In this document: positions 1 to 64,000 of the stretch, one piece after another
Numbering within the stretch: the first letter of the stretch is position 1
How the letters are laid out: the number at the start of each line of letters is the position of its first letter
NCBI GenBank assembly: GCA_030156945.1
Contig: JASGLT010000001.1
Span: 113,677-177,676 of the forward strand
Direction of reading: 5' to 3'
DNA: 64,000 nt
Source of the DNA: Thermococcaceae archaeon
GTDB taxonomy: Archaea; Methanobacteriota_B; Thermococci; Thermococcales; Thermococcaceae
Made by a program: the position numbers and the translations under genes
The notes under the pieces: model-generated
Databases searched by the model: none
What the model saw: the letters and a program-made list of their open reading frames with translations, nothing else
What the model was told of the DNA's origin: nothing

Positions 1-1
1 T

Positions 2-886
2 ACCGACGACGACCTTAAGCTGATCGACGAGATAACCGCTCAAGTGGCAGGAATGGATGGTGTCAAGGTAGTTTATTCGCCGACCAGACCCTACGGTGAC
101 CCCATCAGCAATCTAACTCTCTCAGCCATGAAGGCCTTCGGCGGAGACAGGTTCATCTCAAAGGGCGGCAACATGGTCATGATACAGATCGACCCAGTCT
201 ACGCTCCGACCGACGAGAGGGCCAAGGAGCTCGTCAAGAGTCTCAGAAGCTATATGGCAGAGCTTGAGAAGGAAGGCAAAATAAAGGAGGGCCTCATCGG
301 CGGCGGGGCAGCTCTTTCAATGGACCTCACGGACAGAATCAACGACATCTTCTGGCACAGGATAATCCCAGTGGCGCTGGTCCTCATGTTCCTGTCCCTC
401 ATACCGACGCTCAAGGGACTCCCAGCGGTCGTCTCGACGATGATCACCATCTTCATGGGCGTCATGACGAGCATCTGGGTCTCAACGTGGCTCTTCGGCA
501 AGGTCTTCAACCAGGAAGTCATGTGGTTCCTGCCGCTGATGGTCTTCGTCGTTCTCATGGGGGTCGGCATCGACTACAACAGCTTCTACCTCGTGAAGGC
601 CAGGGACGAGTTCGAGCGCAGGAAGCCCGAGGAAGCGCTGATAGTCGCGGCAGGAACGATGGACATGCTCGTTATAGGGCTGGCAGTAGTCCTCGCAAGC
701 ACATATGGAGCTCTGATGCTCAGTTCGACGTGGGGAACGAGGGAGATGGGCTTTGCCCTCTCAGCGGGAATCCTCCTGACGGCAACGATGGCAGTGTACT
801 TCATTGGGCCAGCCTTCATGAGCCTCTTCGGGGAGAAGGCCTGGTGGCCGCTGTTCAAGAACCAGAAGGATGCAAAGAAGGAGTAA
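2..886 (+). CDS. RND/MMPL-family transporter, C-terminal part (5' truncated by window edge)
   Basis: Open frame continues upstream of the listed start; multiple TM segments with GVGIDYNSFYLVKARDEFER typical of MMPL/RND proteins. Confidence 0.85.
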   Translation, partial: TDDDLKLIDEITAQVAGMDGVKVVYSPTRPYGDPISNLTLSAMKAFGGDRFISKGGNMVMIQIDPVYAPTDERAKELVKSLRSYMAELEKEGKIKEGLIGGGAALSMDLTDRINDIFWHRIIPVALVLMFLSLIPTLKGLPAVVSTMITIFMGVMTSIWVSTWLFGKVFNQEVMWFLPLMVFVVLMGVGIDYNSFYLVKARDEFERRKPEEALIVAAGTMDMLVIGLAVVLASTYGALMLSSTWGTREMGFALSAGILLTATMAVYFIGPAFMSLFGEKAWWPLFKNQKDAKKE

Positions 887-922
887 CCTGCTATCCCTAT
901 GAGTATCCCCACTTTTTATGTT

Positions 923-1418
923 TTAAACTCTCCATTTGTATTTTTCCCTTAAGTGCTCCAAGAATTCTGAATCCTTGAGGATGTAAAACCAATGGCGCTT
1001 TAAGCTGAACTTGAGGGTCTTTGGATCCCTCAGCTTTATCAAGTGTTTTGTGTTCATACTAACCAAGTATCGAGCCTTTGAAGAGTAAACCACGTCGAGG
1101 AATTTTAACATCATCCTCATGACCGACCTCTTTAACAAGGTTCGCATCATCCCCAAACTTCACTCTCGGAGATACCTCCTTAGTGCGATTCAGAACGAGG
1201 TTGTAAATAGCCCTCGCCTTCTGGGTTTTCCCAGTTAGTAATCCGATGATCGCCAAGGTCTCTTTCATCTCCTTGAGAGTTTCCTTGGAACCGTAATTCA
1301 CAAGCTTGTCTTCTCTGAGAAGACCGAGAATCTTAACCGCAGGACTCCTCTTAGAGTTCCTGGATTTCAGAGCGCTTATTAGAATAGAAGTGTCCAGTAC
1401 CACCTTTATTTTACCCAT
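923..1418 (-). pseudogene. PIN-domain protein (VapC-like), frameshifted
   Basis: ORFs 1059..1418 (KVVLDTSILISAL) and 923..1156 (FLDVVYSSKARYLVSMNTKHLIKL) form one PIN domain if one A is removed from the AAAA run at 1103-1106. Confidence 0.7.
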
Positions 1419-1709
1419 TCAAATCACTCCAAGCTTTTTGAGCTTCCCCTCGATCCTCCTGAACTTCTTAAGCTCTGCACGAGCAATTTCCATTAGCCGG
1501 GGGGTACTTAGTTTAACGGACTTTTTGTCCTCTATGATGACCTTCCAGGCCTCATCATCACTCATGGGATTATCCATGCTTGCCATAACTTCCCTAACCT
1601 GGAAGAACCAAATGACATCTTCAGGTTTCTCTCCAATGGCCCTTGCAACGCCATCCACGATGGATTCAAACACTTTCACATCAGAACTTTTTACGGCCAC
1701 TCTTCCCAC
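1419..1709 (-). CDS. Small protein upstream of the PIN gene, candidate antitoxin
   Basis: 96 aa ORF directly upstream of and adjacent to the PIN-domain gene; no family recognised from sequence. Confidence 0.5.
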   Translation of the reverse strand: MGRVAVKSSDVKVFESIVDGVARAIGEKPEDVIWFFQVREVMASMDNPMSDDEAWKVIIEDKKSVKLSTPRLMEIARAELKKFRRIEGKLKKLGVI

Positions 1710-1860
1710 CGTTTTCTACTTCGTCTTTTTGCTCTTAAGATTAACTCTAGCACACGTTGCAACCTCCCAAAATCATTGTTCTTCAGGGTGGAGGCCTTTT
1801 CCCATTTTTGTTCCAAAAGGGTTATATCTTCCGGACACTGCTTTTCTGTGGAGGGTGAGA

Positions 1861-1911
1861 ATGGAACGAAAAAGGCTCAAGATTTACATTCCGGGCACCA
1901 AATTCCCCTCG
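1861..1911 (+). pseudogene. Orphan 5' end of a radical SAM gene (fossil)
   Basis: MERKRLKIYIPGTKFPS with TATA-like and RBS sequences upstream; matches start of the intact gene at 2351 (KKLKIYIPGIKFPS) then homology stops. Confidence 0.65.
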
Positions 1912-1918
1912 CAGGACC

Positions 1919-2325
1919 GGGGGGTTTCACCCCCCACGTCCTTGCTAACCCCCTCCCCCCAAGGAAACTTTTCTAGCGAAAAGTTTCATCAAAGTTCCTA
2001 CGTGCTTATTAGGAATTCCCGTTCCAAATGGGCTTTAGAGTCCAAGTTGCTTTTCCAGGGGGAGTTTACTTTTAATAGCGCCCAATGGGCGCAAACGAGA
2101 AAAAACTCAAAGGGAACTGGTAAAATTCTCACCAAAGCCCATCCTATAAAATCCAAATTTGAAAAGCACGTAGAAACTCATGTCCACGATTTTGCACATC
2201 TAAACACTTTTGATCAACCTTTGCTTCAGCAAAGGTTGTTAGGGGGCTTCGCCCCACATAAACCGGGAAACTGCGTTTCCCAGACCCTTCCTTCTTTTTT
2301 GAACGCCGGAGGGGGCTCCGCCCCC
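1919..2325. repeat. Cluster of seven short-loop perfect hairpins
   Basis: 1919-1935 GGGGGGTTTCACCCCCC; 1965-1986; 2078-2092 GCGCCCAATGGGCGC; 2216-2237 AACCTTTGCTTCAGCAAAGGTT; 2243-2255; 2265-2281 GGGAAACTGCGTTTCCC; 2311-2325. Confidence 0.8.
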
Positions 2326-2350
2326 TGCAAACCCTTCTGAGGTGAGCTAA

Positions 2351-3190
2351 ATGGTAGAGACAAGAAAAAAGCTCAAAATCTACATCCCCGGTATCAAGTT
2401 CCCTTCAATCTCGCTCACGGGCAACGCCTGTGCTCTGAACTGTGCCCACTGCGGGAGGCACTACCTCCAGGGAATGAGGAAGCCGGAGCGCGGGGAGCTT
2501 TTGAACTACTGTCTCAAGCTCGCCGAAGAGGGTTACAGCGGTTGCCTCCTCAGCGGCGGCATGGATGGCCGTCTAAAGGTTCCGCTCGACTTCTACGCCG
2601 ACGAGATAAGGGAGATTAAGAGGAGGACTAACCTCAAGCTCAACGCCCACGTGGGTTTTATTGATGAGAGCGACCTGGAGTGGGTGAAGTACGTTGACGC
2701 GGTCTCCCTTGACTTCGTGGGCGATGATGACGTTATAAGGCGCGTTTACAAGATAGACAAGACCCTGGAGGACTATCTGAGAGTCCTGGACCTACTCACC
2801 GAAACCGGCTTGAGGGTTGCTCCCCACATAACAATCGGCCTCGATTTCGGAAAGATCTGGTGGGAGTATAAAGCCATAGACCTGCTGGTGGAATACCCTA
2901 TAGACGTAATCGTTCTCGACGTCCTGATCCCGACGAAGGGGACTGAGATGGAGAACGTACCAAAGCCGAGCGTTGAAGAGAGCCTTGAAGTAGTTAAGTA
3001 TGCGCGCGAGAAGTTTGACGGCGAGCTGAGCGTAGGCTGTATGAGACCCCTTGGGAAGTGGAGGCTGGAGTTCGACAGGGGTGCGGTTTTGGCAGGCGTT
3101 GATAGGCTTACAAACCCCCCAAGGAAAATCATCGAATGGGCAAAAAGAGTAAGGGACGTTGAAATAATCTACGAGTGCTGCGTTATGTAG
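2351..3190 (+). CDS. Radical SAM protein
   Basis: CALNCAHCG gives CxxxCxxC; TIM-barrel-like sequence with GLDFGKIWWEYKAI. Confidence 0.85.
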   Translation: MVETRKKLKIYIPGIKFPSISLTGNACALNCAHCGRHYLQGMRKPERGELLNYCLKLAEEGYSGCLLSGGMDGRLKVPLDFYADEIREIKRRTNLKLNAHVGFIDESDLEWVKYVDAVSLDFVGDDDVIRRVYKIDKTLEDYLRVLDLLTETGLRVAPHITIGLDFGKIWWEYKAIDLLVEYPIDVIVLDVLIPTKGTEMENVPKPSVEESLEVVKYAREKFDGELSVGCMRPLGKWRLEFDRGAVLAGVDRLTNPPRKIIEWAKRVRDVEIIYECCVM

Positions 3191-3252
3191 GGCTCACCTA
3201 ACCTCGCATCATCACAAATCAGGAAGGAGAACGCCGATCATCGCCCCGCCCA

Positions 3253-3738
3253 TTAAAGCTCCTCTTTAACGGTCACGAAGGATACCATGGTAACCGTCTG
3301 TCCGATGCCCTTTATCTCCCTGAGTTTATCAACGACTATCCTGCCGACCTCTTCCGCATTGGGGGCGCGCACTTTTATCAGGATGTCCCACTCACCGGAG
3401 ATTATATGGACTTCATAAACTCCATCAAGTGAGGCAACCCTTCTAGCCACCTCTTTCTGGCTCATCCCAGAATCTGGCTCGTAGCGGGCGAGTATGAATG
3501 CCGTTGTCCCAAGATCAAGCTTCTTGTAGTTCGGTTTTACCGTGAATTTCTCTATAATACCCTCTTCAACAAGCTTCTTTATCCTGTAGTGAACAGTGGT
3601 ACGGGGTATGCCCAGCTTCTTGCTGAGGGATGCTATGTTCTCCCTCGCGTTCTCCTTAAGTTCCTTCAACAGCGCCGCATCTATCGCATCCAATCCCGGC
3701 ATGGTGATCCCCTTTGTCATTAATTCAAGATAAACCAT
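3253..3738 (-). CDS. Lrp/AsnC family transcriptional regulator
   Basis: LDAIDAALLKELKENARENIASLSKKLGIPRTTVHYRIKKLVEEGII HTH plus RAM-like C-terminus. Confidence 0.9.
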   Translation of the reverse strand: MVYLELMTKGITMPGLDAIDAALLKELKENARENIASLSKKLGIPRTTVHYRIKKLVEEGIIEKFTVKPNYKKLDLGTTAFILARYEPDSGMSQKEVARRVASLDGVYEVHIISGEWDILIKVRAPNAEEVGRIVVDKLREIKGIGQTVTMVSFVTVKEEL

Positions 3739-3754
3739 ATCGTTTGAAACTATT

Positions 3755-4312
3755 TCAGTATTTAAGGTTTTCTTTCAACCAATTTGAAAACGCTCTAAGT
3801 GCGTTTCCCCTATGAGATATTTCGTTCTTTTCCTCTGTTGTCATTTCGGCAAAGGTCTTATCGAAACCATCGGGTACGAATATCGGGTCAAAGCCAAAGC
3901 CACCCGTTCCCCTCGGCTCATTCGTTATTCTCCCGTGAACCTCACCGGTGAACAGGTGAAGCTTTCCGTCCCAGTAAGCAACCACACTCTTGAAGAAGGC
4001 CCTCCTGTTGGACTCCCCCGCCAGGAGCTTCAGAATGCCCCAGTAACCAATAGTCCTGTACACGTAGGCCGAATAGACCCCTGGAAAGCCGCCTAAGGCT
4101 TCCACGAAAAGGCCAGAGTCATCAAGGAAGAAGGGACCCTCAACTCTCTCAGAGAGCCATTCAACAGCGTATTTTGCAACTTCTTCAAGGGTATCGGCCT
4201 GAATCTCGGGATAACTCATCTTAAGCTGGTAGACCCTAACCCCAAAGCCCTCAAAGTACCTCCTCGCCTCCTCGACTTTTCCAGGGTTAGAAGTTACAAA
4301 GGCAAGCTCCAT
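3755..4312 (-). CDS. XTP/dITP pyrophosphatase (RdgB/HAM1 family)
   Basis: [39 protein letters not shown] motifs. Confidence 0.93.
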
Positions 4313-4354
4313 GAGACCACCTTAGAAAAATGTAATGAGTGTCTAAAAAGTTTG

Positions 4355-4846
4355 TCACTCTATCCTGTAGCCTATCCTTTCAACGAGCTCCCTGCGCTCT
4401 TTCCTCTGCTCCTCTGTCTCAATCTTGTTCGCGGCCTTGCCGTCAACAACCCCCAGAACGCTCCTCCCGAGGTCCGTCTCTGCCACTATGACCTGGAAGG
4501 GGTTCTCGCTGGCACCGTAGACCATGGCAACTGCTGGATGGTTCTTTACCGTGTTCAAGACGTTTATTGGGAAGGCGTTCTTCATGAGGATTACAAAAAC
4601 ATGGCCGGCCCCTATTTTGACGGCGTTCTTCGCGGCAAGCTCTTCAAGCTCTTTGTCGTTTCCAGTGTAACGTGTGAGCTGTGGTTTCGCCTCATTCATG
4701 GCAATGCCAAATTTTATTCCCGGCACGGCCGTTAAGAGGGCTCTGGCAAGGTCGTCTACCGTGAATATCGAGAAGTTGCCCTGACCGATTATGACTTCAA
4801 CGCCCTCCGGTTTTTCGATCTCAACTACCTCTATCTTAACCATCAC
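4355..4846 (-). CDS. Adenosine-specific kinase family (DUF355-type) protein
   Basis: Resembles the small archaeal adenosine-specific kinase family (VEVIIGQGNFSIFTVDDL...GIKFGIAMNEAKPQLTR). Confidence 0.7.
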   Translation of the reverse strand: MMVKIEVVEIEKPEGVEVIIGQGNFSIFTVDDLARALLTAVPGIKFGIAMNEAKPQLTRYTGNDKELEELAAKNAVKIGAGHVFVILMKNAFPINVLNTVKNHPAVAMVYGASENPFQVIVAETDLGRSVLGVVDGKAANKIETEEQRKERRELVERIGYRIE

Positions 4847-4902
4847 CCACCACCGGTAAGGTTTATAATCGGTCTAAATATAATCTTTTCGCGGGCTGGT
4901 GA

Positions 4903-5832
4903 GTGATGAGCAGGTTTTCAATGGAAGAGCTGGAATTTCTTACGAATATCCTGCAAAAGCATCCCCTCGACAGCCTCAGAAAAATCTCAAAGGAGGAGAG
5001 GGTGGATTATTACAAGCTCAAACGGCTTTACGACAAGTACTACGGGAAACACGTCACAGTAAGCGCAATCTACAACCCAAGGAAACTCGGGCTAAAGAGC
5101 TATGTAACATTTCTAAGCGTCCCCTCCGATTCGATTCTTGAAGTGGCTAAAAAAATGTCTTCAAACCCCTACGTATCATACCTCAATCCTGCATTTGGGT
5201 TCAAAAACGGTCTCACAGCTTTCATGGCAGTTCCCAAGGATCAAGTCAACCTTATCGATGAGTTCCTTTCAAGGTACTCTGACGATTACGAGTGGTATGA
5301 AATGCAACCGTATTCTTACTCCATAGACGACTCTGAGGATGGAGGCTGGAAATTCAGCTACGACTACGCCATCCTGATGGATATTCTAAAGGAGGACGCC
5401 CGAACTCCCATATCCGAGATAGCAAACAAACTCGGAAAGACGGGACCCACCGTCAGGTACATGATAGAGAGGCTAAAAAAAGAAGGCGTAATCCTCGCGT
5501 TCGAGGCCGTAGTGGATATGACAACCCACGACAGGGGAGTAATCGGGATAACCCGCGAGCTGAAAGAGGAAGTTATCCAAAAGTTCCAAGATTACGAGAT
5601 GTTGATAGCAGTGCTGCCCGGCCATGGCTACATGATCGAGTGGTACTTCTCATCAAGTGAAGATTTGGGGCTGAAAGTGATGGAATTCAGCCGATACGTG
5701 GATAAGCTCCTGATTGAATACTTCGATGAAACCTTCAAGAAGATGAACGACGAGAGAATGAAAAGAAGGTTCAGGATGATAGTAAAAAAGGACGGGAGTG
5801 GCTACAGGTCCCTTCTGGATTTCATGGGCTAA
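4903..5832 (+). CDS. Lrp/AsnC-like transcriptional regulator with two HTH segments
   Basis: N-terminal HTH (ILQKHPLDSLRKISKEERVDYYKLKRL) and second HTH (ILKEDARTPISEIANKLGKTGPTVRYMIERLKKEGVI). Confidence 0.75.
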   Translation: MMSRFSMEELEFLTNILQKHPLDSLRKISKEERVDYYKLKRLYDKYYGKHVTVSAIYNPRKLGLKSYVTFLSVPSDSILEVAKKMSSNPYVSYLNPAFGFKNGLTAFMAVPKDQVNLIDEFLSRYSDDYEWYEMQPYSYSIDDSEDGGWKFSYDYAILMDILKEDARTPISEIANKLGKTGPTVRYMIERLKKEGVILAFEAVVDMTTHDRGVIGITRELKEEVIQKFQDYEMLIAVLPGHGYMIEWYFSSSEDLGLKVMEFSRYVDKLLIEYFDETFKKMNDERMKRRFRMIVKKDGSGYRSLLDFMG

Positions 5833-6761
5833 AAAACTATTGGGCAGTACTCAACTCCCCCCAGGTCTCCCGTGGCCTGGAACTCGAGTGCCCTGCAGTC
5901 GTGGCATATGTATTTGAAGGGGCATTTAGAGCAGGTTCCTATTCTGTCCTTTGTCAGCGTCCAGAAATCGTTGACCGCCTTTCTCCTGAGAATGTCCCTC
6001 AGCTTTCCGGTTTTTAAATCCCCAAGCACGAACCCCCGCAGGAGGGGACAGGGGAGTACGTAACCATCGGCAGTTACCGCCAGAGTGTCGGCGAGGCACG
6101 GGCTGTATTTTTCCAGGTTTGGGCTGAAGACCCTCCTGAGCTCAACGACATTGAAGTCGAGCTTTCTGTAGGAGCCGGGGAAGAGCACGTCCACGTATAC
6201 TTCTCCCTCAAAACCTATATTCATGCCCAAAAGTTCGTCAAGGTCCTTCCCCCTAACCGTCACCAACGCGCCGTGAAGCCAGTCAAAAACCTCAAGCTCC
6301 TTGATGTTGTCCCGATAGTAATCCACCTCGGCCACGAACTTAACACCTTCTACGGGAGAAGCCTTTTTCACATCCTCGAGAAGTGCCACTGCGTAAACTT
6401 CGGGAATTCCCAGCTCCACGGCGTAGGAAGACACCATGAGGAGCTGTTCAAGAGTGTCGTAATTGGTGAGCCAGAGCTCCTTTCCCCCCATTTTAGCGAA
6501 CTCCCTTAAAATCTCCTGGATTTCCTCAACGCTCATTGGCTCACGGCGCAGGATGAATCTGTTGTTGCCGATGCATCCTATAGAACGAGGTATACCCTCG
6601 GTTTCCGAAAATCTCCCCTTTCCCTCACCCAGCTGCACTATAAGCCTCTCAAGCTTCCCTTTTTTGGGTTTGACTGTCCACGGAGGTTTTGCCACCGATA
6701 CAACCCTCAGCTTAGAGTTGCCTCTCAAACTAATTACGGCACTTTCAACTGCCTCTTCCAT
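5829..6761 (-). CDS. SPASM-domain protein without radical SAM CxxxCxxC motif
   Basis: C-terminal ADGYVLPCPLLRG...CSKCPFKYICHDCRALEFQATGDLGGVEYCPIVF SPASM-like Cys cluster; no N-terminal CxxxCxxC in 310 aa. Confidence 0.7.
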   Translation of the reverse strand: MEEAVESAVISLRGNSKLRVVSVAKPPWTVKPKKGKLERLIVQLGEGKGRFSETEGIPRSIGCIGNNRFILRREPMSVEEIQEILREFAKMGGKELWLTNYDTLEQLLMVSSYAVELGIPEVYAVALLEDVKKASPVEGVKFVAEVDYYRDNIKELEVFDWLHGALVTVRGKDLDELLGMNIGFEGEVYVDVLFPGSYRKLDFNVVELRRVFSPNLEKYSPCLADTLAVTADGYVLPCPLLRGFVLGDLKTGKLRDILRRKAVNDFWTLTKDRIGTCSKCPFKYICHDCRALEFQATGDLGGVEYCPIVF

Positions 6762-6816
6762 GCTGCCTCCCCCAGGAGGGGATGGAAGGGAACCTATAAA
6801 TACTTTTTCTATTCAT

Positions 6817-6833
6817 ATTTTGCATACTATCAA
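6817..6833 (-). promoter_or_regulatory. 17-nt promoter motif TTGATAGTATGCAAAAT, copy 1
   Basis: attttgcatactatcaa on + strand; upstream of a TATA-like gtatttatagg and the SPASM gene. Confidence 0.5.
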
Positions 6834-6861
6834 AAATAGTTAGCAAAAAATGAAGAACCCC

Positions 6862-7287
6862 TTAACCCCTGACAACCCTATCCCCCTCGATCCAGAACTC
6901 CCCTTCCTCCGTCACCTCTTTCTTCCAAACGGGGACGCGCCTTTTTACCTCATCAACTATCCACGAACAGGCCTCAAAAGCCTCCTTTCTGTGGGCAGAA
7001 CTTACTACGACCAAAATAGTGTCCTCTCCAACCGGTAAATCTCCATATCGGTGCCATATTACGGCGTCAAATATGGGGAACTTCCTCAGAGCCTCTTCCC
7101 TGATTTTTGCCATCTCAGAAACAGCCATCTCCCCATAGACCTCGTAGATGAGCCTTTCAACTTTCCTGCCCCGGTTGTGCGCCCTGACCTTACCCAGAAA
7201 GACAACGTAAGCTCCAGACTCGGGATTACTAATGAGCTCAATTGCCCTATTAACGTCAAACGACTCCTGGGTCACCATGACCTTCAT
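6862..7287 (-). CDS. moaE: Molybdopterin synthase catalytic subunit MoaE
   Basis: GAYVVFLGKVRAHNRGRKVERLIYEVYGEMA and SSAHRKEAFEACSWIVDEVKRRVPVWKKE; start moved to internal ATG with RBS. Confidence 0.92.
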   Translation of the reverse strand: MKVMVTQESFDVNRAIELISNPESGAYVVFLGKVRAHNRGRKVERLIYEVYGEMAVSEMAKIREEALRKFPIFDAVIWHRYGDLPVGEDTILVVVSSAHRKEAFEACSWIVDEVKRRVPVWKKEVTEEGEFWIEGDRVVRG

Positions 7288-7379
7288 AACCCTCACCAAA
7301 AAGCCCTGAGATTCAGACCTATTAAAACCTGCCGCCCAAAACTTCAAAAGGTCTCGGACTATCAGAGGATGGTGGTAGG

Positions 7380-8207
7380 ATGAAAAGGCTGGGCATAATC
7401 CTCGTGATCATCCTCCTGACTGCAAGCTTAAGCGGATGCATCGGAAATAGTCACGAAGAGACTCAAACGCCGCCTTCTCCAAGCACTACAAGCACCACAG
7501 GGGCGTCCCATACCAGTACGTCGAGCACTGAAAGGCCGATTAACGATATTGAAGGGGCAAAATCCTCGCTGGAATCAGTAAAACAGTTCACATATGAGCT
7601 CAAAACTGCCTTAAGCATGAACATAAGCCTCCAAACTTCCGGGATAAGTCAAAACTCCTCAATAAAACTCATCGTTCTTGAGAAGGGGTATCTGGACTTT
7701 GAATCGAAAGAGGCGTGGATAAACACGACAACCGTAAGCCTTCCAGACAACGTCTCAGTAAGCCTTACTCAGGTCGTTAAGGGAGGGAAAACTTACATAA
7801 AAACCAATCTTGGCATCCTCAACGTTTCAAACGAGGAAAATCCGGTATGGGAGTACAACGCCGTTTCCCTTGCCAGAAAATACCTACAGCAGGTGCCCCT
7901 GGAGAGCGAGAGCGGGGAGGAGCTAAAAATAACCTACATACTCGATCGGGAGGATGTTAAGGGCCTCGCAACCCCCTACATTGCCATCGACAATGGCACG
8001 GGAATCGAAGTCAAGAAAGGAAGGATAACATTCTTTTTCAGAGACGGAAGTTTGTCGGAGGTGGAGATAGAGTACATCCTCGTGACTCGGACCCCCATAG
8101 AAGACCCCGTTCTCGGAAGCGGAGAAATAATCCAGGAAGTGGAAGGGAGGAGCACGATAAAAATCACTTCCTTCAACAAAAAGGTTGAAGTCAGCCCACC
8201 TACTTGA
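7380..8207 (+). CDS. Predicted lipoprotein
   Basis: Signal peptide with lipobox LSGC followed by Ser/Thr-rich linker. Confidence 0.7.
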   Translation: MKRLGIILVIILLTASLSGCIGNSHEETQTPPSPSTTSTTGASHTSTSSTERPINDIEGAKSSLESVKQFTYELKTALSMNISLQTSGISQNSSIKLIVLEKGYLDFESKEAWINTTTVSLPDNVSVSLTQVVKGGKTYIKTNLGILNVSNEENPVWEYNAVSLARKYLQQVPLESESGEELKITYILDREDVKGLATPYIAIDNGTGIEVKKGRITFFFRDGSLSEVEIEYILVTRTPIEDPVLGSGEIIQEVEGRSTIKITSFNKKVEVSPPT

Positions 8208-8910
8208 GCTCCACGACGTCAAAGATGTTCAGAGCGAGGTCTATCAGGAGGAGCTTGTTAATCAAAGGCTCCCCAATGCCAGTGAGCAGTTTAATAACCT
8301 CCATGGCCTGTATTGAGCCAACAACTCCGGCAGTTGCCCCGATTATCGGGAATTTTTCCTCCTTTTCTTTAACTTTCGGGAAGAGCTCCTTTAGGCTCTT
8401 GGTGAGACCCGGTACTATCGTTGTGATCTGCCCGTGCATCCCCTCAACCGCCCCGTGAACGAGGGGAATTTTCTTCCTGTGCACGTAGTCATCGAGCAGG
8501 TAGCGGGTCTCGAAGTTGTCGAGACAATCGACCACGACATCAACGCCTTTAAGGACTTCTTCAACGTTCTCCTCCGTGAGTCTGCCACTGAAGGTTTCTA
8601 TTTTTATGTCGGAGTTGAAGCGCTCAAGCTTCCATCTGGCGGACTCTGGCTTTGGTCTCTCCCCCACGTCTTCCTCCCAGTGGAGTATCTGTCTGTTGAG
8701 GTTGCTCAGCTCGGGCCTCTGCTCGTCAACAAGCAGGAGAGTTCCCACACCAGCGGCTGCAAGGTAGTAAGCAACGGGGCTACCCAACCCACCAACACCC
8801 ACCACGGCAACCTTTGCACCCTTGAGCTTCTCCTGACCCTCCTTCCCGAAGATCATTATCTGCCGGTCATACCTTTCAATTTCCCTTTCACTCAACATAT
8901 CAACCACCAC
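8200..8910 (-). CDS. ThiF/MoeB/HesA family adenylyltransferase (E1-like)
   Basis: ERYDRQIMIFGKEGQEKLKGAKVAVVGVGGLGSPVAYYLAAAGVGTLLLVD; next to moaD-like gene. Confidence 0.92.
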   Translation of the reverse strand: MVVDMLSEREIERYDRQIMIFGKEGQEKLKGAKVAVVGVGGLGSPVAYYLAAAGVGTLLLVDEQRPELSNLNRQILHWEEDVGERPKPESARWKLERFNSDIKIETFSGRLTEENVEEVLKGVDVVVDCLDNFETRYLLDDYVHRKKIPLVHGAVEGMHGQITTIVPGLTKSLKELFPKVKEKEEKFPIIGATAGVVGSIQAMEVIKLLTGIGEPLINKLLLIDLALNIFDVVELK

Positions 8911-9166
8911 TCACAGGCGGGAATATCGCCACCACATCCCCATCCTGAAGAGCCTCATCAAACTTAACGTAGCGACCGTTTCTTGAGACGTTTACATCAG
9001 CCAAATCATCCTCCTCAGCAAAGACCTCATTCTTCAGTTCAGGATGCCTCTCCTTCAGGAATTCAATCAGCTCCCCCACAGTTATCCCATCGGGCACTTC
9101 AAGCTCTTCCTCACTCTTGCCCACTAGAGAGCGGTAACGGGCGAAGTATCTGACCCTTATTTTCAT
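8900..9166 (-). CDS. moaD: MoaD/SAMP ubiquitin-like small protein
   Basis: 88 aa beta-grasp-like sequence ending in ...AIFPPVSGG. Confidence 0.9.
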   Translation of the reverse strand: MKIRVRYFARYRSLVGKSEEELEVPDGITVGELIEFLKERHPELKNEVFAEEDDLADVNVSRNGRYVKFDEALQDGDVVAIFPPVSGG

Positions 9167-9185
9167 TGAATTCCCCCAAAGGAAA

Positions 9186-9306
9186 CTAATACGCGAGAGT
9201 TAAAAAATATTGCTCGATGTAATCAACCCACGAGAAATCACGCCCAACTTCTGAGAGCTTCAAGGCATTGTTGCCAAAGATATTGCTACTAACTTCCCCT
9301 ATCCAC
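9186..9306 (-). pseudogene. Remnant of glycosyltransferase (GT4-like) C-terminus
   Basis: Minus strand reads ...WIGEVSSNIFGNNALKLSEVGRDFSWVDYIEQYFLTLAY*, resembling GT group 1 C-termini; no start codon. Confidence 0.45.
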
Positions 9307-9362
9307 TACTTTTGTTTTTCCAAGTCTGTCCAAACCCAGTTGGCCCCCAATACTTGGGATTT

Positions 9363-9611
9363 TTAAGCCTCCCCCAGCATCTTTGATTCACTTCCCACCC
9401 TTTTCACAAGTTCTTCCGGAGTCATGTATTCGACTCTACCGTGCTCTCCTATGATGTAGGGCTCTTTCTTAGTCCTGTTCTTTTTCTGATCCGCCATGAA
9501 CGCGATTACAAGAACCCCAAAGCCCACGAGATCCCATGTACTAACTGCCTCCTGAACGATCAGGGCGAGAATATAGAAAACAAAAATGAGAATCCAATAT
9601 TTGACTTTCAT
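9363..9611 (-). CDS. Small membrane protein (candidate immunity protein, paralogue of 9787..10119)
   Basis: Two TM segments plus KKEPYIIGEHGRVEYMTPEELVKRV shared with neighbour PREPYIIGDSKEIEYLTEEELEQRL. Confidence 0.65.
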   Translation of the reverse strand: MKVKYWILIFVFYILALIVQEAVSTWDLVGFGVLVIAFMADQKKNRTKKEPYIIGEHGRVEYMTPEELVKRVGSESKMLGEA

Positions 9612-9659
9612 CTGAGTATCACCCCTCTGTTGTTTTCATGCTCCTCTTTCACGCTTAAA

Positions 9660-9770
9660 TTACAACCACGTAAAACCTAACCTCGTACGAGTGCTCACCC
9701 TCACTCGCCAACCATTGAAGGGTGAAGCTTTTAGTGGAGCCAGCACTAACGCTCCCGCTCAATGGGTCAT
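9660..9770 (-). pseudogene. Orphan CARDB junction fragment
   Basis: DNA matches the recurring junction (tcgtacgagtgctcaccct...attgaagggtgaagcttttagtggagcc), reading like ...STKSFTLQW.ASEGEHSYEVR; no intact ORF. Confidence 0.65.
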
Positions 9771-9786
9771 CCTCCTGATCTTCAAT

Positions 9787-10119
9787 TCATGACTCTCCAG
9801 TTTTTCCATGCTTAAGACGTTGTTCCAGCTCTTCTTCTGTAAGATACTCAATTTCCTTTGAATCACCAATGATGTAGGGTTCTCGTGGAACTTTCTTACA
9901 TCGCTCATAATGTTTCATATCGCAAAGTACCCAGAGTACGAACAGCGGCCAAGTGGGCAAGATTGCAATTAAGATACTCCACGGAATAGATCCAATTACG
10001 TAAACAGCCAATAGAAAGATAAAGACAAAAGGGACGACAAACTCTGCAAAACGTTTACTCATACTCGCCTCTTGCAATCTAGTTGTTAAGTATAATTCAA
10101 CATCATTCATTTTCCTCAC
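9787..10119 (-). CDS. Small membrane protein (candidate immunity protein)
   Basis: 110 aa, 2 TM, shares xEPYIIGxxxxxEYxTxEEL motif with 9363..9611; overlaps upstream gene. Confidence 0.65.
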   Translation of the reverse strand: MRKMNDVELYLTTRLQEASMSKRFAEFVVPFVFIFLLAVYVIGSIPWSILIAILPTWPLFVLWVLCDMKHYERCKKVPREPYIIGDSKEIEYLTEEELEQRLKHGKTGES

Positions 10120-10621
10120 CTTGGTTTTTGAATTCTAGGGTGAAGTCTAGTATGTGTAGTCCTAGTAGTGCTAGAGCTTGAAGCCCATAAATTGTGCGAT
10201 AGTAGAGGACGAGAGTGAGGGGGAGGATAATCATTAAGAGCACGGGTCTCTTAAGATCCTCCTTCAGCTTAAAATCATAAGCTAAATCACTAATAAACCT
10301 CAACACCCTATCCATGTAAAACAAAGGCAAAAACATCCACAAAAACCACAAAAGTGCAAAAGACTTTCCCAAAACTAAGATCAACGCGGCTATTGCGAGC
10401 CATATTGGGAAGAATAGTTTTGCCTCGAACTTGAACTTCTCTTTTTCAATCTCTTTATTAAACCACGCGCTCATAAGAGTGAATACTACAGAATAATACA
10501 AGTTAAGATGAACTATAGGGTATGCATTCGAAGAATAATTATCCCCCGTAATGAACACTAAAATAAGAGAAACAAGACCAGCCAGAGTCATGGCAATTCG
10601 AAGTACTTCTCTAACCTGCAT
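10103..10621 (-). CDS. Multi-TM membrane protein (candidate immunity protein)
   Basis: 172 aa with several hydrophobic helices, begins 5 nt after the 10626..11561 cassette. Confidence 0.65.
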   Translation of the reverse strand: MQVREVLRIAMTLAGLVSLILVFITGDNYSSNAYPIVHLNLYYSVVFTLMSAWFNKEIEKEKFKFEAKLFFPIWLAIAALILVLGKSFALLWFLWMFLPLFYMDRVLRFISDLAYDFKLKEDLKRPVLLMIILPLTLVLYYRTIYGLQALALLGLHILDFTLEFKNQGEENE

Positions 10622-10625
10622 GGCA

Positions 10626-11438
10626 CTACCCTCCTACGACATCATTATTGTCAAATCCTGAGTCTGGATCTGGAGCAAAAAGCCAGTCGTAGATGTCCAC
10701 TCCTATCAATAAGACAGTAAACGCTATGCCCCCAAATTTTGCTACTTTACTCCCAGCCTTTAACATGAGTAACCCTGCTGCCACATATTTCTCTGCCTCA
10801 ATGTCGTTTTTAATATAACTAACGAAAGCTTTAGCCTCTTCCACGACTCCTTTATCTTTAACCACAAGATCCTCACTTATCACGTCATCTTCAAAGACGA
10901 ACTTAATTTTATATATGTAACCCCCAAGTTGCTCCTTATATGAGGCATCTAATGGATCCAACGGATCCTTTCCAAAGTACCAGTTGGCGAAATCGTCATA
11001 AAGTATAATCCTCACTTGGATTGTGTCTGAGGGAGTTAAAGTATAACTTTTGCTATCCATGATAACACTTTTCACGCTGGATGTTCCTTCTTCCCAAACC
11101 TTCTTTCCACCGAACCATATCTGACGAAGTTCAAGGGAATTAACAGAAATTTGAGGATTCCACGAAGCAACACACGTAATGGGCTCCCCGGGATACACCT
11201 CTTTTGTGCAGTCTAAATTCGGAGAAACAATCTTTCCAACAACTTCCACAGTCACTTCCGCCCAGTGTTCTTCTCCTGCACCGTTCGGTTCACCATCATA
11301 ATTGTCGAGGAAGAGTTTGAACGTGTGGTTGCCAACACCCTGGATAGTGTAACTGAAACTAACGTTCCTCCCGCCATTCGCTGGAACTCTACCCTCAAAA
11401 CCATCAAAATTCCGAACCTGTGAGGTTGAGTATACCAT
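10626..11438 (-). CDS. Partial CARDB surface-protein cassette, signal-less, with hydrophobic C-terminal tail
   Basis: DGFEGRVPANGGRNVSFSYTIQGVGNHTFKLFLDNYDGEPNGAGEEHWAEVTV nearly identical to the full-length protein; ORF extends to 11561 but homology starts near 11407. Confidence 0.75.
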   Translation of the reverse strand: MVYSTSQVRNFDGFEGRVPANGGRNVSFSYTIQGVGNHTFKLFLDNYDGEPNGAGEEHWAEVTVEVVGKIVSPNLDCTKEVYPGEPITCVASWNPQISVNSLELRQIWFGGKKVWEEGTSSVKSVIMDSKSYTLTPSDTIQVRIILYDDFANWYFGKDPLDPLDASYKEQLGGYIYKIKFVFEDDVISEDLVVKDKGVVEEAKAFVSYIKNDIEAEKYVAAGLLMLKAGSKVAKFGGIAFTVLLIGVDIYDWLFAPDPDSGFDNNDVVGG

Positions 11439-11496
11439 CACATCTCCCTCAAAAACCGAGTTGAGAGAACTGAGGGCAACACTCTTATTCGGACTG

Positions 11497-11889
11497 TCAG
11501 CAGGGGATATCCGATGATACATCCACAATATCCTCACCCCTCTCATCTCCCCCAGAGACACCGCCCCTTGCCCACTTCATATAATAACTCCTGAGAAGGT
11601 AAGCATAAACCCCAGCCCAGATGATATTGTCCAAATAAGTCCTGAGACCGGGATTCATGCTGTCGACAACAAGGCCCAAATACATGATGATAAACGCTGA
11701 AGCCACCACTGGGGCAGGCATCTGTCTGGTTTTAAACACCCACCACACAGTAAAACTCCAAAGCAAAAGCAGAGAAATCTGAAGAACAAAAGAAAAATCA
11801 AAGTACCAATAGTAGATATTAACGAAACTCTCCCATGATAATAACAAAAGGGGGAGCAAGAGGAGCACTTTAAATGTGAAGCTACCCAT
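11497..11889 (-). CDS. Multi-TM membrane protein (candidate immunity protein)
   Basis: 130 aa hydrophobic protein directly after cassette 11896..12687. Confidence 0.65.
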   Translation of the reverse strand: MGSFTFKVLLLLPLLLLSWESFVNIYYWYFDFSFVLQISLLLLWSFTVWWVFKTRQMPAPVVASAFIIMYLGLVVDSMNPGLRTYLDNIIWAGVYAYLLRSYYMKWARGGVSGGDERGEDIVDVSSDIPC

Positions 11890-11895
11890 TAGGCA

Positions 11896-12687
11896 TCACC
11901 CCCAGAAGCTCTTTACGAATTCCCACAGCTTGTCTCCTGACTTAGATATCAATATTATTGTCACTATGATTTTTATTACGTTTTTGCCAAAGTTTTTCAG
12001 CCTTTGAACTCTCATGTCATGGTCGTATTTCTCCTGAGCACTTCCAGTGTAGAATAACGTTGTAGACGCTTTTAGAGCTTTATTGTTAAAGATAACGCCG
12101 TCGTTCTCATCAAAAACATCAAACCTGAGAATGATGCTGTATTCTGTATCCCAATAAGCAATCTGATATATTGTGTACGTATTGATATTGCCCCGGACTG
12201 TCGAGGACAATAAGTCATGATTGTCGGAGAGGCCAAAATGGGAAGCAAACCCATCATCCACCTTGCCGAGGTTTATCGGAATTTCCCGGGACGAGTGTGG
12301 GGGCACTTCTTTAAATGTGCTTAGATAGAAGATTCCCTCCAAGTTTTCAAAACGTTTGTAATTGATATCCGCCTCCTCATACGTCACTTCACCACAGAGA
12401 GTAATGTTGTTCAATTGCACTTTTACGGCAGTGGGATTATTGTTCACGACATGAACGATGCATGCGAAGCCCTCACCCAGACCAACCCGTGAAGGACACT
12501 CCAGCCTCATTTTCATCCCACTGCTTGGATTTGCAGCAACACTCACCCCTCCGCTCCAACCATCCACTTCCAACTCCTGCCCACCAACGACCTCGTAAAG
12601 CCTAACCCCGTACGAATGCTCACCCTGAACAGCAGTCCACTGAAGGGTGAAACTTTTAGTGGAGCTTGCGGGAACACTACCCCTCAC
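11896..12687 (-). CDS. Partial CARDB surface-protein cassette, signal-less, with divergent tail
   Basis: Begins MRGSVPASSTKSFTLQWTAVQGEHSYGVRLYEVVGGQELEVDGWSGGVSVA; then C...C domain and tail NVIKIIVTIILISKSGDKLWEFVKSFWG. Confidence 0.75.
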   Translation of the reverse strand: MRGSVPASSTKSFTLQWTAVQGEHSYGVRLYEVVGGQELEVDGWSGGVSVAANPSSGMKMRLECPSRVGLGEGFACIVHVVNNNPTAVKVQLNNITLCGEVTYEEADINYKRFENLEGIFYLSTFKEVPPHSSREIPINLGKVDDGFASHFGLSDNHDLLSSTVRGNINTYTIYQIAYWDTEYSIILRFDVFDENDGVIFNNKALKASTTLFYTGSAQEKYDHDMRVQRLKNFGKNVIKIIVTIILISKSGDKLWEFVKSFWG

Positions 12688-12770
12688 CGAACCAGCCTCC
12701 TAACCGTCTATGAGGAATATAGGAAATTAGTTACTGATTAAAAAGAAAAACAAAAAGTGGGAGTTCACTA

Positions 12771-13082
12771 TTATGAATCTTTTCGGGAATGTTCTGGTTT
12801 GGGGTACAGTTTTGTTAACACTAATATGTATATCAAGCTCGATAATGTGACTAGAAGGAAAACAATGATGTAAATTGAGGAGTGCAGTGCCCAAGGTGCC
12901 CATGTTCGGAACCATGCCCAATACGCCAGGAACATTGGCAGTCCAAGTACCGTCCTTTGTACCAGATGATAGTTTCCTCGCCTTAAATGAACGAGTAAGG
13001 CTATTGAGACTATCACCATCGTTGCAGGGTATAATACAATATTGAGTACAGACAAAGCATCGTCCAGAGTCATTCCCATCAC
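12771..13082 (-). CDS. Multi-TM membrane protein (candidate immunity protein)
   Basis: 103 aa hydrophobic protein; start overlaps stop of cassette 13079..13870. Confidence 0.65.
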   Translation of the reverse strand: MMGMTLDDALSVLNIVLYPATMVIVSIALLVHLRRGNYHLVQRTVLGLPMFLAYWAWFRTWAPWALHSSIYIIVFLLVTLSSLIYILVLTKLYPKPEHSRKDS

Positions 13083-13870
13083 CCCCGTATCGATAAGTCC
13101 ACTACAATGAATGTGACAATTACACCCACTATAGCCGCTCCAACTGGACCCAATCCAAGAGATGCTGCTATTAATGCTGTTGTAAGCCCAACACCCCCAC
13201 CAATTAGTAGCTCTTTTCCAATTTTCTCACTCTCCTTTTTCATGAGAGGGCTTCCGAAGTAGTAGAGTGTTATGGTCTTAGTGATGGTCGCATCCTCCTG
13301 CGGGTACGGCATGTCTATTTGTATAGTGAGAGTGTAGACCGTATCCGTCCAGTCAAACGAATATGACCCTATCGCAGGGTCATGTATGTATCTGTAGTCC
13401 AGTAGTTTTTTGTCCTCTGGGATTTCAATGGGAGCCACTAGCAGAACCTCAGTATGATTAGGGTCTATATTGATGGAATTCTGAATAGGGTACTCAATGC
13501 TCACTGTTCTAGTCTCGTGAAGATACTCATTGTAAGGATGGCCAGTTAAAATGACTTCTTTAGTGTTTATGCCAACCCTCTCGTTTAAAGTATTCTTTAA
13601 GTAGATTTTGCATTCGATAGTCTCACCAAGGCCAGCCCGCGGAGGACAGTCCACGTTTAATATTTCGACGCCCTTAATTTCATTTTTTTCTGAGATGCTA
13701 ATGCTTCCACTCTCACTGTCAACCTGCAACTCCTGCTCACCAACGACCTCGAAAAACTTCACCCCGTACGAATGCTCCCCAGCCTCAGCAGTCCATTGAA
13801 GGGTGAAGCTTTTAGCGGAGCTTGCTGGAGCTGGCGGAACGGGATTCATTATACTCACACCCTCCCTCAA
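13079..13870 (-). CDS. Partial CARDB surface-protein cassette with Gly-rich TM tail
   Basis: PASSAKSFTLQWTAEAGEHSYGVKFFEVVGEQELQVDSESG then tail LLIGGGVGLTTALIAASLGLGPVGAAIVGVIVTFIVVDLSIRG. Confidence 0.75.
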   Translation of the reverse strand: MREGVSIMNPVPPAPASSAKSFTLQWTAEAGEHSYGVKFFEVVGEQELQVDSESGSISISEKNEIKGVEILNVDCPPRAGLGETIECKIYLKNTLNERVGINTKEVILTGHPYNEYLHETRTVSIEYPIQNSINIDPNHTEVLLVAPIEIPEDKKLLDYRYIHDPAIGSYSFDWTDTVYTLTIQIDMPYPQEDATITKTITLYYFGSPLMKKESEKIGKELLIGGGVGLTTALIAASLGLGPVGAAIVGVIVTFIVVDLSIRG

Positions 13871-14355
13871 TCTTTTCTCAAATCTTCAAACATTATATAT
13901 CCAGCAAACACGAGCATTATCGCGGCAATGGCTTCACTCCAATTAGATGTTGAAACGCCTTCAATAAGGGGATTCAACGAGAAGAACCCCAAGAGCAGTA
14001 CCCCAAACCATCTAAGCCTCACTTCGGCGTTCTTTGCTGGAGGTTCTTTTCTAAGGCCGTACTGAGCCAGCAGTATAAATCCAGAGAGGGCGAGAAGAAT
14101 TGCCAATAACAAAGCCGCGAGAGTAACGCCAACAATAAGGGCACCTGTAAGAATTATAGTGATATTTGTCACAAGAAAGACATTTGACGGTCTCTCTGAA
14201 ATTTTCTTTTTTCCTCGTATCATCCATAGGATTGTTGTCCAGACGTATATAACCGAGAGGGTTACACTGGCAAGGGTTAACGTTACCCTCAAGTCTGTGG
14301 CAATATATACGAAGAGAAGCGAGAGAACATAAGTGAGAATACCCCAGTATCTCAT
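13867..14355 (-). CDS. Multi-TM membrane protein (candidate orphan immunity protein)
   Basis: 162 aa polytopic protein, overlapping starts and stops with both neighbours. Confidence 0.65.
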   Translation of the reverse strand: MRYWGILTYVLSLLFVYIATDLRVTLTLASVTLSVIYVWTTILWMIRGKKKISERPSNVFLVTNITIILTGALIVGVTLAALLLAILLALSGFILLAQYGLRKEPPAKNAEVRLRWFGVLLLGFFSLNPLIEGVSTSNWSEAIAAIMLVFAGYIMFEDLRKD

Positions 14356-14846
14356 GGCCCCGCCCCCATCAGTGCTTCGACGATTAGATACCCTATTATG
14401 GCTGGAAACGGATAGATCAAGGTCTCCAGGGTCTGTTCAGGTTTAAATGCAAGGATCAGGGCGTTAACTAGCTGAAAGGGCCAAAAGCGTTTGAACTTGC
14501 GTAGTGGGCCTACTGTTGATAAGTGCAAGAGGCCTAAGTACCCGAACCAGATCAAAAACACCACCACTAGTTTAAGAACAATTTTATGCTCCTCATAAAT
14601 GTATGCGATTGCCAGCAGTAGTGCCAAGAATAGGGTGAAGGTTAGATATAAAACGCCCTTGACTTTATGTGTTTTTGTATCTGATCCTCTGAATAGTATA
14701 ACCAGAAAAGCCAAGATTTGGATGAAGATTAAATTGGCTGCTAGTACTACCATCCCCAAGAGAGATCCTTCTGCCCAGCCTATAAGGGCGGAAGATAGAA
14801 CAAAAAATAAAAGGCCTGTAGAAAGTTTTAGGATACTGCTCTCCAT
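14352..14846 (-). CDS. Multi-TM membrane protein, paralogue of 14944..15462
   Basis: Alignable C-terminal halves (FWPFQLVNALILAFKPEQTLETLIYPFPAIIGYLIVEAL versus FWAYQWIVMVVLAIKSNEPIKVFLLLLFGLIGGYLIIKGL). Confidence 0.65.
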   Translation of the reverse strand: MESSILKLSTGLLFFVLSSALIGWAEGSLLGMVVLAANLIFIQILAFLVILFRGSDTKTHKVKGVLYLTFTLFLALLLAIAYIYEEHKIVLKLVVVFLIWFGYLGLLHLSTVGPLRKFKRFWPFQLVNALILAFKPEQTLETLIYPFPAIIGYLIVEALMGAGP

Positions 14847-14943
14847 TTATGCACCCCCCTAAGGGAATAGTTCTCAAATCTTAACTGGAATTGTAACGTT
14901 GTTACCAACACACATTAGACCCCCTCCTTTGCACCTGTTTTTG

Positions 14944-15462
14944 TTACCACTCTTTTTTGAGCTGGATAAGCCCTTTGATTATTAAGTATCCCCCAATCAG
15001 CCCAAATAATAATAACAGGAACACTTTTATCGGCTCGTTAGATTTAATGGCAAGAACTACCATAACAATCCACTGATATGCCCAGAAATACTTGACTTCC
15101 CCCGATGGATAAGTAAGTTGGTCCCTACTACGTTTGGCTAAATACAACGGAAATATGAACAATAAAACCAAAATTGTAAAAACAGCCACTATCCCCATAA
15201 TTCTACCTAAATCGTGGGATACTACCGCAATTATTCCCAAGATGCCCAAGAACAAGGCGAAAGAAGTTTGAATGATGTGCCATATTCTTTTGTCTCCCCC
15301 TGACGGCCTTGACCAGAGAACAATCGTCCCCCATAACGGGACAAACATTAGATTTATTGCGAGTACGTATAAACCACTTTCAATTCCCCGAACTTCTCCA
15401 ATCAAAATAATGGAGAGTGTAATAAGAAAGAACCCCATGAGGAAACTTCTCTTGAATCCCAT
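14944..15462 (-). CDS. Multi-TM membrane protein (candidate immunity protein)
   Basis: ATG preceded by GGGGGG-rich RBS; starts 11 nt after cassette stop; ORF as listed extends to 15579. Confidence 0.65.
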   Translation of the reverse strand: MGFKRSFLMGFFLITLSIILIGEVRGIESGLYVLAINLMFVPLWGTIVLWSRPSGGDKRIWHIIQTSFALFLGILGIIAVVSHDLGRIMGIVAVFTILVLLFIFPLYLAKRSRDQLTYPSGEVKYFWAYQWIVMVVLAIKSNEPIKVFLLLLFGLIGGYLIIKGLIQLKKEW

Positions 15463-15473
15463 ATCAAGCCCCC

Positions 15474-16655
15474 CTAAGGTAACCCTAGTACCTTGTAAGT
15501 TATAAACCCAACTGCAGCTCCGATCAACGTTCCCCCTCCGGGTACAGCCGAACCTATGGTGGCCCCAATCTTGGTGCATTTAAGTATGTATGCAGTTGCA
15601 ACTCCAGCACCAAATCCAACGGCCATTGAAATTACAAGATGTTCTATCACTTTGTCTGAATCTACCCTTATTGTCACATATTTAGTGGCTTCATAACTTA
15701 AACCCCATATCTTTCCTTTTGAATCAATTACATAGGGCTGCCCATTAACAAGTACCGTGAAATTCACTTGAACTGGAACTGTGACGCCTGATAGTTTCTT
15801 TATCTCGATCCCACTCTCAATAATTCCCTTCTCAGGCAGAACATCGTGGAATTTTAGTTCAAACTCTCCAACACCCCCCGCTGGAACTGTTTTTGTGAGT
15901 ATCGTTGGTGGAGTAAATTCGGGAGTTAAATCCTTTGTATATCTTGTCTTAAGGATATGTGCGTTGGCATTAATGCTGGTTATCTCCCACTGCACATCAG
16001 TGGGATTTGTAAAGTACACAACGCACTCCATGTCTAAAACCAAATTTCCTTCCTTTGCCAATAACTGTAAATCACTACAGTCCATGACTGCCTTTTGCAC
16101 TTTTGTTTGAGTTACTTCAATGTACTCGCTTGCCATCGAGTACTCTCCAATTTTCAGTTTTAGAGTCGTGTTCTGAGTTATGGGTCCTATGGTTGCGATT
16201 ATTCTTGCAGTCTTGTTAGCATAGATTGTCAAATAGCCATCCGAGATTGAATAGCCCACTCCATGATAACCTTCCTTAGGCCACCAAACGTTCCCAGTAT
16301 CGTCAACTAACTCGATGGGCAATGTTTGCTTGTAGTTCTCCGAGTTCTTCACAGTGATGTAAACAGTCACATTATTACCCGCTTCAACCGGGTTTGGAAC
16401 AACCTCCAGCCAGGCAGAGAGACCATTCAACACGCGCGCAACACTCACCTCCCCGCTCCACTCATCCACTTCCAACTCTTGCCCACCAAGGACCTCGAAA
16501 AGCCTAACCTCGTATGAGTGCTCACCCTGAACAGCAACCCAGTGCAGAGCCACCGAAGCACCGGAAGTGCTGACATTAACTGGCTTCGAATCAACCAACA
16601 GACTATCCACAAGCAGTTCCACCATAGAAATCAGAAAGGTGAAGATAAAAGTCAA
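15474..16655 (-). CDS. Partial CARDB surface-protein cassette with Gly-rich TM tail
   Basis: VALHWVAVQGEHSYEVRLFEVLGGQELEVDEWSGEVSVA; tail LVISMAVGFGAGVATAYILKCTKIGATIGSAVPGGGTLIGAAVGFITYKVLGLP. Confidence 0.75.
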   Translation of the reverse strand: MTFIFTFLISMVELLVDSLLVDSKPVNVSTSGASVALHWVAVQGEHSYEVRLFEVLGGQELEVDEWSGEVSVARVLNGLSAWLEVVPNPVEAGNNVTVYITVKNSENYKQTLPIELVDDTGNVWWPKEGYHGVGYSISDGYLTIYANKTARIIATIGPITQNTTLKLKIGEYSMASEYIEVTQTKVQKAVMDCSDLQLLAKEGNLVLDMECVVYFTNPTDVQWEITSINANAHILKTRYTKDLTPEFTPPTILTKTVPAGGVGEFELKFHDVLPEKGIIESGIEIKKLSGVTVPVQVNFTVLVNGQPYVIDSKGKIWGLSYEATKYVTIRVDSDKVIEHLVISMAVGFGAGVATAYILKCTKIGATIGSAVPGGGTLIGAAVGFITYKVLGLP

Positions 16656-16744
16656 AGGTCATGAACTCGAAATTCATTCATGATATCACCTGCAAGACGC
16701 CATTGTTATCATTTTCCTATGCGGATTACTCTGGCAGTGACATT

Positions 16745-17263
16745 TCATGTCAACCCCTCCTTATATAACTGGGCAACGTATAACACCACAGCTATTCCAC
16801 CTAAAAGTATAATAGCGTAGTCTTTGATTATCCAGATTAATGCCCAAAGTGCCAACAATGTTAGCGCCACATAAGTTTTTCCGAGCTTTTGGCCCAATGA
16901 GATTATTCCAATCCCATTTAGCAGGCTTATTGAGACTATTTTAAGAAGGATTGAAAAGTTCTCGATACCTTTTTTGACTACCAAATAAATCACCACAGCA
17001 ACCCATATAATGAGCACAATACTGCCTCCACTTGAAAACTCCTTGTCCTTTTTGGTCTGATTTGTAATTAGAGAATATGGTATCCCAAACGAAAAAATTC
17101 CAAATCCCAAGCCAAGGACAGGATTCTCAAAGGCCTTGCTAAGTGTCAGCAATTCCAGAGACAGCAGTGAAAAAGCAAAAGAAAGCTGAAGTACCCTCTT
17201 CCAGTTAGGATACGCAATAAGACCCAAAAAGGGAAGGAGGGAGACTATATACACTAGCTCCAT
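16745..17263 (-). CDS. Multi-TM membrane protein (candidate immunity protein)
   Basis: 172 aa polytopic protein starting 3 nt downstream of the full-length gene stop. Confidence 0.65.
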   Translation of the reverse strand: MELVYIVSLLPFLGLIAYPNWKRVLQLSFAFSLLSLELLTLSKAFENPVLGLGFGIFSFGIPYSLITNQTKKDKEFSSGGSIVLIIWVAVVIYLVVKKGIENFSILLKIVSISLLNGIGIISLGQKLGKTYVALTLLALWALIWIIKDYAIILLGGIAVVLYVAQLYKEGLT

Positions 17264-17266
17264 CTT

Positions 17267-20200
17267 TTACTCCCCCGTGAAATAGTCGAGATAACCAAAT
17301 ACCCTCCGCGAGTATTCAATCGCATTTCTCGCCCATACTATCACTTTGTTTGACCCCTTGAGGAATATCAGCGTAACGGCAATATCCACAGTAACAACTT
17401 TGTTATTCTGAGTTATTCTGCCACTACCGTAACCTTTGAATTTAAATGTTCCATGAGAAGTATTAAGGTTATACGGTAACTCCACGTAGTATGTACTTCC
17501 CCAGAGACCCCCCTCCAATACTGCGAGAGGAACCTCTGCAATTGACATAAACTGAATGGTAATATAACTCTGAGGAACTATTATATCAGATGAAATCTTA
17601 CCCTTAAACTTTTTCAGTCCAACATTCAATGCAGTTGGAGCGGCAGTAGCGTCTCCAATATCCAATCCATCAATTTTTATTTTTTCATCCGTGGGGTTGT
17701 ATATAATAGCAACACATTCAACTTCCGCTTGATAGTTTATGAGAACGTTCTTGATGGACTCTAGATTTACACCCGTGACTAGCTTAGTGAAATACAAATC
17801 ACTGCACTCAAACCCCACCTGCTTTAATTCAGTCCCATTCACAGGTTTCACTTTCACCGTCACTTCTGCCCAATGTTCTTCTCCTGCACCGTTCGGTTCA
17901 CCATCATAATTGTCGAGGAAGAGTTTGAACGCGTGGTTGCCAACACCATGGATAGTGTAACTGAAACTAACGTTCCTCCCGCCATTCGCTGGAACTCCAC
18001 CCTCAAAACCATCAATCCTCTTTATTATCGCCCCACTCTCATCCTCCACGAAACCCCTAACGGAGATGGCACTAGAGTCAAAATTCCAAATCCTAACAGT
18101 AAAGAACACTGTTCCGCCGCCTTCAAGTTCTGTTGGGAATGCCTCCAAAGAGACTGCAAACTGCTGATACTGAGAAGCAACACTCACCTCTCCACTCCAA
18201 CCATCCACTTCCAACTCCTGCCCACCAAGGACCTCGAAAAGCCTAACCTCGTATGAGTGCTCACCCTGAACAGCAGTCCACTGAAGGGTGAAGCTTTTGG
18301 TGGAGCTTGCTGGAACACTACCGCTCACCGAATCAACCACCTTGCCATCAATGAGGAGCTTCAGCTTAACAGTTTTGCTCTGGGTGTATGAGTTCTCAAC
18401 ATTAACCTTGAACGTGAGCTGTTCGCCGCTCTTTACCGTCTCCGGGCTCCTGGTAACACCCACAATTTGCAGTGAGCCGCTTGATGTAGAACCCTTGGAA
18501 ACCACAAAATACCCGCTTAGAATCTTCGAATGCTGGCCAAAGCTGCATTTCATGGTATAGCTGTACGATCCGGAGTACGCATAGTGGGCCGAGCCAAGCG
18601 TTACGGTATCACTCCCACCGTTTCCTGGAGCATCGAAACCCCCAGATGGTCTATATATGCCCCTGCTTGTGCTCGTCTGTGGAACTTCAACTTCAAGCAT
18701 GCAAGAGCCGCTAATCGGCTCACTGTTGTAGTTTGTAACAACGGCTTTGAACGTTAAATCCTCTCCTTCTTCAAAACTCCCATCCCTGTCCGAATCCTGA
18801 ATTAAAAGCGATGCTTGAACTTTACCTGGATCTATCGGGTCTTCAAGAGTTATTGTCGCCGAATAAGAAACCTCAATCAGCCTAGTTGATGTTAGGGAAT
18901 ATTCGGAATCCGTTGAAAGGGGAGTGTCTCCCGAAGAGGGCTTGTATGTAATCTTGACCGTTCCACTAACCAAAACGCTTCCAGTTCCGTATACCCTCCC
19001 GCTATTAGTGCTCTCCACGGTCGTAATCTCATCTTTATACAAAAATCCAACGCTCTCCGAATCCTCGAGTTCGGTGCCACTGAACTCCACCTCGATGTTG
19101 GAAACTGCATTTTTCTCAGCCTTAATCTCAACCACGACTTTGTACGTGGCATAATCCGCAGTTGTCGTCACTGGAACTACATAAATCGATGTGACCACGA
19201 GCCTTCCTTCCTCTCCAGCAGCCAAGGCCTCTTCAACAAGAGGACCTCCCTCTCCAGCTACAGATATTGGACCTATTGGGCTTGGAAGGACTCCCATGCA
19301 TCCAGATGAACGTGTGTAGGTCTTTAGAGCATCTGCGAGTTGAGAAACCTTCTCGTTAAGCATATAGGTCAGCTCGGGATTTGAGTTTCCGGCTTTCTTG
19401 GCGAGAAGTATTGACTCAACCTGAAGTGTAAGGTTGTATGCTTTAAGGGCGTTCCATGTGTACTCTATCTTGCATGAGTTCAACGATTCCGAGGAGGACG
19501 TTGGTTTTATAATTGGCTTTATGGGCTTTATAGGAGTTGGTTCTGGTCTTGGCGGAGAGGGTGAAGGACCGCCTAAAAATTTGGTTATGACAATGTACCC
19601 CCCAGAAACACGAACCATTGATGTGTTTGAGTCCAATTTACCGGAGATTATGTTAAGCTCTTCCTGCTTCAGCTTTTGTATGGCATAAAGCTTATCATCA
19701 ACCCCCCCTGATCTGTATGCAGTGTAAAAGTTTACCCACCCCATTAATAGCTGAGGGAGAATTACGCGATTACCGGCAAGACTTGGATTTCCATCCGCCC
19801 CGCGCCAGTACTTCCATTCCAAACCCTTAGTTTCATACTCATTGTACCTGAATGCTACCCTTAGGAACGCAGTTGAAAAGTCGGAAAGGAATTTTTCCAT
19901 GTCAAAATCCCCATGAATGTAGTCGGCGTTTTGAACAATGTAGTCTTGAAGGGCCTGGATTTCCTCATCGCTCCATCCCTGCTCCTTAAGGGCATTAACA
20001 GTTTCCTGGGGAAGGCCCTTTCTTTTGATTTCCTGAGCCATTGCCCTGAGCTCACTTTCCGTATAGTGGAGTTTCACTCCGGAGGCCTTAAGCTCCGTGA
20101 GTGCCTCCCACACAAGGGCTGAAATTTGAGCCGCGTTCTCAGAGCCATCCCGAGAGTTTTTGATGAGCTCATTGATGGCACTCAAATTCCCTCTCTGAGC

Positions 20201-20365
20201 TTTGGGAACCAGTTCAGCCTCCCTGTTTAGTATCTCCCAAAAGGCATCGTAGACCGAGCTTTTAGTTCCTGAAGTTGCAGCTACCACATAACCCGAGAAA
20301 GTCGCTGAACTCACGCTGAAACCTACTATCAACATAGCCACCAGTAAGCTTAGTACTTTTCTCAT
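17267..20365 (-). CDS. Large secreted CARDB-repeat surface protein (full-length head of the array)
   Basis: 1032 aa, signal peptide MRKVLSLLVAMLIVGFSVSSATFSGYVVAA, Pro-rich linker, repeated CARDB-like domains, C-terminal Cys-pair domain and distinct tail. Confidence 0.85.
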   Translation of the reverse strand: MRKVLSLLVAMLIVGFSVSSATFSGYVVAATSGTKSSVYDAFWEILNREAELVPKAQRGNLSAINELIKNSRDGSENAAQISALVWEALTELKASGVKLHYTESELRAMAQEIKRKGLPQETVNALKEQGWSDEEIQALQDYIVQNADYIHGDFDMEKFLSDFSTAFLRVAFRYNEYETKGLEWKYWRGADGNPSLAGNRVILPQLLMGWVNFYTAYRSGGVDDKLYAIQKLKQEELNIISGKLDSNTSMVRVSGGYIVITKFLGGPSPSPPRPEPTPIKPIKPIIKPTSSSESLNSCKIEYTWNALKAYNLTLQVESILLAKKAGNSNPELTYMLNEKVSQLADALKTYTRSSGCMGVLPSPIGPISVAGEGGPLVEEALAAGEEGRLVVTSIYVVPVTTTADYATYKVVVEIKAEKNAVSNIEVEFSGTELEDSESVGFLYKDEITTVESTNSGRVYGTGSVLVSGTVKITYKPSSGDTPLSTDSEYSLTSTRLIEVSYSATITLEDPIDPGKVQASLLIQDSDRDGSFEEGEDLTFKAVVTNYNSEPISGSCMLEVEVPQTSTSRGIYRPSGGFDAPGNGGSDTVTLGSAHYAYSGSYSYTMKCSFGQHSKILSGYFVVSKGSTSSGSLQIVGVTRSPETVKSGEQLTFKVNVENSYTQSKTVKLKLLIDGKVVDSVSGSVPASSTKSFTLQWTAVQGEHSYEVRLFEVLGGQELEVDGWSGEVSVASQYQQFAVSLEAFPTELEGGGTVFFTVRIWNFDSSAISVRGFVEDESGAIIKRIDGFEGGVPANGGRNVSFSYTIHGVGNHAFKLFLDNYDGEPNGAGEEHWAEVTVKVKPVNGTELKQVGFECSDLYFTKLVTGVNLESIKNVLINYQAEVECVAIIYNPTDEKIKIDGLDIGDATAAPTALNVGLKKFKGKISSDIIVPQSYITIQFMSIAEVPLAVLEGGLWGSTYYVELPYNLNTSHGTFKFKGYGSGRITQNNKVVTVDIAVTLIFLKGSNKVIVWARNAIEYSRRVFGYLDYFTGE

Positions 20366-20418
20366 GGTATCACCAAAGCGATGTTTTATTGTAATGCAAT
20401 AAAAAATTTTATCTTTAA

Positions 20419-20435
20419 ATTTTGCATACTATCAA
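20419..20435 (-). promoter_or_regulatory. 17-nt promoter motif TTGATAGTATGCAAAAT, copy 2
   Basis: attttgcatactatcaa on + strand, identical to 6817-6833; upstream of the array head gene. Confidence 0.5.
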
Positions 20436-20479
20436 CCGGAGTCATCAAAAAACGGATAGAAACATTTAGAACGTGCCAG

Positions 20480-20995
20480 TTACCACGGCACGCTCTTCCA
20501 GCCCATCCTGTAGGCAAAATAGTTGGCCCCCCAGTGCACGAAAGGGGAAACGATTAGCAGGAAGATTATCTGGGCGCTGGAGAGCGTTTTCACAGGATAG
20601 GCAAAGGCGAGGGCGCTTATGAGAAAGCCGAGCTGGTCGAGACCTATAGCCGGATAGCCCCTCGGAAGGTTGGCCCGCCTTTTTATGAAACTCCCGACGA
20701 GATCTCCGATGAGCGCACCAAAAGACAGTAGAAAGGCCAGCTTTAGGGCATTCTCAAGGCTTCCGTAAAATTGGGGGGTTATGAAATACTGGATTAGACC
20801 CACAGAGGTGCCGATGAGGACTCCGCCCAAAAAGCCCCTCCACGTCTTGCCGTCCCCCAAAAGCCTTCTTCCGTCCTTCCAAGTCCTGCCGCCGTCTATA
20901 GGCCTTCCCCCACCAACGATAACGGGTGAAGCGTTCGCAAAGTAAGCGGGGAGTATGTACCAGAAGGCCCAGAATACCGATGAGAGCCAGTCCAT
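20480..20995 (-). CDS. carS: CDP-2,3-bis-(O-geranylgeranyl)-sn-glycerol synthase
   Basis: PAYFANASPVIVGGGRPIDGGRTWKDGRRLLGDGKTWRGF. Confidence 0.92.
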   Translation of the reverse strand: MDWLSSVFWAFWYILPAYFANASPVIVGGGRPIDGGRTWKDGRRLLGDGKTWRGFLGGVLIGTSVGLIQYFITPQFYGSLENALKLAFLLSFGALIGDLVGSFIKRRANLPRGYPAIGLDQLGFLISALAFAYPVKTLSSAQIIFLLIVSPFVHWGANYFAYRMGWKSVPW

Positions 20996-21046
20996 TCAAC
21001 CACCCTCATTATAGCGGAGGAAATCGCTTATAAGGATTAGGTAAAT

Positions 21047-21982
21047 TTGAGCAACAAGGTGGCGGTGGTGAAAAAAGCGGTGGCAGTCTTTATTGCGGTG
21101 AGTCTGCTCATGAGCCTCTGGGGGGCTTACGTTGCATACGCGGTGATCAGCATGAACCCCAAGCTCGAAGCGAGCTGGGGCAACGTCAGCGAGGGAGAAG
21201 TCGAAATAGTAGTCGATGCGGAGCTTGGGAAGCCCCTGCTCGTTCCGGCTTCAGTTGAAAACCTATCAATAAAATTCAACGAGGTTGAAGTTGCCTCCCT
21301 TGAAGAATTCAAGTATTCTCCGACAAAACCGGATGCAGAACTCGTGATAGAGTTGGATACTAACAAGCTGGTAAAGGCCATCGAAAGCTACTTCAACAAC
21401 GGCCAACATGGAAAAGCTGACGTCAGGGTAAAACTCGGGCTTTTTGGATTGCTCCACCCAACGCTTAAGTTCTCCCAGGAATTCCATGAGGACATGCTGG
21501 GTCAGATGAATTTCAAAGCTGAGAGCAAACCGATTTTAGGCGGCCTCCTTCACACACCGTCGGTCGAGGGCACGAGAGTAGTGTGGATGGGAGGGGAGGA
21601 TGGGGTTTGGAAGTTAAAGGCGTACGTGACTCTCAAGAACCCTAATTCAATACCGATCCCGGTTTCCAACCTTGAGTTCGAGATTTCCGCGAACGGAATA
21701 ACGGTAGGAAAGGGAAAAACCAGCCAGGGGGTCACAATACCGGCCGGGGGCATTGCAACGGTTCCCATCGACGTAGAGATATACTCAGAGTACCTTCCGA
21801 AGGTGCTGGCCACCCACATTAAAAATGGTGAAGAAAGCACGGTGAGACTGAACATCTACATAACAGCTGATATGGGTGGCAAAAGTGTCAGAATAGGGCT
21901 AAAAAGCGAGGAGGTCGTAGTAAAAACCGACGTAATGGTCAGCATAAACGAAGCCCTTTCCAATGTTTCCCGGAGAGAATGA
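21047..21982 (+). CDS. LEA14/WHy-like (LEA type 2) domain protein, membrane anchored
   Basis: N-terminal TM; AYVTLKNPNSIPIPVSNLEFEISANGITVGKGKTSQGVTIPAGGIATVPIDVEI. Confidence 0.75.
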   Translation: MSNKVAVVKKAVAVFIAVSLLMSLWGAYVAYAVISMNPKLEASWGNVSEGEVEIVVDAELGKPLLVPASVENLSIKFNEVEVASLEEFKYSPTKPDAELVIELDTNKLVKAIESYFNNGQHGKADVRVKLGLFGLLHPTLKFSQEFHEDMLGQMNFKAESKPILGGLLHTPSVEGTRVVWMGGEDGVWKLKAYVTLKNPNSIPIPVSNLEFEISANGITVGKGKTSQGVTIPAGGIATVPIDVEIYSEYLPKVLATHIKNGEESTVRLNIYITADMGGKSVRIGLKSEEVVVKTDVMVSINEALSNVSRRE

Positions 21983-22021
21983 CTTTTAAATCCCGGTTTC
22001 TTTTTCCCTTCTGGTGAGACC

Positions 22022-22552
22022 ATGATAGAGAAACCCGACGTGAGAGCAGTCCACGATTTTCTTAACAGGCTCTGGGAGGACATATTCACGCTCAATGATG
22101 AGCTCAGAGAAGAGCTCTCCGAGCTCGGATTTAAGGTTGAAAACGTTGAGGAGGTTTTTAGAGCCTACATCTTCCTTGACGGTGAGTGGCGGCAGATGAG
22201 CTATCCCCATCCAGCCTTTGAGATAAAGCCGCAGATCGAAGTCGGCGCAACTCCGGAAAGCTACTACTTCGTCGTTGCAGTTCCGAAGGAGAGGATAAAC
22301 GAGGACTTCCTTGAGGCGTTCCTTGAGAGCTTTCAAAAGAGCTTCATCTACGGAAGTGAGGACTTTCTCAACGACGTCTACAACTTCAGACGGGACGGTA
22401 AAGTGTCTCCAGAATACGTGCTGAACAAGATAAACGAGAGCGATGAAAAGGTCTTCCAGTTTGAAGCTGACTTCGAAAGCGTTCAAGAGCTTAAAAAAGG
22501 CCTTTTCAAGATGATAGAACTCGGAAAGCACTTCGAAATCTTCGAACTCTGA
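22022..22552 (+). CDS. Conserved Thermococcales protein (DUF3201-like)
   Basis: 177 aa acidic protein resembling the PH1570-type family. Confidence 0.6.
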   Translation: MIEKPDVRAVHDFLNRLWEDIFTLNDELREELSELGFKVENVEEVFRAYIFLDGEWRQMSYPHPAFEIKPQIEVGATPESYYFVVAVPKERINEDFLEAFLESFQKSFIYGSEDFLNDVYNFRRDGKVSPEYVLNKINESDEKVFQFEADFESVQELKKGLFKMIELGKHFEIFEL

Positions 22553-22561
22553 GGTGTCCCC

Positions 22562-23713
22562 ATGGGTTACGAGGAGGCCTTCCCGCCTGAGCTCAGGGAT
22601 TACTACAGAAAGCTATTCGGGAGCGAGGCAGAGGAGATTATGGCATCGTTGAGAACTCCTGTGGAAAAGTACTACATCAGGGTGAACACCCTCAAGACGA
22701 GCCGCTCAAAGCTGATGAGGCGGCTGAGGAGAGAAGGTTTGAAGCCCAAGAGAAGCCCCTACCTTAAGGAGGGGATATACTTCGAGAGGGAGGGGCCGAA
22801 CTTCGACGATGATTACGAACCCGGACTTAAGAAAGTTGTAGCCAATAAGTTCGCAAGCGAGAGCGTCTATCAGGGAGCCATGCTCTACGCACCGGGAGTT
22901 CTGAAGGCTGATAAGAGTATAAAGCCCGGCGACGAAGTCGAAATTAGGGATCCGAGAGGACTTCTGGTCGGAATTGGCATCGCGAGAATGAGCGGGAAGG
23001 AGATGATAACCGCCACGAGGGGGCTGGCGGTTGAGGTAACCATGCCGAAGTTCAAGCTCCCAAGTTTGAGCGAGCTGGAGAGCTTCAAGGAGGGCCTCTT
23101 CTACGCTCAAAGTTTGCCCTCGATGGTAGCTTCAAGGGTTCTTGAGCCGAGCGAGGAAGACCTTATCATTGATATGGCCGCGGCCCCTGGAGGAAAGACC
23201 TCGCACATAGCCCAGCTCATGCAGAACAGAGGTGAGATAATAGCAATCGACAAGTCCAGGAACCGTCTTAGAAAGATGGAGGAGGAACTTAAGAGGCTCG
23301 GGGTGAAGAACGTCAAGCTAATCCACATGGACGCCAGGAGGCTTCCGGAGCTCGGAATCGAAGCCGATAAGATCCTCCTCGACGCTCCCTGCACCGCTTT
23401 GGGTATAAGGCCCAAGCTCTGGGAGACGCGGACGCCGAAGGAGGTAGAGGCAACTGCTCGCTACCAGAGGGCCTTTATCTGGGCCGCGATAAAGTCCCTA
23501 AGAAAGGGCGGAACACTTGTTTACTCAACCTGCACGATAAGCTACGAGGAGAACGAGGCCAACGTGAAGTACATGCTTGGGAAGGGCCTAAAGGTTGAGG
23601 AGCAGAGCGTTTTTATAGCCTCCCACGGAATTGATATGGAGAGTGTACAGAGGTTTTATCCGAACAGGCATCTGACTCAGGGATTCTTTATAGCGAAGCT
23701 CAGGAAGGTGTGA
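22562..23713 (+). CDS. NOL1/NOP2/sun RNA m5C methyltransferase with PUA domain
   Basis: AAAPGGKTSHIAQLM, DAPCTALG, YSTCTISYEENE motifs; PUA-like segment KPGDEVEIRDPRGLLVGIGIA. Confidence 0.93.
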   Translation: MGYEEAFPPELRDYYRKLFGSEAEEIMASLRTPVEKYYIRVNTLKTSRSKLMRRLRREGLKPKRSPYLKEGIYFEREGPNFDDDYEPGLKKVVANKFASESVYQGAMLYAPGVLKADKSIKPGDEVEIRDPRGLLVGIGIARMSGKEMITATRGLAVEVTMPKFKLPSLSELESFKEGLFYAQSLPSMVASRVLEPSEEDLIIDMAAAPGGKTSHIAQLMQNRGEIIAIDKSRNRLRKMEEELKRLGVKNVKLIHMDARRLPELGIEADKILLDAPCTALGIRPKLWETRTPKEVEATARYQRAFIWAAIKSLRKGGTLVYSTCTISYEENEANVKYMLGKGLKVEEQSVFIASHGIDMESVQRFYPNRHLTQGFFIAKLRKV

Positions 23714-23716
23714 GTG

Positions 23717-24802
23717 ATGGGATGGAAGAGGTACTCGCTCTTTCCCCTCAGCATTCTCCTTATCCTCCTGCTCCTCTGGTGGGCCGGAATTGGGGAGATC
23801 CGGGAAGTCCTGAAAAATGCCAACGCCAATTACTTTCTCCTAGCGGTTCTCGTCTGCATAGCCTCCCTAATCACGTGGGCCCTGCGGTGGGACGTCCTGC
23901 TTAAGAGCCTTGGAATTCGCTCACCTTTCAAAAACGTCCTCGCGGGCCTTTTGATAGGGGTCTTTGTCAACAACGTAACCCCCGGTGCCAGGGGCGGCGG
24001 GGAGCCCGTTAGGATGTACTACATCTCCAAAAAGACGGGCGAGCCCTACGGCCACGTTTTTGCAACCGTGATGATGGACAGGGTTTCGGACGTTATTCCC
24101 GTGGTCATCATGCTCCTCCTCGCAACCATCCACGTTTATTACCTCGGCTCCCTCACGCTGAGTGCGGTCATATTCCTCATCGACTTCGTCTTTGCGGTTC
24201 TGCTCCTTTCCCTGCTCGGGATCTTCCTCAGCGAGAGAAGAACAAAAAACCTCCTCTACTGGTTTTACAGACGCTTCAAAAAACTGATGCCAAAAAAGGC
24301 CCTAAAATACGAGAGCAAATTCTTCCACGCCGTTGAGGTCAGTGTGCCCCAGTTTCAGGAGAACTTCAGGCGCCTTCTTAGACACAGAAGAGCGTTTTTA
24401 ATGGCCCTAATATACTCCGGAATCTCCTGGAGCCTCATAGTGCTCCGCTCATACTTTATATTCCTTAGCCTGAACCACAGGATACCCCTTATGAGCGTCC
24501 TCGTTGTGCAGGTTGTGGGAACTGTGCTGGGGATGATGTCGGTGGTTCCAGGGGGAGCGGGGATAACGGAGGCCATAAACTCGGCAGTGTACATCTTCCT
24601 CGGAATCGACAAGGAGCTCGCAGTTACCGCCACCGTTCTGGACAGGCTCGTTTCCTACTGGGTACCCACAGTTATCGGGGCAGTACTTACGGCACACTTT
24701 GGAATATCCATTGAGGGAACCGCCCAGAGTGCATCCATAAAAAACGACAACGATATAAACGATGATGTAGAAGGAGAGGTTCACCGGGAGGGGAGTCCAT
24801 GA
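23717..24802 (+). CDS. Lysylphosphatidylglycerol synthase TM/flippase-like (UPF0104) membrane protein
   Basis: Polytopic; [21 protein letters not shown] and [11 protein letters not shown] motifs. Confidence 0.85.
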
Positions 24803-25635
24803 AGTTCGGCCTGGTTGCAAGACGGGACAAAGCAGAAGCTCTAAAGCTTGCCTACAGAGTCTATGATTTCCTGAAAATCAACGGCTATGACGTCGTAGTG
24901 GACTCCGAAACCTATTCTCACCTCGGGGAGTTCGACGAGGGTGATGTTATCCCCCTCGAAGAGTTCGACGTCGATTTCATAATAGCCATAGGCGGCGACG
25001 GAACTATCCTGAGGATAGAACACAAAACGAAGAAAGAGATACCCATTCTGGGAGTTAACATGGGTACACTTGGCTTTTTAACAGAAATAGAGCCCGATGA
25101 AACTTTTTTCGCACTCACGAAGCTTCTGGACGGCGAATATTTTATCGAAGAGAGGATGAAACTGCGCCCCCTCCTCCAGTCGGGAAAACCCGTTCCCGAT
25201 GCCCTCAACGAGGTTGCCATACTCACTGGGATCCCCGGAAAAATAATCCACGTGAAGTACTACATAGACGGAGGGCTCGGGGATGAGGTTAGGGCCGATG
25301 GGGTAATATTCTCCACGCCAACCGGCTCTACCGGCTATGCACTGAGCGCCGGAGGGCCCTTTGTGGATCCAAGACTCGACGTTGTTGGAATAATCCCCCT
25401 GGCACCGGTTGCCCTGAGTTCCAGACCCATGATAGTGCCTGCTGACAGCGTTATAGACGTCAAAAACCTCTCCACATCCAGAAAAACCATAATGGCAGTT
25501 GACGGACAGTTCTACTGCTACATAAAACCGGAAGTGGAAATCAGAATAAAGAAATCGCCAAGAAAAGCCAAGTTCGTGCGCTTCACGCGGGAGATATACC
25601 CGAAATACACCATGAAGCTCAAGAAGAGGTTCTGA
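24799..25635 (+). CDS. NAD kinase
   Basis: IGGDGTILR and [15 protein letters not shown] motifs. Confidence 0.94.
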
Positions 25636-25642
25636 GGAAGAG

Positions 25643-27216
<1,574 letters not shown>

Positions 27217-27237
27217 TTAAAAAGCATGAAGTTCCGA

Positions 27238-28554
27238 TCACCTTAGGGAGAGCCACCTCAGAGCCCGAGCGGCCCTTTCAGGCGTTGGGAAGTTTTTGAC
27301 CCCATTTTCTTCGAGAACTTCAACCCCCCTTCTTACGAGCTCGCCCGCCATGAAGTTGACCACAATCGGCTTGTTGCAGTCCGCATCAACCACCGCCCTC
27401 GCTATCTCCTCGCTGGGGATGAATATGGGCGGAACGCAGATTACGAGTATGGAATCAACGTTTTCATCCCCGCATACGACCTCGATTGTTCTCCTATAGC
27501 GCTCGTAGTCAGCATCGGCTATCAGGTCCACGGGATTCTTCACGGAGCACTGTGGCGGGAGGAACGAACGGAGCTCCTCAACGGTTTTCTCACCCAGCTT
27601 TGCAATCTCAAGACCAAGCCTCTCGAGCTTGTCCGTCGCCAGGACGCCAGGTCCCCCGGAGTTGGTAACAACGACCACTCGCTTTCCAGCTTTCTCATAC
27701 ATTTCAAAGGCCTTCGCTGCATCGAAGAGCTCCTCCATCTCCTCGACCTCTATGGCCCTGGCCTGTTTGAATGCCGCCCTGTAAATCTCATAGCTCCCAG
27801 CAAGGGAGCCTGTGTGAGAGGCAGCAGCTTTAGCACCGCTCGCGCTCTTTCCGGCCTTGAGAACTATGACGGGCTTTTTGGATGATGCGTATCTGAGCGC
27901 CTCCAAAAACCTCCTTCCATCCCTAACACCCTCAATGTAGAGGGCTATTGCCCTGGTATTTTTGTCATCGGCAAAATATTCCAGAAAGTCGCTCTCGTTC
28001 AGGTCCGCGGCGTTTCCATAGGAAACGAAGGCGGAGAACCCAATTCCCTCGTCGTTGCCCATTGCGAGGGCTGCGCCCCCGAAGGCACCGCTCTGGCTGA
28101 TGAGGGCAAGCCCACCGGGTTTGACCCTAACCTCAAACGACCCAAAGAACTTCCCGTGAACTCCGAAGACCCCGGCACAGTTCGGGCCGATGACCCTTAC
28201 TCCGTGCTTTCGGGCCTTTTCAACCAGTTCTCTCTCAAGCTCTTCGTTGCCAACCTCCGAAAAGCCTGCGGAGATAACTACCGCACCCTTGATGAGCGGC
28301 CCTATCTCGTCAATTAGCTCAGGGACGAGCCTGGCGGGAATTGCTATTATTGCCGTATCCACGGACTCCTCAAGACGCTCCCTGATTTCAAAGCTCCTCC
28401 CGGCTATTTCAACCCTTCCTCCTTTCGGATTAACGGGGATTATTTTCCCCTCAAAGCCGCCCTCGACAATGTTCTGGAGGATCTCATAGGCTATGGCACC
28501 TTTCTTGAAGGAGCCGAAAACCGCGACTTTTTGGGGATAAAAAAAGAAATCCAT
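27238..28554 (-). CDS. ADP-forming acyl-CoA synthetase alpha subunit-like protein
   Basis: CoA-binding N-terminus, GPNCAGVF, SQSGAFGGA, ASHTGSLAGS motifs. Confidence 0.88.
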   Translation of the reverse strand: MDFFFYPQKVAVFGSFKKGAIAYEILQNIVEGGFEGKIIPVNPKGGRVEIAGRSFEIRERLEESVDTAIIAIPARLVPELIDEIGPLIKGAVVISAGFSEVGNEELERELVEKARKHGVRVIGPNCAGVFGVHGKFFGSFEVRVKPGGLALISQSGAFGGAALAMGNDEGIGFSAFVSYGNAADLNESDFLEYFADDKNTRAIALYIEGVRDGRRFLEALRYASSKKPVIVLKAGKSASGAKAAASHTGSLAGSYEIYRAAFKQARAIEVEEMEELFDAAKAFEMYEKAGKRVVVVTNSGGPGVLATDKLERLGLEIAKLGEKTVEELRSFLPPQCSVKNPVDLIADADYERYRRTIEVVCGDENVDSILVICVPPIFIPSEEIARAVVDADCNKPIVVNFMAGELVRRGVEVLEENGVKNFPTPERAARALRWLSLR

Positions 28555-29736
28555 TCACTCACCCCCGGATTCTTCCTCACCTTCACTCCCATCCATCTCT
28601 TTTACCGATCTCACTGCAGGCTCCTCTGGAGGCTTTTTCCCTCTCCTACGGGACGCCCCAACGCCAACTATCAAAGCCCCAGCCGCCCCAATTATGAGGA
28701 GCAGGTTTTTCACCCTCACTTCCTTGGTCCTGAGAACCAGGGTTGAACCCTTTAACTCGTAGTCCGCCCCCTCCACCTCAACCCTGGAAAACGGGAAGGG
28801 GAGTGTGATGTAGGCCTCCCTCTGAATCCACAGAAAACTCTCTTTTTCAACTGCAGGAGGGTGCAGAACTCCAACGACCTTAAAGCTGCTCCCCTGGTCG
28901 ATAAAGTCTATGTTGATCGGATCCATCGCCTCCTTGAAAACGTAGAGCATGGCATCCCTAACCGGAGACGAGGGCTTCTCCGGAAAGACGGCCTCGAAGT
29001 AAGCCCTTCCGTCGGAGGCAGTGTAATGCACCTTAAGCCCCCGTTCTCCTTCAGTCTCGTTCAAAAACTTCACGAAGGAATATCCGGGGCTGTAAAGCAC
29101 TATCTCGGGTATGTAGCTCCCGTTTTTCCACACCATTAAGTTTTGGTGCACCTCGGCCGGTTTGGGGTTGAGCTCCTCCACCTCGTAACCCTCTGGGATG
29201 ATGAGAACGAAGCTCCTCCAATTGAACTCGTAGGACTGGTTGGCCATCCAAAGGGTTAAGTTCCCCGATAGTGGGGACACGAGGTAGTGGCCTTCAAGTA
29301 CAAGGGCATCTGTAACTCCCAGGTCAACGGTGGCGCTCCAGTTCTCCCCAAGCTTTATCGGACCGTCCTCGGGCACTATGAAAGCGGGCCTCAGACCCCT
29401 CTCAGCGTACCTTTGGATTATGTTGTACCTGAGGCTCGCGTAAACGGTGTTGTTTATCACCATGAAGAAAACCTGCTTCGCGGCCTCGCTGTTGTTTTTT
29501 GCGATTTCATTGAGGGATTCCACGTACTCGGGGTCCTTAAGCGTCACCTCAAGCCGGAACTTCCCTATCCACGAGGTGCCGTTCCCGACCTTGGCCGGCT
29601 CTATCTGGAGTATCACGTCTACATCAAAAACGTTCTGAGGCCGATTGGCCGCAGCGACGGACTTAAAAGCCCAGGATGAAGTCATGAGCATCAGCATCAG
29701 CAATACTGCAAGGGACCTTCTCATTTCAACCACCAC
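28555..29736 (-). CDS. Secreted or membrane-anchored protein of unknown function
   Basis: N-terminal signal and C-terminal TM (NLLLIIGAAGALIVGVGASRRRGKK). Confidence 0.65.
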   Translation of the reverse strand: MVVEMRRSLAVLLMLMLMTSSWAFKSVAAANRPQNVFDVDVILQIEPAKVGNGTSWIGKFRLEVTLKDPEYVESLNEIAKNNSEAAKQVFFMVINNTVYASLRYNIIQRYAERGLRPAFIVPEDGPIKLGENWSATVDLGVTDALVLEGHYLVSPLSGNLTLWMANQSYEFNWRSFVLIIPEGYEVEELNPKPAEVHQNLMVWKNGSYIPEIVLYSPGYSFVKFLNETEGERGLKVHYTASDGRAYFEAVFPEKPSSPVRDAMLYVFKEAMDPINIDFIDQGSSFKVVGVLHPPAVEKESFLWIQREAYITLPFPFSRVEVEGADYELKGSTLVLRTKEVRVKNLLLIIGAAGALIVGVGASRRRGKKPPEEPAVRSVKEMDGSEGEEESGGE

Positions 29737-29792
29737 ACGAAACTGGCCCGGGACATAAAAAAGCTTATTGGTTCGTCGGTGTATGTTTTCCC

Positions 29793-30987
<1,195 letters not shown>

Positions 30988-31064
30988 ACTCTTTTTTCAA
31001 ACTTTTGGGCCCACTTGTACAGTCTTAAAGTTTATAAGCCAGTAGTTTGGTCTCTCTATCGGGC

Positions 31065-31140
31065 AGCCCCGTGGTGTAGCGGCCAAGCATGCGGGACTTT
31101 GGATCCCGCGACCCGGGTTCGAATCCCGGCGGGGCTACCA
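31065..31140 (+). tRNA. tRNA-Gln (TTG anticodon)
   Basis: AGCCCCG acceptor, CGGGA-CTTTGGA-TCCCG anticodon arm, GGGTTCGAATCCC T-arm, encoded CCA; TATA-like aaagtttataag upstream. Confidence 0.95.
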
Positions 31141-31361
31141 TAGAAACTTTGCATTGCAAAGTTTCATCAAAGGTGGAATGTCTTTTTATGTGCCCTGCTT
31201 TTTAGGTGATTCTCCATCAACGGGACAATTCTCAAGGGGTTTGCTCCGGAGTATAACGCCCTTTGGGCGTTAAAAAGGAAGAAAACCCACATCTCTCTGC
31301 TCTCTATCAAGAGAATCTAACCCCATCAAGCCAATTCTCGATGACATTCAAATTTTTGGTG

Positions 31362-31449
31362 AAGCTTTTTCTAAAAGCGGGACGACAGCCCCATTGAGTT
31401 TTTATCAAAGCTTGCGGTTCCTTCTGAAATTGCTTTTCTGCAAGGATTT
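31362..31449. repeat. Direct repeat copy A (88 nt)
   Basis: aagctttttctaaaagcgggacgacagccccattgag...ggattt; about 4 mismatches to copy B. Confidence 0.85.
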
Positions 31450-31671
31450 TCCAATAAAGTAGCTAAAAAGTGAGGTAATTCTTCAAACATGGAAATGGGA
31501 AAGAAGTTTATCTCGCTTTGGTGCCCTTCGAGCGTTGATTTAAAAAGCTGACTCATAGGAGCCAAACCTGAAAAACAAACTTTAAAAATGAAAATTTTTA
31601 GTTTTTATTTTGAAGTATATCTAACAAAAAACTTATAAACTCTCGTGATCTAGTTCTATACTGATGAGGTA

Positions 31672-32049
31672 ATGATAAGGAAAACTTATTTGATACCCAT
31701 ATTGTTTGTGTTAAGCGTAAGCGCTAGTTTAGTAACAGCAGATGTAAAGACACCAATAACCCCCTCAGGAACATATGAAAAAGGCTCATACCTGCCTGAC
31801 ACAGGGTATGTCTGGATAGATGATGCTGGAGTTATAGTATCTTCATTTAAATGGACAAATCCCCAATTTGGCAATTACTTGCCAGGAACTTACTACGAAC
31901 ACGAGTTTAGAGTTGAAATGGACCCAAACAAAGATAAAATTTCTTATGGGGGACACTATATAACAAATCTGCCAGATGGTTACGTTGATCCGGATGATCT
32001 AGGGGTGGGGGGCAATGCAAAAAAGATTACAGGTAGAAGGTGGTATTAG
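31672..32049 (+). CDS. Small secreted protein, unknown function
   Basis: Signal peptide MIRKTYLIPILFVLSVSASLVTA. Confidence 0.55.
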   Translation: MIRKTYLIPILFVLSVSASLVTADVKTPITPSGTYEKGSYLPDTGYVWIDDAGVIVSSFKWTNPQFGNYLPGTYYEHEFRVEMDPNKDKISYGGHYITNLPDGYVDPDDLGVGGNAKKITGRRWY

Positions 32050-32237
32050 ACAAAAATGAAAAGGCCCACTTGGAGTTCTTAAGAACTGCAAAAGAGCAAA
32101 TGTTAGAAAAGTTTGAGAATCCAAAAGGTGCTCATATACGATTTAAAATCATCGTAAGAGACGCTGAGTACACAGAACTACAAAAGCTAAAAAGTGATAA
32201 TGAGGTCGTGGAATATATTGGAGGGATTTGGAAATGA
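32040..32237 (+). CDS. Small protein, unknown function
   Basis: 65 aa, overlaps both flanking ORFs. Confidence 0.4.
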   Translation: MVLDKNEKAHLEFLRTAKEQMLEKFENPKGAHIRFKIIVRDAEYTELQKLKSDNEVVEYIGGIWK

Positions 32238-32812
32238 GAAGGAAAGTGAAGGCTCTGTTGCTATTATTCTTTCTTTTGCCAGTTGTACCCCTAAAAGTTA
32301 GCTATCTGAGGCTTGAATATTACGATTATAAATACACCACGCCGATTCAAGAGGGCAAATTGCCTAACGAAGTACTTGACAGTTCGCTGAATGGGAACTC
32401 GGATTGTCCTGTTGAAGTAAAGAATGGTTTTATAATGTTGATGAAAAATGAGGACGTCATTAAGAGCATTCAAGTTAATCTGAGCAGAGACTTCAGTGGT
32501 GAAGGTCAGTGTTTAATTCACAATGAAACTCTTTATGTGGCGGTGGTTGGTGAGATTGGAATAGTTGGGATTGAAGGATTCTACCAAGATATTGATACAG
32601 TTTACCATCTGCAAAACCGCTATGTCTGGGCATTTGATTTAGGGAGTGGAAAGTTGGATTGGTATTATCATGAAATTAAAGGCTGTAGAACTGGAGGCGG
32701 TTGCTATCCATTTGATCCGCAAGTAAAACTTCAAAACGGAAAGTTATATGTTAGTTTTTCCCCTTACGAAGGCAGGACTCTGGTATTTAACCCATACCCC
32801 AAAAAGAAATAA
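32234..32812 (+). CDS. Secreted protein, unknown function
   Basis: Signal-like MRRKVKALLLLFFLLPVVPL; four Cys; YVWAFDLGSGKLDWYYHE. Confidence 0.55.
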   Translation: MRRKVKALLLLFFLLPVVPLKVSYLRLEYYDYKYTTPIQEGKLPNEVLDSSLNGNSDCPVEVKNGFIMLMKNEDVIKSIQVNLSRDFSGEGQCLIHNETLYVAVVGEIGIVGIEGFYQDIDTVYHLQNRYVWAFDLGSGKLDWYYHEIKGCRTGGGCYPFDPQVKLQNGKLYVSFSPYEGRTLVFNPYPKKK

Positions 32813-33248
32813 TGCCAGGTGCATTTCTCCTTATATCCGCCACTTTATCTATGGTTTTCTTCAAACTATTCTCACACCAACTATAGTAGAATTGCATTTT
32901 CAGGATAGACAAATACAAGGTTCAAACTCAGGCCCTGCACCATATCAGCCCTTGCTTGTGCAATCATAGCTTTCAACCCCGTTCAAACTTCCTTGAGGGA
33001 TGGAGGAAAGGGTATCCTTTTCTGAAAATACAAACCTGGGAGGAATTTGCTCCTCATTTGCTCTTATAAAGTGTTTGTTGTCAACAAAGCATCCAAAGGA
33101 CGCCAGAAAAAAGCAAACTTCATAAAACTACCTCGGGAGTTAAACCCATCTTAGAGATCGGGAGAAGAAGAGTGCACGATTAACACCCAGCATTTTTATG
33201 GAAAGTGCCTTTTGGGTGGAACTTTTCGTGAGAAAAGTTTCTTTGGCC

Positions 33249-33336
33249 AAGTTTTTTCTAAAAGCGGGACGACAGCCCCATTGAGTTTTTATCAAAGCTT
33301 GCGGTTCCTTCTGAAATTGCCCTTCTACAAGGATTT
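33249..33336. repeat. Direct repeat copy B (88 nt)
   Basis: aagttttttctaaaagcgggacgacagccccattgag...ggattt. Confidence 0.85.
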
Positions 33337-33466
33337 CACAACCACGACAGTATTCAAAAGGAAAATCCTCTCAAAATAGCCCGTCAAACAAGAACCACGA
33401 ATTTTGATGAAACTCTGCTTCCAGAGTTTTATCTACGGTTTTCAAGATTACATTCAAACAACAAAG

Positions 33467-33925
33467 CTAAAGGCGGCCACTACAAAAATGAATCAAAGGC
33501 AAGCTTTTAATAAGCTTGTAATCCTCTTCGGGGATTTCCCTCATTGCCTTGCCCATCAGGTGGCCGCTCCACTTCTTCTTGTTCGTGATGAACTTCAGCT
33601 TTGGAATGAGCGGCTTGAAATCAACCTCTCCAAGCTTGACCGGCTTGATTCTCACCCTCAGCGGGTAAGTCTCGTTGAGATGCGGTGGACTCTTGAAAAT
33701 TCTCGTTGAGTCTTCGTAAGGCTCGCTGACAACCTCAAAAATGCCCACGATTTTTGGTTCGAGGACTTCTTTGTTCTCCCGCTCCTGCTTTAGGTAGATA
33801 ACGAGCTCATCACCGGGTTTGACCTTGGCGATTGTGTTCCTGTGTCTTCTCGGCACGCCCCAGACTTTCTTCTCCTTAATCACCTTCCAGTTCGCACGAT
33901 TGGTAATGCAGAGCCAGTGGGTCAT
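33467..33925 (-). CDS. EVE domain (PUA-like) protein
   Basis: [47 protein letters not shown]; start reset to internal ATG. Confidence 0.85.
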
Positions 33926-34000
33926 AAGGTTCACCGAGTAAATGTTAAAACCTAAACAACTTAAATACTTGCCCCACATCAAATACCATAGGTGACGCTC

Positions 34001-34450
34001 ATGTTCGAAGAAATTATAAAAAAGCTTCTCGAAACTAACGCTCCTACTACTTCCAAACTCAAAATCCCGTTAGCAGGAATTAAAGCTTTTGAAACAATTA
34101 TTAAGTCAAAGGAATCAATTGATCCTGATATCGCAGTCAAAATAGCAGTAGCCGAATTCACTAAATATTCGACAGGAGACCCTGAAGTGATAACTAATTT
34201 CAAGAAGATTGTCAAAAGAGAATTTTCTAAACTTAACAACCCTAAACTATTGAAGAAAAAAGCGAGAGCTCTCAAGGAAATATGGGAAACCGAAGCTAGA
34301 ACTTTGACAGCCCAAAGCAAACGAAATAAATGGTTATCAATCAGGGTTACAGAAACAGAGTACGAAGCCATTCTCCAACAGGCACAAATGGAAGGGCTTA
34401 GTTTATCTGCCTATATCCGAAAGAAATTAGGTTTAAAATACAATTCGTAA
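34001..34450 (+). CDS. Protein with C-terminal ribbon-helix-helix-like segment, adjacent to R-M genes
   Basis: [36 protein letters not shown]. Confidence 0.6.
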
Positions 34451-34501
34451 ATATCGTGTTGCACCAAAAAATTTATATTTATGTTGCACGTAATATTATC
34501 G

Positions 34502-34520
34502 AATGTCTTATTAAGACATT
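34502..34520. promoter_or_regulatory. Perfect palindrome upstream of the Dam-like MTase
   Basis: AATGTCTTA-T-TAAGACATT. Confidence 0.6.
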
Positions 34521-34548
34521 CTTTGAGTAACCCTTAGGAGGCGTGATT

Positions 34549-35502
34549 ATGGTAGAACCGGTATTAAAATGGGCAGGAGGAAAACGGCAGATATTACATG
34601 AAATCGTCGCTTTAATGCCTAAAGACTTTAGGGATAGAACATTCCACGAACCATTCTTTGGAGGAGGGGCAGTAACTTTCTGGATGGAACCCGAAAGAGG
34701 AACTATAAATGACATAAACCCCAAGCTGATAAACTTCTATGTGGTAGTCAGGGATCATGTGGATGAGCTCATTGAGGATGCAAAAACACACAAAAACGAA
34801 AAAGAATATTTCTACAAGGCCCGAAAAGAGTTTAACGAGATTGTCAGAAACGGATTCGAGATACCGAATGTCAGACTCGCTAGCCTCCTTCTGTATCTCA
34901 ACAAAACGGCGTTTAATGGACTGTACCGCGAAAATAAGAAGGGAGAATTTAACGTTCCCTTTGGAAGATATAAAAATCCAAAAATAGTTGATGAAGAACG
35001 CCTTAGAAAAGCCAGCGAAGTCCTCAAGAAGCTGGAGATATATAATGAGGACTTCACATACATAGTGAAAGTTGCCAAACCTGGTGATCTAGTGTATTTC
35101 GATCCACCTTACCACCCCATTTCCGAAACCTCTAGTTTTACCAGTTACTCTAAGGAGGACTTTAGTAAAGAAGACCAAGAGCGCCTTAGAGATGTCTGCC
35201 TTGAACTTCATGAAAAGGGGGTTTACTTTATTTTGAGCAACTCATATGTAAAACCAGTTCGCGAATTGTACGAGGGGATAGATGGAATTGAAATGTTCAA
35301 AATCTACGCAAAGAGAGCCATAAACTCAAAAGCCGACCGTAGAGGCACAGTTCCAGAGATGTTAGTCACGAACATCCCTACGACGCTGAGGATAGGCAAA
35401 AACAAAGCACAGGTACTAGTGAACAATAATGGAAACCAATCTATGTCCAAAAAAGCTAAGGAAAATATCATTAGTCAGAAAGTACTTGTAGAGTTTCTAT
35501 AG
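34549..35502 (+). CDS. DNA adenine methyltransferase (Dam/DpnM type)
   Basis: PVLKWAGGKRQILHEI, FGGGAVTFWMEP, YFDPPYHPIS motifs; ATG preceded by TTAGGAGGCG. Confidence 0.93.
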   Translation: MVEPVLKWAGGKRQILHEIVALMPKDFRDRTFHEPFFGGGAVTFWMEPERGTINDINPKLINFYVVVRDHVDELIEDAKTHKNEKEYFYKARKEFNEIVRNGFEIPNVRLASLLLYLNKTAFNGLYRENKKGEFNVPFGRYKNPKIVDEERLRKASEVLKKLEIYNEDFTYIVKVAKPGDLVYFDPPYHPISETSSFTSYSKEDFSKEDQERLRDVCLELHEKGVYFILSNSYVKPVRELYEGIDGIEMFKIYAKRAINSKADRRGTVPEMLVTNIPTTLRIGKNKAQVLVNNNGNQSMSKKAKENIISQKVLVEFL

Positions 35503-36408
35503 CCTCGTCATCTCCCACTTTATTGAACTAAAATAAGCAAGCAATCTAGGAAGTTGAGAGTAATTAACAACCCAATCTATCTCTTTCATTCCTCTTTTGA
35601 GAGGTTCTTTCATCTTCTTCCATGCAGGACCATCTGTTATCCATACAAAAGTCACTCCTTTTTCTTTAGCGACTCGATTTAATGTGATGTAACTTCCAAC
35701 AATTTCGGTAGGTTTGCTTCCCGTTGTATTATAAAAATTCACTTCGATCGCAACTATTGGTTCATTATCTTTGTATATTACGAGATCGTGTCTCTTTGCT
35801 TTCCCCCGAGTTTTTCCAATATTTTCATATAAGGAAAAGTTATGATCTTGAGGAACAACTTTGACATAATCTGGGACATTTCCCTCTATGACACTTTTAA
35901 CCATGTTTTCAAATAATAATCCACTACGTCCTTTCCTAGAATTTGTATCCATCCCTACCTCAACTCCTAATAGATATTCATGGAGATTTTTAACACTTGT
36001 CAAAATATCTAGCACCCCACTCTTCTCACAAAATTCAATAATGGCATCTGCTTCCGAATCTGATACCATGTGTGGTCTAAAGTTAAACTCTAAAAATTTC
36101 ATTTTGGATGGATCATACACATCTATTTTCCCCCTGACAGCCCTTTCTGCTATAAGAGAAGGAATAACTTGAAGGACAGAAGGATGTTTTTCTATTGTTC
36201 TTTTTAATATCGACTTGGCAGTATCTCTATCAACTCCATAAAGTTCCTTTAGGAAGTCTAACTCTGCTGTATATCTATTAGCGAAGCTTCTCACCTTTTC
36301 CCAATCCACGAAGTATTCGTAAGTCTTATTGGTCGGGAGTAGAGTTTTCATGAAGTCTTCAAAGTAGTCTTCAAAGGTAGAGTATCCTAAAGTATTGTAT
36401 TTTACCAT
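35497..36408 (-). CDS. DpnII/MboI-family type II restriction endonuclease (predicted GATC)
   Basis: Convergent with the Dam MTase; KRHDLVIYKDNEPIVAIEVNFYNTTGSKPTEIVGSY. Confidence 0.85.
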   Translation of the reverse strand: MVKYNTLGYSTFEDYFEDFMKTLLPTNKTYEYFVDWEKVRSFANRYTAELDFLKELYGVDRDTAKSILKRTIEKHPSVLQVIPSLIAERAVRGKIDVYDPSKMKFLEFNFRPHMVSDSEADAIIEFCEKSGVLDILTSVKNLHEYLLGVEVGMDTNSRKGRSGLLFENMVKSVIEGNVPDYVKVVPQDHNFSLYENIGKTRGKAKRHDLVIYKDNEPIVAIEVNFYNTTGSKPTEIVGSYITLNRVAKEKGVTFVWITDGPAWKKMKEPLKRGMKEIDWVVNYSQLPRLLAYFSSIKWEMTRL

Positions 36409-36484
36409 TCAGTTATCACCCAAGTTACCTAAGGTCGAAAGTTTTAAATATTTTATCTCCCGAAAGAAATGCTAGTGATGCCTA

Positions 36485-38404
36485 ATGGAGTCAGAACGAA
36501 AAGAACTCTTTATTCAGAGTCATGACAAAACTATAAGAGAGATACTAAATACTGGTTCCTATCATTATGTAGTTCCAGAATTTCAAAGACCATACTCGTG
36601 GAATACTACCGGATCACATAGACAACAGGTAGTTGATCTATGGGAAGACCTTATGGACATCATAGAAAATAAAAATAGAGATTTTCACTTTATGGGAGCC
36701 ATGATATTTGCAAAGAAACCAGGGGACGCTAAAACTCGGATAATAATTGATGGCCAGCAAAGATTGCTCACTCTTACTATAATCTTCGCAGCTATGCGTG
36801 ACGTCATATTTGAAATTATATCCACGAATAAAAGAGCAGATCCTGCAGTCAAAGCTTACTTAGAACGGTTAGCACTTAGTTCTATTCATGAGAGAGTTAT
36901 TGCAGGATTTGACGAGAATACAGGGGATGAAATTCCCCTGATTGATCCACATCCTGATGATAGGAGATTCTTTTTAGATTTCATAGTCCGTTACAGAAAA
37001 GTGGATGGTAGCTACCTCCTATTTAAAGAAAAAAAAGAAGAATGGAAAAAAATACGTAATTTGGGCGAAGTTATGCCTTCCCACATTAAAATGTGGAAGG
37101 CTTATGAATATTCATATAGGCAAATACAAAAGTTATTATTTCATGGCGATCGGCGAAAGATACAGGATCTTAATGAAGTGAAAGATAGACTTCAAAACTT
37201 GTTTTCCAGCTTAATGGATAGCCTACAAGTGATAGCAACTCAAGCTAAAAACGAAGAAGATGCCCACGTAATCTTTGAAACCCTTAATGATAGGGGTGTT
37301 GAATTAACAGTAACTGATCTTATCAGAAACTACATATTCTCAAAGGCTACTACCCCCGAACTGAGAACCTATATTCGAGATCAATGGGATCAGATTAGGA
37401 ACAATACTTTAAGAAAGATGGATACATTCCTTAGATACTACTACATGATTTTTAACGGAAAAGCCCGAAAGAAAGGACTATATAAACAATTAAAGGACCT
37501 GCTAGAGTCAAAAATACAAAAACAGGGAATAAGAAGTACATTAAACGAGCTGTTATGGTATTCTAAAGTTTACAAAATATTGGTTAATCCCCCTGAGAGA
37601 GCATCGAAAAAGAGCAAAATGGAGGCAAAAATTGTCCAGTTCTTGCTGGAACATAAACTTTTCGGAGTTCAACAAGACTTTCCCCTCTTAATGGTTGCAT
37701 ATAAACTTTATGAAAAAGATCAGAAGGAGGAGTTCGCAAAGATCCTAGAGTTTACAAACTCTGTTATTGTTAGATATTTAAAATTACTAAATAACAGCCC
37801 CAGTAGTTTAGAGAAGATCTATGGCAGTCTAGCTTATGAACTTAATATTCTAATTGAGTCGGGTAAATACCAAAGTTTTGAGAGTTTTCTCATGCAGCAG
37901 ATCTCTGAAAAGGAAAGCCTCAAGGAATTCTTAGATACCCTCCAAAATGATGACTTAATTAGATCACAGCTAATACAATCTCCAATCACTCCCGAAAGGG
38001 CAAAAGAGATACTAATAGCTCTCACTAATAGGGAAAAAGGAATCATTGCAGATCCCAATGAAGTCTCCATAGAGCACATTTTACCCCAGAATATCTCTGA
38101 AAAATGGATTAAATCAATCTTTGGAAGTAAACTAACTACAGAGGAGATATCCAAAAAAAGAAAAGAACTAGAACAATACATAAACAACATCGGAAATCTT
38201 ACACTAATCTCTCTTGAAGACAATGAGCGTATTCGTAATTTACCCTATGATAAGAAGGTTGAATATTATCGCAAATCAATGTACCCACTGACCAAGGAAA
38301 TTCCACTAAAATATTCAAAATGGAACACAAATTCAATAACAAAAAGGGCTGAGGAGTTATCAGAAAAAATACTTTCCACATGGAAAATAGAACTTCATGG
38401 CTAG
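36485..38404 (+). CDS. DUF262/DUF1524 (GmrSD-like) restriction protein
   Basis: VPEFQRPYSW...IIDGQQRLLTL and C-terminal SIEHILPQNISEKW...NNIGNLTLIS. Confidence 0.9.
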   Translation: MESERKELFIQSHDKTIREILNTGSYHYVVPEFQRPYSWNTTGSHRQQVVDLWEDLMDIIENKNRDFHFMGAMIFAKKPGDAKTRIIIDGQQRLLTLTIIFAAMRDVIFEIISTNKRADPAVKAYLERLALSSIHERVIAGFDENTGDEIPLIDPHPDDRRFFLDFIVRYRKVDGSYLLFKEKKEEWKKIRNLGEVMPSHIKMWKAYEYSYRQIQKLLFHGDRRKIQDLNEVKDRLQNLFSSLMDSLQVIATQAKNEEDAHVIFETLNDRGVELTVTDLIRNYIFSKATTPELRTYIRDQWDQIRNNTLRKMDTFLRYYYMIFNGKARKKGLYKQLKDLLESKIQKQGIRSTLNELLWYSKVYKILVNPPERASKKSKMEAKIVQFLLEHKLFGVQQDFPLLMVAYKLYEKDQKEEFAKILEFTNSVIVRYLKLLNNSPSSLEKIYGSLAYELNILIESGKYQSFESFLMQQISEKESLKEFLDTLQNDDLIRSQLIQSPITPERAKEILIALTNREKGIIADPNEVSIEHILPQNISEKWIKSIFGSKLTTEEISKKRKELEQYINNIGNLTLISLEDNERIRNLPYDKKVEYYRKSMYPLTKEIPLKYSKWNTNSITKRAEELSEKILSTWKIELHG

Positions 38405-38405
38405 A

Positions 38406-39374
38406 CTATACATTAAAGCTTTCATTAAATTTTTCAAGTTTCTCCTTTTTGTTTGGCTTTCGGAATACAAACAAGTGCTCATGTGCTATCAAGTAAAAGT
38501 CCCTTTTCCGGGCCTTCCAGGGTTCAGTTCCCCTCATGTTATGTTGAATCTTGATAATGTCCTCTTTCAGTATGAATCCAACTTCTAAGAATGCTTTCAT
38601 TACCCTGAATGCTATTGGAACATAGTGCCTATGTCGTCTAGTGTCCCCCATTAAAATTGCTGCATATTTTCCAGGCTTGAGCACTCGGTAGAACTCCTCA
38701 GCAACTTTTTTCATCTCTTGAATGAACTCATCAATTGATTTCACTTTAGATAAATCACCTTCTACCTGAGAACTCGCCCTTTTAGTATACCCAATGATGT
38801 TTGCATAAGGGGGATGAGTCGCTATTAAGTCAATGCTCTCATCTTCAATCTTATCTAAATTTCTAGCATCCCCGTGATAAAGATGTATTTCAGGTTTAAC
38901 CCATTCTATTTCCTCTTTTAATCCTAAATAAGAATCCAACGTGGATGTTTTATCAGATAGAGGATCATACTTAAAATTCAACCGATCCCATGCCACCATA
39001 AGTGCGTCATAATTTATATCAACACCAATTCCATGCCGCCCTAGCAACTTACACTCTATCAAAGTTGTCCCACTCCCCAGAAATGCATCAAGAACAACAT
39101 CTCCAGGTTTTGTGTATCGAAGAATCAAGTTTCGAGGAACTTGAGGTGCCCAGTTACCCCTATATTTAGCATTTGCATAATGAGTGGCCCATTTTCCTCT
39201 CTCAGGAAAACTCCAAACAGTAGTGGTTTCCAGCCTAAAGTTTTGGGGCTGGAATGTTTTGATCGGGATAGGTCTGCCGATTTCTATCTTTTGATTCTCG
39301 ATGATGACGTAAGAATGAGATTTAATAAAATCAAGATATTCCTCAAACGTAACCTCTCTCATAGGCCTGCCCAC
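38406..39374 (-). CDS. Site-specific DNA methyltransferase (amino-MTase)
   Basis: DVVLDAFLGSGTTLIECKLLGRHGIGVDIN and ATHPPYANIIGYTKR. Confidence 0.88.
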   Translation of the reverse strand: MGRPMREVTFEEYLDFIKSHSYVIIENQKIEIGRPIPIKTFQPQNFRLETTTVWSFPERGKWATHYANAKYRGNWAPQVPRNLILRYTKPGDVVLDAFLGSGTTLIECKLLGRHGIGVDINYDALMVAWDRLNFKYDPLSDKTSTLDSYLGLKEEIEWVKPEIHLYHGDARNLDKIEDESIDLIATHPPYANIIGYTKRASSQVEGDLSKVKSIDEFIQEMKKVAEEFYRVLKPGKYAAILMGDTRRHRHYVPIAFRVMKAFLEVGFILKEDIIKIQHNMRGTEPWKARKRDFYLIAHEHLFVFRKPNKKEKLEKFNESFNV

Positions 39375-39387
39375 CTTATTCTAGTGT

Positions 39388-40071
39388 TTAAAACGCAAAC
39401 TCCTCCACCGAGAACTCCTCCATAACCCTCTCGAAGTCGTGCTCAGGAGCGTAGGTGAAACCGCACTTGGAGCACTTCAAGATGCCCCTCTCCTCATGGA
39501 GTGGCGAGAAACAGACGGGACAGCGGTACTCCTCGCGGGAGAGGGAGTCAAAGACCTCATCGCGCATGACAACGAGGTTCATCTCGCTCTCCCAGTCCTC
39601 GTGGAGCATGCCCCAGTAGGGCGTCTCGACCGGGTAGAAGTCCTCCAGTATGAGGGCCTTTATCCCTATACCCCTAACTCCCGGCGGGAGCTTTCCAACG
39701 GGCTCGATGGAAACCACGTACTGGTCGTAGAAGTCTATATACTCGGTTCTTATGGTTAGACCCTTTGAAAGCTTTGAACGGAGGGGTATGAGCTGGAAAA
39801 AGAGGGATTCTCTTTCAACGTCCCAGCTCGCGCTTATGGAAACACCCTTCTTCGTGAAGAACTGGGTTATGAAGCGGTCGTCCCTCTCCTCACCCGCAGA
39901 ATAGAAGCCAAGCTTTGCCATGGCCTTTGAGAGAAAATTGGGCCTCGGGAGCTTCCCGTAGTTTATCAGATACTCCCCTACCCAGCCCGCCAAAGGCATG
40001 GAATAACCCACAAACGCCTGCCTCTGAACTCGAAGATAGGCCACGCTGGGTAGGAGCTTGAACTGGGACAT
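39388..40071 (-). CDS. Zinc-ribbon protein of unknown function
   Basis: YRCPVCFSPLHEERGILKCSKCGFTY. Confidence 0.65.
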   Translation of the reverse strand: MSQFKLLPSVAYLRVQRQAFVGYSMPLAGWVGEYLINYGKLPRPNFLSKAMAKLGFYSAGEERDDRFITQFFTKKGVSISASWDVERESLFFQLIPLRSKLSKGLTIRTEYIDFYDQYVVSIEPVGKLPPGVRGIGIKALILEDFYPVETPYWGMLHEDWESEMNLVVMRDEVFDSLSREEYRCPVCFSPLHEERGILKCSKCGFTYAPEHDFERVMEEFSVEEFAF

Positions 40072-40111
40072 CAGGTTAATTTTGAGGCAAAGAGGTATAA
40101 ATGCCTATCGC

Positions 40112-43100
40112 TCACGAGCCGAAGAACTCGTCGAGACTTATGCCCTTCCTCCTCTTCTTTGCCTTAGATTTCTCCTTTCTTACTGCCTCGCGGACATCAG
40201 CTCCATTCTGACCCCCTTTCTTGCCAACGAGACCGTTCTTAAGGTCGTCGAGGTAGCCGTTGTTTCCGTTGGACTGCCCTGTACGAGCTCTCACCATCTT
40301 TTCACACACATCCGCTGAAAAGCCCATCAGCGTCCTCTGCTTCTCGGGAAGAACGTTCTCAAAGAGCGTCTTTATGTCCTTCTCGGTTATGCATATCCTC
40401 TGCCTGGTGTAGTCAAGGACGTTGTATTTCGTGACCAGCATCTTTGCAGTTGGAAGGTACTTCTCTATTGCACCCTTGCTGACGGTCAGGACTATCTTGC
40501 CGCCGCACTTGGGGCACTTTCCAATGAGGGGCGGTCTCCGGTACTTTGTGTTACACTTGACACACCTGAACTCCTGCCTCGTGAAACTCCTCAGGTTGCC
40601 CCTCAGGTCCGGAACGAGGTGGGAGTTTATTATCGTCTCGGCAACGTGGTGCTCGTCAACGGCCCTTATGCGCTCCGCCAAGGCCAGCTGCCTCGCAACC
40701 TTATCCACCATGTCGCCGAGCTGTTTGTACAGGCTCATCTTCGGGCCGAGCGCTATGTTGTCCGTGTCGTGGGTGAACTTTATGCCCTCGTACATCTCGG
40801 GCTTTCCTAAGCGGTCCTCAACCCTCTCGATGACCTTCACTTCCTTTGGAGACTTGAGCTCGTAGGTCGCTTTATAGAACTCGAGCGGATAGTAGCGGAC
40901 AACGTCCATGTTGTGGACCTCGCTGTCAACCTCCCTCGGGTCGAGCCTCGTGGTAACGACCAGCGGGGCGTCCATCTTGCCGCCGCGCTTTTCTGGGAGG
41001 TAGTATCTGCTGAAATTGAGTAGAGCATCGAGGAGGAGCATTACGGCGTCCTCGTCGCCGTCGCATTGGTGTGTTACGATATTTTCGTTAATGACCACAC
41101 TATGGTACTTTTTAGCGTTTAAAGAGAACACAAAGTCATCTTTTGGTGTGATGTATTCAATGCGTTTCACCGAGGATGTTATGACCCCCTCCCCCTCGAC
41201 GACTGCCATTTGCTCTCCTTCCCTGACCTCAAAGGCCCTCTTCTCAACGAACTTACCGTTTTCATAGACGAGCACCGGATGGTCAACCGTCGTTTCAAAG
41301 CTCCTGCCGAGCTCAAGTTCGAACCTTATCAGGTGATCAGTTGATGGCGCCTTTATTACGTCCTCTACCTCAGTAAGGACGACCTTTCCGCTCTCCGGGT
41401 CAAATGAATAGACCTTAACGTCCACTTTCGGCTTCTTCCTCACGTAGACCATGTTTTCGTACTCCTCGTCTTCAAAGAGGTCGTAGAGTTCCCTGAGGGT
41501 TATCCTCTGAGGTAGGCCGTTGATCTGGACGAGTATTCTCGTGTCGGCAGGGAAGCAGTTCCTCCTCTTAGCCGCATGGAAGTACGGGTGCGCATAGCCC
41601 ACCAAGACGTCGGCGAAGCCTATTATCCTCCCGATGATGCCAGCCGAGGTGTGGGGGGCGAGGCCTATCACGAGGTGGCCGACCAAATCCTCCATCTTCT
41701 CGGCGTTGTAGAAGCGCGGGAGGCCGTAGAACTTCTCGAGCAGGTCGTCTATGAAGCGGGCGACCTTGAGGAGGTATCTCCCGGCCTCATAGGGAAGTAT
41801 AACGTCCTGAACCTTCAGCTCGAGTATCTGGTCGTCCCTCTCGAGCGGCTTGCCCTCAAAGTCGTGGGTGTAGCCGAGTTCCCTAAGCTTCTCGACGCTC
41901 GTTCCTATTTCCTTCGGCTTGAAGTGGGTTATCGGAGCGTCGGTCGCGTCGAAACGGATTGTACCGTCTTTAAAGACGTATACATCGTTCTTAGCCCTCA
42001 GAAGCCCTTTTTCGAGGGGTTCGGCCATTTTATGGCTTGAAGTCATTCCCTGGACGCCCTTAAGCCGGTCTACCCCATAGACCTTTACGTTCTCCATTGC
42101 CTGCCTCAGAAGCTCGGAGGGTTTTATGTTCCTCCTCGCGTAGGGCTTGAGCTCAACCTCACACTTCGGGCAGTGGAAGTTGAAGTCCTTAGCCTGGTTC
42201 TCAGGATAATCGGCGTTGCACTTAGGACAGTGCCAGAGGAGCTCCTTCCTCGTGCTACACACGGGACAGAGATGCTCAGGGCCTACGTGGCCGCATTCCG
42301 GGCACTTGAAGAAGGCAATCTCAACGCTCGCAACCTTTCCTTCCTCTGCAGCTTTCTTAATGTCTCTACTCGGGCCGCCGGCGAGTCCTATTGGAAACAG
42401 AACCTGGACCGGAGGCTTCATCTTCCTCTCCTTGGCCTTCTCGGGCCTCCCCATCCTCGCACCGATCCAGCTTATTCCCCTATCGCGGAGCTTTATCCTG
42501 TTGTTCTCGTTTATGATGTCTATGACAGTGTAGAAGGGCTTCGCCTTAAACTCCCACTCCAGATTGCCGAGCGGCGTTAAGAGGGCCGCGCTCCACGGGT
42601 ACTCAACCACTATTACCTTTCTCTTCTTCTCGACCCTCTCAAGCCTGTGAGGGATACCGAGAAGCTCAAGGTAGCGTTTGATAGTTTTATCGTTATCAAG
42701 GACGACCTTCTTCGCGAAGCGGTTCTTCCTGAACTCAGCCCACTCTATCTGAGCACCCAGAAGGGCCTTCTGAAGCTCTTCAACTTCTTCCGGCTTGAGG
42801 GTGTTCCAGTAGAGGGTGTAGTACGGGTGGAAAGGTATGTCGAGGACGGTTGAAAGGTGAATGGCAGTCTCCACATCGGGCTTTACTCTGAGCGGATCCC
42901 TTAAGAGGTCCCACAGGAAATCTGGCTCGACCTCAAGATACTCAGCCGCTTCCTCTACGGCTTCCCTACCGTTCTCCGCAAAAGGCTGGAGCTCGACCTC
43001 GTAAAGGTCTTTGACGGCCTGGACGAGCTCCTGAATCCACCACTCCTCAACGTAGTTGGCCGGAAGGAGGGTCTGGTTGTTCTCGACGAAGTCGCCGAAG

Positions 43101-44437
43101 TTTACGAGGGCGTCACCAACGTAGAGTATCTCCTCTATTTCGTTTCTCACCTTCAGAGCCGTCTCGTAGTCATCAACCCTTACCACACTTCCGTTCTTGA
43201 GTTTGACTATCGGACCCTCCACAGTGGTCGCCGGCGTGACGATACAGCCCTTGCCAGGCCTTTCCGTTTTCATCTGGGTTCCAACGGCTATGAACTCATC
43301 GAGGACAAGCATCGTGGCCGGGTTAACGCTCCACGTGGCAAAGCCAGAAACCCTCGAACGCCCGTAACGCAGCCTAAAGCCTCCGTTGGCCGAGGGTTCA
43401 GCGAAGAGGGGCCTACCTCCGATTATCTCCTTTGTGTACTTGTTGTTTGGAGCTATGTTCGCCCTGAACTTTTCGTAGAGCTCGTAGTAGAAGCCCTTCT
43501 CGACCTTCTCTTTCTTTTCAGCGAGGCTCTCAGTTCCGGTGTCTTCGGCCTTCGATTCCTCTTTCTTCTCCTCGCCGCCACTCTCTTTAGCCTCGACGAA
43601 CTCCTTTATCCAGTCCCAGCCGTCGATCCCCATCTTGTCTATGTACTTCACAAGCTTTTTGGCCTTCTGAAGAACGCCCTCAGCGAGAACAAGGATGGCA
43701 CCGCCACGGAGGTGGTTGGTCTCAACGCCGGGGACGTCCCTGTGGGAGACCTCTACCTTGTCGGTTTCCTCACCGGTTATCTCTATGGGAATGTTCCTCA
43801 TTGCCAAGCGCACTTCATCAGGTTCTGGATGGTACTGGAGACGAGTAACCGCCCTGTGATAGAGGTCAACCTCCTCGACCATCCTCTCAATGTGCTTTTC
43901 GCTCGGCTTGAACCTGTCGAGGCCAAGCTTTTTCCTCACGTAGTCGCCAACGAGGACGCTCAAAGCCTGAGCCGTTCCACCGGAACTTCTGATCGGGCCG
44001 GCGTAGTAGAGGGCAAGGTACTCGCTCCCGTCGGCCCACTCATTGCGCTTTATTTTGACGTCAGCGATACCTTCCAGTGGAGCGGAGACTATACCCTCTG
44101 TAAGAATTGCCAGGGCAGTCCTCACCGCCTGCTCTGCGTACTTCTCCTTGCTACCGAGATCACCGAACTTGCCCCCGATTATCTCATCAACAACTTTAAG
44201 GGCCGCTATCTCCTTGCCGTACTCCTTGACCAGCTCCCTAATTCTCTCAGCCACACCTGGTGGCCCGACGAGACTCTCGACACGGCCTGCCATGTCAGTG
44301 GCCTGCGGAACCTCTACCTCAAGGCTCGGGTCTTTACCCTGTGCGCGGGCCTTCCTCGCTATCTCATAGGCCCTGTCTATCTCGCGCTGGAGTGATTCAA
44401 AGTAAGCCTTCATTTCATCGGAATAGAGTTCAGTCAT
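40112..44437 (-). CDS. polC: DNA polymerase D large subunit DP2, intein-containing
   Basis: Full-length archaeal DP2 with zinc fingers and exteins flanking an intein at RRN/CDGDEDAVML; start reset to MTELYSDEMKAYFESLQ. Confidence 0.97.
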   Translation of the reverse strand: MTELYSDEMKAYFESLQREIDRAYEIARKARAQGKDPSLEVEVPQATDMAGRVESLVGPPGVAERIRELVKEYGKEIAALKVVDEIIGGKFGDLGSKEKYAEQAVRTALAILTEGIVSAPLEGIADVKIKRNEWADGSEYLALYYAGPIRSSGGTAQALSVLVGDYVRKKLGLDRFKPSEKHIERMVEEVDLYHRAVTRLQYHPEPDEVRLAMRNIPIEITGEETDKVEVSHRDVPGVETNHLRGGAILVLAEGVLQKAKKLVKYIDKMGIDGWDWIKEFVEAKESGGEEKKEESKAEDTGTESLAEKKEKVEKGFYYELYEKFRANIAPNNKYTKEIIGGRPLFAEPSANGGFRLRYGRSRVSGFATWSVNPATMLVLDEFIAVGTQMKTERPGKGCIVTPATTVEGPIVKLKNGSVVRVDDYETALKVRNEIEEILYVGDALVNFGDFVENNQTLLPANYVEEWWIQELVQAVKDLYEVELQPFAENGREAVEEAAEYLEVEPDFLWDLLRDPLRVKPDVETAIHLSTVLDIPFHPYYTLYWNTLKPEEVEELQKALLGAQIEWAEFRKNRFAKKVVLDNDKTIKRYLELLGIPHRLERVEKKRKVIVVEYPWSAALLTPLGNLEWEFKAKPFYTVIDIINENNRIKLRDRGISWIGARMGRPEKAKERKMKPPVQVLFPIGLAGGPSRDIKKAAEEGKVASVEIAFFKCPECGHVGPEHLCPVCSTRKELLWHCPKCNADYPENQAKDFNFHCPKCEVELKPYARRNIKPSELLRQAMENVKVYGVDRLKGVQGMTSSHKMAEPLEKGLLRAKNDVYVFKDGTIRFDATDAPITHFKPKEIGTSVEKLRELGYTHDFEGKPLERDDQILELKVQDVILPYEAGRYLLKVARFIDDLLEKFYGLPRFYNAEKMEDLVGHLVIGLAPHTSAGIIGRIIGFADVLVGYAHPYFHAAKRRNCFPADTRILVQINGLPQRITLRELYDLFEDEEYENMVYVRKKPKVDVKVYSFDPESGKVVLTEVEDVIKAPSTDHLIRFELELGRSFETTVDHPVLVYENGKFVEKRAFEVREGEQMAVVEGEGVITSSVKRIEYITPKDDFVFSLNAKKYHSVVINENIVTHQCDGDEDAVMLLLDALLNFSRYYLPEKRGGKMDAPLVVTTRLDPREVDSEVHNMDVVRYYPLEFYKATYELKSPKEVKVIERVEDRLGKPEMYEGIKFTHDTDNIALGPKMSLYKQLGDMVDKVARQLALAERIRAVDEHHVAETIINSHLVPDLRGNLRSFTRQEFRCVKCNTKYRRPPLIGKCPKCGGKIVLTVSKGAIEKYLPTAKMLVTKYNVLDYTRQRICITEKDIKTLFENVLPEKQRTLMGFSADVCEKMVRARTGQSNGNNGYLDDLKNGLVGKKGGQNGADVREAVRKEKSKAKKRRKGISLDEFFGS
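41066..41557 (-). mobile_element. Mini-intein (164 aa) in DP2, no LAGLIDADG endonuclease
   Basis: Block A CFPADTRILV, block B-like TVDHPVLVY, C-terminal VVINENIVTHQ followed by Cys. Confidence 0.93.
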
Positions 44438-44544
44438 GGACGACCACCCCTGTTCCAAGAAGAGAAGCGGAAGTATATCTAGTAAAATCAAGTAACAAAA
44501 GGTAAAAATTTAGAATTGAAGTCCATTTATAGGTCGATATTAAA

Positions 44545-44570
44545 GGATACCGCCTAGTCTGGCGGTATCC
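44545..44570. repeat. Perfect 10-bp stem hairpin between polC and the hypothetical gene
   Basis: GGATACCGCC-TAGTCT-GGCGGTATCC. Confidence 0.75.
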
Positions 44571-44621
44571 CCATTTACATACTGGCAATAATGTTATATA
44601 AAGATTTCGCATCATCTCAAC

Positions 44622-45707
44622 TCAACCTCCATATTTGGAAATAAGCTCTGATATTTTCATATGGGTTATCGGGAAGCCCAAAGACGTGAGATATTCTCCG
44701 ATTCCATGTCCATACGGCCCCACAGAGACTACAATACCACCATTTCTGCGGAGGTCATCGATGTCCCCACCTACCCCCTTCTGAAGTGAGAGGAACTTTA
44801 TAGACCCGCCGACTTCGGACGCATGTCTTAAGACGTACTCGAATGCAGGAGATTTTTCAATCAAACGCTGTTCTTCATCCTTCTGGAGCAGCCCTTCCTT
44901 GATAACGTAGATTATGGGGCGTGAATACCAGTATTGTGGAAGAACACGATTTTCAGCCGATAGAGGCACTATTTTGGACAGACTCTTACTCCCAACATGG
45001 TACACCTTCAACAGATCAGGAGGAAATCCCAAAGAGGGTAGATTCCTAAGAAGAAAACGTACGTCGAGCCTCCATTTTGAGAGTAAAATGCTCTCCTTGA
45101 TGTACCTGAGGATGAGATCAGCAGTGGAAACTAGGGGATCAACTTTGTCCCCGTTGGGGATCACTCTAAGTTCACTGGCTCGTTTTGAAAGTTCATCCCA
45201 CGCCACCGTTTGAGGGGAAGGATTGAAGTTGTCAATATGAACCTTAGACATTGTGTGATTGAGCTTGGATACCACCAGCCACGCGGGAACGTACGCAAAG
45301 TAAGATTTCAAAACATTTTTCAGGAAGGCCATAACACTCTTAGGGGGACCATTTGGCATATAAATTTGCCTAATACCAAAGGAGGCAAAAACAAAGTTTG
45401 TAATAACATCATTAGGAATGACAACGTCGTCAACGAATTCCTTCATGAAAAGCAGATATTCAGTAGGATCTCCGTCCTCCCCGATAAGATACCCCCTCAG
45501 GTCTGAAGAGGAAAACACCCATCTAGGAGTTTGTATCCCCATGCTATCTTTAAACTGCTCAAAAAACTCTCTGTATGAGTTAAGATAGTTACTAAAATTG
45601 GAATCCCTAACACTGACTGCAACCCCAATTCGTGCAATAAAAGTCCCATTCTGCCCAGCGAATTTGATATCGCCCTCATCGGAGCCAATAATTAAACCCA
45701 TGGTCAC
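44622..45707 (-). CDS. Uncharacterised protein between DP1 and DP2 genes
   Basis: 361 aa; 4-nt overlap with polB stop. Confidence 0.7.
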   Translation of the reverse strand: MTMGLIIGSDEGDIKFAGQNGTFIARIGVAVSVRDSNFSNYLNSYREFFEQFKDSMGIQTPRWVFSSSDLRGYLIGEDGDPTEYLLFMKEFVDDVVIPNDVITNFVFASFGIRQIYMPNGPPKSVMAFLKNVLKSYFAYVPAWLVVSKLNHTMSKVHIDNFNPSPQTVAWDELSKRASELRVIPNGDKVDPLVSTADLILRYIKESILLSKWRLDVRFLLRNLPSLGFPPDLLKVYHVGSKSLSKIVPLSAENRVLPQYWYSRPIIYVIKEGLLQKDEEQRLIEKSPAFEYVLRHASEVGGSIKFLSLQKGVGGDIDDLRRNGGIVVSVGPYGHGIGEYLTSLGFPITHMKISELISKYGG

Positions 45708-47776
45708 ATCCCCTCGCAGAACTGGTCAAACCTAACCACAGCCCTCAGGCGGGCGGTTTCAACGTCTATTATCGGGACACGGGCCGGAGTCGGCACGATG
45801 TTAACCATCTTCTGGAACTCAGTCTGAGCCTGCCATGTGCCTGTGTTTATCACGAAAACCCCGTTGTAAATCCTGTAGTCCATGACGTGCACGTGGCCGG
45901 CCTGGAACAGGTCAGGAACGGATTCAATTACGAGAGTGTCCTCGGGGTCCGGTGCTATCGGAACCTTCCCGCCAAAGGTCGGGGCGAGGTGACGGAGCTT
46001 GAGGAGATCCACCATGGCCTCAGCGGGCCTGTGGTGACTCCTGTTCGGTATAAAGCTAACCACGTCCTCTATGCCCCTGCCGTGAGCAATCAGAAAATCC
46101 CTGCCATGAAGCCTCAACACGGCTGGGTTGCTTATTATTACGGCATTTTTAAGCTTGTAGAGGGGTTTGGCATATTCCTCATAAAAGCCCGGCTGAGGAA
46201 TAGCTGTTCTCGCGGCGTCGTGGTTTCCGGGACCGATGAACATCGTTATGTGGTCGGGAACGTTCCTGAGCAGGTTGGCGAGGGCCTCGTACTGGTCAAA
46301 GATGTCCGGAATCTCGAGCTCATTGTACTGGCCGGGGTAAATGCCTATCCCATCCACAACATCCCCTGCTATCACGAGGTACTTAACCCTGCTTACGAAC
46401 TCCTCCTCGCGCTTGTTTGCAACCTCCCCGTTCAGCCATTCAAGGAAGCGCTCAAAGGCCTTCTCACAGAACTTGTTAGAGCCCACGTGAATGTCGCTGA
46501 GGAGGATTGCATACACCTTCTCCTCGAGCGGCGGTTTCTCGCGCTTAAACTTCGGAACGTCCGGAAGAAAGATTTTGTCCGCGAAGAATATGTTTCTGCC
46601 CGAATACCTCCCCCTGAAGGCAACGACAGAATCCGGCATTATCTGGAAGAACTTTTTGCTCTCTTCGTTTTCCCTGTTGACAAAAACCTTTATAGTTCCG
46701 CTCCCATCCTCAACCTCAAACATGTACCCCTTGCGCGTCTCCCTCTTGGAATCCACGATCCCGATGATCGTTACGTCTTCATCGGAGTTAACGTATGAGA
46801 GCTTGGCTATATCAATGACCCCACCAACCTCAGGGTTCTCGCGGAGTATTTTCCTCATTTTCTTCAGTCTGCTCTTGAAGTAGTTGGAGTACACCTTGAC
46901 TATTAGTTCCCCTTCCTTTCCAGAGGCGTTCTTCACCTTGGGGGGTGTGAACTTCACGTTCTTCACATCGAATATGAGGGCCCAATCTCCCTCAATTGAG
47001 GCAGCCCTGTAGCTGAAACCTGGCTTTGGAGTTATAACAACGTCCGAATAAGTTGAGTAGGACTTCTCCTCCAGAACCTCTTCCTCGACATAGCCAACTG
47101 GAACGCCGTACTCATCATAAAGGACTTTTGGTATGCCCCCATTCTCACCATTGTACTCCCCAGAGCTTTCCGAATCTTCAATCTCCTGATCGGGTGGAGT
47201 CATTGTTTCATCAACAGCATTATCCTCGAATCCACCATAACCGTTCTCAAAATCCACCTCGGGGGTTTCGGAAGTTTCAGCTTCAGATGCTCCAGTGGAA
47301 ACAAAACTCTCCCCCTCAGAAAAATTGGCTTTTTCCCCCCTATTTTCAAAAACAGGGATATCGGGGGCTTCATTGTAGGGGGCTTCTCCAGTGGAAACAT
47401 AACTATCCAAAACCTCGGAAGAAGATTCAATTTCAGCTTCGTTTTCAGCTGTAGAATCTATTGGATTGGCTAAAATTTCATTTTCAACTTCCTCATGCTC
47501 CAAAGATGATAAAGATGCATCCTCATGAGAGATTGATTCCCCCGATTCATCACTTTTACCGGCAGAGGTTGCAAGTGGAACTTCCGTTACAAGCCCCAGA
47601 GTGGAGAGGAACTCCTCAGCAATCTCGAGGTCAACGACGAAGGCCCCCTTTGATTTGACGAACTTGATGAGCTGGGCCAAAGTAAACTTCTCAGGATAGT
47701 GTTCGCGAAGAAGAAAGAAGGCAGATGGGGTTATGAGGTAGTTGTTGCCCAAGAGGTCCTCTATGAGGCCCATCAA
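45704..47776 (-). CDS. polB: DNA polymerase D small subunit DP1
   Basis: OB-fold plus calcineurin-like phosphoesterase (LLSDIHVGSNKF, GDVVDGIG, GPGNHDAART, GHVHVMDY), long acidic linker. Confidence 0.96.
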   Translation of the reverse strand: MMGLIEDLLGNNYLITPSAFFLLREHYPEKFTLAQLIKFVKSKGAFVVDLEIAEEFLSTLGLVTEVPLATSAGKSDESGESISHEDASLSSLEHEEVENEILANPIDSTAENEAEIESSSEVLDSYVSTGEAPYNEAPDIPVFENRGEKANFSEGESFVSTGASEAETSETPEVDFENGYGGFEDNAVDETMTPPDQEIEDSESSGEYNGENGGIPKVLYDEYGVPVGYVEEEVLEEKSYSTYSDVVITPKPGFSYRAASIEGDWALIFDVKNVKFTPPKVKNASGKEGELIVKVYSNYFKSRLKKMRKILRENPEVGGVIDIAKLSYVNSDEDVTIIGIVDSKRETRKGYMFEVEDGSGTIKVFVNRENEESKKFFQIMPDSVVAFRGRYSGRNIFFADKIFLPDVPKFKREKPPLEEKVYAILLSDIHVGSNKFCEKAFERFLEWLNGEVANKREEEFVSRVKYLVIAGDVVDGIGIYPGQYNELEIPDIFDQYEALANLLRNVPDHITMFIGPGNHDAARTAIPQPGFYEEYAKPLYKLKNAVIISNPAVLRLHGRDFLIAHGRGIEDVVSFIPNRSHHRPAEAMVDLLKLRHLAPTFGGKVPIAPDPEDTLVIESVPDLFQAGHVHVMDYRIYNGVFVINTGTWQAQTEFQKMVNIVPTPARVPIIDVETARLRAVVRFDQFCEGM

Positions 47777-49044
47777 ACCAGCCTCCTCTGGGAGGACATG
47801 CTGATGGTTAGGAGGGGCTGGAGCTGAATATCGTGCCGGTAGATGTTTTTAACCTTATAGGGAGTCACGTTGAGCCTTATCTCCTTAGTCCTCCCGTAAC
47901 GCCCTTTGCTGACAACTTTGGCGTTGATGATGCCGAGCATGTCCAGTTCGTTTATGAGGTCGCTTATGCGCCTCTGGGTAAGAGGATCGAGGTCAATGTG
48001 CTCACACAGTGATTTGTAAACTGCATAGACATCGCCAGTATTTGCCGGGAGCTCACCATTTTCGTCGAGGAGCACTATAGAGTAGAGAAGCACTTTCGAG
48101 TGGAGGGGAAGGGTCTTGATGACCTCCTCCATGGTGTCCTGCTCTATCTTCTCCTGAGCACTCCATACGTGCCTCTCGGTTACTTTGCTGGCACCCTCGC
48201 GCTCGGCTATTTCACCTGCAACGCGCAGAAGATCAAGGGCCCTTCTGGCATCACCGTGCTCCCTCGCAGCGAGGGCAGCACAGAGCGGAACCACAGCATC
48301 GTCAAGAACACCCTCGTGGAAAGCCACGACCGCACGTTGCATGAGAATGTCCTTGAGCTGGTTAGCATCATAGGGCGGGAACACGACTTCCTCCTCACTT
48401 AGACTCGAGAGGACACGGGCATCGAGGTACTCTTTGAACTTCAGGTCGTTCGAAATTCCGATTATGCTGACCTTGGCCCGTGAGAGCTCAGTGTTTATTC
48501 TCGTGAGGGAATAGAGAATATCGTCACCACTCTTCTTCACCAGCTTGTCTATCTCGTCGAGAACGATTATAACGAAGCGCTCCCTGGCATCTATTATCTC
48601 CTTAAGCTTGGCGTAGACCTCATCGGTGGGCCATCCGACCAGGGGCACTTCGAACCCGCTCTCATTTCTGAAGTAGTTCACAATGTTGGCCAAAACCCTG
48701 TACTGGGTGTCGACTATCTCACAGTTTATGTATATGACTTCCACTGGAACCTGATACTTCTCAGAGATCCTCTTGAGCTCTTCAGTGACGAACTTCACCG
48801 TAACAGTTTTACCCGTCCCAGTCTTCCCATAGACGAATATGTTCGATGGAGTTTCACCCTTCAGCACGGGGACGAGGATATGGGCCAGGTTTTCAATTTG
48901 CTCCCGCCTGTGGGGAAGTTCCTTTGGAGTATAACTATGTCTGAGCACCTCCTTGTTTTTGAAGATCTTTTTTGCATGCAGGTATTTCTCAAAGATGGAA
49001 CCGAGGTAATCATCGTTCACAGCACCCACCTCCACCGGAAACAT
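47773..49044 (-). CDS. cdc6: Orc1/Cdc6 replication initiator
   Basis: FVYGKTGTGKTVTVKFVTEEL, IIVLDEIDKLVKKSGDDILYSLTR, C-terminal winged helix. Confidence 0.95.
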   Translation of the reverse strand: MFPVEVGAVNDDYLGSIFEKYLHAKKIFKNKEVLRHSYTPKELPHRREQIENLAHILVPVLKGETPSNIFVYGKTGTGKTVTVKFVTEELKRISEKYQVPVEVIYINCEIVDTQYRVLANIVNYFRNESGFEVPLVGWPTDEVYAKLKEIIDARERFVIIVLDEIDKLVKKSGDDILYSLTRINTELSRAKVSIIGISNDLKFKEYLDARVLSSLSEEEVVFPPYDANQLKDILMQRAVVAFHEGVLDDAVVPLCAALAAREHGDARRALDLLRVAGEIAEREGASKVTERHVWSAQEKIEQDTMEEVIKTLPLHSKVLLYSIVLLDENGELPANTGDVYAVYKSLCEHIDLDPLTQRRISDLINELDMLGIINAKVVSKGRYGRTKEIRLNVTPYKVKNIYRHDIQLQPLLTISMSSQRRLV

Positions 49045-49170
49045 TGCTCTCCACCTGTCATTTTATGGGTTATTGAATCACATATTTGATATTTTAACCC
49101 CCATATAGGCAAATTATTGAGCGTCATCCAATAAAGCCCCAGCTGGTTTGAATGAACGTGAACACCTCCA

Positions 49171-49381
49171 ATGGAACCACTCGATCCAGAGGAAGCACTG
49201 ATTCTTGAGCTCAGGGGTTTATATTGCTTGCTGAACAAGAAATTGTCAAAAGGCATTCTTGGAAAAACGAGCTCCAACGGAGCAAATAAAGGAATTAAAA
49301 GGAAAATTTGACAAAATAGGCAATTATAAGGAATTTATTGACGTTTTGAGGGCAATCGTAGATTATAGCCAAGGAGCGTGA
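49171..49381 (+). pseudogene. Small frameshifted gene between cdc6 and oriC
   Basis: MEPLDPEEALILELRGLYCLLNKKLSKG then, after a frame change, AFLEKRAPTEQIKELKGKFDKIGNYKEFIDVLRAIVDYSQGA*. Confidence 0.5.
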
Positions 49382-50030
49382 ATTCCACTGGAAAACTAGT
49401 CATCATCATATTAATTAAATTTCATGCATATTTTTTCCACAGGAAACTCAAAGTCAACTCAAGAGGTCGAACCCCAAAATCTCCTCTGGATGAACACTGG
49501 AAAGATGTTTCCACTGGATGCCCCAACCATCGGGGGAATTTCCTCTGAAAGGTTAATGAACAATGACGTACATAGAATTTTGAGTAAAAATACCCAATTA
49601 TGTTTATTTTGGTTAAGCGCTATAGTTTATAAAAAATAAAATTTTAAACTATCTTGTGACCTGAGGGAGTTTTGTTTCCACTGGAACCTCTGAATAAAGC
49701 TTCGCGATGTTGAATGTTGATTATGATGAGAATAAAATCTCCCGTTATATTTTCAATTAATAGTATTTAAACTTTTTCATGAACAATGTTCATAATTTTT
49801 AAATCAATTTAAATAGTCAAAGAACACAAGTCCATCAGACTTCCAGTAAAATTTCCAGTAGAGACAAGTTCATAGAAAGCACTCAGAAACAACCTAGAGG
49901 CCTTATAAGCAGCAATTTTTCGACGATTTTTTCGGCACCTTCATCACAGGAGTTCCAGTGGAAACAAAACTCTGGGGGATCCATTTCGATGTTCATCGAA
50001 ATAGAGTTATATTTCCACTGGAACATCTGT
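49382..50030. other. oriC: Chromosomal replication origin (oriC) with ORB/mini-ORB elements
   Basis: Inverted ORBs at 49663-49690 and 49951-49980 (gttccagtggaaacaaaactctggggg), mini-ORBs near 49382, 49435, 49506 and 50011, AT-rich core 49740-49830, next to cdc6. Confidence 0.88.
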
Positions 50031-50111
50031 GTAATTTAGACTTTTTATGTGCTTCCACGTACTTAAACGTTCATCCACTACTTTTTTAAATAGGGGCTCG
50101 AAGGGGTTAAC

Positions 50112-51116
50112 ATGCTCCCGGTAAACGTAGTGAGAAGACTCCTGAAGATTAGGTATCACGTTAAACGGAATAGGCTGTTCCAACTTTCTCTCTTCGTTCT
50201 GGCTTTGGTGGTGGTCTTTGCGATCCTGTTCATGTGGTTTGAGGGAGTGGACTTCTTCACCGCGGTTTACTGGGCAGTGATAACAATGTCGACAATAGGG
50301 TATGGGGATGTAACCCCAGGCACCTATTGGGGGAGATTGGTGGCGATGATTGCGGCTTTTGCAGGTATTGCGAGCTTCACCGCCCTTGTTTCATTGATAG
50401 CTGAGTTTTTCATTTCGGCATCAATTAGGAGGATGATGGGGATGCATAGGGTTAGGTATTCTGGACACTACGTTGTGATTGGGACCGGCAGCAGTGTTTC
50501 AAACTTCGTCTCTGAATTGTTGGGAGCAATTTCCATTGGAGACGCTGAGGAGAGGCCCATCGTGGTGGTGCTGCCCAACGATGACGAGAGACGAAAGGCC
50601 GATCTTCCCGAAGGCGTTGAGGTTTTGGTGGGGGAGCCAACAAACAGGGAGACTCTCGAAAGGGCGGGAGTTCCTCGCGCTTCTTACGTTGTTCTCGCCC
50701 TTGGCGATGATTCGACTTCGGTCTTTACCACTCTCCTCGTCAGGCAAATTTCGAAGGCTAAGGTGCTCGTGGAGGCCATTGATGCCGGTAACGTGCCCCT
50801 CCTCAAGGGTGCGGGGGCTGAAAGGGTGGTCGTCAGTAGGGGGCTCGCAGGGAGGCTTCTCGCAAGCGCCATATCCGAACCGGAAGTAGTTGACGTGCTT
50901 GAAGACCTGACGAGTGCTACTGAGGGGCATGATATCGGCGTAATTGACTATCCTGCTGCTTGGGGCAGGAAGTACTCTGAGGTTCTTTCTGAACTCGCAG
51001 GTGAAAAGAAAGTCTTCCCAATCGGTTACGTTCTGGAGTCTCCGGTTCTGGGGCCGGGCCTCGATGAGGTTATTCCCAAGGGTGCAAGGCTTATCGTTAT
51101 TAGGAGGGTAAGGTAA
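50112..51116 (+). CDS. Potassium channel protein with TrkA-N/RCK domain
   Basis: STIGYGDVTP selectivity filter, HYVVIGTGSSVSNFV Rossmann domain. Confidence 0.92.
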   Translation: MLPVNVVRRLLKIRYHVKRNRLFQLSLFVLALVVVFAILFMWFEGVDFFTAVYWAVITMSTIGYGDVTPGTYWGRLVAMIAAFAGIASFTALVSLIAEFFISASIRRMMGMHRVRYSGHYVVIGTGSSVSNFVSELLGAISIGDAEERPIVVVLPNDDERRKADLPEGVEVLVGEPTNRETLERAGVPRASYVVLALGDDSTSVFTTLLVRQISKAKVLVEAIDAGNVPLLKGAGAERVVVSRGLAGRLLASAISEPEVVDVLEDLTSATEGHDIGVIDYPAAWGRKYSEVLSELAGEKKVFPIGYVLESPVLGPGLDEVIPKGARLIVIRRVR

Positions 51117-51292
51117 CTTGTTTTAAATTTTTTGAAAATTTCAGTTGTTTATAGTAATTTTGGAGTTTTAGGAACAACTTTCTGCCAAAATAGGCAAAAA
51201 TCTTAAAAGTTCTTGCTCTCAGATTTTCGGGAGGATAAAGTATATTAACGGGTATGTTTTACCCTCTTCAAGGGTATTTGTGGGTGAGGTTA

Positions 51293-52354
51293 ATGGCGAG
51301 AAAAAAGAAGGCCGAAGAGGAAGTCAGGGAGCTTGATGAGTTTGAGGAGCTCGAGATAATCGAAGGGGAGAATTCAAACTCAACTAAGTCTAACTGGAAA
51401 GAGATTAAGAACCTTGAAGATCTCCCTGGCGTGGGTCCTGCCACTGCTGAGAAGCTCAGGGAAGCTGGTTATGACACGATAGAGGCTATTGCCGTTGCAT
51501 CTCCACTGGAACTCAAGGAAGTGGCCGGGATAAGCGAGGGGGCCGCACTAAAGATAATCCAAGCCGCGAGGGAAGCCGCCAATATTGGAACATTCATGCG
51601 CGCGGACGAGTACATGGAAAGAAGGAGGACTGTGGGCAGGATTTCCACTGGAAGCAAGAGCCTCGACAAGCTCATCGGCGGCGGCGTCGAAACTCAGGCT
51701 GTCACGGAAGTTTTCGGAGAATTTGGGAGCGGTAAGACCCAGCTTGCCCACACTCTTGCCGTAATGGTTCAGCTGCCCCCTGAAGAGGGGGGGCTCGGGG
51801 GCTCTGTGATCTGGATAGACACGGAGAACACTTTCAGGCCCGAGAGAATCAGGCAGATTGCAGAGGCCCGGGGACTTGACCCGGACGAGGTTCTCAAGAA
51901 CATATACGTTGCTAGGGCTTTCAACAGCAACCATCAGATGCTTCTTGTCGAGAAGGCTGAGGAGATAATCAAGGAAAAGGCCGAGACCGAGAGGCCTGTG
52001 AAGCTCCTTGTGGTCGATTCTCTGATGGCCCACTTCAGGAGTGAGTACGTCGGAAGGGGTACCTTGGCTGAGAGGCAGCAGAAGCTGGCCAAACACCTTT
52101 CGGACCTCCACAGGTTAGCTGACCTCTACGACATCGCGGTCTTCGTTACCAATCAGGTCCAGGCAAAGCCAGATGCATTCTTCGGCGACCCGACCAGACC
52201 CGTTGGCGGCCACATTCTGGCTCACAGTGCCACGTTGAGGATATATCTGAGAAAGGGCAAGGCTGGAAAGAGGGTGGCGAGACTCATAGACAGTCCACAT
52301 CTGCCGGAGGGTGAGGCCATATTCAGGATAACTGAAAAGGGCGTCGAGGATTAG
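51293..52354 (+). CDS. radA: DNA repair and recombination protein RadA
   Basis: Hh[26 protein letters not shown] Walker A; start reset to [10 protein letters not shown]. Confidence 0.97.
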
Positions 52355-52422
52355 TCTCTTTTTCCCGTTTTTACGTTGATTTCTGCCTTTAGTTTTATAA
52401 AGCGGGTTTCCAACTCACAACC

Positions 52423-53175
52423 ATGGGGAAGGTTGAAGCCATAGAAAGGCCCAGTAGGGAAGAAATTTTGAGGATAATAAACTCCGCACTCTCGTCTAAG
52501 TCAATGCTCGTGATCTTTGCTCGTTGTCGTGTTCACTATGATGGAAGGGCGAAGAGCGAGCTCGGTTCTGGGGACAGGATAATAATGGTCAAACCGGATG
52601 GGGCTTTTCTCATCCACCAGAGCAAAAAGCGGGAACCCGTTAACTGGCAGCCTCCCGGAAGCTTCGTGAGCGTTGAGGGGCGGGAGGAGGTTGTGGTTCT
52701 CCGTTCCATACGGCGCAGACCAAAGGAAGTTCTCGAAGTAGAGCTTGAGGAAGTTTATCTTGCCTCCCTGTTCAGGGCCGAGGACTATGAAGAGCTTTCT
52801 CTGACTGGAAGCGAGGCGGAAATGGCTGAGATGTTGTTCCAGAATCCCGAACTTATAGAACCAGGGTTTAAGCCACTTTTCAGGGAGAAGCAGATTGCGG
52901 AGGGTATAATCGACATAATGGGTAAAGATCGTGACGGGAACCTGGTCATTCTCGAGTTGAAGCGCAGAAAAGCCGATCTCCACGCTGTTAGTCAGCTGAA
53001 GAGGTACGTTGAGGCGCTTTCAAAACAACACGGGAAAGTTAGAGGCATACTGGTTGCCCCCGGAATCACCTCCGGTGCCAAGAAGCTGCTGGAGAAGGAG
53101 GGCTTAGAGTTCAGGAAGTTTAAGCCGCCAAAAAGGCAAAGAAAAAGCAGCGGGCGTCAGAAGACCCTGTTTTAG
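52423..53175 (+). CDS. nucS: Endonuclease NucS
   Basis: GIIDIMGKDRDGNLVILELKRRKADLHAVSQLKRYV. Confidence 0.92.
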   Translation: MGKVEAIERPSREEILRIINSALSSKSMLVIFARCRVHYDGRAKSELGSGDRIIMVKPDGAFLIHQSKKREPVNWQPPGSFVSVEGREEVVVLRSIRRRPKEVLEVELEEVYLASLFRAEDYEELSLTGSEAEMAEMLFQNPELIEPGFKPLFREKQIAEGIIDIMGKDRDGNLVILELKRRKADLHAVSQLKRYVEALSKQHGKVRGILVAPGITSGAKKLLEKEGLEFRKFKPPKRQRKSSGRQKTLF

Positions 53176-53564
53176 CCCATCTGCATCTCCTGTGGGATCA
53201 TCTCTCTGACCTTCACAACGACTACTAGTCCTTTTTCCTCAATGCTCACGACCCTTCCGAGGCCCAGTAGCTTAACCTTTGCCCTGCAGACGGTTATCTC
53301 CCTCTCGTCGCTCTCCTCCCAGGGAATCCTCATGTTGAGCTCATTTGCATCTATAAGCTCAGTTATTAGACCTTCTGTCCCGATTTCCACGTCTTCAAAG
53401 GGCTCGTAAGTCATGAAAAGCCTCCTTAAACCTTCCATCGCTCTCTCAATTGCCAGAACGTTCCTGGCGCTCCTAAGTTCCACCGTTCGATAGGGGCTCC
53501 TCAAAAGCTCGTCGAGGAGTCTCCTTGTGATTCCGGCTATCAGTACTGCCTCCATGGCCACCAC
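53172..53564 (-). CDS. DUF473-like conserved archaeal protein
   Basis: Family resemblance (LIAGITRRLLDELLRSPYRTVELRSARN). Confidence 0.6.
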   Translation of the reverse strand: MVAMEAVLIAGITRRLLDELLRSPYRTVELRSARNVLAIERAMEGLRRLFMTYEPFEDVEIGTEGLITELIDANELNMRIPWEESDEREITVCRAKVKLLGLGRVVSIEEKGLVVVVKVREMIPQEMQMG

Positions 53565-53565
53565 C

Positions 53566-54294
53566 TCACAGGTATATGCTCTCGTACTGCTTCTCTGCCC
53601 TCTGCCTCGCCTGCTCCATCTGTTCGTGCATCTTCCTCAACTGCTCCTCTATCATCCTGGCCTCTTGGAGGAGCGGCTCCGTGCTGAAGTCGAGGCTGGT
53701 GAGCTTCTTGACGACTTCAAGAACGTTTGCTGCAGCCCTCGGGTCTGGTCTGTCCCCGAAGGTCTCACCCATCAGCGCGTATGCCTTCAGACCCTTTCTG
53801 CTTGCCTCCCACAGGAGCTTTCCGCTCATCCCCATTATCGAGCCGTACTGGAGTATCTTAACTCCTTTCTCTTCAAGCTCCTTATTGAGTTCATCGCTGG
53901 ATCCAACTCCCCAGACGTCGAGCTGTTCCCTGAAGAAGCCTATTCCTATGCCGCCCATGGATATTACCTTCTCGGCATTCATATCGCTGAGATAGTTAAC
54001 CAACTCCTTCGCTATCTCGTTGACGAGCGTGGGCGGGACGTAAATGTCAGCTATTGCAACTATGATGTTGTCCTTTCCGTAGAACCTCAGCGGCGGGTTG
54101 GGCTTTCCCTCAAGGATCAGGGCCATCGGCGGCAAAAACGGGCTTTCCACGTAGCCTATCATGTCCATCTTCAGCTCCTTTGCCAGGAAGTTCGCCGCTA
54201 TGTGTCCCACGAGCCCTATTCCTGGATAGCCCTCTATGAAGATTGGGTTCTTAACCTCGGGCAGGACGAGCTTGACCGGCTTCCCGTTCTCCAT
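53566..54294 (-). CDS. PAC2-family (proteasome assembly chaperone-like) protein
   Basis: [24 protein letters not shown]. Confidence 0.85.
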
Positions 54295-54409
54295 ACTCTC
54301 ACCCCCACCAACATTTAGTTTCCAAAGGTTATTAAACTTTCGGAGTTCCCTTTCCACTGGAAAGGCAACCCTTATATTTCCCGAGCGCCCAATCAACACG
54401 GTGATGACC

Positions 54410-55183
54410 ATGCCGAAGATAGGTATCATCGGCGGTTCTGGAGTTTACGGCGTCTTCGAACCGAAGGAGACGGTGAAGGTGCACACCCCCTACGGAAGGC
54501 CGTCCGCTCCGGTAGAAATCGGCGAAATAGAGGGCGTTGAGGTTGCCTTCATCCCGCGCCACGGGAAGCACCACGAGTTCCCGCCGCATGAGGTTCCTTA
54601 TAGAGCTAACATCTGGGCTCTCAAGGAGCTCGGAGTCGAGAGGGTTATAGGTGTTACCGCCGTCGGTTCGCTCCGTGAGGAGTACAAGCCCGGCGATATT
54701 GTAATAACGGACCAGTTCATCGACTTCACCAAGAAGCGCGACTACACCTTCTACAACGGGCCGCGCGTTGCCCACGTCTCCATGGCCGACCCCTTCTGCC
54801 CCGAGATGAGGAAGATATTCTACGAGACGGCCAAAGAGCTCGGCTTTCCCGTCCACGAGAAGGGCACCTACGTCTGCATTGAGGGGCCGCGCTTCTCCAC
54901 GAGGGCCGAGAGCTTCATGTTCCGCCAGTTCGCCCACATCATCGGAATGACCCTCGTTCCGGAGGTTAACTTAGCCAGGGAGCTTGGAATGTGCTACGCC
55001 AACATAGCAACGGTTACGGACTACGACGTCTGGGCCGACAAGCCGGTCGATGCGCAGGAGGTCCTCAAGGTCATGGCCGAGAACAACTACAAGGTCCAGG
55101 AGCTTCTCAAGAAGGGCATCCCGAGGATCCCGGAGGAGAGGCACTGCGGCTGCGCCGATGTTCTGAAGACGATGTTCGTTTGA
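54410..55183 (+). CDS. S-methyl-5'-thioadenosine phosphorylase
   Basis: [54 protein letters not shown]. Confidence 0.94.
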
Positions 55184-55366
55184 TTATTTAGTATCTTTAT
55201 TTTTGTTTGCTTATCATGTCTGCTAGTTGGTATTTTTTGGTATTTTATAATCAAACAATCGATCTTTTGTGCTTGATTAGCTCGCTATATCTTAAATAAT
55301 AGCAAGCCTTATATTGATGTTATGCGCTAATTATTGTGCCTCCCCTAACTGGGAGGGGGTGCAACT

Positions 55367-56716
55367 ATGGTTTCGGGTCCAATACTACTACTGTTGTTGG
55401 CCATTGCAGTGGCCTTGGTTATAGTATTTACGGGGAAGTACAGAGTGCATGCATTCTTGGTTCTGCTTGGAGCAGCGTACTTTGTTGGAGTATTCTCGGG
55501 CATGGGACTCTCTGAGACCGTTGATGCAATTGCTGCAGGGTTCGGTGGAACTCTCAAGTCGATAGGAATAGTCATAGCGGCAGGTACAATAATCGGCTAC
55601 ATACTCGAAAAATCCGGCGGCGCTATCTCTATGGCGGAGGCAGTTTTGAAAGTAGTTGGTAAAGACAGAGTTCCACATGCGATGAGCATAATCGGCTACA
55701 TAGTCTCGATCCCAGTTTTCTGCGACTCGGGCTTTGTAATTCTGTCTCCGCTTAACAAAGCCCTAACGAAGAGGGCCGGACTGTCCCTTGCAGTAACTGC
55801 GGTTGCATTGAGCACAGGCCTCTATGCGACCCACACCCTTGTTCCACCAACGCCAGGCCCAATAGCTGCTGCTGCAAACTTAGACGCTGACCTTGGGCTG
55901 GTAATAGTGCTCGGTCTGATAGCTTCCATACCCGCAGCTTTGGCGGGCCTCTACTATGCCTTGAAAGTAGGTAGTAAGGTTCACATTGAACCCGACATCG
56001 AGGAGAGTTATGAGGAGCTAATTCAGAAGCACGGCAAGCTTCCTCCAGCCAAGTGGGCATTTGCTCCGCTTGTAATCCCAATACTCCTGATAGTTCTCAA
56101 GTCCATTGCAGACTTCCCGTCCCACCCATTTGGTGAGGGAATGCTCAAGAGCTTCTTCGACTTCATAGGCCATCCCATAACGGCACTCTTGCTTGGAGTC
56201 CTGTTGTCGTTTAAGCTTGTTGACAAGCTTGATGAGCACGTATACGGTCCGCACGGATGGGTAGCGGAGGGGCTAAAGAACGCAGCGATAATTATCCTAA
56301 TCACTGGTGCAGGAGGTTCCTTTGGCTACGTGCTCAGACAGACTGGGATTGGAGACTACATTGGCACAACTCTGTCCTCCTACCACCTGGGACTTCTATT
56401 GCCGTTCCTAATCGCAGCACTCCTCAAAACGGCCCAGGGCTCCTCAACGGTGGCCATTATAACAACCTCTGCTTTGCTGTCACCCCTCCTGGACTCCCTT
56501 GGTCTCGCTTCCCCGTACGGAAGGGCATTAACTGTGCTCGCAATAGGGGCGGGTTCAATGGTGGTCAGTCATGCAAACGATAGCTACTTCTGGGTGGTAA
56601 CTCAGTTCTCAAACATGGACGTGACCCAAGGATACAAGCTTCAGACGATAGCAACGTTGGTGGAGGGTATTGTTGCAGCGGTCGTGATACTTATAATGGG
56701 GGCAATCCTTCTCTGA
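55367..56716 (+). CDS. GntP-family permease
   Basis: Polytopic; CDSGFVILSPLNKAL, AQGSSTVAIITTSALL. Confidence 0.88.
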   Translation: MVSGPILLLLLAIAVALVIVFTGKYRVHAFLVLLGAAYFVGVFSGMGLSETVDAIAAGFGGTLKSIGIVIAAGTIIGYILEKSGGAISMAEAVLKVVGKDRVPHAMSIIGYIVSIPVFCDSGFVILSPLNKALTKRAGLSLAVTAVALSTGLYATHTLVPPTPGPIAAAANLDADLGLVIVLGLIASIPAALAGLYYALKVGSKVHIEPDIEESYEELIQKHGKLPPAKWAFAPLVIPILLIVLKSIADFPSHPFGEGMLKSFFDFIGHPITALLLGVLLSFKLVDKLDEHVYGPHGWVAEGLKNAAIIILITGAGGSFGYVLRQTGIGDYIGTTLSSYHLGLLLPFLIAALLKTAQGSSTVAIITTSALLSPLLDSLGLASPYGRALTVLAIGAGSMVVSHANDSYFWVVTQFSNMDVTQGYKLQTIATLVEGIVAAVVILIMGAILL

Positions 56717-56753
56717 TCCCATCAACTTTTATATTTTCGTTTGAAAAGTCTTC

Positions 56754-58106
56754 TTGCTGGTGGTTGCGGTGAACAAAGCCGAACTCCTTTCTCAGGGTGA
56801 CATAAAAGCCAAAGAAATAGCCCTTGCTCTAATGGAAGAGGCAATAAGGAGTGCAGACCCCTATGAGGCAGTAAAGAAGGTTTTGAAGGTTGAGGACGGT
56901 AGACTCATCGTCAACGGGAAGGAGTTCCCGATACAGGGAAAAATCTACGTTCTTGCCTTCGGAAAGGCCGCTTGTCCAATGGCAAAGGCCGTTGAAAAGA
57001 CCCTGGGTGAGAAGATTGCCGAAGGAATAGCGATAACCAAGTACGGCTATTCGTTGCCCCTTAAACGGATCAAGGTAGTCGAAGCCGGACACCCGGTTCC
57101 CGACGAAAACTCCGTAAAAGGGGCCAGGCTCGGAGTGGAGCTTGCGAAAAAAGTGAGGGAGAACGACATTCTCATAGTTCTCATCTCCGGCGGTGGGAGT
57201 GCGCTTTTCACCCTTCCAGAGGATGGGATAAGCTTTGAGGACAAGATGAAAACGAACGAGCTCCTCCTCAAAAGCGGGGCGAGGATCTACGAGATAAACA
57301 CCGTGAGAAAGCAAATATCCAAGGTCAAGGGCGGCAAGCTGGCCAGGCTCGTTAAGGGGACTCTGATAAGCCTGATCGTCTCGGACGTCGTCGGCGACCC
57401 GCTCGAGGCGATAGCCTCCGGCCCAACCGTGAAAGATCCGACCACGTTCGAGGACGCTTACCGGATACTCAAGCTCTATAGCCTATGGCACAAGCTACCC
57501 GAGAGCGTAAAACGCCACGTAGAGCTCGGCCTGGAGGGAAAAGTGGAGGAGACCCTGAAGGAAGACCTCCCAAACGTCCATAACTTCCTCATAGCGAGCA
57601 ACTCCCTGGCCTGCGAAGCGGCCGCGAGAAAAGCTAAGGAGCTCGGTCTCAATGCCCACATCCTGACGACTACGCTTGAAGGGGAAGCCAGGGAAGTTGC
57701 GGTTGCTTTTGGTTCAGTCATTGAGGAAATCTACCGCAGGAACAGGCCCTTTGAGAGGCCCTGCGTTCTTATAGCCGGTGGGGAAACCACGGTGACGATA
57801 GAAGGGAAAGCGGGCCTCGGCGGGCCGAACCAGGAGTTCGCTTTGAGCATAGCGAGAAAGATCTCGGGCCTTAGGGGAGTTGCTGTTCTGGCGATGGACA
57901 CCGACGGAACGGACGGTCCAACCGATGCCGCCGGAGGACTTGTGGACAGCTACACCATGGAGGTCCTCAGAAACGAGGGAATAGATCCCGAGGAGTACCT
58001 GAGGGGCCACAACGCCTATGGGGCTTTGAAGAAGGCCAAGGCCCTTCTCGTGACTGGTCCGACGAGAACGAACGTTAACTCGATGGTCATTGGGGTGATT
58101 CTTTAA
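56754..58106 (+). CDS. Glycerate 2-kinase (MOFRL family)
   Basis: AFGKAACPMAKAVE, LISGGGSALFTLPE, AMDTDGTDGPTDAAGGLVD. Confidence 0.92.
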   Translation: MLVVAVNKAELLSQGDIKAKEIALALMEEAIRSADPYEAVKKVLKVEDGRLIVNGKEFPIQGKIYVLAFGKAACPMAKAVEKTLGEKIAEGIAITKYGYSLPLKRIKVVEAGHPVPDENSVKGARLGVELAKKVRENDILIVLISGGGSALFTLPEDGISFEDKMKTNELLLKSGARIYEINTVRKQISKVKGGKLARLVKGTLISLIVSDVVGDPLEAIASGPTVKDPTTFEDAYRILKLYSLWHKLPESVKRHVELGLEGKVEETLKEDLPNVHNFLIASNSLACEAAARKAKELGLNAHILTTTLEGEAREVAVAFGSVIEEIYRRNRPFERPCVLIAGGETTVTIEGKAGLGGPNQEFALSIARKISGLRGVAVLAMDTDGTDGPTDAAGGLVDSYTMEVLRNEGIDPEEYLRGHNAYGALKKAKALLVTGPTRTNVNSMVIGVIL

Positions 58107-58184
58107 CTCGGTAGTTTCGTGCCCCAACATCTTTTTAACTTCCATCAGAAACAGAACTTTTCAAAGGGTTAAAGGGTGGTCCTC

Positions 58185-59459
58185 ATGAGCATTCTCATCA
58201 AGAACGGCCACGTCATCTATGGTGAGAACCTCGACGTCCTTCGCGCAGACGTGCTCATCGAGGGAAACAGGATAGTTAAGGTCGGGAAGGGCATAAACGA
58301 GGCCGCTGACACCGTCATAGACGCCACCGGAAGGGTAGTTTCTCCCGGCTTCATAAACCTACACACCCACTCGCCCATGGGCCTCCTCAGGGGCCTCGCC
58401 GACGACCTGCCGCTGATGGACTGGCTCCAGAACCACATCTGGCCGAGGGAAGCTAAGCTCACTCCTAAATACATCAAGGTCGGTGCCTATCTGGGCGCTC
58501 TGGAGATGATTCGGAGTGGAACCACAACCTTCCTGGACATGTACTTTCACATGGACAAGGTGGCAGAGGCAGTTCTCGAAGCTGGCCTGAGGGGATACCT
58601 CTCCTACGGAATGATAGACCTCGGAGACCCGGATAAGACGGAGAAGGAGCTGAAGGAGGCCCTCCGCGAGATGGAGGCAATAGAGAAACTAAACTCCGAT
58701 AGGATTCACTTCGTCTTCGGGCCGCATGCACCGTACACCTGTTCCATAGCCCTTCTTAAGAGCGTCAGAAAGCTTGCCACCGAGCACGGCAAGCTGATAA
58801 CGATCCACGTTAGCGAGACCGTGAGTGAGGTCGGGAGAATCCAGGAGCGTTACGGAAAAAGTCCAGTTGTGCTCCTAGACGACATCGGCTTTTTTGGAAA
58901 CGACGTGATAATAGCCCACGGCGTCTGGCTGGACAGCAGGGACATTCAGATTCTTGCCAGGCACGGCGTCACCGTTGCCCACAACCCCGGAAGCAACATG
59001 AAGCTCGCGAGCGGTGTCATGCCCCTCGAAAAGCTCCTGAACGCCGGCGTCAACATCGGCCTCGGCACCGATGGAGCTGCGAGCAACAACAACCTCGACA
59101 TGCTGGAGGAGATGAAGTTAGCCGCTCTGCTCCACAAGGTTCACAACCTTGATCCCACCATAGCGGACGCCAGAACTGTCTTCAGGATGGCCACGCAGAA
59201 CGGAGCAAAAGCCCTCAGGCTCAACGCGGGCGTCATTAAGGAGGGCTATCTGGCCGATATAGCCATAATCAACTTCAACAGGCCGCACCTCAGGCCCATC
59301 AACGACGTGATAAGCCATCTCGTTTATTCGGCCAACGGAAACGACGTGGAAACGACGATAGTGGACGGAAAAATCCTGATGCTTGACGGGGAAGTTCTGA
59401 CCCTCGACGAGGAGAAGGTCATCAGCGAGGCCGAGAAAGTCTCAGAAAAGCTCGCCTGA
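58185..59459 (+). CDS. Amidohydrolase, MTA/SAH deaminase-like
   Basis: INLHTHSPMGLLRGLADDLPLMDWLQNHIWPREA, GTDGAASNNNLDMLEE. Confidence 0.9.
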   Translation: MSILIKNGHVIYGENLDVLRADVLIEGNRIVKVGKGINEAADTVIDATGRVVSPGFINLHTHSPMGLLRGLADDLPLMDWLQNHIWPREAKLTPKYIKVGAYLGALEMIRSGTTTFLDMYFHMDKVAEAVLEAGLRGYLSYGMIDLGDPDKTEKELKEALREMEAIEKLNSDRIHFVFGPHAPYTCSIALLKSVRKLATEHGKLITIHVSETVSEVGRIQERYGKSPVVLLDDIGFFGNDVIIAHGVWLDSRDIQILARHGVTVAHNPGSNMKLASGVMPLEKLLNAGVNIGLGTDGAASNNNLDMLEEMKLAALLHKVHNLDPTIADARTVFRMATQNGAKALRLNAGVIKEGYLADIAIINFNRPHLRPINDVISHLVYSANGNDVETTIVDGKILMLDGEVLTLDEEKVISEAEKVSEKLA

Positions 59460-59495
59460 GTTAGCGTTAAATCCTCTTCTTCCCTATTTTCTCTG

Positions 59496-60047
59496 GTGGT
59501 AGTCGTGGTAGAGTTTGAGGTCGTTAAAGGAGATATAACCCGCTTTCCGGCCGAGGCGATAGTCAACGCGGCCAACAGGTACCTCGAGCACGGCGGCGGT
59601 GTTGCCTACGCCATTGCGAAAGCAGCGGCTGGCGATCCAGGGGAATATATCCGGATAAGCAAGGAAGCCATGCGCGAGCAGCTTGGAAAGGACCACATCG
59701 AGCACGGGGAAGTTGTTGTGACTCCTGCTATGAGGCTGGAGAAACACGGCATCCGCTACGTCATTCACACGGTCGGACCCTACTGCGGTGGAATCTGGGA
59801 CGAGGACAAGAAGGAGAAGCTGAGGAAGGCCATCCTCGGGGCGCTGAAGAAGGCCGAGGAGCTTGGAGTCAAAACGATAGCCTTCCCGGCGGTAAGCGCT
59901 GGCATCTACGGCTGTCCGCTTGAGAAGGTTGTGGAGACCTTCAAGGAGGTCGTTAAGGAGTTTGGGAAGGAAGCGAGGAGCGTCGAGAAGGTCTTCCTCG
60001 TGCTGTACTCGGAAAAGGATTATGAAAGGGCTCTGAGAGCTGTTTGA
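59496..60047 (+). CDS. Macro-domain protein
   Basis: [36 protein letters not shown]-like, [12 protein letters not shown]. Confidence 0.93.
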   Translation: [183 protein letters not shown]

Positions 60048-60112
60048 GGATGGGCCTGGAAACATAAGTAGGTGAAATGCCTCTGGTAGCCCTGTAGTGT
60101 ATGAGGTGAACG

Positions 60113-60516
60113 CTTTGAAAGAATAAGTCAGGCTTCTCTTCCTTCTCAGGCTCTTTCTGAGAGTTTTTGCCTTCGGCTATCCTTTTTTCTCACGGTGATG
60201 TACAACTTCTGGATTTTCACGAGAATTCCTTCCTGGGCGCTAGTGGTCTATATCGCCTTAATGGGTATGGTTGAGTTTACTGTCCTTATTTTCTCGGAGA
60301 AGCTATGGATAAGGTCTCTAACAAAGGTTTAAGTGGTGCTCGCGGTTGTCTTTGAGTTTCCTTTTTGATCGTGGAGCTCCTGGTAAGTGGCCGGGCTTAT
60401 GTGTATGCCCCATTTTTCGTATGGGGGCTGCTGTGGTATTTGCCGGTGTTCTTGATATTTATCTTTTCGTCTGGTTTGGGTAACGATACTATGAAGGCAA
60501 AACCGAATGATTTTTA
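60113..60516 (+). pseudogene. Decayed membrane protein gene
   Basis: TM-like peptides in different frames: MYNFWIFTRIPSWALVVYIALMGMVEFTVLIFSEKLWIRSLTKV* and VYAPFFVWGLLWYLPVFLIFIFSSGLGNDTMKAKPNDF*. Confidence 0.55.
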
Positions 60517-60531
60517 AGAGGTTCTGGTTGA

Positions 60532-61812
60532 TTGTACGAAGGGAGAACTATGTGCAGGATCCTTAAGCAAATCATGTTTTTGATTTTGTTCCTGCTGTTC
60601 TCTTCTCCTTTCGTCTCAGGCGGGAGATGCACCCCCTACGAGACCTACTCAATAACATCCGTGCTGCAGGGCGATGGCTATGCGTTTATCGTTATCCACC
60701 ATTCTGAATGGGTATGTGAGGAAATCGCCGGGGAGGAAACCCTTCGCCGCAATATGCCCGATGGGGAGTACGACCTCTACTACCTCTTCAACGGAAGCGA
60801 TCTGCTCTTTTTGGGGAAAAGCAATCCTTTGCTCGGTGAGCCATCGATAGGGACGAAAATCAACGGGACTTTCTATATCCTGCAGCTCAGGGAGGAAACT
60901 GTTCCCTACGGGAACGTTATGATGATCGTCAACGGTGAAGCCCGTAACTTCACGATTACCGCCAGTAAGACCGAGATGAGGGTTTACCGCTTTGATGGTT
61001 GTGCTGATTTGGTGTGGAACTGCACGAAAGCGGAGCTCCAGAACGGCACGGTGGTATCGGACTGCACGGAAAGCCCCGTTCTGGACTACTTCTTCAGGGA
61101 GGGTAATGAAAGTCTGGAGGGTATCAGAGGAGAAATTAATGATGGTTTCGTAACTTTTCCGAACCTAAACTACAAGATTCCCGTTTCCGAGTTTGAAAGG
61201 TATTTCTCAGACTTTTTTGATAACAAAGGGCTCTCCAAGGTCCTATCTGCTCTGTATGCACTGCCCGTTGATGGAGGAATTCTCATCTACTATCCTGGCG
61301 AGATTAGAGTTGAGAAAAGCGGTTTCCTTTCGGAGCTTCCGCTCGTGTTTTTCTACAACGGGAAAGGTCTGAGGCGTCTTGATTTGAGTACGGACATTCA
61401 AGAACTTCAGGAGTGCAGAGAAACTCTCAACCAGCCGGATCAAGAAAGGGCACGCAAAGGTGGGATATGCGGCATTGGCACCCTGCTTCTCCTGGCGCTC
61501 GTGCCTTTGGCATCAGGGAAGAAAAGCGCGGCGATGCTAAAACAGCAACATCACGGCGATCAAAAGGCCCACAAGAATCACCGGGCCAACGAGAAGCATC
61601 GCCACCGCGCTTTCTTCCGTCATCTTGTCTGGCCCGTATTTCTGGACGAGCCACAGGCCGATAAAGAAGCCCGAAGCGATGCCCATCAACCACCCGAGCA
61701 GACTGCCCCCGTGTTTGTAGCTCTCAAAGCGGAGCTTGAAGAAGAGCAACATCACCCCATAGAGCAGGAAAACTCCGAGAATAGCCTTGAGTGTACTTTT
61801 AGCCCTCGCTAA
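60532..61812 (+). CDS. Secreted CGP-CTERM-like protein with 3' read-through
   Basis: Signal peptide; GGICGIGTLLLLALVPLASGKK resembles CGP-CTERM sorting signal, but frame continues antisense to next gene. Confidence 0.65.
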   Translation: MYEGRTMCRILKQIMFLILFLLFSSPFVSGGRCTPYETYSITSVLQGDGYAFIVIHHSEWVCEEIAGEETLRRNMPDGEYDLYYLFNGSDLLFLGKSNPLLGEPSIGTKINGTFYILQLREETVPYGNVMMIVNGEARNFTITASKTEMRVYRFDGCADLVWNCTKAELQNGTVVSDCTESPVLDYFFREGNESLEGIRGEINDGFVTFPNLNYKIPVSEFERYFSDFFDNKGLSKVLSALYALPVDGGILIYYPGEIRVEKSGFLSELPLVFFYNGKGLRRLDLSTDIQELQECRETLNQPDQERARKGGICGIGTLLLLALVPLASGKKSAAMLKQQHHGDQKAHKNHRANEKHRHRAFFRHLVWPVFLDEPQADKEARSDAHQPPEQTAPVFVALKAELEEEQHHPIEQENSENSLECTFSPR

Positions 61813-61875
61813 TGCAACATAAGAGAGCGCCCAGCCGAGCATGAACAGGAAGCCTGTCAACGACTCCATGACCAT
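61537..61875 (-). CDS. Small membrane protein
   Basis: 112 aa, several TM segments. Confidence 0.65.
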   Translation of the reverse strand: MVMESLTGFLFMLGWALSYVALARAKSTLKAILGVFLLYGVMLLFFKLRFESYKHGGSLLGWLMGIASGFFIGLWLVQKYGPDKMTEESAVAMLLVGPVILVGLLIAVMLLF

Positions 61876-62168
61876 ATCACCCCAACGGAGTGGTTACGAG
61901 GGTAGATCATAAAAAGCTTTTGCGCTGATGCTGAGTTGCACACACTCGATGAAATAAACATGCCTACTGCTCTTACTGATGTTCAGGCTAGCCTTTCGAT
62001 TCATCTCGGCGATGGACACTCTTTCGATTGTGCTCTTTTACAACGATCCCTAGACGAGGGACGTTGCTGCTTTTCTTCGGCAAGTACTTCGCCAAAATTC
62101 CTCATTAACTCTGCTAACTCATCACAAGCGTTAAATCTCAGCAAACCCTAAATCCTTGGGTGTTTGAA

Positions 62169-63563
62169 ATGTACGACGTTGCTATAGTTGGTGCGGGCTT
62201 TACCGGCCTGCTTGCGGGTTCTCTCCTTGCGAAGGAAGGCTACCGTGTAGCGGTTTTCGAAAGGAACAGCTTCGTTGGCGGAAGGGCCGCCACGAGAACT
62301 CCGAAAAAGTGGGGATGGGCGGAGAGAGAGGACTACCGCGTTGACTTCGGTCACCACGTCTTCGCCACCAACAGCTACCTCGAGTTCATCCTCGACAGGG
62401 TGGGTGCGAAGAGGTACTTCAAGTTCGTGCCCCTCAACATGCCCTACTTCTACAAAAACGGGGGGCTCCACAAGCCGCCGGTTGGGTTTTTGGAACAGCT
62501 GAGGGCCTATCCGTAGATACCTCTAAGCTCAAAGCTCAGGCTCAGGAAGTTTCTTTCATATGTGGAGAAGGTGAGCTTTGGGGAGGTCATGGAAAAGTGG
62601 GCCTACAGGCCGCTGGAAGAGCTCTACGATGAGTTTGGGTTCGACGAGAACGCGAGAGAGCTCTTCACGGACGGCTTTGTTGCCGGCTACCAGACGATAA
62701 TAGACACCGAGAGGAACTCCGCGGGGGACCTCATACTCTGCATGAAGACCTACCTCCGGGGGATTAAGCGCTATAAGACGCCCCTCTTTTCCGCAGAGGG
62801 AGGAGTGGGGGCGATAGCGGAGGCCCTTAGGAAAACGATAGAGGAAAACGGCGGAGAGGTGCACCTCGGGACGAACGTGAGCGAGATAATAGTCGAAAAC
62901 GGGGAAGCCAGGGGGTTGAAGGTCGGCGAAAAGACCATCGAAGCGAAAAGGGTTCTCTTCGCGGCGCCAGTTTACTACCTCCTTCGCCTGATAAAGGAGG
63001 AAAACCTTCCCGAAGAGTTTGCGGAGAGGCTCAGAGAAGGGGAAAAAGAAGCGACAAAGCTCTTCCTCATCATAGGGGGCGCAAAGAGGCCCCTCACGGA
63101 GAAGCCGATAGGGACGTGGATAATGGTGCCCCGCTCGGAGGTCAAAAACGTTGATTCCTACTACCTCATCTACGAGGTGAGCTCCCGGCTCAAGCAGGCC
63201 CCCGAGGGGAAGTACCCCCTTAGCATGGCAGTTCTGGCGGATGGAAAAGCTAACAAGAAGGAGCTGGCGAAAAAGATGGTGGCGGATTTGGAGCCCCTCT
63301 TCCCAGACTTCGACTTTGAGAACGACTGGGACTGGAAGGCCGAGGTCATGTTCCCGATAGTGGACGGAATCGGGAGAACCATTGACTGGTACTGGGAGAA
63401 GAGACCCGGTCCGGAGACGCCAATAAAGAACCTCTACGTTGCCGGCGACTCGGCTCAGGAGCTTAGCTCCGGCGTTGATGGATGCGCGAGCTCCGCCCTC
63501 TTTGCCGTTGAGGCAATAATCGGGAGAAAGCTCCTGAACCTTGAGGAGTTCTACAGGCTCTGA
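62169..63563 (+). pseudogene. FAD-dependent oxidoreductase (phytoene desaturase-like) interrupted by an in-frame TAG
   Basis: ORFs 62160..62516 and 62562..63563 are in the same frame; the only interruption is TAG at 62514-62516, ...LRAYP*IPLSSKLRLRKFLSYVEKVSF... Confidence 0.85.
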
Positions 63564-63638
63564 AGAGGGCCGCTCCACATTTTTGAACTCTCCGGAAAAA
63601 AGTTAAGGTTGTGGGTCCAACTTCATATGGTGGTGCGC

Positions 63639-64000
63639 ATGAGAATCGAAGACGTTTACATCTGGGACATCAACGCGAAGTGGCTCGGCATAGCCCCTCA
63701 CCAGCTCATGGAGAACGCCGGCGCTGGAGTCGCGAGAGTTATCGAGGAGCGCTTCGGGAAAGGGCTTAAGATAGCGGTCTTCTCAGGAACGGGCAACAAC
63801 GGCGGTGATGGCTTTGTCGCGGCGAGGCACCTCAGCTTCGAGAACGACGTTACCCTCTTCCTGGTTGGCGACGAGGGGAAGATAAGGAGCGAAGAAGCGA
63901 AGCACAACTGGGAGATTCTCAAAAAGCTCGACTTCGTGAAGATCAGGGTTCTCAAAGATTCTTCCTACCTCAAGTCCCTCGACCTTTCCGGCTTTGACGT
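63639..64000 (+). CDS. NAD(P)HX epimerase/dehydratase (Nnr-like), 5' part, truncated by window edge
   Basis: MRIEDVYIWDINAKWLGIAPHQLMENAGAGVARVI, GTGNNGGDGFVAARHL. Confidence 0.9.
   Translation, partial: MRIEDVYIWDINAKWLGIAPHQLMENAGAGVARVIEERFGKGLKIAVFSGTGNNGGDGFVAARHLSFENDVTLFLVGDEGKIRSEEAKHNWEILKKLDFVKIRVLKDSSYLKSLDLSGFD

What the first reader, a model, noticed from the sequence alone, without database searches (positions are those of the whole stretch)
9360..20365. Candidate archaeal polymorphic toxin/bacteriocin locus with silent C-terminal cassettes and membrane immunity proteins
Seen: one full-length secreted CARDB protein (17267..20365) is followed on the same strand by at least four signal-less partial copies (15474..16655, 13079..13870, 11896..12687, 10626..~11438). 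They begin inside the same CARDB modules (TKSFTLQWTAVQGEHSYEVRLFEVLGGQELEVDGWSGEVSVA or DGFEGxVPANGGRNVSFSY...WAEVTV) and end in unrelated tails. Each is followed within a few nt by a different small multi-TM gene. Established: conserved secreted stem + variable C-terminus + orphan tip modules + adjacent immunity genes is the architecture of polymorphic toxins (Rhs, CdiA, MafB). Inference: the tips kill by a membrane mechanism and the TM proteins protect. General proposals of archaeal polymorphic toxins exist in the literature, and overlap with those should be checked.
Basis: partly seen in the sequence, partly recalled or inferred. Interest (0 to 1): 0.95.

Follow-up and report, generated by a model that had tools for sequence, protein, structure and literature searches.

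The report
Thermococcus VARTIG toxin-like cassette locus
This is a known but unexplained gene cluster of heat-loving archaea (VARTIG), in which a secreted stem protein swaps interchangeable ends, and comparison of 53 genomes shows that each end travels with its own membrane-protein partner, as expected of microbe-against-microbe toxins with matching antidotes.

Summary
Window 9166-20480 (minus strand) holds a signal-peptide CARDB/Ig stem (1032 aa), four signal-less partial copies with different tails, a fifth remnant and nine small TM genes. It is not new in kind: it is a VARTIG module (Makarova et al. 2021, PMC8416519), whose authors left polymorphic toxin, complement-like immunity and self-recognition open, found no toxin domain and saw no within-locus recombination. 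Comparing 68 VARTIG loci from 53 of 95 Thermococcaceae genomes favours the toxin/immunity reading. (1) The same tip has the same downstream partner in 186/288 pairs, against 31/9417 for different tips. (2) 19 of 27 shared tip families occur both on full stems and as orphans. (3) Stems at one chromosomal site, up to 93% identical, carry unrelated tips, mostly switching at CARDB domain ends; one species pair shows a tip-partner pair displaced intact. (4) Orphan tips often share 90-96% identical DNA with their own stem. (5) Tip C-termini are enriched in glycine-zipper hydrophobic segments, suggesting membrane permeabilisation. (6) 82/233 partner-family genes stand without their tip. Toxicity, immunity and delivery are undemonstrated. 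The site is dispensable: 19 of 34 scored congeners are empty.

The parts
9166..20480 (-). VARTIG island between carS (20480-20995) and the small ThiS/MoaD-like gene (8900-9166); absent in the relative G025
   Evidence: L112 (G025) matches window 8200-9165 and 20481-21084 with only about 70 nt between; CarS and ThiF by Pfam
17267..20365 (-). Stem: secreted CARDB/Ig protein, 1032 aa; tip approximately residues 833-1032
   Evidence: tip recurs as an orphan in L053 and L066
16745..17263 (-). P1, multi-TM partner of the stem tip (putative immunity)
   Evidence: homologue directly behind the same tip in L053, L066 and L045
15474..16655 (-). Cassette 1 (c1): CARDB remnant, distal Ig domain, glycine-zipper C-terminus; no clear start in frame
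   Evidence: tip on full stems in L045, L042, L052 and L088
14944..15462 (-). P2, multi-TM gene of the c1 module
14352..14846 (-). P3, multi-TM gene, paralogue of P2
   Evidence: P2-P3 match E 5e-9
13867..14355 (-). P4, multi-TM gene; directly behind c1-type tips in L045, L042, L052 and L084, so probably a c1 partner
13079..13870 (-). Cassette 2 (c2)
   Evidence: tip on full stems in L063, L065, L092 and L094, at the same chromosomal site
12771..13082 (-). P5, TM partner of c2
   Evidence: same partner family behind c2-type tips in 4 of 4 scored relatives
11896..12687 (-). Cassette 3 (c3); GTG start with an upstream AGGAGG
   Evidence: 163 nt at 92.0% to the stem; tip on a stem in L043; start context
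11497..11889 (-). P6, TM partner of c3
   Evidence: 4 of 4 scored relatives
10626..11561 (-). Cassette 4 (c4), ends DNNDVVGG; probable start nearer 11438
   Evidence: 166 nt at 95.8% to the stem; tip on a stem in L070
10103..10621 (-). P7, multi-TM partner of c4
   Evidence: 3 of 3 scored relatives
9787..10119 (-). P8, TM gene without its own tip (paralogue of P9)
9662..9786 (-). Fifth CARDB-module remnant, frame broken
9363..9611 (-). P9, TM gene without tip; a homologue stands alone at the same site in G046

Best explanation
The locus is a VARTIG module that works like a polymorphic toxin system. A secreted Ig/CARDB stem presents one C-terminal tip. The tip's glycine-zipper hydrophobic end inserts into and permeabilises the membrane of neighbouring, related cells. 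The multi-TM protein encoded directly behind the tip protects the producer in its own membrane. The signal-less copies are displaced or reserve tips kept with their immunity genes. Tip-immunity pairs enter, are displaced or are reloaded by recombination through the CARDB segments near the end of the stem. Shown here: stem conservation with tip exchange, breakpoints mostly at CARDB domain ends, pairing of tips with specific membrane partners, partners without tips, and dispensability of the island. Inferred: toxicity, membrane target, immunity, surface display, and the direction of displacement.
For: Same strict tip family gives same partner family in 186/288 pairs vs 31/9417 for different tips; the upstream neighbour shows no such link and the second gene downstream only a weak one. 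It holds for a tip on a stem versus the same tip as orphan (86/132, 0 of 2000 shuffles, maximum 10) and across chromosomal sites (157/251). Stem pairs up to 93% identical carry tips at 25-28% identity at the same site; 27 of 36 similar stem pairs have different tips. L067/L094: stem 84.5%, tip plus partner 96.0%, displaced about 940 nt. Tip hydrophobic segments are enriched in Gly and GxxxG; two tips pass Pfam glycine-zipper cut-offs. 82/233 partner-family genes stand without their tip; solo P9 homologue at the otherwise empty site in G046. The same orphan-module anatomy is shown to be functional toxin/immunity in CDI (PMC3150448).
Against: No tip has a demonstrated or confidently recognised toxin domain; glycine zippers also occur in harmless membrane proteins; 18 of 55 tip types show no hydrophobic C-terminal segment by the criterion used, including possible junk ORFs. 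No delivery apparatus was identified. Solo partners of the one clearly testable family (P9) are rare in genomes without VARTIG (1 weak match in 28). Cassette 1's partner is ambiguous (P2 or P4). Structure prediction of a tip failed (pLDDT 40).
Confidence: 0.6

Rival explanations
1. Kin or self-recognition without killing: the tip is a ligand and the adjacent TM protein its matched receptor, so that cells adhere to or cooperate with like cells (one of the published VARTIG hypotheses, by analogy with MHC; compare Proteus IdsD/IdsE).
For: Matched, polymorphic tip-partner pairs fit ligand-receptor as well as toxin-immunity; tip and partner identities rise together (Spearman 0.76); Ig/CARDB stems are adhesin-like.
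Against: Glycine-zipper hydrophobic tips are poor extracellular ligands; orphan signal-less tips and stacks of extra partners (82/233 without tip) are expected for immunity repertoires and less so for receptors.
Confidence: 0.17
2. Innate-immunity or complement-like role: the variable distal Ig domain binds foreign molecules or viruses, with TM genes as accessory proteins (second hypothesis of PMC8416519).
For: Ig folds, two conserved cysteines, hypervariability; a weak A2M match on the stem (E 0.0027, below cut-off).
Against: Each C-terminal end is tied to a specific membrane partner, which target recognition by the Ig domain does not require; no PADLOC model other than one faint KwaA match.
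Confidence: 0.08
3. Surface-anchoring module: the hydrophobic end anchors the stem in the producer's own membrane and the adjacent TM protein is a dedicated anchoring or sorting factor.
For: C-terminal hydrophobic segments, and the conserved DNNxxxGG end that the VARTIG authors read as a possible sorting signal.
Against: An anchor would not need dozens of unrelated versions each with its own partner; partners without a tip and orphan tips without signal peptides would be useless; Gly content is twice that of ordinary TM segments.
Confidence: 0.1
4. Decaying repeat debris: orphans are recombination leftovers with no function.
For: Some copies are frame-broken (9662-9786; cassette 1 start) and the site is often empty.
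Against: Intact orphan ORFs with dN/dS of 0.08-0.68, partner starts with Shine-Dalgarno motifs (67% with 5 or more bases), and pairing kept across species.
Confidence: 0.05

Closest known systems
VARTIG module of Thermococcales (arCOG07710/arCOG14200; Makarova et al. 2021, PMC8416519)
   Same: Same stem, small C-terminal homologues, multi-TM genes, DNNxxxGG ends, distal cysteines, hypervariable C-terminus, restriction to the same archaea.
   Different: Nothing separates this locus from VARTIG. New here: within-locus DNA homology, mapped breakpoints, quantified tip-partner pairing, a displacement example, fixed insertion sites with empty counterparts, and glycine-zipper tips.
CDI loci with orphan cdiA-CT/cdiI modules (Poole et al. 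2011, PMC3150448) and CDI ionophore toxins (PMC11630599)
   Same: One full-length effector, downstream signal-less tip plus immunity modules carrying pieces of the stem, tips found on full effectors elsewhere; in the ionophore class the toxin acts in the membrane and immunity proteins are highly polymorphic.
   Different: No CdiB, no two-partner secretion, no outer membrane, no recognised VENN-like motif; stem is Ig/CARDB; archaeal; toxicity untested.
Glycine-zipper toxins: Caulobacter Cdz (PMC5380434) and class II bacteriocins
   Same: Glycine-zipper hydrophobic segments, surface association for Cdz, small TM immunity protein; Bacteriocin_IIc is a sub-threshold match of two tips.
   Different: Those are short peptides exported by dedicated transporters; VARTIG tips sit at the end of a long Ig stem with a Sec-type signal.

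Membership tests
VARTIG | Large secreted Ig/CARDB protein first in the operon | tested here: met
   Stem 17267-20365 with signal-like N-terminus and CARDB
[quoted passage not shown]
   Four cassettes and a remnant
VARTIG | Heterogeneous multi-TM genes in the same operon | tested here: met
   Nine TM genes P1-P9
VARTIG | D[ND]NxxxG[GD] C-terminus and two distal cysteines in members | tested here: met
   Cassette 4 ends DNNDVVGG; paired cysteines in all five tails
VARTIG | Restricted to Thermococcales | tested here: met
   Stem N-terminus in 52 of 116 genomes of the phylum, all in the window's family
VARTIG | Assignment to arCOG07710/arCOG14200 profiles | not testable with these tools
   No arCOG library on hand
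Polymorphic toxin system | Conserved N-terminal part with exchangeable C-terminal tips | tested here: met
Polymorphic toxin system | Orphan tip modules downstream that occur on full effectors elsewhere | tested here: met
   19 of 27 shared tip families in both states
Polymorphic toxin system | Tip-specific partner gene directly downstream | tested here: met
   186/288 vs 31/9417; genetic pairing only
Polymorphic toxin system | Tip has toxic activity that the partner neutralises | not testable with these tools
   Needs expression assays
Polymorphic toxin system | Recognisable toxin domain in the tip | tested here: inconclusive
   Glycine-zipper matches, two above cut-off; no curated toxin family above cut-off
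Polymorphic toxin system | Known delivery route or pretoxin/protease motif | not tested
   Only a signal-like N-terminus on the stem was seen
CDI (CdiBAI) | CdiA/CdiB two-partner secretion | tested here: not met
   Pfam on the stem gives CARDB only; no CdiB-like gene among the locus genes
Class II bacteriocin | Short peptide with double-glycine leader and dedicated transporter | tested here: not met
   Tips are ends of long proteins; Bacteriocin_IIc only below cut-off (17.5 vs 27.1 bits)

The most novel reading that the evidence does not exclude
VARTIG is an archaeal polymorphic toxin system whose effectors are a large, diversified family of glycine-zipper, membrane-permeabilising tips carried on an Ig stem, with matched multi-TM immunity proteins, reloaded by recombination through Ig domains between species.
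Probability: 0.5. Interest if true: 0.78.

Novelty: new member of a known kind. Interest (0 to 1): 0.56.

Why it matters
The 2021 description left three functions open. The pairing, displacement and glycine-zipper evidence gives a specific, cheap test (tip alone, tip plus own partner, tip plus foreign partner) that could decide the function in a genetically tractable archaeon. If true, antagonism between closely related hyperthermophiles rests on Ig-fold stems and membrane-active tips rather than on the nucleases usual in archaeal polymorphic toxins, and the mapped breakpoints explain how tips are exchanged between species.

Tried and rejected
The genome-contig scan returned a single relative; the genome search replaced it. 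The first iterative homology search drifted into TM partners and was filtered by hydropathy. About seven of the 30 within-locus DNA matches are one stretch read in two overlapping ORFs (100% identity at ORF ends) and are discounted. Treating P2 as the only partner of cassette 1 was revised: other loci point to P4. AlphaFold2: cassette 1 aligned with the window's own copies gave pLDDT 40, not used; P4 alone gave a helical model at 68, too weak, so no fold search was run. No PDB sequence relative of stem or cassette 1 (one chance-level match at E 0.75). No plasmid copy of the stem. PADLOC gave only a faint KwaA match to one partner. P4 matches in VARTIG-free genomes are faint and to a larger (about 290 aa) protein. 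A pure-decay explanation is disfavoured because orphan ORFs and pairing are conserved.
Full report
Observation. The shared segments are real DNA repeats: D1, 182 nt, four copies; D3, 166 nt, 96%; D2 adds a fifth remnant at 9662-9786. The array also holds TM genes without a tip of their own (P8, P9), and P2-P3-P4 stacked behind cassette 1. The island occupies the place of about 70 nt between carS and the small ThiS/MoaD-like gene: in relative G025 (CarS 91% identical) the two genes are adjacent.

Identity. This is a VARTIG module as described by Makarova, Wolf, Karamycheva and Koonin in 2021 (PMC8416519): same stem with CARDB, small C-terminal homologues, TM genes, two cysteines in the distal Ig domain, and the DNNxxxGG end (cassette 4: DNNDVVGG). 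Those authors proposed polymorphic-toxin, complement-like and MHC-like roles, found no toxin, detected no recombination within loci, and said that breakpoints could not be mapped with the genomes then available. A full-text search found no later functional study in the held library (the other relevant use of the word is a 2023 editorial).

Comparison set. The stem has relatives in 53 of 95 Thermococcaceae genomes; its N-terminus was found in 52 of 116 genomes of the phylum, all in this family. 68 loci were fetched and 231 Ig ORFs collected, 200 with a scored downstream ORF.

Fixed, dispensable sites. Many loci share flanks: 17 (the window included) lie by carS and/or moaD-thiF, 10 at a second site, others at further recurrent sites. 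From the coordinates, carS and thiF are 324-342 nt apart (empty site) in 19 places and 1.8-18 kb apart in 13; two genomes are intermediate. The window's nearest relative by CarS (G025) is empty; the window carries 11.6 kb.

Tip exchange. Among 36 stem pairs alike over at least 900 nt at 80% or more, 27 have different tip families (one of these is two ORFs of a single locus, and a few stems are truncated by contig ends). At the window's site, L054/L063 stems are 93% identical over residues 60-650 but 28% over the last 200; L067/L094 88% vs 27%. In most pairs examined homology stops at the end of a CARDB domain, either after 'DSRSGxIxV' or after 'HWxEVxVxV'. These are the two places where the window's cassettes leave the stem sequence. 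In L067 and L094, at the same site, the stems match at 84.5% up to nt 2866/2869; then L067's tip plus following gene (1167 nt) is 96.0% identical to a block that in L094 lies about 940 nt further on, behind another tip-partner pair. That is the displacement pattern described for CDI loci (PMC3150448, PMC9086364). Whether it arose by insertion in one or deletion in the other is not determined.

Within-locus homology. 30 of 472 within-locus Ig-gene pairs, against 95 of 25,863 between loci, share at least 60 nt at 90% or more; about seven of the 30 are overlap artefacts. So orphan tips often keep a piece of their own locus's stem, unlike the 2021 statement. The window gives three cases (95.8%, 92.0%, 91.8%).

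Pairing. With tips clustered strictly, two tips of one family from different loci are followed by the same partner family in 186 of 288 pairs; tips of different families in 31 of 9417. The first, looser clustering gave 294/904 vs 121/18617, with a permutation maximum of 35. The link is absent upstream and weak at the second gene downstream. It holds between a tip on a stem and the same tip as an orphan (86/132), and between different chromosomal sites (157/251), so shared synteny does not explain it. Nineteen of 27 shared strict tip families occur in both states. In the window the stem tip pairs with P1, cassette 2 with P5, cassette 3 with P6 and cassette 4 with P7 in every scored relative; cassette 1 is mixed, with P4 a good candidate. 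Partner-family genes without their own tip directly upstream are common, 82 of 233, and a P9 homologue stands alone at the carS-moaD site of G046, a genome whose VARTIG locus is elsewhere.

What the tips may do. In 37 of 55 tip types the last 75 aa hold at least one hydrophobic segment (6.9% of internal windows do). These segments are rich in glycine (15.2% vs 6.2% in partner TMs and 7.9% in other TMs) and GxxxG (0.58 per segment vs 0.10 and 0.14). Two tips exceed Pfam's cut-off for glycine-zipper families, one of them (L052) a relative of the window's cassette 1; Bacteriocin_IIc, E492-group microcin and, for one partner, colicin K immunity appear below cut-off. Glycine-zipper toxins with membrane immunity proteins are known from bacteria (Cdz, PMC5380434), a staphylococcal toxin with a glycine zipper depolarises membranes (PMC12744356, abstract seen), and CDI ionophores form a large family with highly polymorphic immunity proteins (PMC11630599). 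Membrane-active tips would explain why the 2021 search, which noted the absence of nuclease domains, found no toxin, and why the partners are membrane proteins. This step is inference.

Orphans. They lack signal peptides (4/95 vs 27/39 stems); start signals are intermediate between partner genes and interior controls; dN/dS in the compared tips ranged from 0.08 to 0.68 (some comparisons are saturated at synonymous sites, and several involve a stem copy). Some orphans are clearly broken (9662-9786; cassette 1's start). They look like stored or displaced modules rather than plain debris.

Verdict. Toxin activity itself remains to be shown.

Limits. Genes were called mechanically; family counts depend on single-linkage thresholds and include some junk ORFs; genomes are one per species, so exchange within a species was not observed; related loci are not independent, so permutation results show association, not exact significance.

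Noticed in passing
window 33467-38744: AT-rich block (31-39 kb, mostly 35-41% GC) with an EVE-domain protein, a D12-class adenine methylase next to a DpnII-type endonuclease, a GmrSD-like gene (partial N-terminal domain) and a truncated N6/N4 methylase: a restriction/defence island.
   Followed up: partly
window 49045-50210: AT-rich stretch (37% GC) upstream of a Cdc6/Orc1 gene (47773-49044), with GC skew changing sign near 50 kb: candidate replication origin.
   Followed up: no
L115 (G046:C1:588441-588662, minus strand): A lone homologue of P9 sits between carS and the MoaD-like gene in a genome whose VARTIG locus is elsewhere: a solo partner gene at the otherwise empty site.
   Followed up: partly
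L042:5034-5483 and L052:5075-5524: These tips match Pfam DUF6861 just below its cut-off (E 4.6e-6 and 9.1e-5); no held paper mentions this family.
   Followed up: no
G065 C369 and C359: One assembly seems to hold both an empty and an occupied carS-moaD site on different contigs, possibly two strains mixed in one bin.
   Followed up: no

What the first reader, a model, noticed from the sequence alone, without database searches (positions are those of the whole stretch)
10626..17860. All five C-termini share a Cys-pair domain before divergent tails
Right after the CARDB junction each protein has a Cys...Cys segment: LDCTKEVYPGEPITC (10626 cassette), LECPSRVGLGEGFAC (11896), VDCPPRAGLGETIEC (13079), MDCSDLQLLAKEGNLVLDMEC (15474), FECSDLYF...QAEVEC (full length). 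The downstream sequence then diverges. This suggests a common disulfide-stabilised beta domain that presents or delivers the variable tail.
Basis: partly seen in the sequence, partly recalled or inferred. Interest (0 to 1): 0.75.

Follow-up and report, generated by a model that had tools for sequence, protein, structure and literature searches.

The report
Swappable toxin-like tips, archaeal surface protein
A heat-loving archaeon carries one long surface protein and four spare versions of its end, each made of the same cysteine-paired immunoglobulin-like block plus a different greasy tip followed by its own membrane protein; this is the known but unexplained VARTIG system, and the pattern looks like interchangeable toxin tips with matching antidotes.

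Summary
All five C-termini have a Cys-pair segment after a CARDB Ig domain, as do 68 of 72 C-termini from Thermococcales. Profile comparison links the segments, and two AlphaFold models give Ig-like beta sandwiches of about 130-145 residues. Divergence lies mainly in the last 45-75 residues.

The locus is a VARTIG module (Makarova et al. 2021, PMC8416519). That paper already noted the two cysteines, the DNNxxxGG end and the array layout, but left the function open.

New here:
(1) The membrane protein encoded directly downstream tracks the variable tip, not the Cys domain (partial r 0.60 vs 0.02).
(2) 105 of 111 intact tails are followed, at a median 6 nt, by a multi-TM protein.
(3) Tips are hydrophobic; some match glycine zippers.
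(4) The window's orphan cassettes start with 83-96% identical DNA copies of the main gene's CARDB region, ending at the CARDB/Cys boundary.
(5) Related membrane proteins also occur without tails; orphan tails are more often incomplete.

Best reading: an archaeal polymorphic effector/immunity array with membrane-active tips and recombination handles, working like CDI ionophore toxins without detectable homology to them. Toxicity, the disulfide and delivery are not shown.

The parts
17267..20365 (-). Full-length VARTIG (arCOG07710-like) surface protein, 1032 aa: signal-like N-terminus, conserved N-terminal domain, CARDB/Ig domains, Cys-pair Ig domain, variable tip
   Evidence: (CARDB E 1e-5)
18167..18475 (-). 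CARDB domain whose DNA recurs as stubs downstream (three cassettes and the decayed stub)
17852..18166 (-). Next CARDB-like domain; its end is the stub of cassette 10626
17405..17836 (-). Cys-pair Ig-like domain of the full-length protein (aa 844-987; Cys854 and Cys884)
   Evidence: model pLDDT about 90; Ig-like fold matches Z up to 8.1
17270..17404 (-). Variable tip of the full-length protein (aa 988-1032), low model confidence
16745..17263 (-). Cognate multi-TM partner (putative immunity protein)
15474..16655 (-). Orphan cassette: stub, extra CARDB-like domain, Cys-pair domain, Gly-zipper-like tip
16438..16547 (-). CARDB DNA stub, 91.8% identical to the main gene (nt 2080-2189)
14944..15462 (-). 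Multi-TM partner of cassette 15474; its family sits next to the same tail family elsewhere
14352..14846 (-). Standalone paralogue of the 14944 partner (orphan immunity-like)
   Evidence: 27.5% identity, E 3e-8
13867..14355 (-). Standalone multi-TM protein of a family that directly follows family-3 tails in two other genomes
13079..13870 (-). Orphan cassette: stub, Cys-pair domain (VDCPPRAGLGETIEC), very hydrophobic tip
13706..13829 (-). CARDB DNA stub, 82.9% identical to the main gene
12771..13082 (-). Two-TM partner of cassette 13079
11896..12687 (-). Orphan cassette with Cys-pair domain and tip ending KLWEFVKSFWG
12535..12716 (-). CARDB DNA stub, 90.1% identical to the main gene
11497..11889 (-). 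Three-TM partner of cassette 11896
10626..11561 (-). Orphan cassette; conserved part starts near 11408; Cys-pair Ig domain about 10857-11237, tip 10629-10853 ending DNNDVVGG
11242..11407 (-). CARDB DNA stub, 95.8% identical to the main gene (nt 2351-2516)
10103..10621 (-). Multi-TM partner of cassette 10626
9787..10119 (-). Standalone small TM protein of a family that follows 4-Cys family-2 tails elsewhere
9665..9761 (-). Decayed CARDB stub (79% identical), tail lost
9363..9611 (-). Standalone small TM protein after the decayed stub; same family as family-2 partners elsewhere
20407..20429 (-). Conserved promoter-proximal element upstream of the main gene (GTnTGnAAAATTTGAATAGAAAA type)

Best explanation
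The locus is a VARTIG module acting as an archaeal polymorphic effector/immunity array. Shown: one full-length gene encodes a long N-terminal and Ig-stalk protein that ends in a conserved Cys-pair Ig-like domain plus a hypervariable, hydrophobic tip. The next gene encodes a multi-pass membrane protein matched to that tip. Four further C-terminal cassettes, each with its own membrane partner, lie downstream without the N-terminal part and begin with near-identical DNA of the main gene's CARDB domains. Inferred: the stalk is exported and displayed; the Cys-pair Ig domain is a rigid, probably disulfide-locked adaptor; the tip inserts into the membrane of neighbouring Thermococcales cells and disrupts it; the partner sits in the producer's membrane and blocks its cognate tip; incoming or orphan cassettes recombine with the main gene through the CARDB repeat, so tip and partner switch together; old cassettes stay downstream, mainly for immunity.
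For: Common Cys-pair Ig domain: 68/72 tails, profile links, models. Tip and partner co-vary, scaffold does not: partial r 0.60 for tip given scaffold vs 0.02 for scaffold given tip, 0 of 2000 within-family permutations reach it; with equal 70-aa blocks and a non-redundant set 0.59 vs 0.03. Obligate coupling: 105 of 111 intact tails are followed within 150 nt by an ORF with at least 2 predicted TM segments, median gap 6 nt, vs 54 of 554 control ORFs. Partner retention: 129 of 279 partner regions stand alone; 76% of these cover their query in one stretch vs 47% of orphan tails; tails in full-length genes 95%. Hydrophobic tips: median maximum 19-residue hydropathy 1.42 vs 0.52 for the Cys domain and 0.87 for control C-termini; Pfam Gly-zipper match above cutoff for one family-3 tip, sub-threshold Bacteriocin_IIc for two. 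Cassette exchange: each of the four orphan tails has a relative that is the C-terminus of a full-length gene in another species, and the window's own expressed tail is an orphan elsewhere. Intra-locus handle: all four stubs match the own full-length gene best among 47; overall 10 of 33 vs 1.3 expected, never reached in 5000 shuffles.
Against: No tip is homologous to a toxin of tested activity; Pfam, NCBIfam and PADLOC give no effector name. Only 28% of tips reach a usual TM hydropathy threshold, and the expressed tip in the window does not. Tip structure is predicted with low confidence. No known delivery machinery was identified. Coverage in one stretch is only a proxy for an intact gene. Makarova et al. 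2021 name the absence of recognisable toxins as the main caveat to this hypothesis.
Confidence: 0.55

Rival explanations
1. The tip is a C-terminal anchoring or sorting signal, and the adjacent membrane protein is its dedicated anchor, sorting or export partner. The variable Ig domain would be the functional part, for adhesion or recognition.
For: Hydrophobic C-termini, the DNNxxxGG terminal motif in family 0 and the tip-specific partner. Makarova et al. 2021 suggested a sortase-like signal.
Against: A sorting signal should be conserved, but the tip is the most variable part and goes with many unrelated partner families. 129 partner regions persist without a tail. The expressed tip in the window lacks a strong TM segment.
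Confidence: 0.2
2. Self/non-self (kin) recognition without killing: tip and partner are ligand and receptor on different cells, used for aggregation or mate choice.
For: Strong tip/partner co-variation and a hypervariable Ig-type surface protein limited to Thermococcales. One of the three hypotheses of Makarova et al. 2021.
Against: A receptor role does not explain orphan partners kept while orphan tails decay, nor truncated cassettes retained without a leader. Tips are more hydrophobic than expected for a soluble ligand.
Confidence: 0.15
3. Complement-like innate immunity against viruses or foreign cells, with the Ig domain and cysteines binding targets.
For: Weak A2M and significant CARDB Pfam similarity in the stalk; proposed in Makarova et al. 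2021.
Against: No thioester domain in the Pfam scan; no PADLOC match. Does not explain tip/partner pairing or the cassette array.
Confidence: 0.05
4. The Cys pairs arose independently in unrelated folds (no common domain).
For: Some family pairs (f2-f3, f0-f1) have weak direct profile scores. Spacing varies from 11 to 29 residues.
Against: Chain of profile links at 94, 79 and 69% vs 0-2% for nearly all controls. Both modelled families give Ig-like sandwiches with the Cys pair at the same place in the first strands.
Confidence: 0.05

Closest known systems
VARTIG modules of Thermococcales (arCOG07710; Makarova et al. 2021, PMC8416519)
   Same: Large CARDB/Ig surface protein first in the array, small C-terminal homologues and TM proteins downstream, two conserved Cys in the distal Ig domain, DNNxxxGG end, hypervariable C-terminus, Thermococcales only.
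   Different: They report no recombination within loci, no recombination features and no toxin. Here the tip/partner pairing is quantified, near-identical CARDB stubs point to intra-locus recombination or displacement, and hydrophobic tips suggest membrane-active effectors.
CDI ionophore toxins and their CdiI proteins (Halvorsen et al. 2024, PMC11630599)
   Same: Adaptor ('entry') domain followed by a membrane-active variable C-terminal domain, and a small hydrophobic immunity protein co-diversified with it. The two-TM partners of about 83-103 aa in family 2 resemble CdiI of 72-100 residues.
   Different: No CdiA/CdiB homology found, Ig-like adaptor instead, hyperthermophilic archaea, many partners larger (3-8 TM); activity unknown.
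Orphan cdiA-CT/cdiI and rhs-CT/rhsI modules (PMC4927057 and work cited there)
   Same: Tandem displaced C-terminal modules in the same orientation, with homology to the upstream main gene and retained immunity genes.
   Different: Handle is a CARDB Ig domain; switching has not been observed here.

Membership tests
VARTIG | Large surface protein with conserved N-terminus, first gene of a co-directed array | tested here: met
   N-terminal profile finds 51 of 94 Thermococcales genomes
VARTIG | CARDB/Ig domains in the C-terminal half | tested here: met
   Pfam CARDB E 1e-5, above cutoff
VARTIG | Two conserved Cys in the distal Ig domain | tested here: met
VARTIG | Hypervariable C-terminus with small homologues and TM proteins downstream | tested here: met
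VARTIG | D[ND]NxxxG[GD] C-terminal motif (in a subset of members) | tested here: met
   Cassette 10626 ends FDNNDVVGG
VARTIG | Restricted to Thermococcales | tested here: met
   No genome outside the 94 of the order matched among the 115 of the phylum held here
VARTIG | GN motif and conserved serine in the N-terminal region | not tested
   motif position not checked against the published alignment
Polymorphic toxin system | Variable C-terminal domains exchanged as cassettes with an adjacent cognate partner gene | tested here: met
   (co-variation and cassette exchange; immunity function itself not shown)
Polymorphic toxin system | C-terminal domain is toxic and neutralised by the partner | not testable with these tools
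   needs an experiment
CDI ionophore family (CdiA-CT/CdiI) | Five-helix ionophore bundle | tested here: inconclusive
   tips modelled with pLDDT about 33-44
CDI ionophore family (CdiA-CT/CdiI) | CdiA/CdiB-type two-partner delivery protein | tested here: not met
   No such Pfam or NCBIfam match in the main protein; works like, not a member

The most novel reading that the evidence does not exclude
VARTIG is an archaeal polymorphic system with membrane-active (ionophore-like) tips carried on a disulfide-locked Ig adaptor, with cognate membrane immunity proteins and an array of orphan cassettes that can be switched in through CARDB DNA repeats; it would be the first such system known in archaea.
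Probability: 0.45. Interest if true: 0.78.

Novelty: new member of a known kind. Interest (0 to 1): 0.6.

Why it matters
VARTIG was published as a hypervariable archaeal system of unknown function with three competing hypotheses. The tip/partner co-variation, the partners kept without tails, the hydrophobic tips and the DNA handles favour the conflict (toxin/immunity) hypothesis, offer an answer to its stated caveat (no nuclease-type toxins), and turn it into simple tests in Thermococcus. If true, it extends membrane-active polymorphic effectors to hyperthermophilic archaea and shows how a cassette array could be switched.

Tried and rejected
Pfam, NCBIfam and PADLOC scans for named toxin or immunity families: nothing above cutoff except CARDB and one Gly-zipper. 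PDB sequence search with the tail alignment of the full-length protein: nothing. Structure of the tips: low confidence, so no fold claim; the fold searches cover only the Ig part. No specific PDB homologue is claimed, since Z 7-8 matches are typical for Ig-like sandwiches. Clustering tips alone by permissive BLAST merged unrelated hydrophobic sequences and was replaced by alignment-score matrices. The search for related loci in genome contigs returned only 13 loci, all from metagenome-assembled genomes, so most comparisons use the genome search regions without organism names.
Full report
Where it is. The window lies on contig C46 of a 2.08-Mb, 53-contig Thermococcaceae genome, in which the protein search found one full-length copy and five partial ones, all in this locus. 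Everything discussed is on the - strand between 9363 and 20365. It comprises one 1032-aa gene (17267-20365), four truncated cassettes (15474-16655, 13079-13870, 11896-12687, 10626-11561), a decayed stub (9665-9761), and nine small hydrophobic proteins between and after them.

The observation. The five Cys...Cys segments are real. In 54 stretches of Thermococcales genomes, 68 of 72 tails of at least 180 aa carry C-x10..32-C within 62 residues of the start of the tail. Spacings are mostly 11, 12 and 17. Cys frequency there is ten times that of the rest of the tail, and the chance expectation is 0.75% per tail. In cassette 15474 one more CARDB-like domain lies between the stub and the Cys domain.

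One domain or several? Tail scaffolds fall into six main sequence families; the five window tails belong to families 0, 1, 2, 2 and 3. Profile-profile comparison links f0-f2 (94%), f0-f3 (79%), f1-f2 (69%) and f1-f4 (97%). Controls against partner and CARDB alignments give 0-2%, except f2-CARDB at 53%, which is itself an Ig-like domain. AlphaFold gives a beta sandwich for residues 7-150 of the full-length tail (pLDDT about 90 over most of it) and for residues 4-130 of cassette 10626 (about 75). The C-terminal 45-75 residues are at 31-44 in both. Best structural neighbours are mostly Ig-like domains: archaellum FlaF/FlaG, nectin-2 V domain, a domain of archaeal Fusexin1, the TMEM106B luminal domain, at Z 7-8. 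This supports the Ig-like fold but no specific relationship. The disulfide is plausible and unproven.

What varies with what. The decisive question is whether the Cys domain or the tip matters to the neighbouring membrane protein. Across 70 tail/partner pairs, partner similarity follows tip similarity (r 0.74) and not the Cys scaffold once the tip is accounted for (partial r 0.60 vs 0.02). No within-family permutation of 2000 reaches the observed value. With equal 70-aa blocks and a non-redundant set of 65, the correlation falls steadily from the C-terminus inwards (0.71, 0.63, 0.57, 0.50, 0.50), with partial 0.59 vs 0.03. So the Cys-pair Ig domain behaves as a shared adaptor, and specificity lies in the tip.

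The partner goes with the tip. 105 of 111 intact tails are followed within 150 nt (median 6 nt) by an ORF with at least two predicted TM segments, against 54 of 554 other ORFs. Partner families also occur alone: 129 of 279 regions, 76% of them covered in one stretch. Orphan tails are covered in one stretch in only 47% of cases, tails in full-length genes in 95% (Fisher P 4e-7 for standalone partners vs orphan tails). Coverage is a proxy for intactness and is affected by divergence. In the window, 14352, 13867, 9787 and 9363 are such standalone genes. This asymmetry fits immunity genes better than anchors or export partners.

The tip. Tips are more hydrophobic than the Cys domain and than other C-termini (median maximum 19-residue hydropathy 1.42, 0.52 and 0.87) and richer in Gly+Ala. 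One family-3 tip passes Pfam's Gly-zipper cutoff, and two give sub-threshold matches to Bacteriocin_IIc. Only 28% reach a usual TM threshold, and the window's expressed tip is among the weaker ones.

Cassette exchange and the handle. Each of the four orphan tails has a relative that is the C-terminus of a full-length gene in another species: for example cassette 13079 in four full-length genes at 62-69% identity, and cassette 10626 at 58% in a 1114-aa gene. The window's expressed tail is an orphan elsewhere, at 72%. Every orphan in the window begins with DNA of the main gene's CARDB region, at 95.8, 90.1, 82.9 and 91.8% identity over 110-182 nt, ending at or near the end of a CARDB domain. All four match the own full-length gene better than any of the other full-length genes compared. 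Over all genomes this is so for 10 of 33 stubs, against 1.3 expected and a maximum of 7 in 5000 shuffles. Makarova et al. 2021 saw no recombination within loci. These stubs are evidence of past recombination or displacement inside loci, as proposed for orphan cdiA-CT/cdiI modules (PMC4927057). Whether switching still happens is unknown.

What is known. The locus is a VARTIG module (PMC8416519). The paper already lists the Cys pair, the DNNxxxGG end, the TM proteins and their association with tail branches, the array layout and the parallel with polymorphic toxins, and it proposes three functions. The N-terminal profile is found in 51 of 94 Thermococcales genomes and in no genome of the phylum outside the order among those held. 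The closest working analogue is the CDI ionophore family, with an entry domain, a membrane-active variable domain and a small hydrophobic immunity protein (PMC11630599). No homology to CdiA or CdiB was found.

Side finding. A 23-nt element (GTnTGnAAAATTTGAATAGAAAA) begins about 61-69 nt before the start codon of roughly 30 of 39 VARTIG main genes. In the window's genome only three copies exist at up to three mismatches: at the main gene, at the SPASM-domain gene 5829-6761, and at one place on contig C1. In eight other genomes it precedes VARTIG main genes, orthologues of that SPASM protein, a lipoprotein-like family of about 268 aa and a few other genes, with no hits to the control pattern. 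VARTIG therefore seems to share a small regulon.

Verdict. The finding is real and the domain reading is largely right. The system is known, but the data here favour, without proving, a membrane-active effector/immunity array.

Noticed in passing
20407-20429 and 6805-6827 (- strand); G000:C1:57714-57736; L102-L131: A 23-nt element GTnTGnAAAATTTGAATAGAAAA just upstream of a TATA-like box precedes about 30 of 39 VARTIG main genes, the SPASM-domain gene 5829-6761 and its orthologues, and a lipoprotein-like family of about 268 aa; only 2-4 copies per genome and no control hits. It looks like a small regulon that includes VARTIG.
   Followed up: partly
5829-6761: SPASM-domain protein (TIGR04085, above cutoff) that shares its upstream element with the VARTIG gene; a possible co-regulated partner.
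   Followed up: partly
9363-9611 and 9787-10119: Two related small TM proteins sharing an EPYIIG...EYxTxEEL C-terminal motif (37% identity); relatives follow 4-Cys family-2 tails in other genomes, so they look like orphan immunity genes left after a decayed cassette.
   Followed up: partly
11896-12716 and 13079-13870: The truncated cassettes have plausible ribosome-binding sites and starts (AGGAGG..GTG near 12690; GGAGGGTGTGAGTATAATG near 13855), so they may be translated without a signal peptide.
   Followed up: no
family-2 tails in L067, L070, L072, L095, L101: A subfamily of tails (CxPKEVGLYEW type) carries a second Cys pair about 75 residues after the first.
   Followed up: no

Follow-up and report, generated by a model that had tools for sequence, protein, structure and literature searches.

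The window analysed here, a stretch of 64,000 nucleotides from a Thermococcaceae archaeon, contains an 11.3-kb block of minus-strand genes between two genes that, from our own reading of their proteins, we take to be carS (20480-20995) and moaD (8900-9166). The block comprises one secreted Ig-domain gene and four orphan tip cassettes, together with a remnant and interleaved membrane-protein genes, which are listed below in their order from the stem gene (coordinates are those of the window; cassettes are named by their lowest coordinate).

17267-20365, minus strand: full-length VARTIG gene (arCOG07710-type by description), 1032 aa, with a signal-peptide-like N-terminus, an Ig/CARDB stem and a variable tip (aa 840-1032)
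17850-18015, minus strand: tract copy A, the end of the last stem (penultimate) Ig domain, running to aa 839 and adjoining the tip
17267-17848, minus strand: tip of the full-length gene, with orphan homologues at loci L042, L050 and L040
16745-17263, minus strand: multi-pass membrane protein gene adjoining the full-length tip, candidate cognate immunity gene
15474-16655, minus strand: orphan cassette 15474, a 393-aa frame with an uncertain TTG start; its tip is found on full-length genes at L040 and L049
16548-16622, minus strand: foreign-type stem segment upstream of the arm of cassette 15474, with a mosaic breakpoint near 16543
16438-16547, minus strand: arm of cassette 15474, 92% identical to the local full-length stem
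14944-15462, minus strand: membrane protein gene after cassette 15474
14352-14846, minus strand: membrane protein gene travelling with 13867-14355; 80% DNA match to genome G042 over both
13867-14355, minus strand: membrane protein gene travelling with 14352-14846
13079-13870, minus strand: orphan cassette 13079, likely start ATG at 13849; its tip is found on full-length genes at L064, L058 and L052
13706-13829, minus strand: arm of cassette 13079, 81% identical to the full-length stem
12771-13082, minus strand: membrane protein gene that overlaps cassette 13079 at its end
11896-12687, minus strand: orphan cassette 11896, with a GTG start inside its arm; its tip is found on the full-length gene at L061
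12535-12716, minus strand: arm of cassette 11896, 90% identical to the full-length stem
11497-11889, minus strand: membrane protein gene after cassette 11896
10626-11561, minus strand: orphan cassette 10626, a 311-aa frame, likely start ATG at 11438; its tip is found on the full-length gene of genome G017 (L070)
11242-11407, minus strand: tract copy B, the arm of cassette 10626, adjoining the tip; 95.8% identical to copy A
10103-10621, minus strand: membrane protein gene directly after cassette 10626
9787-10119, minus strand: membrane protein gene
9665-9761, minus strand: tip-less arm remnant ahead of a membrane protein gene, 79% identical to the full-length stem
9363-9611, minus strand: membrane protein gene that follows the remnant arm, a candidate for an orphan immunity gene

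The block is a presence/absence island, the moaD-carS gap measuring only ~70 bp in genome G024 and G069 being alike in this respect, and the same address is occupied by many other VARTIG loci. From its sequence we assign the locus to the VARTIG module of Thermococcales, described as a large secreted Ig protein encoded first, with smaller genes homologous to its C-terminus and membrane-protein genes (Makarova et al., 2021; PMC8416519). The same paper lists a DNNxxxGG ending on some tips, a conserved N-terminal region with an invariant Ser and a GN motif close to the Ig region, CARDB/Ig domains in the C-terminal half and a pair of conserved cysteines in the most distal Ig domain, and reports the module from Thermococcales only. 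In the window the large gene is the first of a co-directed minus-strand array and encodes a hydrophobic N-terminus, and both the smaller downstream genes homologous to the C-terminus of the large protein and the membrane-protein genes are present. Ser164 is kept in 39/39 homologues, Gly326 in 39/39 and Asn327 in 38/39, these residues being equated with those of the VARTIG paper by description, and a Pfam scan placed a CARDB domain (PF07705) at aa 636-707 of the full-length protein (26.1 bits against a cut-off of 22.7; E 9.9e-6). The C-terminus of cassette 10626 reads DNNDVVGG, an instance of the VARTIG motif D[ND]NxxxG[GD] that is carried by 31 of 164 tips overall and that the full-length gene of the window lacks. 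An N-terminal homologue occurs in 51 of the 94 genomes of the family. A contig scan of genomes gave only one relative, Thermococcus sp. JdFR-02, and viral contigs and plasmids searched as VARTIG carriers gave no relatives.

The original prediction centred on a near-identical 157-nt pair in the full-length gene and a cassette (17859-18015 and 11251-11407), thought to align without gaps and with about five mismatches; the pair is gap-free and has exactly five. Self-BLAST of the 9.2-20.5 kb region gives a full tract of 166 nt (18015-17850 against 11407-11242; 95.8% identity, 7 mismatches, 0 gaps, E 2e-73), the other two mismatches falling outside the shorter pair, and this similarity is far above chance. 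The self-alignment that had been proposed as a check limits homology to the arms, and even homology across the genes, the outcome that would have marked a simple tandem duplication, is absent. Divergence had been expected on the downstream side; the tip side is indeed unrelated DNA, but identity breaks at both ends of the tract. The 5′ flank in cassette 10626 carries the same Ig domain in strongly diverged form (its alignment score was reached by 0 of 2000 shuffles) and with 22 codons missing, the gap being bounded by short TTGA repeats. The seven differing codons of the tract pair comprise three synonymous and four nonsynonymous changes, so that no strong protein constraint keeps the copies alike. 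The cassette copy is 95.8% identical to the local stem, against no more than 79% for any other sampled species, with sampling at one genome per species and some assemblies draft. The nearest sampled species (genome G024) is 89% identical in a neighbouring core gene, and the event can be called recent, as predicted, relative to the split from that species. The tract in itself is compatible with gene conversion, crossover or tip displacement alike, any of which may have left it.

Shorter or more diverged tracts join the full-length gene to the rest of the array, the self-BLAST recovering 110 nt at 92% for cassette 15474, 124 nt at 81% for cassette 13079, 182 nt at 90% for cassette 11896 and 97 nt at 79% for the tip-less remnant. 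The arm of cassette 11896 contains an in-frame stop upstream of its start, as expected of a gene fragment. In order from the stem gene the five arms are 92, 81, 90, 96 and 79% identical to it, with no fall with distance, so that simple serial displacement in order of distance is not supported.

The arm of cassette 15474 is a clear foreign/local mosaic. Upstream of 16547 it is 61-71% identical to a stem type of other species against 49% to the local stem, whilst from 16547 to 16438 it is 92% identical to the local stem against 53-64% to those foreign stems, and the informative sites switch from foreign to local within a few bases. In both 15474 and 10626 the arm thus looks patched on the side next to the tip, and this speaks for recombination in place rather than the mere displacement of an intact fragment.

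The same joint between stem and tip recurs across loci. A model of the 98 nt adjoining the tip has 68 copies in 32 loci; their right edge is mostly fixed and coincides with the tip boundary, whereas the left edge, intact in most full-length genes, is ragged in many of the orphans. For 29 of 38 full-length genes, downstream sequence of the same locus contains one or more DNA tracts in common with the gene, and for 16/38 the best such tract was at least 60 nt long at 85% identity or more. The ends of the tracts fall in two clusters, 582-675 and 909-1057 nt ahead of the stop codon, which correspond to the tip boundary or to a point one domain before it. Only 25 of the 41 tracts of at least 60 nt were closer within the locus than between species, indicating that local and interspecies exchange are both at work, with much of it interspecies.

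Synonymous similarity was assessed in 18 genes (152 pairs) chosen by N-terminal protein homology and by presence, at the protein level, of the same penultimate domain (type-2); an earlier version of the test was set aside as circular, its genes having been picked by DNA similarity of the joint itself. The codon-usage-corrected excess of synonymous identity is 0.29 over the last 33 stem codons, 0.15-0.25 over the remainder of the domain and 0.02-0.12 in every region upstream of it, and the bootstrap difference between joint and stem body is 0.235 (0.157 to 0.315) for these 18 genes. This is the pattern that repeated exchange of tips together with some adjacent stem would leave. In six genes with an alternative joint (type-1) the highest windows likewise lie next to the joint (0.42 against ~0.2), despite its different position in the protein; taken alone, this set is not significant (bootstrap -0.039 to 0.286). 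The bootstrap interval was -0.050 to 0.167 for an unsplit set of 39 genes selected by N-terminus, in which different penultimate domains are aligned together.

Tips are modular and shift between stem-borne and orphan states across genomes. The 10626 tip forms the C-terminus of a full-length protein in genome G017 (aa 902-1108), where it stands behind the same joint sequence, and the DNA of G017 aligns with that of the window at 63% identity from the joint, across the tip and on into the following gene. The original prediction had proposed looking for strains or reads in which the 10626 tail is fused to a full-length stem; the fusion was found, albeit in a different species and not in a strain of this one. 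The 164 tips include 15 families with several members, of which 13 occur on a stem in one genome and as an orphan in a different one. The genes that follow travel with the tips: next genes are homologous in 225 of 735 homologous tip pairs and in 23 of 9479 other pairs, figures that give an effect size and not a P value as the pairs are non-independent. The proposal that the tract marks a homology-directed point of tip exchange is supported by the reuse of the joint across species, the presence of the 10626 tip on a G017 stem, the identity within the locus and the synonymous peak.

Nearly all of these partners are membrane proteins, with at least two membrane-like stretches in 141 of 149 next genes against 3/74 background ORFs, and each of the five window tips has a membrane-protein gene overlapping it or starting within about 12 nt after it. 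Signal-like N-termini are present in 29 of 39 full-length proteins versus 5/121 cassettes. Purine-rich sequence upstream of the cassette starts offers plausible ribosome-binding sites, making translation possible, and the cassettes may thus be translated rather than silent.

In its DNA organization the locus resembles bacterial Rhs and CDI loci, although it is a member of neither family, and the Pfam scan found neither Rhs repeats nor a CdiA-type scaffold. Rhs main/orphan loci consist of a core gene, linked immunity genes and displaced tips, each preceded by a stretch of core that varies in length (Jackson et al., 2009, PMC2935791; Koskiniemi et al., 2014, PMC3967940), and in Salmonella the main/orphan tract of rhs measures 522 bp at 95% identity and evolved lines carried the recombined fusion (PMC2935791; PMC3967940). 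The window shares with these the stem or core gene, the orphan tips headed by variable pieces of it and the partner genes, and differs in having an unrelated protein scaffold (Ig/CARDB, with archaeal export), a shorter arm (166 nt) and multi-pass membrane partners. The orphan CdiA-CT/CdiI modules show varying upstream sequence and an immunity gene behind each module, with identity dropping off abruptly at the boundary (Poole et al., 2011; PMC3150448); orphan C-terminal fragments, a sharp module boundary and a gene behind each are likewise found here, whereas no CdiA-type scaffold or secretion partner was recognised in the window, the likeness being one read from sequence. Modular C-terminal tips, orphan cassettes and a specific partner gene directly after each tip, all of them present here, are also traits of polymorphic toxin systems. 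Natural transformation has been reported for T. kodakarensis, T. barophilus and P. furiosus, making imported DNA a plausible exchange partner.

We consider it very probable that the VARTIG module diversifies in the manner of a bacterial Rhs/CDI orphan-tip locus, by homology-guided exchange of tips. In this reading one expressed and exported stem gene bears a single tip, and downstream of it lie other tip fragments, each with a short arm of stem DNA ahead and usually its own membrane-protein gene behind, the 166-nt tract being such an arm. Homologous recombination of stem with cassette, both inside the cell and with imported DNA, would create the arms and renew them, and could in this way load tips onto the stem or displace them from it. 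Recombination between the two copies described here could place the 10626 tip on the stem with deletion of ~6.6 kb, or could proceed without loss via a duplication or an imported copy. The main competing account, local gene conversion alone, sees long-standing neighbours whose short arm patches are homogenised with no exchange of tips. The mosaic arm of cassette 15474 and the diverged copy of the same domain on the 5′ side of the 10626 tract both fit it, but the same tips stand on stems elsewhere behind the same joint and conversion alone moves no tips; we judge it unlikely.

That the joint merely looks alike owing to protein-level constraint, the last stem domain being the most conserved part, would fit its high amino-acid identity (0.65 in the type-2 set). 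Yet the corrected synonymous codons peak at the joint, whilst the nearly equally conserved N-terminal aa 61-180 (amino-acid identity 0.61) have a synonymous excess of only 0.09, and the tract is 96% identical in the locus against at most 79% between species; constraint alone is rejected because synonymous sites peak too, and we think it very unlikely as an explanation. That the 3′ end of the full-length gene was recently duplicated in tandem and the copies then diverged, for which the shared orientation and locus might speak, is scarcely credible given that the tips are unalignable as DNA while the arm is 96% identical, and that the five arms differ in length and identity, one of them being a foreign/local hybrid; an even duplication is rejected by the confinement of homology to the arm. 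The draft state of the genome (53 contigs) might raise the suspicion of an assembly artefact, but the two copies differ by seven bases and sit within the same contig, their flanking genes intact, and the same architecture occurs in other assemblies, some of them single-contig, leaving this a negligible chance.

Homology-guided tip exchange bears on how VARTIG has been understood. The protein module was known before, and what is new is its DNA joint at nucleotide resolution. The 2021 description found no within-locus recombination, judged the divergence of the genes too great for homologous recombination and could not place the sites (PMC8416519), leaving the origin of the hypervariable ends open; here, in contrast, the joint is mapped and within loci the DNA of the arms is near-identical. 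Such within-locus DNA arms are common among the window and its relatives, one of them being mosaic, and on our reading of these sequences the window and many other loci argue against the earlier statements. The comparison brings VARTIG closer to bacterial Rhs/CDI loci, where fusion of main and orphan copies has experimental proof, and exchange can be tested by PCR in cultured, naturally competent Thermococcales.

As to function, the tips matched no toxin family in Pfam, had no PADLOC match and showed no enzymatic motif, and the AlphaFold model of the 10626 tip (pLDDT 45) was too poor for use. By analogy, we see an even chance that the tips are toxins acting on membranes, or else recognition domains, and that each has its specific immunity or partner protein among the membrane proteins; it is observed that the membrane-protein genes co-travel with the tips. 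A broader picture, which is possible but which we hold only tentatively and with some doubt, is that VARTIG is an archaeal tip-swapping weapon or recognition system that owes its diversity to homologous recombination at a short DNA joint common to genera of the family, with an unexported within-locus store of tips supplemented by interspecies import, and with membrane-acting tips neutralised by the multi-pass membrane proteins that travel with them. All five tips of the window have two invariant Cys residues, a comparable pair occurring in only 48 of the 164 tips across loci.

The membrane protein gene that directly follows cassette 10626, an orphan cassette downstream of the full-length VARTIG gene, matched a membrane protein gene in a genome of a different genus (G006, L049:7686-8220) with 91% identity over 537 nt (window 10102-10627), and because this match begins exactly at the stop codon of the cassette, the partner gene seems to have been exchanged independently of the tip. 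Two neighbouring membrane proteins (window 9363-10119) have in common the C-terminal pattern EPYIIG...EY.T.EEL, the encoding DNA of which is kept in other genomes (90% in L044 and 82% in L073).

The interval between carS and moaD (window 8900-20995) is a chromosomal address used repeatedly by VARTIG islands, and is found without an island in two of the compared genomes (G024 and G069); in its main text, the description of VARTIG by Makarova et al. (2021; PMC8416519) names no neighbour other than an RNase III-like one. A close relative (G028) carries VARTIG at the same address as in the window, with its full-length gene (L054:9159-12399) broken into two frames, the second half of which contains the domain of orphan cassette 15474 (83% at the DNA level, window 16112-16442). 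In G011, a tract of 312 nt is 100% identical in two full-length genes (L067:1-312 and 16370-16681) that are otherwise ~69% alike, possibly an assembly effect since one copy lies at the contig end.

A 46-nt repeat (78%) containing TTTTGCATACTATCA was located upstream of both gene 5829-6761 (6805-6850) and the full-length VARTIG gene (20407-20452), and may represent a regulatory site common to the two genes.
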